Source: Powellomyces hirtus
Taxonomy: Eukaryota > Chytridiomycota > Chytridiomycetes > Spizellomycetales > Powellomycetaceae
Assembly (NCBI GenBank): GCA_025526995.1
Contig: JAHLKG010000009.1
Location: 806,001 to 870,000, forward strand
DNA length: 64,000 bases
Reading direction: 5' to 3'
Shown here piece after piece: positions 1 through 64,000 of this stretch (the first letter of the stretch is position 1; every line of letters starts with the position of its first letter). The position numbers were made by a program, and so were the translations under genes. The notes beneath the pieces were generated by a model. That model had not been told where the DNA came from. It saw only the letters and a list, made by a program, of their open reading frames with translations, and made no database searches.

Positions 1-469
1 TTTCCCCAAAAAATTGATCTTTCTCGGTGATGGTGACAAATGCACAAGGGATTCGAGTCACGCCAGGTTACTCAGCACTTTTGTCAAGCACCATTACTAC
101 TACTGTACTATTACCCCACCTGCGTGCTTCGTTGTCACTGTCGATTCCGTTTAGGAGATCAAGCGCATACTATTGTCTACAACATCTCCTCTCAACAGAA
201 CAACGATGAAGACCATGCAAAAAGCTTCAGATACGCATTGCTGACACTTGAAGCAAAATGCGGGGACAGCGCTAAGTAACTGCTCCCTTCTGAACTGCTC
301 CCTGTTGAAGTGCCCCACAGAAGCAAAAAAGCTTACGGCATGATCGAGACGCGTAATGGACGTGAAGAGAATCGAAAACGACGAGGACAGCGTATCTTGC
401 AGTCAAAAGTGCCAAAATTGAGTTCCAGAATCCCTTCAGTCAGTCGAAGCAAATAAAGAATATTTTGAG
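1..469. other. No gene recognised; upstream region of CFAP298
   Basis: Only short overlapping frames with no recognisable family, no splice-linked exon series and no repeat were seen. It probably holds the CFAP298 promoter and possibly the end of a gene lying outside the window. Confidence 0.4.
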
Positions 470-1684
470 ATGGTTCTGATCACTTTGAAAAAAGCTGAAG
501 AGTCTTTGTTCCTATTCGAAGCCCCTGCCACAACGCCGTTGAGCGAACTTGTGCCGCAACTTGCAAATCTCCAAAATTCTCGGTTGCGGTTGAAACGACT
601 GATTAATGGTACAGTCAAGCGAATGTGCTTCATGGGTCATCTTTGGTTGCTGAAGAGGTTTTTTCGTACTGTGTTGTAAAAGGTGTGGAAGATCTCATTG
701 AGTATGGCCCTAGCAAGCCAGAAAATGAGCAAGGCTACGACGAAGATCAGTTAGAAGCCCTATCCAAAGACAAAGCTACTGTTGTCAAGAAAGAAGTGAT
801 GAAGGATGGCGTATCCATTCTCCTCAACCCCGACCCGACCGGTCGAAGAACTGGTGAAGGTGGGCAGTGAAGCTTGAAAAGCAAACTCTTGTCGCGGACA
901 GACCATTTACATGACCTTGAATTTACAGCGCCAAACGAACAAATGGCCGATGTTCTTCGCAAAACACTTACCAACGCCAAAGCATGCTTGTCAAGCGTAC
1001 GTTTCCTAGTGCTATTCCACTGAGCTACAACCTCTCTAAAATTAGATTGCCTACAGGACCTCGTGAAGTCAGGCAAATGTCTGGATGCAGCGCTCATCGA
1101 TGAAGCGCTGTCCAACATCCGCGGCGCAATTGCTATTGTGTGGCCGATGGGTCTACCCGAGTGGGAGCCTGTCAGAGACATCTTGGAAAATAACGAAGAT
1201 CTTACTGGCACCGCAGTACGTTGTAACATGCAGTTAAAGACATGGCCGCACGACGATCTCATGCTCTTCATTTTACTCAGGCTTCAAAGGAAGTGTTCGA
1301 TCCGATGACCGCATCGATATGGTGGGCTGGCAAGGAGCTGCAGAGAGACAAGAAGGTGATGGACTATGTTGGGAAGAATGACAAAACGAAGATAATCGCA
1401 AAGATTCAAAAGGTACCTATAGGCACAATGGATCTCTTATCCTCTCTTGTACCCTCGCTGATCGTACTATGTTTTAGAAGGGACAAGGCGCACCACTGCG
1501 GGAGGCTCCATTGAACGAGCAGACACAGAAGGATATGATGGCTTTTTACTACCGGAAACAAGAAGAACACAAAAAGCTGGTGGAAAACGACGAAGACGAC
1601 TACATCAACTCATCATGGGCGAACACGAAGGGCTTGAAATCTGCCTTCACTGGAATAGGCGATGTCTCGTGGAAGGCACGCTAG
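470..1684 (+). CDS. CFAP298: Cilia- and flagella-associated protein 298 (C21orf59/Kurly family)
   Basis: Spliced gene. The ATG at 470 opens MVLITLKKAEESLFLFEAP, matching the family start, and the last exon ends with GDVSWKAR then TAG at 1682-1684. Pieces collinear with the animal protein follow in order: the N-terminal beta-rich region; INGVEDLIEYG across a junction from about 615 to 682; GRRTGE; APNEQMADVLRKTL; the core IAIVWPMGLPEWEPVRD; DLTGTA; WWAGKELQRDKKVMDYVG; KNDKTKIIAKIQK; and the conserved end with YYRKQEEHKKL and EDYINSSWA. Several introns of roughly 60-70 bp separate them. In animals and algae the protein is needed for cytoplasmic assembly of axonemal dynein arms and for cilium motility. 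In a fungus it implies motile flagellated zoospores. Exon boundaries are by eye; family identity is secure. Confidence 0.9.
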
Positions 1685-1864
1685 TTGTGATAGTGTTTTT
1701 GTGTTTTGTACAGATAACTATTCAATGTCACTGCAAGGAATATATATTCAAGAGGAGAGGCTATGTACGGATGACTACGGCCGGGTGAAACTTCTAGGAT
1801 ACAGGACTTTGGCACGGTAATATGAACAAACTATAGTATCAGATATATGGTATGGGCAGTCGCG

Positions 1865-2910
1865 TCATGAGGCTTCAGCGCTCAGAGCGGGACCGGAGGT
1901 GCTCAAATCCTCAAAGTACCGCACTTTCAATCGAATGGGCGGACAAAGCATCAACGCCGTAGTGGGATCCGTGCGCAGCACCTTCATTGATTCCAGGGAC
2001 CCGACTGAGGGTCTGTGATTTAGATTGGTATAAATGCGAGAAGTCGTAAGCTTCTTGTCCAGCTCGACCTGCGTCGCGAGTAGGGTGGGATTGAAGGAGC
2101 AATATTTCATAACCATGTGCTCTACAATTATGGAAGCCAGAGTCAGCATCTAATAAATTTTCAGAGCCATGTCATAACTTACTTTTGGCAAGACCTTTCT
2201 CCCAAAGATCCTCGACGGTAATGCGAGTTCTCAGCGATTGCTTCAGCTTGTCTTCTTTGATAGCTTTGGTGAGTCTGAGAGCTTTCGGTACCAACTTAGG
2301 TGAGCAGCAGAGCACACCCGAGGTATCCTCTGTGTCGCTTCGGCTCTTTGCAGTTGGAACATGTACAGCTATTGGGGGAATAACGTTTCTCGCAGCCAGA
2401 TCATCAAGGGACGGGCGGGCATTCAAGGCCTTCTGCAGCGAAGTGTATATAAAGAACTTGCGGATGTTCTCCTGTGCAGTCCAATGAGCCACTCTAGCAG
2501 GTCCGTTGATGTACGCAACCGTAATGTCCCGGAAGGGCGTAGTTCGAAGGATATTCCACGCCACAAGGTCTTTGCGGGAAGGACGTTGCGGAACAGCGAA
2601 AAGGCGGGATGCTATGCGAAAGCGGTTTCGGGAGGTCAGATAGTTGGTCCACAGGATTCGGTCCGATGCTAGCCTGCGTAGAAGGCGGTTGGTTTTGGCA
2701 AGAGTTTGAAGGTCCGTGTCTTCCACAAACTATGTAACGCAGACCAGTTAGAATACCTTCATATACTTCGAATGCATGGCAACTTACCGTTAACGTATAA
2801 GACCACAGTTCTTCAGGTAACTCGACCGGTGCAGAAAGCGAGTCCTCGTCCTGGTTATCTTCGTCCTGCTGGATCAGGCTCTCCATAGACGGTGATCGAA
2901 TCCGCTTCAT
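1865..2910 (-). CDS. F-box domain protein
   Basis: Three exons on the minus strand: 2788-2910, 2183-2729 and 1865-2121, with GTAAG donors and frame kept at both introns (58 and 61 bp). The ATG at 2910 begins MKRIRSPSMESL. Exon 1 ends with an F-box-like stretch (VELPEELWSYTLT) and exon 2 continues it with DTDLQTLAKTNRLLRRLASDR and a leucine/arginine-rich helix, the usual F-box layout of LPxEL followed by L..L....R...R. The rest (about 220 residues) has no recognised repeat such as WD40, LRR or Kelch. F-box proteins usually recruit substrates to SCF ubiquitin ligases through Skp1; the substrate here is unknown. It lies between CFAP298 (tail to tail, 180 bp) and CYFIP (head to head, 401 bp). Confidence 0.6.
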
Positions 2911-3311
2911 TTTCTCCTTCCAACGTTGCAGCAAAGAAACTTGTGTCGGGCAAGAGCAGAGGTGGGAAAATAAAGTCTCCCAGTCGTGAGTGCAGGTATG
3001 TCACTATGTGTGGTATGCAGAATAACGAAGCCTGTCAACTTGGGATTTTCGGCAAGGTCAGGAAAACCCCTCTCGGTTGGGAAAAGGACAGTGAGTCAGA
3101 TCAGCTGTGCGCCTGACGAACGCGTCCCTCCCAATCTGACACACTGCTGCGACACGCAAGCAGCCCCGTGCTTCACGTGATCTGACAACGTAAGCGAGGC
3201 GCGCGCGGTTGCTGGTTGAGCAAGCCTCATTGATCGCGATGCTGCGACGGCAGTTAGATTTTACAGTTCCAACCTTTAGTAACAATCATCTGTTACAAAA
3301 TCAAGCGACTT
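2911..3311. promoter_or_regulatory. Shared upstream region of the F-box and CYFIP genes
   Basis: A 401-bp gap between two divergent start codons, so it should contain both promoters. No TATA element or known operator stands out. Confidence 0.4.
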
Positions 3312-6300
3312 ATGACAATGAATCAGGCCGCACCAGAGCCCGATTCCTATCTCGCCCGTTTAAGCAGCGTAGCATGCGCTCTCGATGCACCTCTGATATC
3401 AGACTCACAAGTGGCTGTCGCCGTCCGCGGCTATATACATAATGTGAACTTGTCAGATGCAAGTCTATACCTATCCGAGAAATCTGCGGATAAAACCCTA
3501 GAGTTGACAGTGGGATTCGCTGTGCAGGAGGCTGTCTATATTGCCAAAATGGTAGCTTTCCAGCCCAACATTCTCCCACCCCCTTGTCCAATCTCTGATA
3601 TTTTTCTCCAAATTAGAACTCTTTGCTGGAAGAGGGACAAAAGCTTCTGTCAAGCTTGTATTCATATAGAAGCTGTAGTCGTGCGATACCACAGGTAGGC
3701 TATCTTTCTCGCGCATTCGGTAATGGGGGCGGATCTAAACTGTTGTGCGGCAGGTTCAAAGCAACGACCAGAGCAATCGTCTTGAGATGTATGGAACCAC
3801 TTTCGACGTCCTAAAGCCAGAAGTGGAAAAGATGAAAAAGTTCATGATCTTCCGGGATGCCGCTACCACTGGGGTGACAGATGTGTTTGCCGGCATGGTT
3901 CCAGAAATGAGGGACAAAGAGTTCTTCCCTAGCACTCCCTTCCTTGAGACGTGTGCCAAACTGCTGGACATGTTCGTCTCAATGGACGCGATGAAGAACA
4001 TCAAGGGTTCCATGAACAATGACTTCTCGATGTATCGAAGGTGGGAGAAGTCATCCATGCGTGAAATGATCGTAGATGGTACTGAGTAGCGTTGAATGCA
4101 CGTGCAGAGCGGTGCAAAGTTCAAGTCGAGAAATCAGCGAGGATGATACAATCATGCAGCACAAACTCTACTCTTTCCTGGCCAATCAGGATCAATACTC
4201 ATCAGAGTTAAAGGCTTCTCTGTCGAAGCTTCCTGCCACGGCAGAGGACATTATTGTCGATATGATTGAACTCTGCGCAGATCATATCGAAGGGGAAGGG
4301 TATCTGGCACCGAAGACGAGACATACATACTACAGGGTGAGCCATCCAGCTCAATGGCATATTGCGAATGCATCTGCTGATAAGTCTGGCCATCCCAGGC
4401 TATTGCGTTTGGTTTATTCCTGTTGGACAAAGATGCACCCGAGCATGACATCACCAAACGCAAGAAGTTCAAGCTGGAACGATTTGGAAAACTTTTCAAG
4501 GTAGCAAACCTCGGCCTCCATCTCGCACAGCCAACGCTGACATGCGCATTCTGTTGATCGCCAGGCATGCCCAGTGGTACCACTGTTTGCGGACCAATAT
4601 GTTTTCCTATCCACAATCTACGGGAAAGCCCCTCATCTAGGAGGCGTCAAATGGGAGGAGACTGAGGAGACGGCAAAGGCGCACCTCGCGCGAACATATA
4701 GTGTTGCTCACAATCTGGATGCAACCCGCGTGCAGTATACCGACTACGCAGCTTTGTTGAAAAGCACCATCAATCCTGTGAGTCTCCGAAATTGGATAGG
4801 ACTGTGCTTCTAGTATCCGCTATACTGATCCTCCATCATATTTAGCTGCGCTTAGTGGAGATGCCGACCGGTCAACTGTCGATACAGCAGAACTCGCAAA
4901 TCTACACGGTTGTTGCACAAGGGATAAATCTGCTTGTGACTCTCACAACAAGGGTGCTGGAGCAGGTAAGGCAAATTCAAAGGTCGCGCTAATGGTCATC
5001 TCATTCATGATTTTCCCCTCCCCGCGGTTAGAGTGCATGGAAATATGCAAATCCAGTAAATCCACAGCTCAATCCGACTATACCGGCAGAATCTCTTTCA
5101 TATGAGCTGGTAAAGGGCCCTCCTACTTCTATGCCCCTATATCGACGCTGATATATGGATGATGTCGCCAGGCAGTTCGGTTTAACTACACGGCGGAAGA
5201 AAAGAGGGCGTTGATAGAGGTACATACAAAAACTCAGCCATTATAGCGATGTGATCCTCAATATGCAATTTTCGTGATAGTACATAGCCATGATCAAGAA
5301 CCTATCCGCGATGTTGCTCACGTTAGACCGCACGATCCTGATCGCCATCAATCACCACATATTCCACGAGATCCAGAATTTCCTTCGAGACAAGGTCAGC
5401 GACTTCGCCTCTCATGCTCTCAAAAAGAAGCGGGGAGCTGGATTGTGAGTAGAATGACTGTAGCAATGAGACGACCACAGAGTCTGTGCCTGAATGTTTT
5501 ATCATGACAGCATCATGAAACATCTGCATGACGTCCTCTTCGATGGACCTCCACTGGATGATGATATTTCTACGAAAAGCAAGAAAGACGCTAAAAGCGC
5601 TGCTGCCGCTGTGGAACCTTCGGAATCTCTTAGATCAAATCCCATAACACCGTATCAGGTATGAATGGAGAACAGCCATATGATATAGTTGCCCATTTGA
5701 CCATCATCCCCCCTTGGTAGCTACAATTCCTCCGGACAGTGCTCAAGTTGTGCTTCACCGAGAAGGCGAAAGGCATGAAGGGAGGCCTGATGCGAGAGAA
5801 GGATTTCAAAGATTCCCAAGTCAATGAAGTGCAGCAGTTCATGACTGGAGTTAGTATGTATCCCCCGATGATGGACATCGAAGGTGAGCCAGCTCGTATC
5901 TGCGTTGCAAATGGGAGCAGTGTAGTGAAATCTTATAGGAACCGTTCGGGATCTGAACAACCTGTCGGATCTCTGGTTCAAGGAGTTCTACTTAGAACTG
6001 AGTAAAAAAGTTCAGGTGAGTCTGTCAGGGCGAGACTCAGGAGTGAAACTGAGACTCAATCTGCTCTGCCTCTAGTTCCCCATCAGCATGTCATTGCCGT
6101 GGATTCTGACGGAATACATCCTGGACAGCAATGACACTGAAATGATGCAGTATGTAACTGCAATGGCTGAGGTGTTGCGACCAGAACTTGATATTATATG
6201 CTGCTTAGATTTGTTTTCTACCCGTTCGAGTTGTACAATGACTCCGCTTCTCGAGCTCTATATCACTTAAAGAGCAAGTTCATGTACGACGAACTGGCGG

Positions 6301-8697
6301 CAGAGGTTTGTAGACACACTCTTTTCGTGGGTTCAGAGCATCTAAGCTCATCAGGAAGTTCTGTATTGTTACTAGGTCAGTCTCTGTTTCGACCAGCTCA
6401 TCTTCAAAACAAGTCAGAAGATGTTCATGCACTACAAGAAGGCTGCCGCTTGGTAAGGTTCAAAGGTTCATGTACCGCATGCTCTTCTAAGCCAAGCACT
6501 GACTGCTCTTTCTTGCCTAGTATGGTGCTGGCACCAGATTTGAAGAGCGAGGCATCCGTTGCTCACATGGAGCTCGCACTGGGTGCCTATGATACCATTC
6601 TGAAGCAACGGAATTATCAGGTAGGCTGGAGAGTCCTAGCATTGACGGCAATCGTCCTAAAGTTCTTCATAGCTTCTGGGACGATCTCTCAACATTCCGG
6701 AACTTGTTGGGCAAATGATGAACACTTATCTTCGAAAAAGCATTGATATTGCCATTCACCGATATGAGGCGAGCGATATCACCTATATCATGGTACAGTC
6801 ATGTTTGGTCTTTGTTCGATTGTGTGCAACAACATCTTAATGCACGAGTTTCTTAGGACCTGGATACGCTGCTCCGCACAGTGCAAATGACTCATCGATT
6901 GCTATCGGAGAGGATGACATTAGACCCGTTTGAGAACATGCTGGCAGAAGTGGATGAGTCGGTCTCGATATCTGCTACCAACGGCCGTATCATCTCCCAC
7001 ACCATTGCTGAACTCGTAACTGATGTGATCCCCAACTTCTGTTACAACAACGTGACCGGCCGGTAAGACTCGAAGCTTGAACGCATAAACCGAACTTGAG
7101 ACTTTGACCGTCCAATAACGATTCTTCGTGTGCAGATTTCTCCGAGGTCCCGTTCTGTTTGCTCCTGAGGCACCACGGCACAGTTTCCCGAAAGCTCCTC
7201 TGCTCTATCTTTATGGCTCAAAGGTAGAGCAACCTTGGAAGGAAGACCCCGTTGGGAAGTTGGGTGCGGGAACTAAATAGTCTTGCTGTTCAGGCACTTT
7301 CAGTAGCGTTCACGGCACAGAATGGCCTGTTCAAAAATTTCCTTGGACAGCAACACTTTCAAGTTTTGAAGCGGTGGGTTGGAAAGAACGGAATCCCCGC
7401 AATAGTTGCAGAGCTGGCGAAACATGTCGACACAAAGATAAAAGACACCATTGCCGCATACATTGGAGTCATCGCAAAAGGCACACCACAAACAATGAAG
7501 TTGCCGTTGTTTGAGTACGGAACGGCAGGTCAGTTGCCCTGATCGACCTGATTGGACCACATGTCAGATGAGTGCTCACAAATATCTAGGAACCTTCGAG
7601 TACTTTGCGGCACATTTGCGGCCATTGATCTCATACGCCGCGCTGAAGTCTGACGTGTTGCAAGCGTTCCGGGAAGTGGGCAATGCGGTATTGACTGTGA
7701 AGATCTTCGAAGACATCATGGTATGTTTGAAGTGCAAAACTAGCGCACTTGCTTGGTCGTAACATAAGATCAAATACAGGCCATGGATGACACTTTTATG
7801 GACGTCCAAACCATAAACATCATCACAAGACCGACAGATCTCAAAAGCACCAATTACAGCAAACTGCGAGACTTCGATGCAATGTTTGAGAGTGAACACT
7901 ATGCGACGGTAACGTGCCAAACCGGACTTATGGGAGAAAGGACACATTATCTCATCATGTACCCTTATCTCACAGCCATTCCATGAATGGGTCGATAACA
8001 ACGAGCGAGCATATGCCCCATCACCTCCAATCCCACTTCTGGGCTCATTCCTATCGCATCTGCGGGAGACATTGGACTCCGTAGCCGACGAATGGCAGGC
8101 GGAAGGCAACCTTGATAATCCGCGAGCGTTTTTCCGGATCTGGAGTGCTCTGCAGTTCACATTCTGCGTACCGAGTGTAGGGGATGGGAGACTGGTCCGG
8201 TAATTTTTTGATGCAATTCCGTGATTTCGCCTGAAATTGGTGGTGTCTTACTTCGTGCTTTTAGAGAGCTGTTTGGAGAAGGAATATCTTGGGCAGGGTA
8301 AAATCCCTCATAGCGTTGGCGGAAAACCAACAGGGTTGTAACCTTCATTTCTGTTTGCAGATGTACCTTCATTTATCTCCTCAACCAAACAGACGTCTAC
8401 ACAGCCTTCGACCTAAACAACCACGTTCTATCAGTGCAACGTGCCGACAAAAAAGCGGCTCATCTAGTGTTTGGCTTCGGCCAGTATGGCGGCAGCAGTG
8501 TAGCGAGCCCCACCGGAAGCGACAAATCCGCAGTTCTCACAACGGAAGGCAGCTTGTCACCAATAGCAGCCACCATCGCAGTACAGGCCGCAGGGCTCCG
8601 ACCAGACATTGCCCAGTTTTTGGAAAGCGCGGCATTTTACCAAAATGTCAACGAGGAAGTGTTTGCCTCTCTCAGTGGAATGGAAGCGGTGGCATAG
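3312..8697 (+). CDS. CYFIP: CYFIP/Sra1/PIR121 subunit of the WAVE (SCAR) complex
   Basis: A long gene of many short exons. The ATG at 3312 starts MTMNQAAPEPDSYLARLSS, and the last exon ends EVFASLSGMEAVA then stop at 8697. Diagnostic blocks in order: YSYRSCSRAIPQ (about 3623-3694); NRLEMYGTTFDVLKPEVEKM with KKFMIFRDA (3770-3860); KLLDMFVSMDAMKNIKGSM; DQYVFLSTIYGK; QNSQIYTVVAQGINLLVTLT; IMKNLSAMLLTLDRTILIA-like text near 5290; the central membrane-contact region; and a C-terminal region with APEAPRHSFPKAPLLYLYGS (7150-7220). Identity and order match animal CYFIP1/2 (about 1,250 aa). CYFIP is the Rac1-binding scaffold that holds WAVE inactive until Rac triggers Arp2/3 actin branching. WAVE subunits are retained in some chytrids but absent from Dikarya, so this supports a crawling or actin-rich zoospore. 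Exact exon ends were not all resolved. It is convergent with RSPH9, 93 bp apart. Confidence 0.88.
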
Positions 8698-8790
8698 TTT
8701 GCCCGATCATTTCACAAAGTCATTCGTTGTTTTCTTACATAAACAGTTTTGCATATCGTGGTATCATTCCATCTCCTCAAAGTTTACTCT

Positions 8791-9855
8791 TTACAGCATG
8801 AATCCGGTGTTTAGATTTCTCTGACCACTTCCATAGTACATCGAGCCCCATTTTGGTGGTGACGCCGTGTGGAAAAATGTGTAGCCAGGCCATAGGAGAC
8901 TTCGAAGAATGGCTACAGATCCTGTGCGCTCCGTTTGGCATGACCATACACCTGGCATCATTTAATGCGTAAGACGACACATTCCGTGTACTTCCACAGT
9001 GACACAAACACTTACCCTTTGGAATGTCTGTGGCAATGCTTTCAAACACGTCAATAGACTCATCAAACGCGTTCGCTCGCTCCAACAATGTCTTTTTGTT
9101 GATGTTGAAGCCTTCGCGGAAATGCAGATAGTTTGTCAGTTGTCCAAGCTCTGATGTTGGGATTCCGGAGAATGCGGCATTTTTTCGTAATTTGTGCAGC
9201 GCATCGCGGTAGTATGCCCCTCGCGGAACAATCTCCGTTTCATAGTTGATGAGCGCGACAGTTCCGGCCAGTCGCTTTTCCTCGTTGATCACGGTCTCCT
9301 ATTTGGGCTTCTGTATGAGGATCAAGAGCGTGATGATGAAATTCATGTCGAGCATCCATACTTCGCCCTCTTCCCCAGATTCCGCCGCTGTCATCAAAAA
9401 AGAATTGTCGGTGATCAGTAGTTCGGGCAGGGAAATTCGAGATGCACTTTACCAATTGTGTACTCAAACGCAGGGTCTCCAGAAAAACGGACGTGAATTT
9501 GAGTCATCTTGTCCATGTCGGTAGCAAGAACTTCCGGAAGCTGCAGCCAGTTCACAAGGTCGATGCTGAATAGAAACCGGGGTAAACCTTCAGTTATCCC
9601 AAACCCCAATCCTAACAAGCCAGTCAGCTGCTACCTATAATAAAACTTCCTCGCAAACGCATCATTTCCGATAGCTTGAGCTACAAGGTAGTCACGCTGC
9701 ACCCCAAGAATTTTGCCCCAGAGCCATATGTTGTCGAGCTTTTCCTGATCCTTTTTGACTTGCAGAGATGATCCCAAGGCCGCTCTTTCTTCAATGTTGA
9801 GTGTAAATCCGGCAAGAGAAAAATAGGGCGCATCATCTAAGCACAAAAAGGACAT
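8791..9855 (-). CDS. RSPH9: Radial spoke head protein 9 homologue
   Basis: Spliced minus-strand gene. The ATG at 9855 gives MSFLCLDDAPYFSLAG; the TAA is at 8791-8793. Exon 1 holds NIWLWGKILGVQRDYLVAQ, the RSPH9 hallmark (human VLFWGRILGLVADYYIAQ). Later exons hold FSGDPAFEYT, ALINYETEIVPRGAYYRD, LTNYLHFREGFNINKKTLLE and SIATDIPKG. The last exon starts after the acceptor near 8965 and encodes VAILRSLLWPGYTFFH and YYGSGQRNLNTGFML, matching the family C-terminus. RSPH9 sits in the radial-spoke head that links the central pair to the dynein arms of a 9+2 axoneme. With CFAP298 this supports a motile flagellum. The upstream neighbour (eIF2B delta) is on the same strand, 291 bp away. Confidence 0.88.
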
Positions 9856-10146
9856 GTTGGCAGCTCTGGTCTGATTTGATTTGATGTGGTTGAGAGGCTT
9901 TTCGAACTCTGAACACAGAAGCTGTTAGGTAATCGCCTTTCGTTCGCGTCGTGCTCCCTGCGCCACATGAGCACGCCAGCCCGCTTTCGTGCTGTGCTAT
10001 CTAGGACCGTGACAACACAGCCAGTAAGTAATTTAAGAGCATCCATGATGTTCTGCTTGATAACATTTCTATTAATGCATCCTAGGAAAAAGCCGATAGC
10101 AAGTGAAAAAGTGATGGTCTATGGTATGCGCGCCTGCACGGACTGA

Positions 10147-12426
10147 CTACAAGTCGACCCCTGTTTTCTCTGCTGAAAATCTCGCCAGGCTTAGCGCGCA
10201 GGTACTTGGAACAATGCCATGTTCGCAAATGAGCACGGTTATGAAGTGTGCGGGGGTAACGTCATAGTGAAGATTCAAGAGCTTGAGTGGGTCAAGAGAC
10301 CGCCATGGAGCCAAGCGTCCAGCGCTTTGCGATTTTGATGAGACAATGGATGAGTGCAGCGGGTACTCTGATGGGCTCCGGTTTGAGATGTCGACAAGCT
10401 CGTCCGGATTGCCTAACCCATGAGTTAGTGTGGATCCATGACGAAAGACGTCTAATATGAGATCACATACCTATTTCGTTCCATGTAAACGAATCAAGGC
10501 GTGTTTCATCCAAAAATTTGTAGCTCTCGCACACGGCGATAACGGGCACTTGGCGCTCCTTGGCAGCATTACACACTACCGCTGTGCCAACGCGCGATAA
10601 AACAGCGCCGTTTCCGAGGACCGAACTGACGCCAATTATGACTTTGGATACCTAAAACAACTATGAGCTAACAGGTTCCACAAGCTGTAGGCTGATGCGC
10701 CTCCCACCTCTTTCATCAGCAACGGCACAGCTGAGCAGACAATGTAGCCGCACTTGATTCCGGCAGCTACTAAGGATTTCAACATTTCCTTCCCTACAGG
10801 GTACGTAGCTATGTTAGCGGGGAAATAACGTGACATTGCATCAAGCGGACCCTCATACCTTCAAGCTTCGGCCTTCCGTCAGCTACGATTACTTTAAACC
10901 GCAGACCTTGCTCGTGCGCATATAATAGTACCCTCAGCACGGTCGATGACCTGAAGGGAGGCGAGATCAGTTTCTTTTCTACCTCCATATCTCTTTCATT
11001 ATTTACCTCCCAAAAGTGAGAATGACATCGTCATTCTGAATTTTGTTATGCAACAGAGCATTTTCAGCGATAAGAATACTGGAGCTGATTATGCGTTGGT
11101 CCTTGAATTCTGTGATGAAGCCAAGTAACCTCTCTTTGGCCTATGCACGCAAATCAGCATTTCTGGAATTTTCTTTCTAACTTCTCCGCAGACAAATACT
11201 TACGCTTTCATCCGACGTTTCCACAGGTATAACCGAAATCTCCTTCTTCAGCTCTCTGATCGCGGTCTTCATACTAGCTGCCAGTACTCGGGTGTTGCTG
11301 AGGAGATCCACCTGCTTGCTGATAACCGAAGGCAGATGACGGGGAAGAGATGTTCCAGCTGGTGTCACGTAGTCATTGATAACCTAAACACGGTTGTCAG
11401 AGTCTTCCTTCGTTTACAAATACGATGTTCGCAATAAATCTCTACGCACCGTCTTGAAGGCTTCCAACATGGCTACGCATCGCGCGTTCCCGCCAGCTAT
11501 GCTGAAATTCTGGTATTTGAGTCCGAGAGACAAGACAATCGGGTGAATATTCTCCTGCTTCTTCAATCGCGCTTGTATGTTGTCGTGTTTCTCATATTGC
11601 GGTAGATGCGAGAATAATCCAACTGGCTTTTGTGCCAGCTGTCTGTCCACCGACTGCTGCTTTTGGGCCTTGAGGCGTTTGCGAGGATCATCCAAGCGAA
11701 GGGAGGTTGCAACTCTTAGGACGTTTGCGTTTGGCGAAGCCTGCTTCATATCTGGAGCGCTTGCTTGCGCGTGATGAGCAGTGAATCCAGCAGCGGCAAC
11801 AGACCCGGGCTGCTTTGACTCCAATCTCTTTGCCTTCTCCGCACGTTGTCGCTCCTTCATAGCATTTTAGCATGACGGTAAGACACACAAACAGGGGATT
11901 CATCGAGACAGCATTTCACAAACCTGCATCTCTCGCCGCTCTGCCTTCGTCATTTGCTTTTGCGACTTTCTTTCCGGCTTGTCCGTGGCTGGGCGTTGGC
12001 CCGTCAATTGGGCTGACAACGCAGCATCATTCGACGCATTTGTTCCACTGTTGAAAATACATCAATATGGTGCTTTTGTTTCCTTCTACATTCGCACTAA
12101 CGTTGCAAATCGGACACCGTTGGCAGCTGTCTTCCCAGATGTTGCTTGAACCGGCTGGCAGAATTGTAAAAATGATTTAGCAAAGATGTTTGCAGGACTC
12201 TACGAGAGGTTGGTGAACCCGTGATATCACAACAGTTGCAGGTCATCGAGTCTCAATGTCGTCCTCCAATGTCTCGCCCCGTTCTGGTAATCGCTGCCCA
12301 TTCAAGACAATGCAATGATCATTTGATACGAACCTTGACCTGAGACGGAATCTCGAACCCTTTCGTGACTGACCGCGGGGGATCCTCGCTGTTGCGTATG
12401 ACGTTGTCGTTCTCTTTCGGTGCCAT
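10147..12426 (-). CDS. EIF2B4: Translation initiation factor eIF2B subunit delta
   Basis: Spliced minus-strand gene. The ATG at 12426 starts MAPKENDNVIRN; exon 1 ends at 12340 and joins PVQATSGKTAANG (12160-12110). It continues through MTKAERREMQ (about 11924), KERQRAEKAKRLESKQ and GLFSHLPQYEK, then the Rossmann-like eIF2B alpha/beta/delta domain: NFSIAGGNARCVAMLEAF, DYVTPAGTSLPRHLPSVIS, RIISSSILIAENALL, DVILTFG, FKVIVADGRPKLEG, CGYIVCSAVPLLM, KVIIGVSSVLGNGAVLSRVG and VPVIAVCESYKFLDETRLD. It ends CEHGIVPSTCALSLARF and TAG at 10147-10149. The lysine/arginine-rich N-terminus is typical of delta rather than alpha or beta. The subunit belongs to the regulatory subcomplex of the eIF2 GDP/GTP exchange factor. 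Confidence 0.9.
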
Positions 12427-13052
12427 TTTGACGCTAAGCTTCTGGTGGAATTGCAGCAGGTTCTTTGTAAGAACACACGATGAAGTGCGAGGATTTCGAG
12501 AAGGCTGTGGCACAGTGACCGTGGGCTGCCGCGATGACTCACAAGAAACCGAAAGCGCGTCACATCCATTGACAGCATCCTCGTAAAGAATACTGTCAAT
12601 ACTGTAGCGCTGCTATGAAAAATCACACCTCGCAGAACTACTGAATGGTGCACAATTCTTTCTTGCCAGGAACATCAGTCGTGGCCTGGCAGGCCCTGTG
12701 TATCGTATTTGGCGCCGTTTCTCATATGTTCCTCTGTTTCTCATATGTTCCTCTGTTTCATCGTCGTTTCACCATATGCGCAATCAATCCATGGCCAGCC
12801 GAGATACCCTGAATCGATCGTGGCATTTTCACAGCAGGGAAAGGCTTCTCCGCATTTGTATAGATCAAGTTATATTTTTCAACATGAAGTCATGATATGG
12901 CGCTGCTACATCGCATGGGATGTGACCCAGATCAAGGCTAGGGTGCTGCGCGTTGCCAACAAGTGGCAAAGTCATGGAAGTCAACTCGAGAGTTCGGACA
13001 GTGTCATTTAACCCACCTCAACAAGTCCCTGATCGCTCAAACACTCAGCGCC
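12427..13052. promoter_or_regulatory. Divergent promoter region of eIF2B delta and SSRP1
   Basis: A 626-bp gap between two divergent housekeeping genes, with no coding exon recognised. It contains a perfect tandem duplication of a 20-bp unit, listed separately. Confidence 0.45.
12720..12759. repeat. Perfect 2 x 20-bp tandem duplication
   Basis: The unit TCTCATATGTTCCTCTGTTT occurs twice head to tail in the divergent promoter. Each copy contains the palindrome CATATG (an E-box type hexamer). Function is unknown. Confidence 0.85.
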
Positions 13053-15701
13053 ATGGCACGGGAATTTGACAACGTACTCCTCGGAGGGAAGAACAACTCC
13101 AAGGTAAGTTTGTATCAGTCTCGAACGTAACGTCAGATCTGTGGTCTCATCCCGTTTCTATTTCACTTTCAGGCGACTGGCAAATTGAAAGTTGCAGACG
13201 TCGGTATTGGATGGAGAAACTCTCTGAATGGAAAAATCGTCGCTGTGCCGGCTGGAGACATCCACAAAGTCACATGGCAGCGATGCGCACGGGATTACCA
13301 ACTTCGAGTTCAACAGAAAGACGGCACAGTATCGAAATTTGACGGTTTACCCAAAGAGGTTGGTTGTTTGTGGGAATACTTTGAAGGCAAAGAAGATGAC
13401 TGATGAAACGTTCAATCTGTTAGATGTATGACACATTGGCACCTCTTCTGAAAAACCTATACCACAAGACCTTGGAACGAAAGGAGTCGTCTGTTAAGGG
13501 TTGGAATTGGGGTGCCATTGAGTTCCAGGGAAACCACATGGCCTTCAACGTCGCGAACCACACTGCTTTTGAGATCCCGCTCAGTGAGGTTGCCAACACC
13601 AACGTACCGTCTAAACATGAAGTGACCGTGGAATTTGCGACTCCCGAAACCTCTGGTGATAGCGGCTCCAAGCGCAAAGCGTTCTCGGAGGATGCTTTGG
13701 TGGAGGTTCGATTCTTTGTTCCGGGAGTGGGAACGCAGAACCAGGTCACTGCGAATGAGGAGGGGGTTAAGGTCTTCAAAGACAAGGATCAAGAAGCAGG
13801 TGATGAGAACGCTGAAGATGGACAAGAGGATGGGGAGGAACCTGCACTGGACGGCGACGGAGCGGTTCTGTCCTCTGCCAACCTGCTATGTGAAACCATC
13901 AAGGCGAAATCTGACTTTGGTGGTGGCCATGGTGAGCCAGTGGCTAGCTTTGAGAACATTCTCTGCCTTACTCCACGGTATGTACACATTGTTACTCTCA
14001 TACAAAGCAACATCTGACCCTAACCGATTCGCAGTGGTCGCTTCGAGGTTGAGCTGCATGAAGAGTTCTTCCGACTTCGCGGAAAATCGCATGACTACAA
14101 GATCATGTATAGCTCGATCATTGTGCTGTCGCTGCTTCCTAAGCCAGATGACCTGCATCATATGTTTGTGATCGGCCTGGATCCGCCGTTGCGACAAGGA
14201 CAAACCAGATATCCCTTCCTGGTGTTTCAGTTTGAAAAGGAAGAGGAAGTTGAGCTTGATATCAACATGGAAGAGTACGTATTGCCGGTGGCTGTAATCT
14301 GAGGTTTGGTGCTCACTTTCCTCTCTCATCTAGCGCTACCTTCGCGGAGAGGTCTGCTCAAGGCCTCCAAAAATCCTATGATGGCCCGGTGTATGACGTA
14401 GTAAGCGGGATAATGAGCGCCCTCACTGGAAAGAAGATTACGGAACCCGTCACATTCAAAAGGTTTGCACCACAAATCTCATCATGCACTCCTCTGTGTT
14501 CCTGTTTCTAATGCCATCCTTAGCTCTCAGGGTCAATCGGGCATCAAATGTGCGCATAAGGCCAATGAAGCGTTCTTATACCCATTGGAGAAGTCCATAC
14601 TCTCCATTCCCAAACCTCCCATCTTCCTCGCACAATCCGAGATCGCTGCCGTCACATTCTCACGAGTGGGCCAAACTGGTGGTAGCGCACTGAAAACATT
14701 TGAAATCAAGTTCAACCTGCGAAGTGGACCGGAATACACTTTCGGAAGCATCGCAAGGTACGAAGCAGAAGATTTGATTCATCATGATTGCGCTGAGTCT
14801 GACAGAAAGATCTTTACACATCTTAGGGAGGAATATGAGCCCCTTGAATCCTTCTTCCGCGCAAAGAAAATAAAGGTGCTTAACGAGATGGCGGACGCGA
14901 CTCCGGGTTACATAGAAGACAGCGATGGTGGCAGTGAGAACGAGGGAGGAACTCGCAAACGCTCGCGTGCGGACAATGTTGACGCATTTGGCGATGAAGA
15001 TGAGGATTCAAGTGGTATGCGACCGCACACGCAGCTTGCTATCAGTATGTTTTTGGCTAAGCACATTACCTATCGCAGAGGATGAAGACTTTGCACCTGA
15101 GGACGAAAGCGATGTTGGTGAAGAGTTTGATGAAAATTACGGTGGCAGTGAGAGCGAAGGTGAAGGGGGCGAGAAGAAAGAGGGGGATGGTGGCAACCCG
15201 AGTGATGACGGTAGGTTGCTTTCATGTCAAGAAGACGACAATGTCAACCGTATCTGATCTTGAACGATCACAGCCGGTTCGGAAGACGAGGGGCAACCCA
15301 AAGAGAAAGTTGCAAAGAAGAGCAAACCAAGTTCCAACAAGCCACCTCCGAAGAAGAAATCCAAGACTGACGGGCCAAAACGAGGCTTGTCAGCTTACCT
15401 TTTTTTCTCAAATGACAAGCGATCTGATGTGCTAGCTGAGAACCCAGGAATGGCAGTACCAGAAGTCTCCAAAAAGCTTGGCGAGCTGTGGAAGGCAATC
15501 AGTGCAGAAGACAAGGCCAAATATGAAGAAATGGCTACAGAAGACAAGCAGCGGTACGAGCGCGAAAAGGCAGACCATCACGCCAGCGGGGCGTCGAAAG
15601 TAGAGGACGCCACTTCGGCCAAGCCACGCACTAAGAAGGCCAGTGGAGAAGAGCCTGCCAAGTACAAAAGCGCAGAATTCGTGGATACCGACAGCGAGTA
15701 G
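13053..15701 (+). CDS. SSRP1: FACT complex subunit SSRP1/Pob3 with C-terminal HMG box
   Basis: Spliced gene. The ATG at 13053 gives MAREFDNVLLGGKNNSK; the next exon has KLKVADVGIGWRNSLNGK, the SSRP1/Pob3 N-terminal PH-like dimerisation domain. Then come GWNWGAIEFQGNHMAFNV, FEIPLSEVANTNV and LVEVRFFVPG; the tandem PH (Rtt106-like) region with HEEFFRLRGKSHDYK, IMYSSIIVLSLLPKPDDLHH and FEVGLDPPLRQGQTRYPF-like text; LEPFFRAKKIKV-like text; and a long acidic tail (about 14900-15230). The end is a full HMG box from about 15370 (KRGLSAYLFFSNDKR to YEREKADHH). FACT reorganises nucleosomes for transcription and replication. Yeast Pob3 lacks the HMG box and uses separate Nhp6; this protein keeps the animal/plant fused form. 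The stop is at 15699-15701. Confidence 0.92.
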
Positions 15702-15822
15702 GAAGAGAATAGCAAGTATGCATCATCTTTTCTCGAATATCATCATGTAAAATAGCAAAAGCACGCATCATAGTGCGAGTTTATCGGTTGTGTCGCCAAC
15801 CACACTCCTCTAAGTAACAGCT

Positions 15823-16905
15823 TTATTTTGGGTTTTTGGAAAAAGTGGATGACATCTCAAGTGCCAATGCCTGCAGGGTCATTGACATATTATCCTCGAC
15901 ATCCTCGTCTAGTCCGATGCTTTCTGCTCTGGCCTGCAAGTTGGGGTCGTCCCCCGACCGTCCAGCGATTTCAACACCCATCAGATTCTCTGTAACCGCA
16001 CGACGACGCAAATCCTCCTTCTCCCGCCGGAGATCATTTTTGCTGTTGTTGTTTGCCGTGGGAGTGCCTAGATCTTTCGTCCCCGTAGTGGATGGGTTTA
16101 TCTGAGGCGATCTGGCCTGCATCACTATACTCGCGTCAAGAGAACGCCGCGCTAGTACACTGTCCCCGTTGCTTAAACTTTCATCCGTGCTATGCCCGGT
16201 AAGAACTGTGACCAGCGGTGAAGAAGTGTGCGGCAACTCGGGAGCTCCCAGTAGCGAGCTGATATCCACGGGGGTCGCAATTGAACTCCCCGTCAAGGGC
16301 TCCTGTCCAACCGCAGGACTTCCACCAAGTTTTATCGGATTGCTGAGATGCAACGGGACTTTGATCCGCAGGCTCGGATGCTTTTTAAACGACATGGTCC
16401 CACCCCACAGCCATTTGGGGAGTCGACCGGGTATCTCCACCTCAGCATTAAACTTTTCCACAAACTCTGCCTCCTCGCTGCCAATGATACCTTCTTTGTG
16501 ATACCGGGTGCTCTCGGCCAAAATCGGGGCCATGGTCCAGCACTGCAGTTTCCGCAGGGACATGATCACGGCCGCGGTGACGCCAGCGCCGTCAAGGCAA
16601 TGCACAAACAAAGGGTGGTGCGCCGGGTCGATCAGAATCGTCAGGATCTGCGCCGTCTTGTGAAACGATAATGGAATGTGATCTTTTGGTTTGTCCACCC
16701 GCACATGGATGGGCGTTATTTTGTTGGATGCACAGAAAGCGGACAGCTCAGCGTTGGCGGGTTCGGGCGTCAGGGAGAGGATGGTTCGTAGTCCTAGGCG
16801 ACTCAGGAAGCGGAAATTCCGTTCTTTTGGATACGCCCCTCGATAGAGATCTTCCTCAACCATGCCGTAGCGGAACGGCGGATAGAGGGGTAAAGGAACT
16901 GTCAT
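15823..16905 (-). CDS. OCA-type (Siw14/Oca family) dual-specificity phosphatase-like protein, probably inactive
   Basis: Single-exon gene of 360 aa; ATG at 16905, TAA at 15823-15825. Residues 1-170 match the Siw14/Oca atypical phosphatase fold: PPFRYGMVEEDLYRGAYP, NFRFLSRLGLRTILSLTPE, ITPIHVRVDKPKDHIPL and the P-loop FVHCLDGAGVTAAVIMSLRK. The Cys is present, but the invariant Arg of the HCx5R motif is Val, followed by Thr. Degenerate P-loops of this kind are found in Oca4/Oca6-like members, so a scaffold role rather than catalysis is likely (inference). The C-terminal 190 residues are low-complexity, rich in Ser, Thr and Pro. It is convergent with SSRP1 (121 bp). Confidence 0.78.
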   Translation of the reverse strand: MTVPLPLYPPFRYGMVEEDLYRGAYPKERNFRFLSRLGLRTILSLTPEPANAELSAFCASNKITPIHVRVDKPKDHIPLSFHKTAQILTILIDPAHHPLFVHCLDGAGVTAAVIMSLRKLQCWTMAPILAESTRYHKEGIIGSEEAEFVEKFNAEVEIPGRLPKWLWGGTMSFKKHPSLRIKVPLHLSNPIKLGGSPAVGQEPLTGSSIATPVDISSLLGAPELPHTSSPLVTVLTGHSTDESLSNGDSVLARRSLDASIVMQARSPQINPSTTGTKDLGTPTANNNSKNDLRREKEDLRRRAVTENLMGVEIAGRSGDDPNLQARAESIGLDEDVEDNMSMTLQALALEMSSTFSKNPK

Positions 16906-17000
16906 AGTTGTCGGCCCGTTCCTAGTTTGTGTGCAGCAGCGTCAGTGCAATTCCGCATGGCTTTGTGATGGATAGAATACGGAACACTTCGAACGCGGTC

Positions 17001-18725
17001 TTGAAAAAGGTAACGCGACATCATCTGGGATGTGGCGCAGCTGGTCCTGTCACTCCCCTCTCCAATCCACTGAGCACAACACAAACCTTCTCTGCATCCC
17101 ACCCAATGCGAAACAACAATAACTCATGTGGGACAAGCTTCCCCGATTTGTGCCTGGGGCAACACTCGCATTTTTTTTGCAAGTGCTCACTGCCCTTCAT
17201 CTGCTCCAGAGAGCCTTCTCCCCATCTGCTTTGCCAACACCCCCAATCGACCGTCACCAGAACTCCAGCATGCGGGTCACCTACAGATGCATGAGAACAA
17301 GCGGGCCCCACAGTCCAGCTGATCTCAAGCTGTTTCTCACATACGGCACCGTGTGTAAGAGTTGAATGTGGATAACAAAAGGCAACAAGTAGTGAGTACT
17401 AAGTCTGGGTTGCAAAGACCATATATTTCTTCAAACGGGAGCAGGAAGTACTCTAATTATTTATATTTCGCACCCATTTCGCTTATCATGATAACTATTT
17501 AGCCACTTTCCTTATTGCGGATACAGTGGCAGGTTTACCGGATACAAGGATACACCTTATTCTAGTTTCAGGAGGCATATGATGAATGAGACTTGTTTCA
17601 GCCACTCCTTTAGCTAACTTCGACTGGCATTTCTTGGGGATCAAACCAGTGGCTTAGGAAGGTAATCCACATCACTATAATGGTAGTATTTGGACACAGG
17701 GTATATGACATTGTGTTACACATGAGCATGGATCCAAGTGCTCTCATCTTGGAGCACTCCCTCCGCCAAGGCAGGTATTATCCTAGACTGGACAATTTGT
17801 GGCACAACTATGAAGATATCACAATGTTCCCACCGCTTGCAACACAGGTATTAAGGGCACATTGTTCACATGTATTGTCGTGACATATACAGTACCAAAG
17901 CGCCATATATGAGGGTCCCCATGGCAATGAGTTTAATGTTTTGCCAAGACATCACAATAATGGTAATATTTGGACACAGGGTATATGACATCGTGTTACA
18001 CATGAGCATGAATCCAGCCGCTCTCATCTTGGAGCACTCCCTCCGCCAAGACAGGTATTATCCTAGACTGGACAATTTGTAGCACAACTATGAAGATATC
18101 ACAATGTTCCCACCGCTTGCGACACAGGTATTAAGGGCACATTGTTCACATATACTGTTGTGACATATACAGCACCAAAGCGAGATATACAAGGGTCCCC
18201 ATGGCAATGAGTTTAATGTTTTGCTGAGAAAGGACGCAGTATACGTCCCCAATTTCATCTTGATAGAACTTCGGAACCAGCCCCATAGCACCACCCCTCT
18301 CAGCCACATTTTGAGTAAGCTTAACGCCAACGCCATCCGCCTCTGTTTTGGGTGACTTAAGGTCCCGCTGCATTTTGTTCACCATATCTTGCAGACCTAC
18401 CTGCCCGCTGATGTGATTATATGCAACTGGGCCAGGGCAGAGAATGCCAGTAAACACAGTAAGACGCCAGATATGGAAAATTTTTGATTGCTCAATTGTG
18501 TTTGTTTCTCCAGATGCAAATCTTCAAAATTGTGTAAAGTCCATCTAGGCGGTTTTTTTTTGTCGCAGCAGCTCCTCACACAGGCAAAGGGCATATCATT
18601 TTTTTTTTTTTTTTTGCTATATACACTGCTGTCTCTCTGAATACATTTTTTTTGATTGCATATTTTCATCATTGACTATGGGGCTAAGGAATGAAGTTTG
18701 TAACGCATCAAACGCATGACAAAAA
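17001..18725. repeat. Unclassified dispersed repeat, copy X
   Basis: AT-rich non-coding stretch without a plausible gene. Blocks of it recur in the same order in copy Y. 17001-17195 resembles 18740-18934; 17202-17340 resembles 19327-19448 continued at 40300; 17665-18225 resembles about 40330-40600; 18230-18450 resembles 40600-40814; 18455-18720 resembles 41221-41525. X and Y therefore form a head-to-tail pair of one unit of about 1.7-2 kb. No transposase, reverse transcriptase, long ORF or terminal repeat was recognised. It could be a non-autonomous element or a tandem satellite-like unit. Confidence 0.7.
17665..18225. repeat. Direct tandem duplication (about 270 bp x 2) inside repeat copy X
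   Basis: The segment from about 17675 (TGGTAGTATTTGGACACAGG) to 17943 is repeated from about 17958 with scattered substitutions, including the block CATCTTGGAGCACTCC and the stretch TGGGACAATTTGT-like text. Copy Y (40330-40600) has only one diverged copy, so the duplication is specific to X. Confidence 0.8.
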
Positions 18726-18739
18726 AATCATCAAGGACT

Positions 18740-19448
18740 TTGAAAAAGAGAACGTGACATCATTTGGGATGTAGTGCAGCTGGTCTTGTCACTTCCTTCT
18801 CCAATCCACTGAGCACAACACAAACCTTTGCTGCCTTCCACCCAATGTGAAACAACAATAACTCTCACAGAAAGCACTTCCCCATTTGTGCCTGGGGGAA
18901 CACTCACGTTTTTATTGCGAGCGTTCACCGCAGTACTAAAAATGCTGATATTTCTAATGGCAATGCAAATTTATACAATTTAATCTAGATAGTAGTTTAA
19001 ATTTAAGATTTTCTGTTTGGTATGATATGTGTGTGACTACACCACTCAAAAAATGTAATGCAGAGAAAGATTAAAACCATACCAAGAGATTTGTGATCAA
19101 AAACGCTATGTGAAATGTCACTTTGAACAAATTTCAACTTATAATCTTAAATGAAGTAGATGACAAATACATTTTTGAATTTTTCTAAAGATTATTAACA
19201 GATTTCCCAACCTTTTTAAAAAAAAATATTACTGTCACATCAAAACTCATTTCAACAACGTTTTTTTTTTTTTAGTACCTCCAAAAAGTTTTAGAATTTT
19301 TTACTATTCAAAAGGAATGCCCCACATCCGCTCCAGGTGGCCTTCACCCCATTTGCTTTGTCCACGTTCCAAATTGACCGTCACCAGACCAGCATGCAGG
19401 TCACATACGAGCGCACAAGAATAAGTGAGCTCCGCAGTTCAGCAGATT
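18740..19448. repeat. Dispersed repeat copy Y, left part (interrupted by gypsy-1)
   Basis: Begins with the same TTGAAAAAG block as 17001 and runs to the AGATT target site at 19444-19448. Its middle (about 18935-19320) is very AT-rich with poly-A and poly-T runs. The right part resumes at 40300. Copy X keeps the uninterrupted equivalent near 17318-17345, an internal empty site. Confidence 0.75.
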
Positions 19449-19545
19449 TGTAATGAGGCGTGGCTCGCCAGCCTAAGCCTAGATACGCGTCGGGAAGGGC
19501 CCCGCGCGAGATGGATGCTAGCGTCAGCATCACAAAGGGTACTAG

Positions 19546-19910
19546 TATTGGAGATATCGGCACTTCCAGTACTTTATCGGAATTGCAGAGGATTGGCCGA
19601 ATTCGATGTGGCCTCCAGTATACTTCGTAAAGGGGGATTACAGAGCTCTTCTGAGATGCAGATGACGGTGTAGCGCTGTCAGATGCACGGAGATGTAATG
19701 TATGTGAATGTATTTTTTGTCTTTTTGTCTTGTCGGTAATGTCTCGCTTCGAGCGTTCTAATCTACTTTTTCTCCAATCACGTGATCACACGTGATCCAA
19801 TTCAGCTCTTAGCGTTACCGGTATCACGGTCACGCGTTCTAGCCGGAGATTCCAAATTAGGATCTAATGTAAGGACTAACGTTGAGTACGCAAGGCTCAA
19901 CATTCCAATA
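19546..19910 (-). repeat. copia 3' LTR
   Basis: 365 bp, nearly identical to 24890-25254. Termini are TATTGG/CCAATA rather than the usual TG/CA. Confidence 0.93.
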
Positions 19911-19949
19911 CACCCCCTGTCCAAGCAATTGATCCGTGATGATGGGATT

Positions 19950-22900
19950 TTACTCATTCGGGAGCTCCGTCATGGACGCTTTCGTCATTGGCGTGATTGT
20001 GTTGTTGTAGTGCTTGATGCACATGCTTTCGCGATGGTATTTGAATGCCGGGGCCGGTAAAGGCTTCGTAAGTGAGTCGGCTACCATTTCAGCGGTGGAT
20101 AAGTACTCCAGGTGAATCTCCTTGTCGATGTGATCACGAATGAAGTGATGTCGAATGTCAATGTGCTTGGTAGGGGCGTGATGCACGGGATTCATTGCCA
20201 ACGAGATGCATGACTGATTGTCTTCGTAGATCGTTGTAGGTCAAGCATTTTCATCGAGATATTCGGGGATTTGGAGTTCTTGCAGAAGTGAGCGAAGCCA
20301 GATTGTCTCTTGAGTGGCAAAGGAGAGTGCCATGTATTCAGCTTCGGTAGATGAGAGAGCAACGGTGGGTTGGCGCTTCGAAGCCCAAGTAACGGGGCCC
20401 GCATTTCCAATGTAGAAAAGGTAGCCAGTGATTGACCGTCGATCAATGATGTTGTTTCCCCAATCGGCATCGCTGTAGCCGTGAAGGGTGACGTTATTTC
20501 TGCCAATGCAGAGGCTGTAATCTGATGTTCCCCGTAGGTAGCGAAGAACGCGCTTTGCAGCTTGCAGATGTTGAGGCGAAGGGTTGCTTGCGAAGCGAGA
20601 AAGCATACTGACTGCAACAGCGATGTCAGGACGCGTGCATATCATCAGGTACATGAGAGAACCAACGATTTCGCGGTATTCTCCTTCTTGTGGGTTAGGT
20701 GAAGTCTTTGTATTTTCGACTTCGTAGGGTTCGAGCTTGGTCTGGTCCATCGGAGTGTTGACAGGCTTGCAATCTTGCATACCAAAGCGCTCGAGGATGT
20801 CATTTACATATGACTCTTGATCGAGGTAGATGACGTGCCTTGAGTAGTCGCGTCGAACTCTCATTCCCAGGTAGTGGTTGACTTCGCCTAGGTCTGTCAT
20901 GTTGAACTCGTTGTGCAGGGATGTCTTGATTGACGAGATTTCCGATTCGGTCTTTGCGAAGATGAGGAGATCGTCGACGTAGACGGAGATGTACTGCGAT
21001 GAGTCACTTTCAGGTAGAGTTCTGATGTAAACGGCATTGTCATTTGCTAGGCGCTTGAATCCCAAAGAAGTCAGTTCTTTGTGAAGTAGGGAATACCATT
21101 TGCGCGGGGCTTGTTTCAGACCGTAAAGGGCCTTTCGGAGTCGAAGGATGGTCCCGGGCGGAAAGCCAGAGCCTTCAGGGGCATAGATTAGGATGGTCTC
21201 GGTAACAATCCCATTCAGGAATGCGGTTACTACATCCATTTGATGGCATTTCAAGCCTAGACTGGTGGCGAGAGCGAGAAGGACGCGTTGGGTAGCAATC
21301 TTGGCAACCGGAGCGTAGGTTTTGTTGTAGTCGATGCCGTAGCGTTGTTCGAAGCCTTTCACTACAAGCCGGGCCTTGTATCGTTGGGGTTGACCATTCA
21401 GGTCTCGCTTAATCTTGAATACCCATTTAGTGCGGATGGGCCGTTGATTGTGTGGTAAGGATTTGGGGTTAATGACTTCCCTTGTTTCATTGGTATGAAG
21501 GGACTTCAATTCGGCATTTATGGCCTTGGTCCACTTCGGCGCGTTGTCTGATGAGAGCGCTTGTTTGTAAGTTTGGGGTTCTTCGGTACTTGCAGCCGAA
21601 AGAGCGCTCGCCGTCTTCTTGTTGATGTAGTCAGCGAAGACTGTCAAATGATTGACATTTTCGAGCGGTTCCCATGTATTATCTTCGTCTTCGAATCCTA
21701 GCCATTTGCAGAGGAATTCGGGGCCTTCCGGGCCATCACGTGAGTCGAGAATCTCTTCAACTTCCTAGAGTTCTTCGGGCGGAATGTAGTCTTTCGCGAG
21801 TTCGAGTGCTGAGTTTTTGTCGAACGTTACATCGCGAGAAATGACTATTTCTTGACGGTTGTCATCCCAACAGCGGTAAGCGCCGTCAAATTCGTAGCCG
21901 ATGAGTTTGAGACGTGTGGCGCGCGGTGCCAACTTTGAGACTTGTTTTCTCTTGACGAGATGCACGAAGGCATTGGCCCAAATCACACGAAGGTGAGAAA
22001 GTGAGGGCTCTTCGCCGTTGAGCCGTTCGTACGGCGAAATGTTGTTATTGGACTTGTGGGGTAGGCGATTCTGTAAGTAGACTGATGTAGCCGCTAACTC
22101 GGTCCAGAGTTGTTTCGGGATGCCGTATGAGTGTTCCAATGAACGAATGGTGTCGAACAGGGTGAGGTTGAACCTTTCAGCTACACTGTTAGACTGTGGG
22201 GAATCTGCAGCGGTGAGTTCGTGCAGAATGCCCTTTTTCAAAATGAATTCTTTCAGATCGTGATTGACAAACTCCCCCCCTCGATCGGAATGAAGTCGTC
22301 TGACCCTTTCGTTGGTCTGTTTTTCGATGAAATTGATGAATTCAATCAATTTTGCAGTAGATTCGCTCTTCGTCTTCAAGAAAAAGATCCAGGTGAAGCG
22401 TGAATAGTCATCGATCACAACAAGGGCATATTTCTCATCGCCAACCGCGGGTATGTGCGGACCGTTTAGGTCGAAATGTAGGCGATCGAGTGGCGTCTTA
22501 GACCGTGTCATCGTACCGTTGAATGGTGAGCGCTTGTGCTTACCAAACTCGCAGCCTTTGCAGACTTCGTTGGTCATTGGGAGCTTGAGTTGCTTCATGA
22601 TGTGAGTGCCTGGATGGCCCAATCGGTGATGCCAGAGGGTTCCTTCGTTGACAGGAGAAAAGGGACCAGAACAAGCCCCAGAAGAAGCCGCCGAAGCAGC
22701 GGCGGCGGCGGCGGCGCCATCCTCAGCATCATCCGATGCTTTTGGGGCGGCCGGCCCCCCACCACAGCACCCACAACTCTCACTCTCCAGTGGGGGGCTG
22801 GCCAGCCCCCTCACTGGCAAGTATGGGGCCGGCTGGCCCCCCATTCGGGGCGGCCGGCCCCTCCGACGTGGCTTGGAGCGGTGTAGAACGCGTGTCCACC

Positions 22901-22967
22901 ATACCGGTAACGTCTGTCGACAGGTTGAGCGCTTGAATCGATGTATCGGACACGTGTGTCGGTACAC
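19950..22967 (-). pseudogene. pol: copia Pol (integrase, chromodomain, reverse transcriptase, RNase H) with in-frame stops
   Basis: Integrase: HHRLGHPG with CKGC (zinc domain), then catalytic D in LHFDLNGPH, D in LHSDRGGEF and E in SNSVAERFN. After a TAG at 21765-21767, in the same frame, a chromodomain follows (EVEEILDSR, FLCKWLGFEDEDNTWEPLEN). The reverse transcriptase has KARLVVKGFEQRYGIDY, MDVVTAFLNG, LRLRKALYGLKQAPRKWY and YVDDLLIFA. RNase H has GYSDADWGN and ALSSTEAEYMAL. A TGA at 20241-20243 (probably from CGA) interrupts just before TIYEDNQSCISLA and KHIDIRHHFIRD; the frame ends at 19950. The element is otherwise well preserved, implying recent activity. Confidence 0.9.
22640..22880. 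repeat. GC-rich low-complexity linker in copia between protease and integrase
   Basis: Contains GCGGCGGCGGCGGCGGC-type triplets and several copies of GGCTGGCC / GGCCGGCCCC that can fold back on each other. Base composition is far from the rest of the element. The coding frame changes across it. Confidence 0.7.
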
Positions 22968-24774
22968 TGGACGCGTTTGTCCATTTTGTCAATTCGGTAG
23001 ATGTATTTTTCGACGCGTGTGTCGGTACATTGGACGCGTGTGTCCTCGAGCGAGTTTGAGTAACGAAAGCCATCGGAGTTGGCGAGATGTGATACATTCC
23101 TTGAACGAGAGGTATGGTGATGTCGTTTGTAGTGCCATTGCAGTCTTGAATGATAGCGCTCTCATCTTCAAAGGTGACTCTCTTTCCATCTTTGGTGAGT
23201 GCGGAGACCGAGATGAGAGTCTTGGCGAGCTTCGGAACGTAGAGAACATCTGTGAGGGGTACATCTCCATCTGGAAGCTTCAAGATAGCGTTCCCTTTCG
23301 CTTCGGCATCGAGAAAGGCGTTGTTTCCAAATCTGACGCGCGTTGAGTGCTCTTCGTAAGATTTGAGAATGGAAATGTCATTCGTCATGTGCTGTGAGCA
23401 GCCCGAATCCAGGTATGCCAATGTAGTGGCGTTATGTGCTTCTGCAATGTTGGCATTAGCAGCGGGTTTTAAGGCTTCGACTGCCTTGGCTTTGAGGGGA
23501 CAATTGAATGGGGTATGTTCATTCGAATTGCATAACCAACAGGGGAAGTTCTGTCTCTTCTTCGAGTCTGTGGTCTTCTTCGCGTCGGTCTTCTTGTGAC
23601 TTGAGCCGTCTTTCTTTGAAGGTTGGGCTTCAAGCACGATGTTTTCGCTCTTCTTGGCAAAACAGTTATTTTGGTTACTCTTGTTACTTCCGTTATCCAG
23701 ACGCTTGGCAGCTGCCATGAGACCATGGAGATCCTTGAAACTTTGAGTTCTGACGAGCTCTGCATGATGTTCATTCATTCCGCGAAGATAGAACCACTTG
23801 TAGATTTCGAACGGCACCTTCAAGGGGATCTGACTTGTGATCTTCGTGAATGAGGTATTGTACTGCGAGATGGAATGACTTCCTTGTCGGAGTCTTTCAA
23901 GTTGAGTGAGCAAAGTCTCTTCGTGATCGGTTGGTTGGTAACGCGAGAGGAAAGGAGGCTTGAAGGATTCCCAGTCTGTGATGGGCTCCACCATCCCTTG
24001 TTCGGCATCTTTCTGGTGATTACGATACCATTGTTTTGCTTCGCCAGAGAGCTTCGTGAAGATGAATGAGAGCTGTTCTTCTTCAGATACGGGTTTTAGG
24101 CGAAAGACTAGAGTGAGTTGATCAATGAAGTCGGCGAGTTTTGAGAGATTTCCCGTCCCGTCGAATGTAGATACTGCATCGATCGCAGATTTGAAGTATG
24201 CAAATGATGTACGTTGTGCGTCGCGATCATTGCTCTTTCTGCTGCTCGTAGTTGTTGTGCTCTCCGTTGGGGAAGACGGACGAAAGTGAGGGGCAACTGG
24301 GGCTTCAACTTCGCCGTGGGTAATGTGTTGATGTAGAAAAGGGTACTCAAGGCCCGCTTTTGGGCTTCTCATCGGTGAAACGGCCGTAGGATGACCACCG
24401 ATATGAGGCTTTTCGTACTTCTTGGGTTGTTGATGGGAAGTTGATGTAGCAAGAGGGTTTGAACTAGTCAATAAAGTCCTCTCCAACCTGTCCATCCGAT
24501 GGTCGAGCTTTTCGTCGATTTCCATCTTGAACCTCTGCAGAATTTCCATGACAATGTCAGTCGGTACTTCGGACGGTACTATCGCCGAGTCTGCATGAAT
24601 TTCTCCATGATTCATCTCATCCACTTCGGCATCTGCGTCGTGGGAATCATGGTAGATCGAGGCATCAATATTAACGTCTTCTTCGGCGTCAGGACCCCGT
24701 TGGGCTTCTCGTGTGGCTTGACGGGCTTGTTGGCGGGTCTGCACTCCTTGAATGGGAGATCGTGCAGTAGGCAT
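22780..24774 (-). CDS. gag: copia Gag-protease polyprotein (frame 1)
   Basis: 664 aa from the ATG at 24774 (MPTARSPIQGVQTRQQ). The Gag core lies about residues 190-370, with FDGTGNLSKLADFIDQ and AKQWYRNHQKD. A CCHC zinc knuckle of the form CWLC-x4-H-x4-C is near residue 430. The aspartic protease active site AYLDSGCSQHM is near residue 470, followed by the usual retroviral-type pepsin fold text GDVPLTDVLYVPKLAKTLIS. The last 110 residues are a Thr/Ser/Gly/Pro-rich linker with repeated short motifs. The frame then stops while the integrase continues in another frame, so there is either a frameshift mutation in the GC-rich linker (22640-22880) or recoding. Confidence 0.88.
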   Translation of the reverse strand: MPTARSPIQGVQTRQQARQATREAQRGPDAEEDVNIDASIYHDSHDADAEVDEMNHGEIHADSAIVPSEVPTDIVMEILQRFKMEIDEKLDHRMDRLERTLLTSSNPLATSTSHQQPKKYEKPHIGGHPTAVSPMRSPKAGLEYPFLHQHITHGEVEAPVAPHFRPSSPTESTTTTSSRKSNDRDAQRTSFAYFKSAIDAVSTFDGTGNLSKLADFIDQLTLVFRLKPVSEEEQLSFIFTKLSGEAKQWYRNHQKDAEQGMVEPITDWESFKPPFLSRYQPTDHEETLLTQLERLRQGSHSISQYNTSFTKITSQIPLKVPFEIYKWFYLRGMNEHHAELVRTQSFKDLHGLMAAAKRLDNGSNKSNQNNCFAKKSENIVLEAQPSKKDGSSHKKTDAKKTTDSKKRQNFPCWLCNSNEHTPFNCPLKAKAVEALKPAANANIAEAHNATTLAYLDSGCSQHMTNDISILKSYEEHSTRVRFGNNAFLDAEAKGNAILKLPDGDVPLTDVLYVPKLAKTLISVSALTKDGKRVTFEDESAIIQDCNGTTNDITIPLVQGMYHISPTPMAFVTQTRSRTHASNVPTHASKNTSTELTKWTNASSVPTHVSDTSIQALNLSTDVTGMVDTRSTPLQATSEGPAAPNGGPAGPILASEGAGQPPTGE

Positions 24775-24875
24775 CTTGATGGTGTGCTTGGTACTTTCTT
24801 GGCACTTGAATTTCGACGGAAGACTTGTAGTTTGCAGGTTTTACGAAGGGAGAATGATTTGAATTCGACCGGTCT

Positions 24876-24889
24876 CAGGGCTCATAACC
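24876..24889 (-). promoter_or_regulatory. copia primer-binding site, half-tRNA type (initiator tRNA-Met anticodon arm)
   Basis: The plus-strand text CAGGGCTCATAACC abutting the 5' LTR equals the anticodon stem-loop (anticodon CAT) of fungal initiator tRNA-Met, not its 3' end. Priming from a tRNA cut after about nucleotide 39 is known for Drosophila copia. This site fits that mode. Confidence 0.75.
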
Positions 24890-25254
24890 TATTGGAGATA
24901 TCAGCACTTCCAGTACTTTATCGGAATTGCAGAGGATTGGCCGAAGGCGATGTGGCCTCCAGTATACTTCGTAAAGGGGGATTACAGAGCTCTTCTGAGA
25001 TGCAGATGACGGTGTAGCGCTGTCAGATGCACGGAGATGTAATGTATGTGAATGTATTTTTTGTCTTTTTGTCTTGTCGGTAATGTCTCGCTTCGAGCGT
25101 TCTAATCTACTTTTTCTCCAATCACGTGATCACACGTGATCCAATTCAGCTCTTAGCGTTACCGGTATCACGGTCACGCGTTCTAGCCGGAGATTCCAAA
25201 TTAGGATCTAATGTAAGGACTAACGTTGAGTACGCAAGGCTCAACATTCCAATA
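24890..25254 (-). repeat. copia 5' LTR
   Basis: 365 bp, the same length as the partner LTR with few differences. Followed on the minus strand directly by the primer-binding site. Confidence 0.93.
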
Positions 25255-25437
25255 ACTAGACCTCAGGGATGGCCACGGATGACCATCATGTGACCAGAAC
25301 CGCCTCACAGTCCAGAAGAAAAGTAGGAATACTCCGACGAAGGCGCATTCAAGACTTGGGGATCTTACAGTAGAATTAGAGATAGGGAATTCCCGAATAG
25401 AAGACTAGACTCTGGCAACGGACCTAGTATTATTACA

Positions 25438-25447
25438 TGGTAGCACC
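25438..25447 (+). promoter_or_regulatory. gypsy-1 primer-binding site
   Basis: TGGTAGCACC directly after the LTR. TGG complements a tRNA CCA end, and the rest resembles the initiator tRNA-Met 3' end (yeast TGGTAGCGCC). The same site follows the gypsy-2 LTR at 31894-31903. Confidence 0.65.
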
Positions 25448-25465
25448 ACCCCGTAGACGACAACA

Positions 25466-28400
25466 ATGGCACGTAGCACCAGGAACAGCCCAATGGCAGT
25501 AGGAGAACCCAAAGTCGACACACTGACCGACAACCCCGTCGCAATGTTAGCTGCACAATTGGCGGAGACCCAACGCCTACTGCAGGAACAGATCGCAATG
25601 GGAGAGGCCCGCTTCAAAGCCCTTCTCTCAAGGATTCCGACTCCAGTCCAACCAGCAGTTGCAACACCGCAGGTCGACATCATCCTGGCGGAAGAAAACC
25701 GCGCACGAATGCAAGCCGAGAAAGAACGCCGCGAGAACCTTCGCAAGCAGCTGACACACTTCGACGGAAAAGGGAACAGTGAAGAAATGGTGTCAAAGGT
25801 TGATGAGTTCTTGAAGGTCCACACGCGCTACCTTGAGGCAACCGACTTCAGGACGGACCACCGGGACGTCGACCACATCTCGGGGTACCTCAAGGAAACC
25901 GCCGACGAATGGTGGCATATGCTCAGAGATGCCGGCGACCAGCCCACGACATTGGAACAACTCACGAGGATCCTCTGCATCCGCTTCTACCCCGCCAACT
26001 TACGAAACACCGCAGAAGCAAAGATGACCTGTGGAGATCTCTCGGTGTTCACCGAGGAGAAGATCACCTACCGGGAGGATACCGTACCGTTCATGGTCAC
26101 GCCGATCAGGGTCAATGCCATACTGGGCTTGCCATTTATATTGGGGCTGGACGTCCGAGGGCTCTTCGACCAAGAGGGCTTTCCAACGATGACGTTCTAC
26201 CACGACGGCCAGACCCTCAGCCTTCGAGCCAAATCGACCAACCGCCACTGGAAAGCACCGTCCGCGTGCGCCGCCCGCCTACTCTCCCCACGAGAGGTAC
26301 GGCCCCGCAGATTCCAGCCGGCGAAGCCAGCACTCAATACAGAGGGAATCTACACGGCCAAGCAATGGAAACGCTTGATGAAGAAGGGCGAGATCACTGG
26401 AGTTTTTGAGGTACACATTGTAGATATGATTCCAGTCGCAGAGGCTTAATTCGTACGGACGGTCGACGCCAAGAAAAGGGCAATCTTGGAGGAACGATGC
26501 CACACCAACACTGAAGCCAAGGCGGCAGATCAAGAGGACCCGCTAGAGGCGCTGGCAGCCGACCATCCACTCCGACCGACCCTAGAGAAATATGTCACAA
26601 CGCTATTCACCGAGCAGTCAGGCATGCCTCCGGACCAAGGCGAGGACAATTTCACCATTCAGCTCAAACCCGGCTCGAAGCCCGTGATGCAGCCACTCCG
26701 GCACTTGAGCCCTGACAAACTGGACGAGCTTGGCCAGCAGATGCAGCGTTTAATGGACAAGGGTTGGATCTCACACTCTCGCAGTCCGTGGGGCGCGCCC
26801 GTCCTATTTGCCCCAAAGAAGGACGGCGGCCTACGCTGCTGCATTGACTACCGGGCACTGAACAAGATGACTCACAAGGATGCCACGCGACTTCCGAACC
26901 TCTCGGAGCTGCGCGACAGGCTTGTCAACATGCGGGTATTCACCGCGATCGACATCCGCGACGTGTACCACTGCATCATGATCCGACCGGAAGATAGGGA
27001 GAAAACAGCGTTCCGAACACGTTTTGGACATTTCGAATACAATGTTCTACCTTTCGGCTTAACTAATGCACCTGCTACATTCCAGCGACTAACCAACAAG
27101 CTCTTGGGCGACAAGTACGACGCCTACGTGATCTCGTACCTCGACGATATTCTCATATTCAGCACCGACATGAGTTCGCACATTCAGCACGTCAACGAGG
27201 TCCTCAAGACCTTGACGGAACATCGCCTCCACGTCAAACCCAGCAAATGTCAATGGGCGGTTGACGAAGTCGAGTTCTGCGGCCACCGAGTCGGCAAGGA
27301 TGGCCTGAGTATCGCCCCCTCCAAGGTGACCGCGGTCCGGGAATGACCTCGCCCGACCAACCCCCTGGAGCTCCTTAGCTTCATGGCCCTCGTCAACTAT
27401 GTCAAGGAATACATCCCCGAGTATGCACAGATTGCCCTACCCCTAACAAATCTGCAATCCGGCAACCGCCCATGGCAGTGGGGTGACGAGGAAGATCGAG
27501 CGTTCAATCACTTAAAGGAATTATGCTCCTCGGCACCCACCCTAGCGTACTTCGACCCGGCGCTCGACACCTACTTGTTCACGGACGCATCGGGCTACGC
27601 CTACGGCGGATGGCTGGCACAACCGGCCAAAGGGGATTTCCCTTACCCTCACCCACTACCAACCACCAAATCGGGCTTAGCCAACCTCCCGCAACTTCGC
27701 CCGGTGACATACTACTCCCGCAAGATGCAACCCGCCGAGACTCGATACCCCGTGCATGAACAAGAACTACTGGGATTAGTCAAATCCATACGCGCCAACC
27801 GCCATTACCTCATCGGCCGCCCATTCCGCGCGTTTGTTGACCACAAATCCCTGATCTACCTCCAGGAACAACCCCACCTGTCACGTCACCAAGCAGGCTG
27901 GGTCAAGTTTCTCCAACACTTCGATTTCTCAGTGGAATACCTCCCCGGCACATGGAATTCGGTCGCCGACTTCCTCAGTCGCGACCCAACTTACGCCCCC
28001 AAGTGTGCAACCTGCCAGGCCAAGATCGACGTGGTCACCGCCATTGTGCAGACGGAGAAGCCCGTCCCGACGCACATGCCGACCGATGCGGACTGAACCC
28101 AAGCGCTCGCATCGGATGCTTTTGGCCAAAACATCTTACTAACCATCAACAGTCCACCGGAGAACCTATCCGGCCATGCACGCCGATTCCGGACAGTGGA
28201 CTCCCCTCCGCACCGCTTCTTGATGTACCATGACCATCGGTACGTCCCCGACAGCTTGCGGGGGCCACTCCTTCAGATTCATCACGACTCCTTCGCGAAC
28301 GGTGGTCACTCCGGTGTCCAACAAACGCTCGCCAAACTTTTGGAGTCGTACTATTGGCCTCATATGGAGCGTGATGTGTACCAATATGTCCGCACCTGCC

Positions 28401-29683
28401 CTACCTGCCAACGTCACAAGCGAACCACGCCGATCGGTTTCCTCCGCAGCTTACCGATCCCCGACGCTTGTTGGCAACAAATCGGCATGGATATATTCTT
28501 CCCCACGTCAGGCTCTAAGGGGGGGGAACCTCGGGTAGAGCCCGACGTGACAAAGAACCCTTTGCACCACACCGGCGAGAGACTGACCAAGACGGCGGAC
28601 ACCGTACTCCTCATCGTTGACTACCTTTCATGCCGCGTGATACTTCTACCTACTAACACACGCGCTACAGCTCCGGAGACGGCTCAACTCTTTCTGGAAC
28701 AGGCATTTTGCCACATGGGGTTACCCCACACCATTGTGAGCGATCGGGACCCCAAGTGGCTATTAGAATTCTGGCGGTACCTCATGCGGGCACTCGACCT
28801 CAAGCAAGAACTCTCGTCGGCACGACACCAACAGACCGACGGCAAGGCGGAGGATGCCATCAAGACGATCAAGGGAATCATGGGCCCCTTTCTTGACTAT
28901 GCCGGCTCCAACTGGAAGAGTTTACTCCCCACACTTGAGTACAACTACAACCGAACGCCGCAGACGTCGACGGGACTATCCCCTTTCGAGATTGACCTAG
29001 GCCGCGTTCCCCGGGGACCGAACCAATGGGTAGCACCTAACCCCAGAGAGATGATAAGACAATCGGCACGAACCGCCGTGGAGAGACGGATTAAGGAATT
29101 TGCTGACGTGAGTCGCATCGTGCAGCAACGGCTCCGAGACGCACAGGACCAGCAGGCAAAGTACTATGACTGCAAGAAGCACACGGAAGCATACTGAGAG
29201 GGTGACAAGGTCTTACTTCATCGTAAGGGTATTGTGATTACCAGCGTCACCACAAGGAACAAAAAGCTGGCTGAACAATGGATTGGGCCATTCACAGTAC
29301 GCGGCAAGGGCCCGCATCCTGACACCTACAAGCTCGAACTACCCAAGGAGTTCACCGGGTTGCACCCAGTCTTTCATGTCAGCATTCTGAGACGTTACCA
29401 TGACCCGGGCGGTACCCCATACAGACAGGTCACCGCCCCGCCTGAGCCCGAGAAGGACGAAGACGGTCAGGAGACCTACCAAGTGGACAAGATCCTAAAT
29501 GCCAGATGGCACAGGAACACCGAGCAGTTCTTAGTCAAGTGGACAGGTTACGACAACACCCAGAACACGTGGGAGCCGTATGCACACGTGAAGGGAACGA
29601 CTGCACTGGAAGAATGGCTCCGGGAGCACCCCGGAGAGGACCGCGGCCAAAGGCTAGCGGCCAGGCGACGTAAGAAAACCTAG
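25466..29683 (+). pseudogene. gag-pol: gypsy-1 gag-pol, decayed chromovirus polyprotein
   Basis: Gag starts at the ATG at 25466 (MARSTRNSPMAVGEPK). At 26015-26023 Gag jumps straight into the post-protease region through a 917-bp deletion that removed the end of capsid, the CCHC knuckle and the protease active site; the junction stays open because the deletion also corrects the gag/pol frame offset. Then reverse transcriptase (VISYLDDILIFS, intact), RNase H (LFTDASGYAYGG), integrase (HHDS...HSGVQ zinc domain; GMDIFF, SDRDPKW, and E in TDGKAEDAI) and a C-terminal chromodomain (EQFLVKWTGYDNTQNTWEPY, about 29520-29580). Stops at 26447 (TAA), 27344 (TGA), 28094 (TGA) and 29195 (TGA) each correspond to a sense codon in gypsy-2 and differ by one C-to-T or G-to-A change. 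Confidence 0.92.
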
Positions 29684-29749
29684 ATAGCGAGCTGTACCGT
29701 AAATTAACAAGAGAGATGCTACTTGAGGTAGAGGACATTATAGTGCGAG

Positions 29750-30600
29750 ATTCCGGCATCGTTGGACGATGGCCGGAGGCTGCTGGGCAGCATACCTCGC
29801 TGGGCAAGATGCCGGCATTGTTGGACGATGGCCGAAGGCTGCTGGGCAGCATACCTCACTGGGTGAGATGCCGGGATCGCTGGGCGATGAGCCGACGGCT
29901 TGCCGATGCAAGGTGACCGGCACCAGATTTGCATGGCGGCGTACCTCGAGACCCGCGGGGACCATGGCCATGGTACATACCTACGCGAAGGGGAAGAGAA
30001 GGGCTTTGGCCAAGATACCGGCATCGTTTGACGATGGGCCGAAGGCCGCTGGGCGGCATACCTCACTGGGTGAGAAGGGTGATGCTGGGCATCGACCGGC
30101 TGCTGATGCAAGGTGACCGGCACCAGATTTGCATGGCAGCGTACCTCGAGACCCGCGGGGACCATGGCTGTAGTACATACCCATGCGAAGGGGAAGAGAA
30201 GGGCTTCGGCCAAAATACCGGCATCGTTTGACGATGGGCCGAAGGTCGCTGGGCAACATACCTCGCTGGACGAGATGCCGGGATCGCTGGGCGATGAGCC
30301 GAAGACTGTGAGGCAGTAGACCTCATGAGGTGAGATGCCAGCATCGTTGGACGATGGCCAAAGACTGCGAGGCAGTAGACCTCACGAGGTGAGATGCTGG
30401 CATCGTTGGACGATGGCCGAAGGCTGCTGGGCAGCATATCTCGCTGGGCGAGATGCCGGGATTGCTGGGCAATGAGCCAAAGACTGCAAGGCAGTAGACC
30501 TCACTAGGTGAGATACCGGCATTGTTGGACGATGGCCGGGGAACCGCTGGGCGGTCTTCCCAACGGGGAAGTGTGATGCAGGGCATCTACCATGAGCACC
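29750..30600 (+). repeat. Hairpin array in gypsy-1 3' region
   Basis: Tandem short inverted repeats with 5-6-bp arms and a 3-nt spacer, mostly TGG, such as CATCGT-TGG-ACGATG, GCTGC-TGG-GCAGC and CTCAC-TGG-GTGAG. The unit of three hairpins (about 60 bp) recurs with variations. It is the counterpart of the better-preserved array in gypsy-2; many arms here are broken by CpG-to-TpG/CpA changes. Confidence 0.85.
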
Positions 30601-30804
30601 ATAGCCGGGAGGAAGCCGAGTGACATTGGACACAGCGGACGCATACGAAATGCTACAAGGCTCAAGGGAGCACAGCGATGAGAAGGCAAGTACAGCGATG
30701 AGATTGTGGGACTGAATTTGATTATACGGGCCGAAGGCCAGGCCCCGAAGGAGCAACAGACAACAAGTGAAAGTATGTACAAGAAGGAGGGGGGGGAGAA
30801 CTAA

Positions 30805-31544
30805 TCAACCAATCTTGGTGAAGGAGAATTGGCACCGGTTGCCGTGGCACCGGTCGCCCAACCCGCACCGGAGGGGGGTGTAATTTGCCACATTCATCTC
30901 GCTGCGAAGAGAGCTGAGTTAGTCAGGTAAGACAGCAGCAGGCCGAAGAGTACTACTTACGCACGGACGTGGCCCATGCAGTGGAGATGGTTGCATGGAA
31001 ACATGCGGAGGTCCGCTCCGACATGGTTGCAGCCAGCGAACTGGCACCCGGCGGGGATGGCCGCAAAGAAGAGGACCCGGTCGCAGTGGGGGGCGCCGCA
31101 CGTCAACTGGCCCTGAGGGCCGTCGTTCTGGAAAGCAAAGGAACAAGGGAACTACACTGTTAGGAAGACATCAGGCCGCCTCTCAGCGAAGGGCAAACAT
31201 ACCGTGTCGTCGGACGCCGCCACAATGCAGGGCCGGCACACCAGATGGTGGCATTCAGACATAAACATCTTGCTCTTGCGGAAGCGGCGGCACTTCCAGC
31301 AGGCGGACAAGTCGGCCGACCTCTCGGAGGTGGACTTTTCATGGACCGAGGGGTCCTGGAGACAACAAGGGAAGACGGGGAACATGAGACGAGTTGCCAC
31401 AGCCACGGATGGGCACCGATCCCTACTTACCCGGGCGGGCTGGGCCCGCTTGGTTGCGCCCTTTGCGAGTTGTTGGGTGGGCCGGCGCTTGCCCGCGGTG
31501 GTGGTGTCGGAGGGGAGAGGAGAGTTGTTGGCGACGTCGGCCAT
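30805..31544 (-). CDS. Antisense RING-like zinc-finger gene in gypsy-1 (four exons)
   Basis: Reads opposite to gag-pol, between the chromodomain and the 3' end. Exon 1 from the ATG at 31544 (MADVANNSPLPS) to a GTAAGTAG donor near 31427. Exon 2 (DPSVHEKS...) carries CWKC-x12-CHH-x2-C-x2-C, the first half of a RING pattern, and ends at a GTATGT donor. Exon 3 has CGAPHC, CQFAGC and FPCNHLHCMGH, ending at GTAAGT. Exon 4 has CGLGDRCHGNRC and ends FSFTKIG then TGA at 30805-30807. Every intron has GT/AG ends and the frame is kept. About 150-170 aa, rich in Cys and His. Not part of a normal chromovirus; role unknown. Confidence 0.6.
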
Positions 31545-31618
31545 GTTGTTTGTGTATGTATGTGCGTGTGTGTGTGATGTGTGTGTGTGTCGAGCTACAA
31601 AGGAAAGAAGAGCGAGAG

Positions 31619-31893
31619 TGTAATGAGGCGTGGCTCACCAGCCTAAGCCTAGACACGCGTCGGGAAGGGTCCCGCGCGAGATGGATGCTAGCGTCAGCAT
31701 CCCGAAGGGTACTAGACCTCAGGGATGGCCACGGATGGCCATCACGTGACCAGGGCCGCTCCGCGGCCTAGAAGAAAAGTAGGAATGCTCCGACGAGGGC
31801 GCATTTAGGACTTAGAGATCTTACAGTAGAATTAGAGATAGGGAATTCCTGAATAGAAGACTAGACTCTGGCAACGGACCTAGTATTGTTACA
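31619..31893 (+). repeat. gypsy-2 5' LTR
   Basis: 275 bp, TGTAATGAGG to TATTGTTACA. About half a dozen differences by eye from the 3' LTR at 39369. Confidence 0.93.
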
Positions 31894-31921
31894 TGGTAGC
31901 ACCACCCCGTAGACGACAACA

Positions 31922-33133
31922 ATGGCACGTAGCACCAGGAACAGCCCAATGGCAGTAGGAGAACCCGAAGTCGACACACTGACCGACAACCCCGTCGCAA
32001 TGTTAGCTGCACAATTGGCGGAGACCCAACGCCTACTGCAGGAACAGATCGCAATGGGAGAGGCCCGCTTCGAAGCCCTTCTCTCAAGGATTCCGACTCC
32101 AGCCCAACCAGCGGTTGCAACACCGCACGTCGACATCATCCTGGCAGAAGAAAACCGCGCACGAATGCAAGCTGAGAAGGAACGCCGCGAGAACCTTCGC
32201 AAGCAGCTGACACACTTCGACAGAAAAGGGAACAGTGAAGAAATGGTGTCGAAGGTCGATAAGTTCTTGAAGGTCCACACGCGCTACCTTGAGGCAACCG
32301 ACTTCAGGACGGACCACCGGGACGTCGACCACATCTCGGGGTACCTCAAGGAAACCGCCGACAAATGGTGGCAAATGCTCAGAGATGCCGGCGACCAGCC
32401 CACAACATTGGAAGAATTCACGAGGGTCCTCCGCATCCGCTTCTACCCCGCCAACTTACGAAACACCGCAGAAGCAAAGATGAAGCGGTTGGTTTTCACC
32501 AATAGCATATTGGAGTATATCGCCAAGTTCAATACCCTTCAGGCCCAGATTGCGACACTCGACGACAAGGAGCGGCTTACCCCAAGGCAAGAACGTGACT
32601 ATTTCTTGATGGGATTCTCGACCAACCATGTTGGCCAGCGCATTCGGGACCACTGCTATGCCGCAATCATGAGGAATAATGGCACCGAGATCCCAATCAC
32701 CGAGCTACAGAACGAAGCTCTACTATGCTACAGGATTCGAGGCTATGCGGACGATGTCGCGCGGGTAACCCCCGACGGGAGGAGACGTCAGTACGCTGCA
32801 GTCCAGCCGGCTCAGGTACATTGAGGGAACTATCAAGCACGAGAAAGGGGACGCCACACCTCCTATGGCTCAGGTTGTCCCACACGCGGTATGGACAACT
32901 ACCAAGGGATCTCACGCCGTGAGCGCACCATCTACGACAAACGCCGTGAGCGCAACGAATGTTTCAACTGCGGGGGCAAAGGGCATTACGCCCGTGGGTG
33001 CTCAGCAGGTAAAGGTAAAACCGGTGAGCATAGGACGTTCGCCGCCCCTGTAGAGATCACCGAAGGGTCCAGAGACGAGGCGGCCAGCGACGGGGGCTCA
33101 GTCAACAGCTCGGATTTTCGCCCCAGGTGCTGA
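31922..33133 (+). pseudogene. gag: gypsy-2 Gag with one in-frame stop
   Basis: The ATG at 31922 gives MARSTRNSPMAVGEPE. Residues 100-300 are the Gag capsid-like region (VDKFLKVHTRYLEATDF, DKWWQMLRDAGDQPTTLEEF, RLTPRQERDYFLMGFSTNH). A TGA at 32822-32824 interrupts; the same frame then continues through NYQGISRRERTIYDKRRERN and a CCHC knuckle CFNCGGKGHYARGC to a TGA at 33131-33133. The pol frame is open one base back (-1) over the stop, so pol is probably reached by -1 frameshifting or from a separate start. No ATG opens pol at the overlap. Confidence 0.88.
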
Positions 33134-36100
33134 ACGCTTGCACCATCTCAGTACCCCAACCCCGGATGCAAGACAAGATCCCCACGGACAGACCGGGACC
33201 CCGCATTCACAGGAAGACATTTGTGGTCCACGGGAAGGTACAAGGGCACTTTGCCCGCATCCTAATCGATACCGGATGCAACACCCTGATCATCAGCGAC
33301 ACTTGGGCCGCCAAACACGGCCTCCCGACCTACACCTCCCCAACTCCGCTGGAGGTCCGGTGGGGCGACAGAGCGGGAAACTACGGGGCAACAAAGATGA
33401 CCTGTGGGGACCTCTTGGTGTTCACCGAGGAAAAGATCACCTATCGGGAGGATACCGTACCGTTCGTGGTCGCGCCAATCAGGGTCGATGCCATACTGGG
33501 CTTGCCATTCATATTGGGGCTGGACGTCCGAGGGCTTTTCGACCAAGAGGGCTTTCCAACGATGACATTCTACCACGACGGCCAGACCCTCAGCCTTCGA
33601 GCCAAATCGACCAACCGCCACTGGGAAGCACCGTCCGCGTGCGCCGCCCGCCTACTCTCCCCACGAGAGGTACGACCCCGCAGATTCCAGCCGGCGAAGC
33701 CAGCACTCAATGCAGAGGGAATCTACACGGCCAAGCAATGGAAACGCTTGATGAAGAAGGGCAAGATCACTGGAGTCTTCGAGGTACACATCGTAGATGC
33801 GATTCCAGTCGCAGAGGCTCAATTTGTACGGACGGTCGACGCCAAGAAAAGGGCAATCTTGGAGGAACGACGCCACACCAACACTGAAGCCAAGGCGGCA
33901 GATCAGGAAGACCCGCTAGAGGCGCTGGCAGCCGACCATCCACTCCGACTGACCCTAGAGAAATACGTCACGACGCTATTCACCGAGCAGTCAGGCATGC
34001 CTCCGGACCGAGGCGAGGACAATTTCACCATTCGGCTCAAACCCGGCTCGAAGCCCGTGATGCAGCCACTCCGGCATTTGAGCCCTGACGAACTGGACGA
34101 GCTCGGCCAGCAGATGCAGCGTTTAATGGACAAGGGTTGGATCTCACACTCTCGCAGTCCGTGGGGCGCGCCCGTCCTATTTGCCCCAAAGAAGGACGGC
34201 GGCCTACGCTGCTGCATTGACTACCGGGCACTGAACAAGATGACTCACAAGGATGCCACGCCACTTCCAAACCTCTCGGAGCTGCGCGACAGGCTTGTCA
34301 ACATGCGGGTATTCACCGCGATCGACATCCGCGACGCGTACCACTGCATCATGATCCGACCGGAAGATAGGGAGAAAACAGCGTTCCGAACACGTTTTGG
34401 ACATTTCGAATACAATGTTCTACCTTTCGGCTTAACTAATGCACCTGCTACATTCCAGCGACTAACCAACAAGCTCTTGGGCGACAAGTATGACGCCTAC
34501 GTGATCTCGTACCTCGACAATATTCTCATATTCAGCACCAACATGAGTTCGCACATTCAGCACGTCGACGAGGTCCTCAAGACCTTGACGGAACGTCGCC
34601 TCCACGTCAAACCCAGCAAATGTCAATGGGCGGTTGACGAAGTCGAGTTCTGCGGCCACCGAGTCGGCAAGGATGGCCTGAGTATCGCCCCCTCCAAGGT
34701 GACCGCGGTCCGGGAACGACCTCGCCCAACCAACCCCCTGGAGCTCCTTAGCTTCATGGGCCTCGTCAACTATGTCAAGGAATACATCCCCGAGTATGCA
34801 CAGATTGCCCTACCCCTAACAAATCTGCAATCCGGCAACCGCCCATGGCAGTGGGGTGACGAGGAAGATCGAGCGTTCAATCACTTAAAGGAATTATGCT
34901 CCTCGGCACCCACCCTAGCGTACTTCGACCCGGCGCTCGACACCTACTTGTTCACGGAAGCATCGGGCTACGCCTACGGCGGATGGCTGGCACAACCGGC
35001 CAAAGGGGATTTCCCTTACCCTCACCCACTACCAACCACCAAATCGGGCTTAGCCAACCTCCCGCAACTTCGCCCGGTGACATACTACTCCCGCAAGATG
35101 CAACCCGCCGAGACTCGATACCCCGTGCATGAACAAGAACTACTGGGATTAGTCAAATCCATACGCGCCAACCGCCATTACCTCATCGGCCGCCCATTCC
35201 GCGCGTTTGTTGACCACAAATCCCTGATCTACCTCCAGGAACAACCCCACCTGTCACGTTGCCAAGCAGGCTGGGTCGAGTTTCTCCAACACTTCGATTT
35301 CTCAGTGGAATACCTCCCTGGCACATGGAATTCGGTCGCCGACTTCCTCAGTTGCGACCCGACTTACGCCCCCAAGTGTGCAACCTGCCAGGCCAAGATC
35401 GACGTGGTCACCGCCATTGTGCAGACGGAGAAGCCCGTCCCGACGCACATGCCGACCGATGCGGACTGGACCCAAGGGCTCGCATCGGATGCTTTCGGCC
35501 AAAACATCTTACTAACCATCAACAGTCCACCGGAGAACCTATCCGGCCATGCACGCCGATTCCGGACAGTGGACTCCCCTCCGCACCGCTTCTTGATGTA
35601 CCATGACCGTCGGTACGTCCCCGACAGCTTGCGGGGGCCACTCCTTCAGATTCATCACGACTCCCTCGCGAACGGTGGTCACTCCGGTGTCCAACGAACG
35701 CTCGCCAAACTTTTGGAGTCGTACTATTGGCCTCATATGGAGCGTGATGTGTACCAATATGTCCGCACCTGCCCTACCTGCCAACGTCACAAGCAAACCG
35801 CGCCGATCGGTTTCCTCCGCAGCTTACCAATCCCCGACGCTCGTTGGCAACAAATCGGCATGGATATATTCTTCCCCACGTCATGCTCTAAGGGGGGGGA
35901 ACCTCGGGTAGAGCCCGACGTGACGAAGAACCCTTCGCACCACACCGGCAAGAGACTGACCAAGACGGCGGACGCCGTACTCCTCATCGTTGACTACCTT
36001 TCATGCCGCGTGATACTTCTACCTACTAACACACGTGCTACAGCTCCGGAGACGGCTCAACTCTTTCTAGAACAGGCATTCTGCCACACAGGGTTACCCC

Positions 36101-37055
36101 ACACCATCGTGAGCGATCGGGACCCCAAGTGGCTAGCAGAATTCTGGCGGTACCTTATGCGGGCACTCGACGTCAAGCAGGAACTTTCGTCGGCACGACA
36201 TCAGCAGACCGACGGCAAGGTGGAGAACGCCATCAAGACGATCAAGGGAATCATGGGCCCCTTTCTTGACTATGCCGGCTCCAACTGGAAGAGTTTACTC
36301 CCCACCCTCGAGTACAACTACAACCAAACGCCGCAGACGTCGACGGGACTATCCCCTTTCGAGATTGACGTAGGCCGCGTTCCCCGAGTACCGAACCAAT
36401 GGGTAGCACCTAACCCCGGAGAGATGATAAGACAATCGGCACAAACCGCTGTGGAGAGACGGATTAAGGAATTCGCGACGTGAGTCGCATTGTGCAGCAA
36501 CGGCTCCGAGACGCACAGGACCAGCAGGCAAAGTACTACGACCGCAAGAAGCACACGGAAGCATACCGAGAGGGTGACAAGGTCTTACTTCATCGTGAGG
36601 GTATTGCGATTACCAGCGTCACCACAAGGAACAAAAAACTGGCTGAACAATGGATTGGGCCATTCACAATACGCGGCAAGGGCCCGCATCCTGACACCTA
36701 CGAGCTCGAACTACCCAAGGAGTTCACCGGGTTGCACCCAGTCTTTCATGTCAGCATTCTGAGACGTTACCATGACCCGGGCGGTACCCCATACAGACAG
36801 GTCACCGCCCCGCCTGAGCCCGAGAAGGACGAAGACGGTCAGGAGACCTACCAAGTGGACAAGATCCTAAATGCCAGATGGCACAGGAACACCGAGCAGT
36901 TCTTAGTCAAGTGGACAGGTTACGACAACACCCAGAACACGTGGGAGCCGTATGCACACGTGAAGGGAACGACTGCACTGGAAGAATGGCTCCGGGAGCA
37001 CCCCGGAGAGGACCGCGGCCAAAGGCTAGCGGCCAGGCAACGTAAGAGAACCTAG
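33127..37055 (+). pseudogene. pol: gypsy-2 Pol with chromodomain, one frameshift
   Basis: Protease active site ILIDTGCNTLII (about 33262-33297). Reverse transcriptase: CCIDYRALNKM, VFTAIDIRDAYHC, NVLPFGLTNAPATFQ and YLDN in place of YLDD (AAT at 34519-34521). RNase H: LFTEASGYAYGG with E for the first catalytic D (34957-34959). Integrase: HHDS-x4-H...CPTCQRHK, GMDIFF, SDRDPKW, TDGKVENAI. A one-base loss near 36475 relative to gypsy-1 ends the first frame at KEFAT. The second frame (36480-37055) carries the rest of the integrase and the chromodomain EQFLVKWTGYDNTQNTWEPY, which targets related elements to heterochromatin. Confidence 0.93.
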
Positions 37056-37128
37056 ATAGCGAGCTGTACCGTAAATTAACAAGAGAGATGCTACTTGAGG
37101 TAGAGGACATTATAGTGCGAGATTCCGG

Positions 37129-37960
37129 CATCGTTGGACGATGGCCGGAGGCTGCTGGGCAGCATACCTCGCTGGGCGAGATGCCGGCATCGTTGGACGA
37201 TGGCCGAAGGCTGCTGGGCAGCATACCTCACTGGGTGAGATGCCGGGATCGCTGGGCGATGAGCCGACGGCTTGCCGATGCAAGGTGACCGGCACCAGAT
37301 TTGCATGGCGGCGTACCTCGAGACCCGCGGGGACCATGGCCGTGGTACATACCTACGCGAAGGGGAAGAGAAGGGCTTTGGCCAAGATACCGGCATCGTT
37401 TGACGATGGGCCGAAGGCCGCTGGGCGGCATACCTCACTGGGTGAGAAGGGTGATGCTGGGCATCGACCGGCTGCCGATGCAAGGTGACCGGCACCAGAT
37501 TTGCATGGCAGCGTACCTCGAGACCCGCGGGGACCATGGCCGTAGTACATACCCACGCGAAGGGGAAGAGAAGGGCTTCGGCCAAGATACCGGCATCGTT
37601 TGACGATGGGCCGAAGGTCGCTGGGCGACATACCTCGCTGGGCGAGATGCCGGGATCGCTGGGCGATGAGCCGAAGACTGCGAGGCAGTAGACCTCACGA
37701 GGTGAGATGCCGGCATCGTTGGACGATGGCCGAAGACTGCGAGGCAGTAGACCTCACGAGGTGAGATGCCGACATCGTTGGACGATGGCCGAAGGCTGCT
37801 GGGCAGCATATCTCGCTGGGCAAGATGCCGGGATCGCTGGGCGATGAGCCGAAGACTGCGAGGCAGTAGACCTCACTAGGTGAGATACCGGCATCGTTGG
37901 ACAATGGCCGGGGAGCCGCTGGGTGGTCTTCCCAACCGGGAAGTGTGATGCAGGGCATCT
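37129..37960 (+). repeat. Array of about 27 triloop hairpins in gypsy-2 3' region
   Basis: Examples: CATCGT-TGG-ACGATG 37129-37143; GCTGC-TGG-GCAGC 37151-37163; CTCGC-TGG-GCGAG 37168-37180; CTCAC-TGG-GTGAG 37227-37239; ATCGC-TGG-GCGAT 37248-37260; GCCGC-TGG-GCGGC 37417-37429; GATGC-TGG-GCATC 37452-37464; GTCGC-TGG-GCGAC 37617-37629; ACTGC-GAG-GCAGT 37676-37688; CTCAC-GAG-GTGAG 37693-37705. Stems vary but stay paired while the 3-nt spacer is nearly constant. Spacers between hairpins (GCCGAAG, ATAC, ATGCCGG) repeat too. A longer sub-repeat of about 170 bp (37270-37440 and 37485-37650) interrupts the series. Confidence 0.9.
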
Positions 37961-38176
37961 ACCATGAGCACCATAGCCGGGAGGAAGCCGAGTGACATTG
38001 GACACAGCGGACGCATACGAAATGCTACAAGGCTCAAGGGAGCACAGCGATGAGAAGGCAAGTACAGCAATGAGATTGTGGGACTGAATTTGATTATACG
38101 GGCCAAAGGCCAGGCCCCGAAGGAGCAACAGACAACAAGTGAAAGTATGTACAAGAAGGAGGGGGGGGAGAACTAA

Positions 38177-38909
38177 TCAACCAATCTTGGTGAAGGAGAA
38201 TTGGCACCGGTTGCCGTGGCACCGGTCGCCCAACCCGCACCGGAGGGGGGTGTAATTTGCCACGTTCATCTCGCTGCAAAGAGAGCTGAGTTAGTCAGGT
38301 AAGACAGCAGCAGGCCGAAGAGTACTACTTACGCGTGGACGTGGCCCATGCAGTGGAGATGGTTGCATGGAAACATGCGGAGGTCCGCTCCGACATGGTT
38401 GCAGCCAGCGAACTGGCACCCGGCGGGGATGGCCGCAAAGAAGAGGACCCGGTCGCAGTGGGGGGCGCCGCACGTCAACTGGCCCTGAGGGCCGTCGTTC
38501 TGGAAAGCAAAGGGACAAGGGAACTATACCGTTAGGAAGACATCAGGCCGCCTCTCAGCGAAGGGGAACATACCGTGTCGTCGGCCGCCGCCACGATGCA
38601 GGGCCGGCACACCAGATGGTGGCATTCAGACATAAACATCTTGCTCTTGCGGAAGTGGCGGCACTTCCAGCAGGCGGGCAAGTCGGCTGACCTCTCGGGG
38701 GTGGACTTTTCATGGACCGAGGGGTCCTGGAGACAACAAGGGAAGACGGGGAACATGAGACGAGTTGCCACAGCCGAGGATGAGCACCGACCCCTACTTA
38801 CCCGGGCGGGCTGGGCCGCTTGGTCGCGCCCTTTGCGAGTTGTTGGGTGGGCCGGCGCTTGCCCGCGGTGGTGGTGAGGGAGAGGAGAGTTGTTGGCGAC
38901 GTCGGCCAT
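38177..38909 (-). CDS. Antisense RING-like zinc-finger gene in gypsy-2 (four exons)
   Basis: Counterpart of 30805-31544. The ATG at 38909 (MADVANNSPLP), all GT/AG splice sites, the Cys/His positions (CWKC, CHHLVCRPC, CGAPHC, CQFAGC, PCNHLHC, CGLGDRCHGNRC) and the stop at 38177-38179 are kept. Exon 1 differs from gypsy-1 by two compensating indels (near 38877 and 38818), so residues between them are read in another frame in one of the copies. Whether it is a captured host gene or an element-specific regulator is unknown. Confidence 0.6.
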
Positions 38910-38965
38910 GTTGTTTGTATGTATGTATGTATGTATGTGCGTGTGTGTGATGTGTGGGTGTGTCG
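38908..38965. repeat. TG/TATG microsatellite
   Basis: Runs of TGTA and TG repeats just outside the antisense gene start, also present at 31545-31600 in gypsy-1 with a different number of repeats. Confidence 0.8.
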
Positions 38966-39368
38966 GGCTACAAAGGAAAGAAGAGCGAGAGGGGGGGAGA
39001 TTCAACGGGCAGTACCTTTTAAAGGCTCGACCTGCTTGGGAACGCTCGGAAATTCAGGTGTTAGTGTTTCATCCCCTACGGAGCGCAGCAGATGTCACTT
39101 ATCGAAATCCGCATGGAGGAAGCTACTCGTGATTCATCTAGGGCCCCTGTGAAGAGAGAAATAGACTTTCCGACGATTTTGCGCACCACAAAGGGCAGAG
39201 ACTACCCGTCGGAGACTACCGCGACGCGACCCGCGCCAGGGGCGCCCCCCCAGCCTCATCTTCCCACAACCACGTCAGCATCCGTTAACCCGCTGCCGCC
39301 CGGCTTAGGCAAGCTTCGCCTCGCTGAAGAGATTCGAGCCTAAGAGATAGTCGCAAATCTAAGGGGGG

Positions 39369-39643
39369 TGTAATGAGGCGTGGCTCACCAGCCTAAGCCT
39401 AGACACGTGTCGGAAAGGGTCCCGCGCGAGATGGATGCTAGCGTCAGCATCCCGAAGGGTACTAGACCTCAGGGATGGCCACGGATGGCCATCACGTGAC
39501 CAGGGCTGCTCCGCGGCCTAGAAGAAAAGTAGGAATGCTCCGACGAGGGCGCATTTAGGACTTAGAGATCTTACAGTAGAATTAGAGATAGGGAATTCCC
39601 GAATAGAAGACTAGACTCTGGCAACGGACCTAGTATTATGACA
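39369..39643 (+). repeat. gypsy-2 3' LTR
   Basis: 275 bp; the end is TATTATGACA with a substitution in the terminal repeat. Followed by the GAGAG target duplication. Confidence 0.93.
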
Positions 39644-40024
39644 GAGAGGGGGGAGATCCAACGGGCAGTACCTTTTAAAGGCTCGACCTGCCTGGGAACG
39701 CTCGGAAATTCAGGTGTTAGTGTTTCATCCCCTGCGGAGCGCAGCAGATGTTACTTATCGAAATCTGCCTGGAGGAAGCTACTCGTGATTCATCTAGGGC
39801 CCCTGCAAAGAGAGAAATAGACTTTCCGACGACTTTGTGCACCACGAAGGGCGGAGACTACCCGCCAGAGACTACCGCGACGCGACCCGCGCCAGGGCCG
39901 CCTCCCCAGCCTCATCTTCCCACAACCACGTCAGCATCCGTTAACCCGCTGCCGCCAAGCTTAGGCAAGCTTCGCCTCGCTGGAGAGATTCGAGCTTAAT
40001 AGATAGTCGCGAATCTAAAGGGGG
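39644..40024 (+). mobile_element. gypsy-1 3' remnant after the gypsy-2 insertion
   Basis: Matches 38994-39368 of gypsy-2 (GAGATCCAACGGGCAGTACC versus GAGATTCAACGGGCAGTACC and onward) and runs through a polypurine tract (AAAGGGGG) into the 3' LTR at 40025. This places the two halves of gypsy-1 on either side of gypsy-2. Confidence 0.92.
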
Positions 40025-40299
40025 TGTAATGAGGCGTGGCTCGCCAGCCTAAGCCTAGATACGCGTCGGAAAGGGCCCCGCGCGAGATGGATGCTAGCGT
40101 CAGCATCCCAAAGGGTACTAGACCTCAGGGATGGCCATGGATGACCATCACGTGACCAGAACCGCCTCGCGGTCCAGAAGAAAAGTAGGAATACTCCGAC
40201 GAAGGCGTATTCAAGACTTGGGGATCTTACAGTAGAATTAGAGATAGGGAATTCCCGAATAGAAGACTAGACTCTGGCAACGGACCTAGTATTATTACA
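40025..40299 (+). repeat. gypsy-1 3' LTR
   Basis: 275 bp, closest to the split 5' LTR of gypsy-1, followed by the AGATT target duplication. Confidence 0.93.
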
Positions 40300-41530
40300 A
40301 GATTTCAAGCTGTTCCTCACAGACTGCACTGTACTACACATGAGCATAGATCCAAGCACTTTTGTCCTGGAGCACCCCTCTTCCTCCGACGTGGGTATTT
40401 TCCTGAACTGGACAATTTGTAACACAACCATGGAGGTATCATGATGTTTTAACCGCTTGCGGCAAATGTATTAAGGGCAAATTGTTAACATGTGTTGTTA
40501 TAATGTACAGCACCGAAGCCCCACATATGAGAGTCTCCACATATGAGGGTCTTTACACACAAACGGTCCCTCAGCAATGAATTTGATGTCTTGTTGAGAA
40601 TGGACATGGTCTACGTCCGTGACTCTGCCTTGGTGGAATTTCTGAACCATTTTTGTGGCACCACCCCTCCCGGCCACATTTTGAGGCAGCTCAACGCCGG
40701 CACCATCCACCTTTGCCTCGGGTGGCTTGAGGTTCCACTGCATCATGCTCACCGTACTCCGCAGGCCTATCTGCTCGCTGACATGATCATGTCCAACAGG
40801 GCCAAGTTAGAGAATGTGAGATGGCCATAAAAGCAAATATACATACATATGTTTTTCGGCTAGTAAAAAGCCATGTTCTACATCAAGGCAAACACGCCTC
40901 ATAAGCAATTATTGTAATTGTTCATAAGCAACCCCCAAAACTACTTCGCAGTTTCATGACTGTCAAGTGATCCTCTCCACATTACTATCAATAGAAACCA
41001 ATTTTCTATATAAGGGGAGGAAAAAGATCTCCCCTTTGGAATTTGGAGACAATCTACCACGCGATTGCCTTTCCCCTTAAGAGATCAAAGACTTTGACAC
41101 CTTTTCTCCTTCTTCTCTTCTCTTCACACTTCTAAATTGCAACCCTCTATTGCCGTTCTTGCTCTCATAAAACTCCTAGTTCAAACCTTCCGCCTGGAAC
41201 CTCAGGCACCTTACAGAGAATGTGAAGTGAAGACAGTGGCACGCCAGACGTGGAGGATTTTCGATTGACCTGATTGTGTTTGTTGCCCCAGATGCAAATC
41301 TTCAAAATTTCGTAAAGTCCACCTAGGTGGTTTTTTTTTTTTGCCGCTGCAGCTCCTCACGCAGGCAAAGCTCATATCACTTTTGTTTTTTTTTTTTTTT
41401 TAACTATAAACACCTCTGTCTCTTTGAATACATTCTTTTTTTGCATATTTCCATCATCGGCTATAGGGCCAAGGGTTGAGGTTTGTCGCGTGCCGAACGC
41501 GCGACGAGAAAATCATCAGGTAGAGTTCTA
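40300..41530. repeat. Dispersed repeat copy Y, right part
   Basis: Continues copy Y after gypsy-1. It matches copy X at about 17325-17345, 17675-18450 (single, not duplicated) and 18455-18720, and is itself interrupted by a solo LTR. Confidence 0.75.
40815..41215. mobile_element. Solo LTR of a third LTR-retrotransposon family
   Basis: 401 bp starting TGTGAGATGG and ending CACCTTACA, flanked by GAGAA (40810-40814 and 41216-41220). Copy X at about 18448 has the uninterrupted site. It contains CTATATAAGGGG (TATA-like, near 41007) and pyrimidine-rich text, as expected of an LTR promoter. No internal region remains. Confidence 0.75.
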
Positions 41531-41585
41531 TATACAGTGGCTCACGCCGGGTTTGTCAATTTTGCCAAATCCGAACGAGATTACT

Positions 41586-42062
41586 TCAGATGGCGCCCAT
41601 AAAGTAGAACACAGCTCCTGAGATAATCATATCGACCAACTGCCTTCCAGCTGCCACAATGTTCAAGATTGGGAGCCTGTCTTCCCACAAGAGCTGCTCA
41701 ACATGGACGGGGACCTGGAGTCCAAGCCACAAGATGGCCGACGCGGTAGCAACGCCCACGAGCGAGCGGGGCTGGCGGATAACGACAAAGCTCGCCCAAG
41801 TTTTCGATCCCGTAAGAACGCGGAGGAGACTAATGTGGATAGAGGCTTTGACGATGTTGGTGGCAAAGTTGAGCGCAAACGCCTTGTTGACCTCGCTGGT
41901 GTTGACGGGGCCTTCGCCCCACGTGAGGTTGTTCTTTTCCTTTTTCAACGCGGATTTCCAGGTGGCGCCAAATAAGGGGCCGTACGTAATGATGCCGGTG
42001 ACGGCATGGGCGACAGAGGCGGCGGCGGCGGGGAAGAGGACGGTGGAGAGAAGGTTGTGCAT
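41586..42062 (-). CDS. Small multi-pass membrane protein, DUF1761-like
   Basis: 158 aa from the ATG at 42062 (MHNLLSTVLFPAAAAS) to TGA at 41586. Four hydrophobic segments: about residues 5-28, 65-85, 108-128 and 138-156. The first segment with VAHAVTGIITYGPLFGATWK resembles the DUF1761 signature (small residues, Gly, Tyr, Pro-Leu-Phe-Gly, Trp). Function of the family is unknown. The start is the first ATG in the open frame; an upstream exon cannot be excluded. It lies head to head with dynactin p25. Confidence 0.6.
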   Translation of the reverse strand: MHNLLSTVLFPAAAASVAHAVTGIITYGPLFGATWKSALKKEKNNLTWGEGPVNTSEVNKAFALNFATNIVKASIHISLLRVLTGSKTWASFVVIRQPRSLVGVATASAILWLGLQVPVHVEQLLWEDRLPILNIVAAGRQLVDMIISGAVFYFMGAI

Positions 42063-42396
42063 GTTTTGACGTGTGATTTCGTTCTGGATGGGAAAGGCGT
42101 GAGAAGAGGGGCCGAGTTGAGAAACCAGAGCCAAAATTAGCTACACGTTGCCGTAGTATACCTCGAGACTTTGATGGTAGGTGGCCAACCGTAGGACGCT
42201 GCTCTTAAGAATTTCGTACTCGGGCAGGCGATCGAGGAGCTGATAGGGAAATAACGCCGGGGAGGTCGGTTGGTCACGCGCATGGCCTTCGATCGTAGTG
42301 ACATAAGCAAAAAGCAAGCGGCTGCGCATCTCATAAACTGTCAAGCGCAGCGATACTTCCCGCCCATGCGAATATCATCCCCAAGCCGAAACAAAG

Positions 42397-43387
42397 ATGG
42401 AATCAGCAATATGCCACTATGATAAGAGAGAATACATTGAGACGGTACGAGTCCCCTGGTGCGTGCGCGAGGTGAAAACACAACATTGGTGAATACGCAG
42501 GTCTCTGATGCTGGAAAAAAAAAAAACATGTTCGTCCCTCCTCGCCTAACAGGACACTGGCAACAAAGTCAGCCGCAAGTCCGTCATTTGCGGCAGTCAG
42601 AATATCGTTCTAGGCGGCAAGGTCCGTGTACTAAGAAGCTGATGCTCCGCTTGATGTATCGTCATCCGACTCTAAACTCGTCGCGTGCTCTTTCGTAGAC
42701 CATTATCCGCAAAGACTGTATCGTCCGCGGGGACCTCCGACGCACGGGCACGGGGCACGCTGTCGTGGTAGCGATCGGGCGGTACTGTTTCCTCGGGGAA
42801 CGATGTGTGATACGGCCGCCCTACAAAACATATAAAGGGTACACCCAAAAAGCAGTACAAAGTCGCTACTTGTCGTATCCACTGGGGACTGACCAGGAAA
42901 GCAACTGGACAGGGTCTTCAACTACTACCCGATGAAAATCGCGGACCACGTGGTGGTTGGGCAAGATTCCGTCGTGGAGGCTGCGCAGATTGGGTCATAT
43001 GTGCATATCGGCAAGAACTGTGTGATTGTAAGTTATGTGTTCACCTTTCGCGTTGTTTGACATTTGGGTTCATTTTTTTTTTTTTGTTGTTCTTCTCTTG
43101 ACAGGGCCGGTTTGCTATCATTAAAGACTGCTGCCGGATCCTAGACGGGGCCGTGGTGCCGCCCAATACAGTTGTGCCATCCTTCTCGGTCTTTGGAGGA
43201 AATCCAGGTGTGTCATTCTGCTTCAAACACATGGTTTAATACATTTCACCAACTGGCGTTCCTGATTCTCCCCGTGAATCCCTTTCAATTTCAAGCACGA
43301 CTCGTGGATGAACTGCCAGAATCGATCCAGGAGGTGTATGAGACGCAAACAAAGGAGTTTTACTATGACAAGTTTCTGGCTGGATAA
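42397..43387 (+). CDS. DCTN5: Dynactin subunit 5 (p25)
   Basis: Six exons, all with GT/AG borders and consistent phase: 42397-42444 ([16 protein letters not shown]), 42553-42621 ([17 protein letters not shown]...), 42699-42838 ([13 protein letters not shown]...[12 protein letters not shown]), 42913-43027 ([15 protein letters not shown]...[11 protein letters not shown]), 43105-43207 ([15 protein letters not shown]...SVFGGNP), 43296-43387 ([16 protein letters not shown]...FLAG). The hexapeptide repeats form the left-handed beta helix of the pointed-end complex, in which p25/p27 helps dynactin bind cargo such as endosomes. Length (188 aa) fits the family (human 182). Confidence 0.95.
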
Positions 43388-43970
43388 AAGTGATGTTGGA
43401 CAGGGAACGGGTGATCAGTTGGGCTTCCTCATGGGCTGCGGAGGCCATCTCGGGACGGCGGATGCCTCCTCCAATCGCTCTGGGATACACCACCCCTCCC
43501 ATAGACCCAGTGGTCATTGGGCTGACAAGGGAAAGCGATGTGGCTGCTCGACGGTCGAACGCCAGCAAGGGACGTCAGCTCTGAATTCCAAAAATGTCAT
43601 ATCTGCCGGAGGCAGATACGCGCGAGATGATCCGATCTCCATCACATCGGTCTGCGGCACCGATGCCCTGTTATCACAGCTTGCGATGGTCGAGGAGGTA
43701 GATTTAGACATGTATTGCGCGCGACGTAGTAGAGATAAGGGGCAAAAGAATAAGAAAAATGAAATGAAACGAAATTGAGAAGACGAAAGGCGGGAGTTAC
43801 AAGCGAGAAAACAGGGACAAAGAGTGTTGCAGCGATTATAGGTGAGCGTGAGGCAGTGTGTTTAAACAATATAAGGAGTGTAGTGCGAGAAAAGAGGTAG
43901 CGCCCGTGGTAATGCGGGATAAATGTGCGCTAGCAAGGATAAGGATAAGAGAGAAATAAAATGACGGTCA
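43388..43970. other. Convergent intergenic gap DCTN5 / PUF gene
   Basis: 583 bp. Open frames occur on both strands (for example minus 43514-43711 from an ATG), but none has a recognisable family or supported splice links. Confidence 0.35.
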
Positions 43971-46900
43971 TCAGTTGCCTGCGTCCGGACGGTCCCCCGT
44001 CGAGTCCCGAGATTTAGCCTGGTTTGCAGGATAGGCCTGAGACGACTGCTGCTGATGCAAATATTGGGGGTGATGCGGCTGGGTGTGTTGGTAGTGCTGA
44101 GGCGCTCCATTGAAGGGCGCGGGATGTTGGGGGCTGGGTGGATAGCTGCCAAAGTACTGCGGGTGAGCGTGCGGCGGTCCTTGCATCCCGGCAGGGTTCG
44201 TCGCGTATTGACCGCCTGGGCCACCAGCATACATTCCGCCGTAGTGATGCGCTCCGGGGGGATACATCCCTGGTTGAGGAGAGTTGCTGGGCGTTGGCAG
44301 TTGAGCGGGTGCATACCATCCAGGAATTTGCGGTTGTTGCGATCCCATGGGCACCGCTCCGTTCACAGCGTTGGGCGAGAATGTGAATCCCCCTCCGGGA
44401 GCCTGCGGCACCAGTGGGCTCACAACCTCGTCATTGGGATTGCCCTGCATTCCGGAACCAAAACCCTGACCACGCCTCGCTGGTTGGTCGGCCGCTCCGG
44501 TGTCCAATGACAAGCTGGACGGAATAATCATGAGCTCATCCAAGAGTCGCTTGTATCCCATCTGGTTGTCGCGCACTTCGGCCATACGTGAGAGCACGGT
44601 GCGCACCCGGTCGGCAAGGCGGATCTTTTCTTCGCTTGAGACGCAAGCTGATGCGAGAATCTTTTGAATCACCGAGACTCCATGGATTTGGTCGGCCAAA
44701 ATGTGCTGAAGTGTTGAAGGAACATTGACGTCCTCACGGTAGAAGATTTCTTTGATAATCAGCTCCCGGGCTTCCAATTCAACACGTTGGTTGACTATTC
44801 GAGAAGAGATTAGGAAACAGCACAAATCCTGCGAACGTAGCTGTAAGGAACGTACCAAGTTTCAAGATGGTGGCGCTAGCCAACTTGTGTGTGCAAAGCG
44901 CAGCCAAATGTACGACAAGCTTGGGCGCCATCGCTTGATATCTTCCTGGCAAGCTGCTCGTGTCCAATAACCATGTCACGAGAATGGCTCCGTTGGGATT
45001 AGTCGCCAACTGAATGACATTGTGCACAATAGCCTCCGCGACGAACTTTTGTTGTCGCTTCGTGGTGTACTGGCTTTCCAAGCAGGCTCTCATAGCCCGA
45101 GCACCGAACCGTCCTTGTCCAATCTCGTAACATTTGGCATGCATAGCATCAAAGACAAACTGGTTGCGGTGCGAACCGAGGCGTAGACAACATTGCACAA
45201 CGTAGTTGCCGAACTGATCCAACAATAGCGGCGGAGTGTACGCTTTGAGCGCATTGACCGTGACTTGGATTTGCGAGGTGGTTTTCGCGTAATCAATCAT
45301 CTTTTGGACCACCCAAGTTCCATTTTTATGGATTCCGATTGCTGCCATGTGAGGGGCGATCTTCTCGATAAGGCGCAATCGATGCTGATCAGACGTTTTC
45401 TCGATGATCTTTTGTATGACGACATTCCCAATGTAATCTAGGTGAAGCCAAGGTAAGCACTTTGTGGCATGGCAAACCAGAGTGTAAGAATCGACAACAA
45501 ACCTGTGCAGAGGTCCACAGTCTCGTCAACAACCTCGTTGAAGAACGCTTCCACGTCCTTCGCAGTAACGTGCGACTCCAGTCTTTTGCGAAGCTCACGA
45601 AGTCGGACCTGATCAACGCGGCGATTGGGCCTTGCGTCAGGGACAGGTGGGATAACTTGAGCATAGTTCTCTAGAGCACCAACCGAAGTAACCAATGAGC
45701 TTGTATCCGCTGCAATAGCATAACCTCGTTACCAAAAATCTTACCAGTCACCGAGGGTCCATGCCATTGTGCATCAACGTTGTCGGCAGAATCCTTCCGA
45801 GTGAGTGGTCTGGCGCCAGCCATAGCCATAGCGAGTGCTTGGTCATTTGCGTAAGCAGTGGCCAGAGGCGTAGCATATCTGCTTGTGCTTCCCATGTTCT
45901 CCATTGCAAACTGAGACTGAACGGACCCTGCCATAACATCGTTCCCTGCCCGGTTTCCGGGGTAAATTGTGTTGCCACCGGGATAGGCACCGTAAGCATT
46001 GGACTCCGATCCGGAACTCGGTCTTTCGCGGATAGGAGAACCTGACATCAGATAACCTGTACCGTTCGTCGTCAACTGAGACACCGGCTCGGTTCCTCTG
46101 GGAGGAACCTTAGCGTAACCAATCTTTATGACGGATCCACCAATTTCCTTTCCGTTCATGTTCTTCCGGGCTTCCATAGCATCCTCCAGCCTGATAAAGT
46201 TCACAAAACCACAGTTCTTGTGTGTCTGTGGAATTCAAGAAGCTCAGACCGAGTTGATGCTTTAAAAAAAAAGGAAAGTCACACATCACTCACCAGAACG
46301 CGGGCAGACTCGACTGCTCCGTAAGCCGCAAACATAGCTTCCAGCTCCCCTGGATCCGTGGTTGGCGGAATGTTTCCAACCCCTACCGTAGGAGAGAACG
46401 TTAGCACCTGGCACAAGGAAGCACTGGCAAAAAGAAATTGATCCCTAAAAACCAGATAACGTACATAAAGACTTTGTGGGTTGCATTCCTTGGGTGTCGT
46501 TAATTGCTTCTGCCTTGCCAAAGCCAATTCTGACGATGCAGTTGCCCACTCGACCGCCTTGCATGTCATCACGTGCTCGTATCGCATCTTCAACACGAAT
46601 GTAATTGACGAAAGCACATTCCTTGTCTGGGAGGATGCGTAGCGACTCGATCGGTCCAAATGGTGAGAACAAAGTCAATAGATCGGATGGTGACAAAGTA
46701 GGGTCAATGTTTCCAATCCATAGTGATCGGGTGGGAATCTGATGCGGGTGTGGGAACTCTGCGGCATGACGCGACGGCGAGTCACCCAGCCCTCGCTCCA
46801 CTGCGTAGCCCATGTATTCCTTTGGACTAGTCTGTGCAAGTACATTGTACTGTTGTGCGGTTGAGTTAAATGATGAGCAACAACAAGATCCGATCATAAC

Positions 46901-47782
46901 TGCCATACATACCAGATCGGTGTCGACCATGTCAGAATCAGGACTATCACTCTCCATTCTTAGCTCCAGTTCACCATGAGCTAGACTTCTTCGGATTGCT
47001 TGTATGTCACTGTCGACTGTGCTTTCCAGAAACGCAATCGATGTTGCCCGAGGACGGTAAGTCGCAGCGGGAGGCTGTACATTGAGGGAGAGAGTTTCTC
47101 CCACGGCAACCGAATATGATCGCCCTCGCGACCCGTACCCGGAGCTCACAGGCGCGCCCTTTGGAGGATTCCGCGCCATCACCTGGTACGCATTGCCGGC
47201 AAGTTGTCTGTTGTTTTCCAGCATGGGGTCATCTAGACCAAGATAATCCAGCGTCCGGGCAACCGCGGTAGTTTCGTCTTCCCCTCCCGTGCTGCTCGCG
47301 TAATCAGAGTGCCCACTTCGCTCCATTGCACTCAGGATACTCGACGGCTGCCAAGTTGTTGCAAATAGAGATGGTCCAAAGGCACCTGAGATGCTTGATC
47401 GCGGTAGCGACAGCGATCCAGAGCGATGGCGAGTTATCGGTACAGCGGAGGTTGTAGTTGCGGTAGTTAGAATGTTATCTGACGGGGCAACCGATTCTTC
47501 TGGGAGCAGCTTCGAGGGAAAGAACGAGAAGGTCTCGGCTCTCGCGCGTCTGAAGACAGTCGAGCCCGAGGAAGGTCTTCTTATAGGAGCCGGCTCCTTG
47601 CTCCCATCCTTATCGCTTGAATCGCGTAGCGACTCGATGAAGAAAGAGTTATCAGGTCGGTGATCCCCACTGTACAGTGAATCTGAAGCCCTTCCGTCAA
47701 TCAAAGACCTGCACACGTTATAGATTAGCCAGGCGCAAAATCGGTCGTTGGGAGTTGCCCACACCATACCTTTTAGGCCCAT
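43971..47782 (-). CDS. PUF RNA-binding protein with two RRMs (JSN1/PUF2-like)
   Basis: Spliced minus-strand gene. Ser-rich N-terminus (from about 47782). RRM 1 at about 46730-46520 (RSLWIGNIDPTLSPSDLL, CAFVNYIRVEDAIRARDDM). RRM 2 split by an intron at about 46385-46120 (VGNIPPTTDPGELEAMF, GFVNFIRLEDAMEARKNM). Then an Asn/Gly-rich linker and PUF repeats from about 45690 to 44600: GNYVVQCCLRLG, GRFGARAMRACLES, NPNGAILVTWLLD, HGVSVIQKILA. A Gln/Pro/Gly/Tyr-rich tail ends with TGA at 43971. RRM plus six-repeat PUF is the layout of yeast Jsn1/Puf2, which bind mRNAs of membrane proteins or localise them. Several introns; the N-terminal start is the least certain part. Confidence 0.85.
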
Positions 47783-50129
47783 TTGTTCGATCGTGCGGTT
47801 GCATATCAGCACACAAGCAATCGGTGCAGAACGGAAGAATCCGCTTTCAGATATATGAAGACTATCAAAAGCCGTTGTACCCAAAGCTATCTGGATGCGA
47901 GAGAAGAACTGACTAGCTTCCCAAGCGCCAAAGCCGTTTTGAATACGGTTGTGAAGTGGGTTCTTCGAATGCCCACAGAGCGCACGCGGGTTTACCAACG
48001 ACTGGAAGAATGCAGATTGCGGCTATATAGTAAGACTAGTAGAGGGAATATCTTCTCGTTGTTGTGTTCTCCCAATGCAGTTTTCGGCCCATGAACTGTG
48101 TTTTCGACTCTAGTGTGGTGTCTACTTGCAGCTCTGGCAGACGAAATGTAAGCTTTAGTTAGCTGGCCCGCCGAACATGGGCCTTCCCAGGGGTACGGGG
48201 CCCAAACGGTTTGAGGGTCGAGCCGCGTGGCTCCACTCTTACCTTGTGCTGGAAGGAATCGAATATGGAAGCCTCTCTCCCTTGCGCTTCGTATGAGCAC
48301 GACGGCAATGCAAGATGAGGTGCGTGGGAATTATTTTTTGTATGGTCTTCAATCGCGCAAGTACATTTCTTTTTTAGGAATGGATATGCATGAGGCACGA
48401 GCAACGGGTTCCTTTCTTAGGAATGAAGGGGGGTGGGCAAACAAACAACAGCATCAGCAAAGCAAAAGCGGACCCGCCGCGCACAGCATGACCGATGCTG
48501 GAAATAGGATCAGGATTGGGCCCCTCAAACGACCTCCCCAATGGAGTCTTTCATCATTCACTTTGACCTCATCACGTCTCCATCATCAATCAATCAATTA
48601 CTTGAATCATCACTTAGTCACTTGTCATTCGTTTGGCATTTGCGAATCTGCGTAGGCATTCCAGCCGAAAAGAAGCCACTTGCGAATTCGAGTCAATAAA
48701 TAAATAATAATAATTCCCATCCGTCTGTGCGCCACAAATCGCCTCCCCCTTGCTTACACAATCCGAAAAGAACGAATCACATCAACCCAACAAACAAAAC
48801 CTCACGTGCGATTGGTGCGCAGCAGGCCCCAAGCCCCCGTCGCTCTTTCATCACCTGGGCCCCAAACGTGTTTCAGCCAACGAATGCATGCTGAGGCTTT
48901 CCAAGTCTAGCGTATATTATGGGAGCCCCGTAAATGCATTGACAGTGGTGAATTTTCCTCAGATAGGTAGTAATCAAATAGATTCACGATGTGTGTCACA
49001 AAGTTTGGGGATGCACTTGGGACATCGGGCGAGAGTTTGTCACAAATTTGACAACTAGGAGGCGTCAGAATACCGTAGTATTCATCATCGGGAACAAATT
49101 ACAAGATCTGGCCCCGGCACAATGGCAGTTGAGTGGCTTTGCGACGAGGTTTGCGTTGACTTGCGTTCGTGGATTTGCCACGCGCGTCGGAGACCTCGGA
49201 GCCTGGGGGTCCCAGCAACCGCGTCTCGCGCGGAAATGCCCCCAACTTCCATGCAATCTTGCGGAAACGGGGACCAACATGGTTCCGAGTCCCTCGGTTT
49301 TTCGAACATGCCCGCACGTCATCCAAGAGGCAGTGCTCATGAATCCCGATGTCGTTCCACCTCTAAAACCACGAAATGTCAGAACCGATAATTGTGTCCT
49401 GACAACTTGCCTAGGCTTCATGTTGTGCAGACGCTACAAACATGCTCGTTAAATTGCTCCAGCTGATACGCTTTCATGTATGAAACATTCATGCTCAATC
49501 GCAAAAAGCGCCCCAAGTTGCCAGTGTTGCTCCTCAACAAAGAGCTGCAGTTGCCGCGTTCCACAGGGTTTTGACGTGGGTCTTTCCTCTCTTGCGGCAA
49601 CCCTAAACACTCAGCAGCGGTATGCTCCACTACTGGCGACAAGGGGCAGCCTGCGCGAGGGCTCAACAATCATTTGATCAAAATATGCTGGTATGCAGAT
49701 GGCTGTGTTGTTCTTGAGATCGACTCTCTCTAGTGTGCCTCGTGACACGCACGAGGACAAGGGGTTGGTTATACTTTTCCTTGGCGTGCAAATCACAGGG
49801 AGAAGGCCTGATGTGTAAAGTGGGATGTGATATCGATAGATAGGGTTGTTGACCAGAAATCCATTGGCTTGCCAAGATTGACCAAACAAAAAGAAACCCT
49901 CACGCGGCAAATGCGCGTGCGCAGCAGCTGATGCAAGCCTCGTTTCCCGCACGCGACAGAGACACGCGACCCACCGCATTCATCCCATCACGAATACCAC
50001 GAATCTATAAAAATCGGAACTTCCAGATAATTCTCCTCCGATTCCCCATTCCCACATTCAACACCCACTCTTCGCCTTCAACCTTTCAAACCTACCTCTT
50101 CTTCCCTCTCAAACCCCTTCAACCCAACC
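47783..50129. other. No gene recognised (2.3 kb)
   Basis: Upstream of the PUF gene and of the small gene at 50130. Only short unrelated frames. It includes AT-rich simple text near 48585-48620 (TCAATCAATCAATTA) and a pyrimidine-rich stretch at 50035-50120 that is probably the promoter and 5' leader of the downstream gene. Confidence 0.4.
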
Positions 50130-50559
50130 ATGAGCACCGCAGCAGACCGCGACGAGGTAACCCCAAACCCGCGGGGACCCACAATGCGGGTTTTCCACTC
50201 CCGACTAACTCTTCAATTCTTTTCACAACACACACACTAGTACGGCCACCCCATCGGCCTCGCAGCCTACGGCACCAGCTTCTCGTCCTCGCTGTCAGAC
50301 CTGACGGGCGGCGCAGGATTAATGGTCGATCTCGGTCGCGGGGAGGACTCGGTGTCGCGTAACAACGCAAAGAGCAACTCGAATCAGAACAAGGGAATTC
50401 ATTTTGGAGAAGGGGTAAGGCCACTCAAAAAATATCAGAAATTTACACATAACATGATCTCTTGCTGACGTGCGGCTGCCGGTACAGGACGGTGCGCAGA
50501 GAACCGACAAACAGACATCGCAGCCAACCTCTTCGTCCCCGAATCGTGACCGTCAGTAA
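50130..50559 (+). CDS. Small spliced gene, 90 aa, unknown
   Basis: Three exons with phase-0 junctions: 50130-50156 (MSTAADRDE), 50241-50414 (YGHPIGLAAYGTSFSSS...IHFGEG), 50488-50559 (DGAQRTDKQTSQPTSSSPN...). All introns are GT/AG (GTAACC...CTAG, GTAAGG...ACAG). A CT-rich leader precedes the ATG, typical of well-expressed fungal genes. Polar, Gly/Ser/Asn/Asp-rich and probably disordered. No family recognised. Confidence 0.6.
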
Positions 50560-50835
50560 GGGTAGTGAAGGACGTGAGGCGGGGGAGGGCGAGTGGTAAA
50601 TCCTTGAAAACGCAGTAATTTTTGTACGAGTTCGTAATTGGTGATGGAAGGATCAATGTGACAAGTGGAATTCCACGAATCCGATACTATCATCTCTTTG
50701 GTTATTTTTTTGGTGGCACAATTCACTATACTATGAGGCCGCTTGCCGTTTTCTTTCTTTTTTTTTTTTCTCCTCGGCGTATATCTAGATGCTAGTGCGC
50801 GCTATGCTCCTAGTCACTACTCATACTTCAACATA

Positions 50836-53574
50836 TCATACCGCAACATCTCGTTCGGCTCTTTGCTCAACCTTCAGCAGATGGATGGCGTCAGCCAGGC
50901 TTTCGGTCACGACGTGCATCGCAAACTTGTCCAGTCTCGCTTCCTTTCGCGCCGTGGAATCTTGAGTGGGCGACACCGGGGACATTGGGGACGGCGACAG
51001 CGGACCGGTCGTATCCTCACAGGACGCGTCCGCGAGAGGAGTCAGAGGGATGGGAGAGACCGAGCGAGTCGATTCTGCAAGAGGCGTCGGGGGGACGGGG
51101 TCGACTGCAGCAGGAAGGTTTTCGATCAGCGTTGCAGAGATGGCGGATTCCGGGTGAGCCTCATTTGCAACAGGAGTCAGAAGAACAGGCGATGCCAGTG
51201 CAGACGGGATAGTAAAAGGTGTCACGGACGCAGGCGAGACAGGAGATTCGGAGCGCGCTTCGTCTGCAACGGGCGTCGGGGTTACAGGCGACGCCGGTCG
51301 AGGCGGCATGACGGTAGACGACATAGGGGTAGGGGAGACCGGGGATTCCGAGCGAGCTTCATTTGCAACAGGCGTCGGGGGCACAGGCGAGGCCGGTCGA
51401 GGCGGGAGACCAGTAGCTGTCATTGGGACAGGCGAGACCGAGTGAGACGATTTAGCAAGAGGTGTAATAGGGAGAGCTGAGATGGGGAGGGGCGATGTTG
51501 GGAGAGGAGTCATTGGCAAACCGGGAGTGGTCAGAGTAGGCGTGGCCGACCCGGTGCGTGGCGTAGATGGCGTCTGTGGTTCCACAAGCGTTCTTTCAGA
51601 TTGGGCATCAGCTTCTTCGGCGTGGCCTTCTGCAGCAGGAGCAACGGGGGCAACGTTCTTGGCAGCCGCAAGCTTCTCGTTCAGCGTGCGGACCGTGTCC
51701 TGGGACTTGTTATAGCGCGCAAGCAGCAACTTCGCCTTATTTTGTATGTCAAGAACGTGGTGCTTGAGCTCCTCCTGCACACGTTCTTTGTCACGCAACT
51801 GGTCGCAAAGGAGGGTGCGGGCGCGTCGCTCTTCTTTGAGTTGCGCCTCAATCGCGTCGTGCCGTTCCATCAATCGATTGAACTCGTGCTTCATTGTTTC
51901 AAACTCACGCTGATCCGGCTGGTGAGGAAGATTCTCAGCCACGACCACCACTTCTTCCCTTTGCATCTCAATCAATTTGCGGTTCTCTGCACGGAGATGC
52001 TCCAGCTCCTGCAACTGCAGGATAGTGTCATGTCTGGGAATGTTTTCGGCAACAACTACAACCTCCCTCTGCATTTCGATCAACTTCTGGTTTTCCTCCC
52101 TGAGATCGTTCACTTCGCGTGCAATATCATAAAATCTCGAGGTTTCCGCGCGCAGGTGGTGCACTTCGTGCCGTAACTCATCCACGTGCTGACTAGTGCG
52201 GGCCAGGTGACTATTCTCCTGCGTGAGGTCAGCAATCTCATTTTCCAGCTCGGCCACACGTTTTTCGTAGAAAGTAACCTGCTGGTGCAGGGACGCCAAG
52301 CGCAGATTATCCTCTTTGTGTTGAGCAAGCTGAAGGTCCTGCTCTTCAAGACGGGACGTAATGGCGTTCATTTGAGCAGTTTGTGTTTCCATCTCCGATT
52401 TGTGGGCCTCAGCCTTGGCTTTCAAGTCAAGAATTTCGTTCTCCTTCTCGGAGAATTTCTTGCTTTCGTTTGTGAGCGACTCCAGCTGCGCTCGAAGGTC
52501 TGCAAGGTGCTTCGACTCATCTGATGGCGTAGGGCTCCTCACACTGCGCAAGGAACTGCTCGCCTTTGCCTTGGCTCCATTCGCGGGTATAGGTGGAGTA
52601 GGTTTGCGAAGGGAACTAATGGTCGAAGCTTTGGGAACCTCCAATTTTGAGGAAGGTACTGGAGACCTCCGCGTCTCGGCTGCAGGTCTGGGCACGGGCT
52701 TCTTCTCTTTGTGGACATGAGGTACCGGTGCAAGAGTCTCCCGGGGTTTTGCCGCAGTGGAGATGGGAGGCGTGGGCGCTTTTCTCAATGGCGCCTTCGA
52801 CTCTGTTGCAAGACGAGCAGTAGTCGGTCTCACCACGGATTTGGTGGCAGTCGAGCTGCTTGCTAGAGGCACCTTGGGAGACGCGGGTCGAGTGACGCCA
52901 CGAACAGGTGAGTTAGCTTTGGCCAAAGGTGAGGTTTCGGCCGCAATAGTTTTCTTGGCAGGTTCGCGGGTCTTGGGAGCGTGCAACGGCGCTCGGGCAG
53001 TAGGCGGTTTGATTGCAGTGATGGCTTTTTGTAACAACGCATTAGTGCTCGCTTTGCCGACTTGTTCCCTTCTAAGCGGATCTCTGACTGAAGGTGCTGA
53101 AGACGACGACGTGGCGGATGAGGTCCCAGGCTTGGATGTAACAGAAGAAACGACTTTCCGTGTAAGCCGGCTCACTGGCAATTTTTTTGCTGCTTCCGTG
53201 CGTTTCGGCTCTTTTGCCTCCTCTTGCTTCGGCTCCTTTCGTTTGGCATCCCTGATATCGACCAGCGGTGCAGCATCTTTGGTAGATGCCTCCTGAGAGG
53301 GACGCTGGACATCGGTCTGCTCACCAACCGCTTGAGGGGAAGGATTCACAGTCGAATCGCTTACTTCGACTGGTTTCGGCTCAGCTGCCGCATCCACGTG
53401 TTTGGAACTGTTTCCAGGATCATCACTTTGGATAGGCGCGCTGGAATCCTTGTTCTCCATCTTCTCCTGCACGGCTACCCCACTTGAGGACATAGCATCC
53501 GACGAGGTAGCGGGTCCATCGTGGTTGTTCACGGGAGCGATCTCTTGAGCGCCATCAATACCTGTTCCCAACAT
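50836..53574 (-). CDS. Large coiled-coil protein with proline-rich tail
   Basis: A single 912-aa frame from the ATG at 53574 (MLGTGIDGAQEIAPVN) to 50836. Residues 1-350 are disordered, rich in Ala, Pro, Ser, Thr and Lys/Arg (basic, pI high by eye). About 355-640 is a heptad-patterned coiled coil (LADLRAQLESLTNESKKF through DKERVQEELKHHVLDIQNKA). It contains an internal duplication of about 50 residues: ENQKLIEMQREVVVVAEN and ENRKLIEMQREEVVVVAEN. Residues 690-860 are repeats of the type SPVPxTP / RPASPVxPTPVA. The layout suggests a cytoskeletal or microtubule-linked scaffold, but no family is recognised. Confidence 0.75.
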   Translation of the reverse strand: MLGTGIDGAQEIAPVNNHDGPATSSDAMSSSGVAVQEKMENKDSSAPIQSDDPGNSSKHVDAAAEPKPVEVSDSTVNPSPQAVGEQTDVQRPSQEASTKDAAPLVDIRDAKRKEPKQEEAKEPKRTEAAKKLPVSRLTRKVVSSVTSKPGTSSATSSSSAPSVRDPLRREQVGKASTNALLQKAITAIKPPTARAPLHAPKTREPAKKTIAAETSPLAKANSPVRGVTRPASPKVPLASSSTATKSVVRPTTARLATESKAPLRKAPTPPISTAAKPRETLAPVPHVHKEKKPVPRPAAETRRSPVPSSKLEVPKASTISSLRKPTPPIPANGAKAKASSSLRSVRSPTPSDESKHLADLRAQLESLTNESKKFSEKENEILDLKAKAEAHKSEMETQTAQMNAITSRLEEQDLQLAQHKEDNLRLASLHQQVTFYEKRVAELENEIADLTQENSHLARTSQHVDELRHEVHHLRAETSRFYDIAREVNDLREENQKLIEMQREVVVVAENIPRHDTILQLQELEHLRAENRKLIEMQREEVVVVAENLPHQPDQREFETMKHEFNRLMERHDAIEAQLKEERRARTLLCDQLRDKERVQEELKHHVLDIQNKAKLLLARYNKSQDTVRTLNEKLAAAKNVAPVAPAAEGHAEEADAQSERTLVEPQTPSTPRTGSATPTLTTPGLPMTPLPTSPLPISALPITPLAKSSHSVSPVPMTATGLPPRPASPVPPTPVANEARSESPVSPTPMSSTVMPPRPASPVTPTPVADEARSESPVSPASVTPFTIPSALASPVLLTPVANEAHPESAISATLIENLPAAVDPVPPTPLAESTRSVSPIPLTPLADASCEDTTGPLSPSPMSPVSPTQDSTARKEARLDKFAMHVVTESLADAIHLLKVEQRAERDVAV

Positions 53575-55627
53575 TGCTGATGCTTCCCAGTTTCTGTGCC
53601 TAGTACGTTTCTGTTTGCAAGACTGGCAGACTACTCTTAGACCCTATTGGCAGTTCTACGCAATCTGGACTATGACTTACTCGAGATGAGGTGCAGAGAG
53701 TGGGATTGTCGATGGATGTTGTGCAAAAGTTATCAATACCATACAGCCCATGCGAAATGGCATACGACATCATTCGCAGCCAGATCGGGCCAAATGAACT
53801 ACCGCGCCACCGACGGCGTGCTTGAACCAAAAAACACTTTGAAATGTGCATAACAAGCCCGAGGAAACATCCGCCTTGACAACACTGGGCCCTCATGCCG
53901 CAGCATATGTCCGCCACGATGTCAGACTTGTAAGTAAGCCATGTTGTACAAAGCAGGACATGGCGGCATTCAGTTATGAATCGAATCAGGAACCCACTGA
54001 ATTGCATGAGGGGATACCTTGCGCCAACCACTCGGCCTCCCTCCTTTGCTTCCGCTTTGAAAGTCATTGGGCGACTATGGGATTGTGCGCTACTGTAAAT
54101 TCAACTTTCCATTGACAGTTGGTTGACTAACCCTAACATTGACAGCTGATTAATAATCAGTGTCGGTGACAGTTTGATTTGACAGGAAAAGCTGGCAATG
54201 CATTTCGGAGCCTGATTAGATACAAGATCGGAAGACGCTCGATCCGCATCCCGCAAAAAAAAAGACAACAAAAAGAAAAACCAAAGATTGCCGTTTCAGG
54301 CAAAAGCTTATGGATACTACGATACGAGTCTTTCCGGGACATCCAGCGAGGTGTTCATCCTGTGGCCGTGTGGTCTTGTCTGGTCTGTCTGTGATCAGCA
54401 CTACAGTCGCGCTTGCCATGTATCAGATATTTACCCACATTGACCGGACCCGTTTCGTTCCGACGTTTGCTTCCGAAACCGTCCATTCCATTCAATTCGT
54501 CTGAGCCACTCATATTTGTCACATTTCAGCAAGTACTGCGTTAAGGCTACCACATGGCACGTGCCTCTGCCCCTCCCTCGCTTATTTTACTAGTCCGATG
54601 AGTCTGAAGAGGGCTGGTGGGCCCCGCATGCCTGTGCTGTGCGGATATTGGTACAATTCTGTATCAATAGTATTGAATCATCAGCTACGAATAACTCTGT
54701 GCAACGACGGGAGGGGCGTGATTGTGGCTGTTGAGCAAATTGCGCTCACATGACAAGCCGAGAGCTGCGCACGAGGCACGAGACCAGCACGCGACGCGTC
54801 ACGCAGAGCGTGAAATTCACACTTGCGAGTCACCAATTTTTGCAAAGGCGTTTTGCAAGGAATTTGGCTGGCTGCCTCCTTTTTTTCTCCTAACCTTTTT
54901 TTTGCTGGCCCGCCCGCATTGGGCGCTTTGAGAATGAATTTCCCCACGATTTTCCCATGTGGGGGAGGGGCGGGGGATGCACTAATTTTTGGTGTTCCCA
55001 TACCAAAGATTACGTTGGCCGCTGACCGTCAGGAATGACAGGTCTTACGAGGTTACGCCGATCCGCCTCCGGTTTCTCCCGCTGTCCACACATGCATGGC
55101 TAAAGAGACCCGCCAAACCGGCCCTTGTTCTGCCCATCATCCCGCGTGATTGCAAAAAAACACACCCTGAACCCCCAGCACAGGGGAGTGAAGGGGCAAA
55201 GGGCACCACTCAAGGAAAAGGTCGGGAGTGGGGTCCTTCTTCTTTAACACACTAGTGTAGCGCGAGCGGGAGCGGATAGTCACCTTCCCTATCAAAAAAA
55301 CGCCCAGACCTGGCAGACTCCCGTCGATGATGCTTGTTGGATGTAACTTTCGCCCATTTTTGTTTGCGTTCAGACACACCACGGCACCAGCTGGTCAACT
55401 TCAAATTTAACACAAAGTGGGCAAGGGGTTCAAAGTAGCAGAAATCAGAAACGTCAGCCTTCGCAAAGTTCTATAACATCTCGTGCATCCCGGACGTCCC
55501 CGGCCCTTCTTTGACCCCTCCCATCCTTCTTCTCCTTCTCGCCCCCGACTCCTTTAAGGAGCGTTCGTCGCACTGGGAGCCCCGCAAGTTCTTTGAAACC
55601 CACTATCACTTTGCCCAATCTCTCTTC
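53575..55627. other. No gene recognised (2.05 kb); divergent upstream region
   Basis: Lies between the divergent coiled-coil and bHLH genes. No plausible exon. It holds four TGACAG hexamers within 73 bp (54113-54185) and a pyrimidine-rich, CCTCC-containing leader just before the bHLH gene (55500-55560). Confidence 0.4.
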
Positions 55628-56671
55628 ATGAGAACACTATCAACTCAGCTTCAGCAGTCTCTTGCTCTACGAACGTATCCGGAAGCCTCCGCCACGAAAG
55701 CCGATCCAACCCGACTCGACGCGCATCGACAGCCCCACACGCAACCTTTTCCGATATCATATACCCCGTCGTCCATGTCCTCCCACCTCCATCACCCACA
55801 AGATACATTGTCTTCCTACAGTGGCAGCTATGCTACATCGGCAGAGACCACCTACACTGGACAACCCGACCCTCATCAACAACAACACTCTTCGCGCGCA
55901 CGTCGGAGAAGCAGCGCACAATCCTATTCACCTTCCTCCGCCGCCTCTCGCCGGCCGTCTCGGGCCGACATGTCAGACGAAGATGGAGATGGAGCTCCGA
56001 GCGAGAAGAATAGCTCTCTTCGCCGAGTCGCCCATTCAGTAGTTGAGAAACGCCGCCGCGAACGAATTAGGGACAAAATCGAAGTCCTCAGGTCATTGGT
56101 CCCGACATGCAACATGCAACCAAACTTGCACAAGCTCAACGTCTTGGAACACACTATCGACTACATCCACTTTATGCGGAAAGTCGTGCACAAAATGATG
56201 ATTGAGCGCGATCAGGCGCTTCAACAACAGCAAGCTGCGGCACCATCTCCCCACCACCCACCTCAACTCATGACATACCAACAGCAACACCAACCAAGAT
56301 CCGTCCCCCAGCCGCACGCTCCCATCCCGCACAACTCCCACTACATGCAGTTCGACATCGATTTTGACAGCGTACAAACCTTGTGCCCGCTACCTCAACC
56401 AATGGACCAGCACTCCATGCCCCGACAACGGCATGACGATACCGCGCTCCCGTCCATGCGCATGCACAGTATTCCCATACACGACACCCAACCCTATGGC
56501 ATGCAGCACCACCGACCCCAGCATCCCATGGCGTTTTCAGCTCCCTCCACATGGCCCACGCGTAGCGCACGCCGAGTGTCTGTCGAAACCACCTCGTCGG
56601 CTACAACAGCGGGATCGGTGCCTTCAAACGCCGCCCCGAGCCCCATGCGGGTTGACAACCTTTTGTGTTAA
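55628..56671 (+). CDS. bHLH transcription factor
   Basis: 347 aa, single exon; the first ATG in frame is at 55628 (MRTLSTQLQQSLALRTY) and the stop at 56669-56671. The bHLH domain is at about residues 132-195: RRVAHSVVEKRRRERIRDKI, then loop, then HKLNVLEHTIDYIHFMRKVV. The basic region has His, Glu and Arg at the three spaced DNA-contact positions (HxxxExxxR), which predicts binding to the class B E-box CACGTG. Flanks are low-complexity (Gln, His, Pro, Ser). No leucine zipper or PAS domain was seen. Similar fungal factors regulate metabolism or development; the target here is unknown. Confidence 0.82.
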   Translation: MRTLSTQLQQSLALRTYPEASATKADPTRLDAHRQPHTQPFPISYTPSSMSSHLHHPQDTLSSYSGSYATSAETTYTGQPDPHQQQHSSRARRRSSAQSYSPSSAASRRPSRADMSDEDGDGAPSEKNSSLRRVAHSVVEKRRRERIRDKIEVLRSLVPTCNMQPNLHKLNVLEHTIDYIHFMRKVVHKMMIERDQALQQQQAAAPSPHHPPQLMTYQQQHQPRSVPQPHAPIPHNSHYMQFDIDFDSVQTLCPLPQPMDQHSMPRQRHDDTALPSMRMHSIPIHDTQPYGMQHHRPQHPMAFSAPSTWPTRSARRVSVETTSSATTAGSVPSNAAPSPMRVDNLLC

Positions 56672-56931
56672 CAGGCTTTGTGGAACCTGGAGAGCGCGCG
56701 ACGAGATTTTTGATAAGCTTTAGTAAGCCTTTCGAGACGCGCTTGACGAAATGTTGAATGTACATAAACTCGTAAATATATGAATTGAAAAGCCGAAGCT
56801 CCCGCATGCTGGGTGCTCGGCAAAACAGTAGGAATTGAGTTCATAATGGCGGTTCTCATATCTTATCGACACAAGTTAGCAGGTCTAGGGCTTTATAACA
56901 AAAACGCCTGGTACTATTGAACGTAAAGCTA

Positions 56932-57462
56932 TTACGCCAGCGCCAACGACTTGCTGCTCTCCTCAAGCACTCGAGGGCACGGTATCGCCTCGAAGCGCAC
57001 TTTGCTTGCTTTGCGGCGGCGCACTTGCCAGCGAGACGAGCGAGCCTCGAATTTCGCATTCCATGTTTCCATCGCCTGTGGTTCCTCGTTCACGGCAATG
57101 GACCACAACGCGGTTGATTTTTTGGGAAGCGCGTCGTCTATCGAAGGGGATGATGACGGTGAGGCGACTCGCGTATCGTGGGTGACTAATGTTTTCGTGG
57201 GAACGGGCAAGGTCGAGTGAGGCAATGCACCGAACATTTCCAGAGCGGCGAGCTCACTTTCGTTCGGCATGGATTGCAACCTCGGACACACGGCCGAATG
57301 CGACTGATCTAGATATGACTTGAGTTGCGCTTCTGTGAACTCTGGGCTTGGGCCACTGATGGACATGCGAGGTTTTGATGTGCGGGAGGAGATGGCTGAC
57401 ATTCTAGTTGATGACGATCTGCTCGTGAGGACATGGAGGTTTGGTATGAAGGAGTTGGCCAA
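56932..57462 (-). CDS. Hypothetical protein, terminal exon(s)
   Basis: An open frame that looks coding on the minus strand, with SISGPSPEFTEAQLKSYLDQ, ESELAALEMFGALPH and WNAKFEARSSRWQVRRRKAS. Ser/Pro-rich with a basic C-terminal third. The frame has no clear ATG at its 5' end, so at least one upstream exon is likely. No family recognised. The plus-strand frame over the same bases is a weaker candidate. Confidence 0.4.
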   Translation of the reverse strand: MANSFIPNLHVLTSRSSSTRMSAISSRTSKPRMSISGPSPEFTEAQLKSYLDQSHSAVCPRLQSMPNESELAALEMFGALPHSTLPVPTKTLVTHDTRVASPSSSPSIDDALPKKSTALWSIAVNEEPQAMETWNAKFEARSSRWQVRRRKASKVRFEAIPCPRVLEESSKSLALA

Positions 57463-57731
57463 AAATCACAAGCTGAAGAAACGGTAAGGGATGGTTTGAA
57501 GTAGTCAAAAAAGTGTGTGGCCGGACTTCTTGCTCCATCTCCTCGGGTGGCATTATCGAAGACACTTTTTCCGTCAACGGGTATCACCTGGCAAGAAAGA
57601 GTGCAAGCAGCCCACTCATTCATTAATCAACAGCAGCTGGTTTTTGGTAAACCGTCTCCACCTGGTGACGCTCTATTGATGCCCACGCCTTCCCCTCCGA
57701 TGGATGAAATCTTACTTTCTACGGCGATGCC

Positions 57732-58241
57732 TTAAATAGCTTGGGCGTGCTGTTGCCGAAAGCAGACATCTTGAATCTGGTGACAGAGGGCACGCACATA
57801 TGCCTAGTCGTTTCTTGGCAAGTCAACAATCTATGAATAGTACTTACCTCAGAAATGCCTCGCAAAGAGAGGCTCCGGTCGGAACTATACGTAGCATATA
57901 CCTCTGGTCTTTCTAGGGCCAGATCCATTACCCTCCGAAATTCGCCTGCGGAATGCTTTTGGCTTAACTTTGAGACGGAAAAGCCTCCACCAGCATCACG
58001 GTTGTCTTTACTCGTGTGACCTTCTCCACCCGCAATAAGAGGCTGGACAAGTCTGGATCTGCGATAGATGATGTCTTTTCCTAGACACAAAGGGCTACGA
58101 GCTCTAGACCCACGATATCATATTTCCTTATGCATGTGCGTACTAGACTGCAAACACCTTCATGTAAACGCAACGTCCAAAGCTGGATTTATAGTCCATA
58201 GTCACGGTCTCGTTTTGAGACATCTTCTCTTCTATAGACAT
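57732..58241 (-). CDS. Hypothetical small spliced protein (tentative model)
   Basis: A coding-like exon (about 57851-58075) contains GEFRRVMDLALERPEVYATY and ends ISE at a clear GTAAGT donor. One acceptor (ACTAG near 57812) continues in frame as AYVRALCHQIQDVCFRQQ to TAA at 57732-57734. A possible first exon from the ATG at 58241 (MSIEEKMSQNETVTM) lacks a confirmed junction. No family recognised. Confidence 0.3.
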
Positions 58242-58925
58242 TGTTCGAGATTTCAGACATACTACCACCAACGATCATGAACTCGAGCAATCAAGCGGAA
58301 TCTTGCGTCTCTGTGGAAGCAGAACGAGGCCCAGACCCTTGAGCTCCCACGAGAGTATCCTTCCTCCCGGAACCCGCCCTTCCATGAAGCCCCTCTACGG
58401 TGGATTTCTGTACCTTGTACACTTCAAGAAGACCGTGGATGTAGACTTGTGGTGTCTCTGCTTCCGCAGCCTACCAGCCTGCTCATTGACGTTGCAAAAG
58501 ATAATCGGAAAGTAAACCAGGGCTTGGTCATGTGTAGAGGCACCAATTGGAGTTCACGTTTTCTTCGTGGTGCGATGTGTTCCAGCACCTAATCCGACAT
58601 TTCATCGCTCTTGCTGAATTAAATGGGGATGAGCGACCAGTTATATGTTCCTGACACAGCTTTTTACCTATAAACCCCCCGCGTCGAAACACGACCTGCT
58701 GTCTGGGGTCCCTGCCCTTCTTCGGCGGCGAACCTGAACTAACCTAGAATTCAGAGCTGGGACGGCCGTTCGTACCAGCCAAAATACAGCCGTCCTCCAA
58801 ATTCTGGCCGTTACCATCAGCCGGTGATTCTACCCAACACCCCCGACTCTCGGCAAATGTTCGCGTTGTCATGATGTATCATTTCCACATATACATTAGA
58901 TAGCTTTCCCAAGCAACTCATAAGA
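58242..58925. other. No gene recognised (0.7 kb)
   Basis: Gap before the tRNA-Asp fragment. Only short frames without support. Confidence 0.4.
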
Positions 58926-58963
58926 TCTCAGTTAGTATATTGGCTAGTATCCCCGCCTGTCAT
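58926..58963 (+). tRNA. tRNA-Asp(GUC) 5' half
   Basis: Acceptor strand TCTCAGT (58926-58932), TA, D-arm GTATATTGGCTAGTAT containing a pol III A box, then CCCCGCC and the anticodon GTC at 58959-58961. After the anticodon loop the sequence no longer fits a tRNA: no 3' anticodon strand GCGGG and no T-arm. The matching acceptor and T-arm occur 4.16 kb downstream. Confidence 0.7.
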
Positions 58964-59000
58964 TCGGCGGACCGCGTTTTGGCTTGACTGACGGTTTCAT

Positions 59001-59817
59001 ATGGGTTCGCGTGACTGGCCAAGACTGTGGCAAGCTCTAATCTTTCTTACCGCCTCATCCTCATACGATAAACTCAGCAATCCAAGGAGGAGGCTGCGAA
59101 GGCAATCAGCAAGCCTAAGAAGAAAGTCCAGGTTGTTCCTGAAAAGGCCGATCCCAATGCCAGACGAAGAAAACCTCAGATCACATGGTTGGCGCGTACA
59201 TTTCTATTACCCTGGGGACCTATTGTGGGGCGGGCCATGTCCTGAAACAATGACTGAATTTGTGGGCCCCGCTGCGCCTGACACTGGATGGCGCCGGGTG
59301 AACGTGCTACGCGGGGGTCCCAGAACGCCCACCCCGTTCACTCTCACTCTCAATCGTCACAACAATGCTCTCTCCGAGCATGCCCTCACCATTCGGCTGG
59401 CAACTCCCGCTATGCGGCCACAGATGTGGATCCATGTTACGCTGTCGATGCAATCGGCAGTCTGTGTTGATACCGCAATGCGGACCATTACTCTGGAGAC
59501 TGCGGACATCGAGGTAGCTATCACGCGCTTGTCCACATGGTGGTATGTTTGCTTTTTCTCATATGTTGTCTATGTTTTTCAAGGTCCGCGAAAGGATTTC
59601 ATACGAGCAACATCTGGCAGGGGACACCCGTGAGTGGCGGGTTTTGGGGCGAATGACAGGAGATGCGACCAACTTGGATGCCGCAATGCGGTTGAGAATT
59701 GTCTTGAGGGAGGGAGGGCGTTACGACTTTGTGCACTGCGAGCACGGGGTCCCCTCTGTGGAAACCCTGTTCGAGTATTTTGCAGCGAACACCGCTGCAG
59801 TTTTTTATCTGCTTTAA
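59001..59817 (+). CDS. Unknown gene of the recombinase cassette
   Basis: Two exons are likely: a long first one ending at a GTATGT donor near 59543 (after ITRLSTWW), and a second from about 59582 (VRERISYEQHLAGDTREW...TLFEYFAANTAAVF) to TAA at 59815-59817. The N-terminal part is uncertain. An alternative frame at 59090-59190 reads as a Lys-rich, NLS-like stretch (KEEAAKAISKPKKKVQVV), so an additional intron or a frameshift may lie near 59180. Three or four CCGCAWTGCGG-type palindromes lie within it, in the GCA ATG CGG phase (encoding A-M-R). No family recognised. It is convergent with the recombinase gene. Confidence 0.45.
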
Positions 59818-62427
59818 ATCCGCATATGCGGTATTTTTCTGGTTCTCATTTGCATAATGTACATAATGAAGTCTATCCCCGATTCTGCTGCTGTCTATGT
59901 AATGCCAAACGTAATAGGTCATCCGCATTGCGGTCCAGTTCACGCTAGATCTGCGTGATACTTTGCCATATGTTTTTTCATTGAATCTGGCAACAGCTTC
60001 TTTTCGCACATTGTGCACGCAATGCGGGTGGTGTTGTGCGATAGCTGATGGTGCCGTTCCAGCTTCTCTTTGGTATCCAGAACTGTCCAGCATATCTCGC
60101 ACTGGACTCTGACGAACGGTGTGTGCACTTTCATGTGCTTTGCGAACGAGGAGACGGAGGCCAAGGATTTAATGCACACAGGACAGATGTTTTGAGATCC
60201 ATGCACAGCCACTCTGTGTTCGTGCAGTTCCTCATAGGAGGCGAAAATATCCGCATCTGCGGAATGGCATTCGAGACATTGGAATGATGCCGCTTTGTAA
60301 TTTTGCATCACGGTGATCCAATGCATGATAAACTCTTCCAGGTCAGCAACTTCCGCAATGGGGTTGTCTTCAGCGGCCTCTAGGCCAGCAATCTCCGCAA
60401 TGCGGTTATCTTCCACAATGTGGGATGACTGGCCCGCCCGATTGGCGGTTTCTGCACTTCTCCTGAGCTTCCTTTTGAGGTTGGTGCGTTGCTTCCCGAT
60501 GTCCTTACGTTTTTCAGAAGTGCTGGGCAATTCGGTCCATTCCTCTGTGAGGGAGAGATATTCCGCATTTGCGGTATAAATCTTGTCCAGCTCTTCTTGC
60601 GTCAGTTTCTTGTACGTTCCAGCAAGCGCCCGGTGTTCCTTTGATCCTGAGATAGAGGGGGGTGAAACATGGAGGGGGCCTCTTCCCGTGATCATGGCAG
60701 CTGTATTGATAGTTCTAACATCCCTGCCCAAATAGACATCCGCTATGCGGGAGGATATGGATATCAGTATGATGGGTACAGAGGTTTGTTGACAAACAGA
60801 GTCCATACATACTTGCAATGTTAGAATCAGCTTCATGGTTCAGAGCTCTTCGCATCTCGTGCAAAGCTAGGCCCGAGCCACTGGCATGTAATGCGAAGCC
60901 TTTGCGAAAGCCTTTCGCTGTTACCACTGACGGGTCCAGACCTGCCGCATATGCGGATGACTTGATCCCATCATTCACGGATGAAACACTCGCCTGCATG
61001 TCATTCACCCAGTTCCCTTTAGCGTCCACTTGACAAAGGACCGGCCACTTCTTGGCCTCTTCAGTCAAGCGGAAGTCGCAGGTCCGCAATGCGGTAAGGG
61101 GATTGTCCACAACAAACATGCCGCGTACGAAGAACATTATGAACGTAGCAGTGGCAAGGCATGTGTCAAAGTCGCCAAAGAATGCAGCGGTTGTTTCCAA
61201 TATCTCGGCTGAGTTTCTTACAGTGACCGATTTCAGAAAGTGATACACGACGTCAGCTTTCAGGCTTGGCCTGTCAAGCAAAGTTGGATCCGCATTGCGG
61301 ATGCCAAACGTCACAGACGTGGCTTTCCACCCTGCATGATGGTAACCAAGTACTGAATGTACATGGCCATGTTTATAACCTCTTGCTTCCGCGATCGAAG
61401 AGGGCCTGAGGTTAGACAAGAAAACGTGTTAGATGCTGACTTGATCCTCTCACCATGGAGAAAAGGGGGTCACTTACCGCACACCATTTCCATGCATGGC
61501 ACACATTGCGACAATTGTCCGCAATGCGGAAGCCGCCTTTGCGGGATTTTCTTTTACCGTGTCCCATGTAGCCTTGATCATCAAGCGGAAATCGTCATGA
61601 GTCACTGCTTTGTATGCGTTGACCCGCTCGTTGAAGGTTTTATCTACATGACTCAGATCGAGCAGTAGATTCATGGGCTGATGGAATCGCGCCCGCCGTT
61701 CTTCCTTTGACAGTTCCGCCCATGCGGTACAATTCGCCATCAGAAGAACGCGTGCCAGACGAAGCAATTTCTTGATGGTTTCCTGATGGTACCGATGTTT
61801 CTCAGGAATTTCAAGAAGGTCGCCAGTGTTAGGATCTTCAACTTGAGTAGGGAGGTCAACGTTGTCTTCCGCAGTAAGTTCTATGTCTTCTTCTGCTCCA
61901 ACAAGAAACTGGGTTGTTGCCTCCTCCTGTTCCGCATTGCGGGTGGACTCCGTTTTTTCTGCATCGTACAGAAAAGAGACCCACTCCGAAAGATCATCTG
62001 CAGTGGGGCAGTATGTCCACATAATGTCATTCGAGAAACCCTTGTACTCACAGAACAATGCCCATTGATCGATCGTGACATTGTAGTTCGCAATGGTACC
62101 AGGTGCGATTGAACAGCCCGCAACACGTGCGCGCAGATGCGCAAGGCGAGCCGCTTTTGCGGAATCAAACGGGTTATGGGTGCGCATGTACCTTGTGATC
62201 TTGGCACCATTTTTGAGGAGTGATCGATTATAATTGTGCGTCTCATTGAATGGGACACCAGTGAACGCACGAATCTGTGCGCCAGGAGTGTTTGTTGGAG
62301 TGACCGGCATGACAGGGGGTCCGCCTGGCGGAGATGTCAAAGCGATCCCATGGAGCGACAGATTGCTGGGAGTTATGGGTTGGCCGTTGTCCGGTGCGGA
62401 TACAGCTTGGAGGGTGCCGCATTGCGG
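59407..62427. repeat. About 20 dispersed palindromes, consensus CCGCAWTGCGG
   Basis: Exact 11-mers start at 59407, 59473, 59681, 59933, 60395, 60740, 61084, 61290, 61519, 61932 and 62417 (centre AAT, ATT or TAT). Twelve-base forms (CCGC-4 nt-GCGG) start at 59820, 60251, 60563, 60945, 61533, 61716 and 62151. Near-matches are at 60017 and 60353, and at 60413, where both arms change together (CCACAATGTGG). Spacing is roughly 100-300 bp. They lie in exons of both genes, in the intron at about 60740 and between the genes. Confidence 0.9.
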
Positions 62428-62538
62428 GGGCGTAACAGGCGTAACATCCTGCACTGTCGACAAAGGCCTACGTGCTGGTGTGGTGTTGTTGGTGATGTTT
62501 TCCATTGCTCGTGCGGTGCGGTTGGTGATGTTTTCCAT
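59940..62538 (-). CDS. Crypton-like tyrosine recombinase, probably spliced to four C2H2 zinc fingers
   Basis: The ATG at 62538 starts MENITNRTARAMENITN. Exon 1 (to about 61475) has a SAM-like core-binding domain: GTIANYNVTIDQWALFCEYK. It joins by GTAAGT/CTCAG to RPSSIAEARGYKHGHVHSVL. The catalytic domain has R in LTALRTCDFR, KGFRKGF at the HxxR box (Lys for His), then H and Y in ALNHEADSNIASMYG. A short intron near 60790-60745 can join it in frame to SDVYLGRDVRTINTAAM, a Lys/Glu-rich helix, and four C2H2 fingers: CLECH...H-x4-H, CPVCIKSLASVSSF, CEICWTVLDTKEKLE, CTMCEKKLLPDSMKK. Stop at 59940-59942. Cryptons are eukaryotic mobile elements using such recombinases. The fusion is inferred from splice signals; the fingers could be a separate gene. 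Confidence 0.72.
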
Positions 62539-62898
62539 TGTTTCCCAGATGGATAAAAACGTGGGAACACGGAAGATAGAAAGCAGCCAGTTGCCATTAC
62601 ATGAAGGAAACAGAGAGCACGAGGAGGAGAGCACCTCACCACGAAAGCCAAAGTGTCAAAGCTATTGATTTATTGAGATTAGCGCTTGTCCTGACATTTT
62701 GGAGCCTAGATTCAGATTCTCATGTCTTCCGCGACGCGCGACTAAGCCACCTGACTGAGGACAACGTTAGGAATGAAATGTTTCGCAAGTTGAAGACTTA
62801 AGAACGTGTTTATGGTCGCTGTGTTGGGCCTGAGCCTCAAAGATCATTCTTATTGTACACGGCGTTGGATGTTACTGTAGTGGTCGCCAATCACATCA

Positions 62899-62917
62899 CC
62901 AGGGGGAGACCCCCTGG
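62899..62917. repeat. Perfect GC hairpin
   Basis: CCAGGGGG-AGA-CCCCCTGG, an 8-bp stem with a 3-nt loop, followed by a C-run. It lies in the otherwise gene-free stretch 62539-63123 between the recombinase start and the tRNA 3' half. Confidence 0.85.
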
Positions 62918-63123
62918 ACCCCCCAGCATTTTGGACCTCTTTCCGTTCCTTCTTTTTCTCTATGAGAGACTGGTCGGATAGATACAGTATACCTGTCGTT
63001 GACATTTGAACGGGGCGTTCCTTAGCCTTCGAATGCATGGCTCCCTCCCGGTTGCAATGCATTTGAATGCTAAGCCACATCTCGCTTTCCGCGAGACTGT
63101 GCCCAGCTCTAAGTAGAAGGAGA

Positions 63124-63157
63124 GCCGGGTTCGATTCCCGGACTGAGAGCTTTTTTT
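63124..63157 (+). tRNA. tRNA-Asp 3' half with pol III terminator
   Basis: T-arm CCGGG-TTCGATT-CCCGG (63125-63141; includes a B box) and acceptor strand ACTGAGA (63142-63148), which pairs perfectly with TCTCAGT at 58926-58932, then a G discriminator and a run of seven T at 63151-63157. The D-arm and anticodon arm are missing just upstream. Confidence 0.7.
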
Positions 63158-63840
63158 GTTTTTCTTTGCATATTCGCAGACGATCTTATGAAAGGCGGGA
63201 GCCACTCACTCTTAGTTCATTTCGGAGACATGGTCACATAGAAGGTCGAAGGGAATCGATTGTGTGAGATCATGGGTTGCGAGAATGTGGAGTAGTACTC
63301 AGGCAGGTGTGGGGGACTCGTGGTTAGTCCAATCCAAGTAGCGTCGGAACAAAAACAGTAGCAACTATGTATGAGACCAGATGATACAATGGCGGCGGTT
63401 GCAAATGTTTTTATGTTTGCCTGTCACTGAGCCCAGGACCCAGACCGCAAATACTTGCATATCTTCTAATACAAGACCGCTAATACGTGCACATATTGGA
63501 CGAGGACCCAAGCCTCTTAGATACTGGCTAGTATCCGAGCAGCTTCTTTCGTTTTTCTTTGCAAATTCGCAGGCGATGTTATCAAAGGCGGGGACCACTA
63601 TTAGTTCGTTGTCGAGATTCTCAAGGTGTGAAATCATTGGGTCGTGAGAAGCACAGCCCTGTGGGGTAGTAATGGGGACTTGGACAGACCCAAGCCAAGG
63701 ATGTGAATAGCGTCCGAAGAACAAAGAATAGTACCAACTACGTATGAGGACCAGATCATACACCGCCGTCGACTGCAAATGTCTTTGTGCGAACCCTGGA
63801 AGCGTGTGCCCCGCAAGGTTATGGTCTTGTTTCCACACTT
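63150..63840. repeat. Two diverged direct copies of the tRNA-Asp downstream unit
   Basis: 63158-63420 (TTTTTCTTTGCATATTCGCA...) and 63548-63800 (TTTTTCTTTGCAAATTCGCA...) align over about 250 bp. The second copy is preceded at about 63517-63540 by TACTGGCTAGTATCC, a tRNA-Asp D-arm remnant. So a unit made of tRNA-Asp plus flank has been duplicated and has decayed. No gene recognised to the window end. Confidence 0.65.
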
Positions 63841-64000
63841 GTGGTTACAATAAATTGCTTCTAAGTGTCTTCACCGGAAAGCACGACACTCCGCGACTAA
63901 CAGAACACTGCATTGAATCGACGTGCTTCACTCCATCAGCGACAACTTTCGGAGGCCAATATCGAATCTCCTGTCCTGCATATCACCAAGCCATCTCCGT

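Follow-up and report, generated by a model that had tools for sequence, protein, structure and literature searches.

A short palindrome recurs across a recombinase cassette in the window (the whole 64-kb stretch of DNA analysed), independent of reading frame, and the question is whether these repeats reflect action, or spread, at the level of DNA, as the initial annotation had proposed. The host element, the array, its decayed relative, and the readings open to them are described below.

An element inside a tRNA-Asp gene

The palindromes lie in a mobile element that splits a tRNA-Asp gene in two (Table 1). Two intact loci (C6:1028660-1028765 and C2:1872636-1872740) join window positions 58926-58976 straight to 63119 onward, and the element junctions (CCGCG/TTTT and AGAA/GGAG) sum to the empty site, with neither duplication nor loss of target. 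With introns of up to 30 nt allowed, ARAGORN called tRNA-Asp(gtc) with a 10-nt intron in nine of nine loci; on the window it called no tRNA, as expected of a split gene, and Rfam at the gathering threshold called three other tRNAs and no tRNA-Asp gene in eight loci. The genome yielded a single full copy of the element, and no relatives came up when viral contigs and prokaryote genome contigs were each scanned once. Inserts with related right ends occur in other tRNA-Asp genes (C6:135224-135522 and C28:300960-301242). It is also of interest that the element sits in a nuclear tRNA gene with an intron, and that other inserts have their own complete tRNA-Asp gene.

The element carries two convergent genes, a small gene on the plus strand and, on the minus strand, a gene that probably encodes a tyrosine recombinase with four C2H2-like fingers. 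By eye, the catalytic order of the latter is R-P-S-S, K-G-F-R, L-N-H, S-M-Y-G; one weak profile match, to a XerA-type recombinase model (E 0.0099), extends over box II to Y. A search of the whole genome with the Phage_integrase profile gave nothing at E up to 1, the PHROGs search gave no match, and the single hit of the PDB sequence search (E 1.5) was to a protein other than a recombinase. AlphaFold models of the recombinase (pLDDT 34) and of the four-finger domain were poor. No second copy of the recombinase was found in its own genome; the finger part had five weak matches there (E 0.002 to 0.23), to other finger-like frames. Zinc finger 1 is C-x2-C-x16-H-x4-H, four residues longer than a finger of the usual x12 spacing. 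Profile searches with the small protein gave nothing convincing. A decayed, intronless relative of the small gene, carrying a few motif sites, is present on another contig (C11).

Table 1 Positions of the element, its genes, and the 19 array sites in the window
Feature	Position	Strand	Basis
Mobile element, 4,142 bp, between halves of tRNA-Asp gene	58977..63118	.	Intact empty sites
5' part of interrupted tRNA-Asp(GTC) gene	58926..58976	+	100% identity to intact C6 gene
3' part of interrupted tRNA-Asp gene	63119..63149	+	Intact-locus comparison
Right end of element	62873..63118	.	76-78% identity to right ends of two other tRNA-Asp inserts
Small gene, exon 1	59157..59513	+	Open frame; splice junction matched by intronless C11 relative
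Small gene, exon 2 with stop	59584..59817	+	Splice junction matched by intronless C11 relative
Probable tyrosine recombinase, exon 1	61478..62538	-	Gene model
Probable tyrosine recombinase, exon 2; R-P-S-S box I, K-G-F-R box II, H and Y motif	60798..61405	-	By eye
Probable tyrosine recombinase, exon 3; four C2H2-like fingers and stop	59940..60742	-	
Site CCGCATAGCGG	59407..59417	-	
Site CCGCATTGCGG	59473..59483	-	
Site CCGCATTGCGG, arms intact in C11 relative	59681..59691	-	
Site CCGCATATGCGG, past stop of small gene	59820..59831	-	
Site CCGCAATGCGG, past stop of recombinase gene	59923..59933	-	
Site CCGCAGATGCGG, within zinc finger 1, second Cys to Phe	60251..60262	-	
Site CCGCATTGCGG	60395..60405	-	
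Site CCGCAAATGCGG	60563..60574	-	
Site CCGCATAGCGG, across 3' splice site of intron 2	60740..60750	-	
Site CCGCATATGCGG	60945..60956	-	
Site CCGCATTGCGG	61084..61094	-	
Site CCGCAATGCGG	61290..61300	-	
Site CCGCATTGCGG	61519..61529	-	
Site CCGCAAAGGCGG	61533..61544	-	
Site CCGCATGGGCGG	61716..61727	-	
Site CCGCAATGCGG	61932..61942	-	
Site CCGCAAAAGCGG	62151..62162	-	
Site CCGCCAGGCGG, sole site of 19 without A at position 5	62321..62331	-	
Site CCGCAATGCGG	62417..62427	-	

The palindrome array

Array sites were defined as CCGC-N3/4-GCGG (11- or 12-base forms). There are 19 in 59407-62427 (12 of 11 bases, seven of 12 bases), against 0.09 in dinucleotide shuffles; about 20 had been estimated in the initial annotation. 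Its eleven 11-mers are recovered as nine exact copies of CCGCAWTGCGG and two of CCGCTATGCGG, CCGCCTGGCGG at 62321 having been missing from that list, and its seven 12-mers are those at 59820, 60251, 60563, 60945, 61533, 61716, and 62151. The variant CCACAATGTGG at 60413 is present in the sequence, and the codon readings given are correct (PQCG at 62417; RNA at 61932 and 61290; ALR at 61519 and 61084). Two placements need amendment: the supposedly intronic site at 60740-60750 is not cleanly intronic, straddling a splice site in the gene model, and the sites placed between the genes do lie there, at 59820 and 59923, just past the two stop codons, position 59933 being the last base of the 59923 site.

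The nine exact copies all fall within 59473-62427 (shuffle mean 0.03). Absence from the rest of the 64-kb window, noted earlier by eye, holds for this exact 11-mer; for the looser pattern there are five places outside the element that have perfect arms at the array spacings. Genome-wide (29.26 Mb), the exact 11-mer has 21 places, nine in the element and 12 elsewhere (reversed control, 10); outside the element the exact motif is thus at chance level, and this count, set beforehand as a check, found no similar density in the genome. The looser forms are in mild excess (CCGC-N3/4-GCGG, 1462 vs 1168; CCGCANNGCGG, 133/123 vs 89/83), and for CCGCANNNGCGG the count is 234 forward places (control, 148). 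The form CCGCAATTGCGG accounts for 78 of these 234 (control, 1), and 13 of the 15 CCGCAATTGCGG places looked at belong to one transposon family, sharing at least 1.3 kb with each other. A genome-wide host motif derived from CCGCAATTGCGG was rejected as unrelated, the form belonging to one repeated family and not being found in the window element.

These counts bear on an improbable alternative, namely that the sites bind a host factor (e.g., a fungal dyad-binding regulator or chromatin protein) exploited by the element. Fungal Zn2Cys6 regulators typically recognize everted CCG/CGG dyads, the array spacing is nucleosome-like, and the excess of looser forms would fit such a factor; the near-control frequency of the exact motif outside the element speaks against it, as does the share of the repeated family in the CCGCANNNGCGG excess.

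Within the array, all 19 sites have identical arms and varying spacers. Forms with one mismatch are no commoner in the element than expected by chance (3 vs 2.6), and palindromes with other arms are not enriched there (34 vs 28 +/- 5). Sites are regularly spaced (mean 167 bp, CV 0.42, p 5e-5), with helical phasing not significant at any period tried. All 19 lie within or just past the two genes, 16 of them wholly in coding sequence (13 in the recombinase gene, three in the small gene), and they occupy three codon phases as well as non-coding DNA. This last point, together with the dinucleotide shuffles and the 13 sites of the recombinase coding sequence (mean 1.0, maximum 6 in 3000 synonymous shuffles), makes it hardly conceivable that the array arose merely from base composition, codon choice, or a repeated peptide, the one point in favor being the 60353/60395 pair, which falls within a short repeated peptide (EDN-RIAE / EDN-PIAE). 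The recombinase protein sequence itself could accommodate 17 sites, compared with 4.0 for 300 permuted proteins; the DNA word thus appears to have shaped the protein as well.

The sites also have a direction. Read on the recombinase-sense strand, 18 of the 19 sites have A as their fifth base, a position that the motif definition leaves free, which gives the form 5'-CCGCA-N2/3-GCGG. In the six coding 12-mers this base is the free third position of an Ala codon, and GCA is used in all six (26 of 70 Ala codons outside the sites). Sites asymmetric at the fifth base all point in the same DNA direction (7/7, five in the element and two independent ones in the C11 relative; p 0.016, hand count), and since the genes lie on opposite strands, this fits DNA better than RNA. 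A role as RNA hairpins within transcripts of the two genes, for which all 19 sites are suitably placed and stems would be possible in either transcript, is accordingly rated as quite improbable: the fixed direction is sense in the recombinase gene (four sites) and antisense in the small gene (one) and the C11 relative (two), the lack of enrichment of other palindromes counts against it, and pairing stops at the arms, the next pairs being Watson-Crick in only 4 of 19 (hand count).

In the alignment with the C11 relative, arms are identical at 22 of 24 positions, spacers at 4 of 9, and the rest at 196 of 351 (Fisher p 2.5e-4), a comparison of three sites whose codons may have been kept for the sake of the protein (A-M/L-R). 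In C11, two of these sites carry one arm mismatch each, and the alignment is gap-free within the sites at 59407 and 59681. Decay of the motif at the neutral rate had been named beforehand as the other refuter; at these three sites the arms were found to have changed less than their surroundings.

Invariant arms, free spacers, a single DNA orientation, and the kept C11 arms support the frame-independent, DNA-level action proposed in the initial annotation. Its other half, spread by a multiplying micro-hairpin, is disfavored by the lack of other enriched palindromes, by one-mismatch copies at chance level, and by 11-bp units that would break reading frames. A related alternative, that a selfish micro-palindrome of about 12 bp multiplies in the element by insertion and is tolerated as 12 bp keeps the frame, is unlikely. 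It would account for finger 1, where the 12-mer at 60251 sits exactly in the extra stretch, for the excess of site-compatible peptides, and for the single phase (A-x-A) of all six coding 12-mers. Each of the 11-mers (seven in the recombinase coding sequence, three in the small gene) would throw the reading frame off if inserted singly; flanking bases are equal in 10 of 19 sites against about 6 expected (hand count), with no clear target duplication; and there is neither a halo of decayed copies nor an excess of the exact motif in the rest of the genome. Insertion as the sole origin of the sites is further weakened by the ungapped C11 alignment at two sites; it is retained as a rival because of finger 1.

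A putative directional site array

The preferred reading, held tentatively and at somewhat less than even confidence, is that the palindromes are a candidate directional array of DNA sites in gene bodies, putatively kept by selection and most likely serving a factor of the element's own. The arms may have been kept because a sequence-specific protein binds them, either as a dyad or as a pair of half sites. As the host genome beyond the element shows no surplus of the exact motif, such a binder would be the element's own product. It could be supplied by the recombinase's finger tail, which lies at 59943-60293 on the minus strand, or by the small second gene, and the four-finger domain is a plausible candidate. 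Most likely, the bound array would mark the element's own genes, with about one site per nucleosome-sized repeat, and marking would keep these genes expressed or free of silencing, as VANC does on VANDAL; this is the weakest step. Counted against this reading are the mild genome-wide excess of looser forms, the mainly non-coding position of VANC motifs compared with the mainly coding array here, and a spacer length that varies by one base. Many dimeric proteins do not tolerate a one-base spacer change.

The sites might instead be accessory recombinase-binding sites for transposition (synapsis or target immunity) rather than for expression, which is distinctly unlikely. The recombinase has a finger tail, and the insertion point CCGCG^GGAG holds CCGCGG, both arms overlapped, perhaps by chance; the outer 430 bp and 691 bp of the element are, however, free of sites (p 0.0025 vs uniform placing). 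Five scanned stretches of other tRNA-Asp inserts, two of them with related right ends, have none of the array sites either, so the array is not needed in cis for those inserts to be present there.

The self-mark reading in its full extent, in which a dense, directional, nucleosome-spaced putative protein-binding word was written into the element's own coding sequences, with its proteins altered to fit and its gene bodies marked as self, is possible and rather doubtful. If true, a tyrosine-recombinase element would carry its self-mark in gene bodies, where the self-marking arrays found in the literature consulted in part are mainly non-coding; a mobile element would have overlaid a second, DNA-level code on coding genes and paid for it in amino acids. 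Two genes, one word, and one insertion site would then form a compact system for the recognition of selfish versus host DNA, with a bearing on the possible escape of selfish DNA from silencing in fungi.

Comparison with known systems

Rickettsia palindromic elements are palindromic units in protein-coding genes, spread through the genome and about ten times longer than the present ones; the window units are of 11-12 bp and concentrated in one element. Among the matches listed in the literature searches, titles and abstract openings described no such array and no tyrosine-recombinase element inside a nuclear tRNA gene; a search on the motif words likewise gave no match on such an array, by title.

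Dada elements insert at a fixed place inside tRNA genes with a DDE transposase and 6-7 bp target duplications (PMC3706591, seen in part). The window element shares the location inside a tRNA gene and differs in its probable tyrosine recombinase and lack of target duplication; no transposase was among the Pfam matches. Starships are fungal elements moved by a tyrosine recombinase, some of which insert in a defined RNA gene, e.g., 5S rDNA (PMC12134995, in part). To these the window element is alike in having a probable tyrosine recombinase and lying in a defined RNA gene, and unlike in size (4 kb vs 15-700 kb); the Starship captain domain DUF3435 (PF11917) had no Pfam match up to E 10 in the recombinase core.

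Cryptons of the fungal group encode a tyrosine recombinase with a C-terminal DNA-binding part and lack terminal inverted repeats (PMC3212892, in part). The window element likewise has a probable tyrosine recombinase with a C-terminal finger part and no terminal inverted repeats; unlike fungal Cryptons it has no 4-6 bp direct repeat at its ends, and it differs further in its second, convergent gene, its tRNA-gene insertion, and its palindrome array. The fungal Crypton domain GCR1_C was not found in Pfam up to E 1 (whole protein, earlier splice model).

The closest parallel to the array itself is with VANDAL elements of Arabidopsis, in which arrays of short motifs in the same orientation, dense in the element and rare elsewhere, are read by the element's anti-silencing VANC protein (PMC5735166, PMC10398659; both in part). 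VANC motifs, 8-9 bases long, are found chiefly in tandem repeats of non-coding DNA, and the word palindrome is absent from PMC5735166. The window array of putative binding sites differs in being near-palindromic and mostly coding, in a recombinase element and without tandem repeats; it resembles VANDAL in a motif packed densely into the element and scarce elsewhere in the genome and in sites of one orientation (18/19, and 7/7 of the asymmetric sites, both small numbers).

The element and its tRNA-Asp target

The mobile element (58977-63118) lies as 4,142 bp between the halves of a tRNA-Asp(GTC) gene, with no bases gained by duplication and none removed. A DNA search of the same genome with window 58900-63900 as query returned two empty loci, C6:1028660-1028765 and C2:1872636-1872740 (both minus; C-numbers denote contigs), in which 58926-58976 abuts 63119 onward. 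With introns allowed, ARAGORN identified the intact gene at C6 as an 82-nt tRNA-Asp(gtc) with a 10-nt intron; the same call and intron were obtained for 9/9 intact copies submitted, which lie below the threshold of the Rfam tRNA model.

Among 14 tRNA-Asp-like genes from the own-genome search, five are interrupted, one of them in the window, and nine are intact. Of the intact genes, four sit within the inserts of the four other interrupted genes, each a complete variant gene in inverse orientation (ARAGORN), and these short inserts look as if they supplied a replacement for the gene that they break. The variant also occurs without a split neighbour (L035 1036-1121, L039, L040). Right ends of the inserts at C6:134837-135522 and C28:300592-301242 show 76-78% identity with the element right end, followed by the tRNA 3' part; of that part only the end was found at the C19:310514 insert, and none at C28:325228. 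No palindrome sites were present in the stretches scanned of the four inserts. Left ends of two of them (L035 7385-7427, L038 2011-1967) are 80-81% identical to window 62368-62412, inside the recombinase gene and beside a GGGAG similar to the insertion point in the tRNA gene, as though insertion had used a secondary site.

Genes of the element

Features of the element and of the other interrupted tRNA-Asp genes. L-numbers, stretches taken from the same genome.
Feature	Location	Strand	Remarks
Small gene	59157-59513, 59584-59817	+	two exons
Probable tyrosine recombinase gene	62538-61478, 61405-60798, 60742-59940	-	exons, including stop; 823 residues
Interrupted tRNA-Asp gene with short insert	L035 7338-8023		
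Interrupted tRNA-Asp gene with short insert	L036 1593-2243		
Interrupted tRNA-Asp gene with short insert	L037 1729-2019		
Interrupted tRNA-Asp gene with short insert	L038 2056-1677		

Tyrosine-recombinase boxes were recognized by eye in the expected order in the 823-residue protein; among profiles, only an XerA-type model matched, weakly (E 0.0099), from box II to the tyrosine. Four C2H2-like fingers (weak Pfam matches) form the C-terminal end. Predicted structures are poor (exon 2, pLDDT 34; fingers, pLDDT 52), and a search for a second copy in the same genome found none. A 46-bp stretch upstream of the gene (62617-62662) is 91% identical to C31:240005-240050 and C7:340834-340879. Intron size and gene content suggest a fungal host.

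For the small-gene protein, neither Pfam nor PHROGs gave a recognized relative. Support for the intron of the gene comes from C11:232102-232554, where a decayed relative (48% protein identity, an internal stop) lacks it; part of this relative is in 86-bp tandem copies (L064 ~1340-1510; site CCGCCAATGCGG in two, a third decayed). A small-gene fragment lies at C2:1893205-1893333 (window 59156-59313 against L065 1630-1474; 83% DNA identity). The stretch 59077-59154 (95% identity over 78 bp with C17:454588-454665), perhaps part of a host gene, directly precedes the small-gene start and may thus be a captured fragment.

The palindrome array

Between 59407 and 62427 we counted 19 near-palindromes CCGC-N3/4-GCGG (12 with a 3-base spacer, seven with a 4-base spacer), against a mean of 0.09 and a maximum of 2 in 300 dinucleotide shuffles of the region. 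The outer parts of the element, 430 and 691 bp, are site-free (p 0.0025). Elsewhere, 127.6 kb (14 loci chosen by position plus the window minus the element) hold eight such sites, at most three per 3.1 kb; genome-wide the loose form is slightly over-represented (1462 vs 1168). Exact CCGCAWTGCGG occurs nine times in the element region and 12 times in the remaining 29.26-Mb genome (backward-read control, 10). CCGCANNGCGG is in moderate excess genome-wide (133/123 vs 89/83), for part of which the nine exact element sites, counted on both strands, account.

Genome-wide there are 78 occurrences of the perfect palindrome CCGCAATTGCGG (e.g., L048, L050-L061); 13 of the 15 inspected lie within one repeated element. 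Window ~26000-40000 has a higher G+C content (~57%), with CCGCTGGGCGG repeated at 30046, 30544, and 37418.

Arms are perfect in 19/19 sites, as expected from the search pattern itself, and one-mismatch forms are at chance (3 vs 2.6). Same-geometry palindromes with other arms are not enriched (34 vs 28 +/- 5); therefore the arms count as sequence, not merely as stem. CCGCA lies on the recombinase-sense strand in 18/19 sites; those asymmetric at the fifth base (five in the element, two independent at C11) share one DNA direction in 7/7 cases, across genes on opposite strands. Spacing is regular (mean 167, median 173 bp; CV 0.42, p 5e-5), also for the 18 strict sites alone (p 3.5e-4) and with three near-sites included (CV 0.49, p 8e-4).

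The recombinase coding sequence holds 13 whole sites (mean 1.0, maximum 6 in 3000 synonymous shuffles), and its protein permits 17 under any synonymous coding (mean 4.0 in 300 permuted proteins); the sites thus seem to have altered the protein as well as its codons. The small gene has three; its synonymous shuffles give 0.32 and likewise reach 3 at most. Coding 12-mers all read xCC GCA NNN GCG Gxx (6/6), the middle residue being free; their fifth base, a free third position outside the search pattern, is A in 6/6, compared with 26/70 Ala codons off-site. In finger 1 (C-x2-C-x16-H-x4-H) a 12-mer exactly occupies the four extra residues, a hint of unit insertion.

At three sites comparable between the window and C11, identity is 22/24 in arms, 4/9 in spacers, and 196/351 in other aligned bases (p 2.5e-4). 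One C11 counterpart is perfect (CCGCGTTGCGG), and each of the other two departs from the pattern at one arm base; the 5.8-kb C11 stretch holds four perfect-arm sites, two being mutual tandem copies. From these identities, the sites were probably already in the common ancestor, and the arms have probably changed less than their surroundings since, as judged from three sites only. Alternatively, the A-M/L-R codons at these three could be conserved for the protein.

Candidate binding sites and known systems

Invariant arms with free spacers, one DNA direction, and regular distances point to candidate protein-binding sites acting at the DNA level. As the exact form has no excess elsewhere in the genome, its predicted reader arguably belongs to the element. 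Among the known arrangements that we found, the closest is that of the VANC motifs in VANDAL transposons of Arabidopsis, described in the cited account as short motifs, dense and in one orientation, read by the element's own (anti-silencing) protein (PMC5735166). By this likeness, and as the weakest step of our reading, the array would let the element escape silencing. According to the same account (PMC5735166), VANC motifs are found for the most part in tandem repeats of non-coding DNA, whereas 16/19 sites of the present element are wholly coding.
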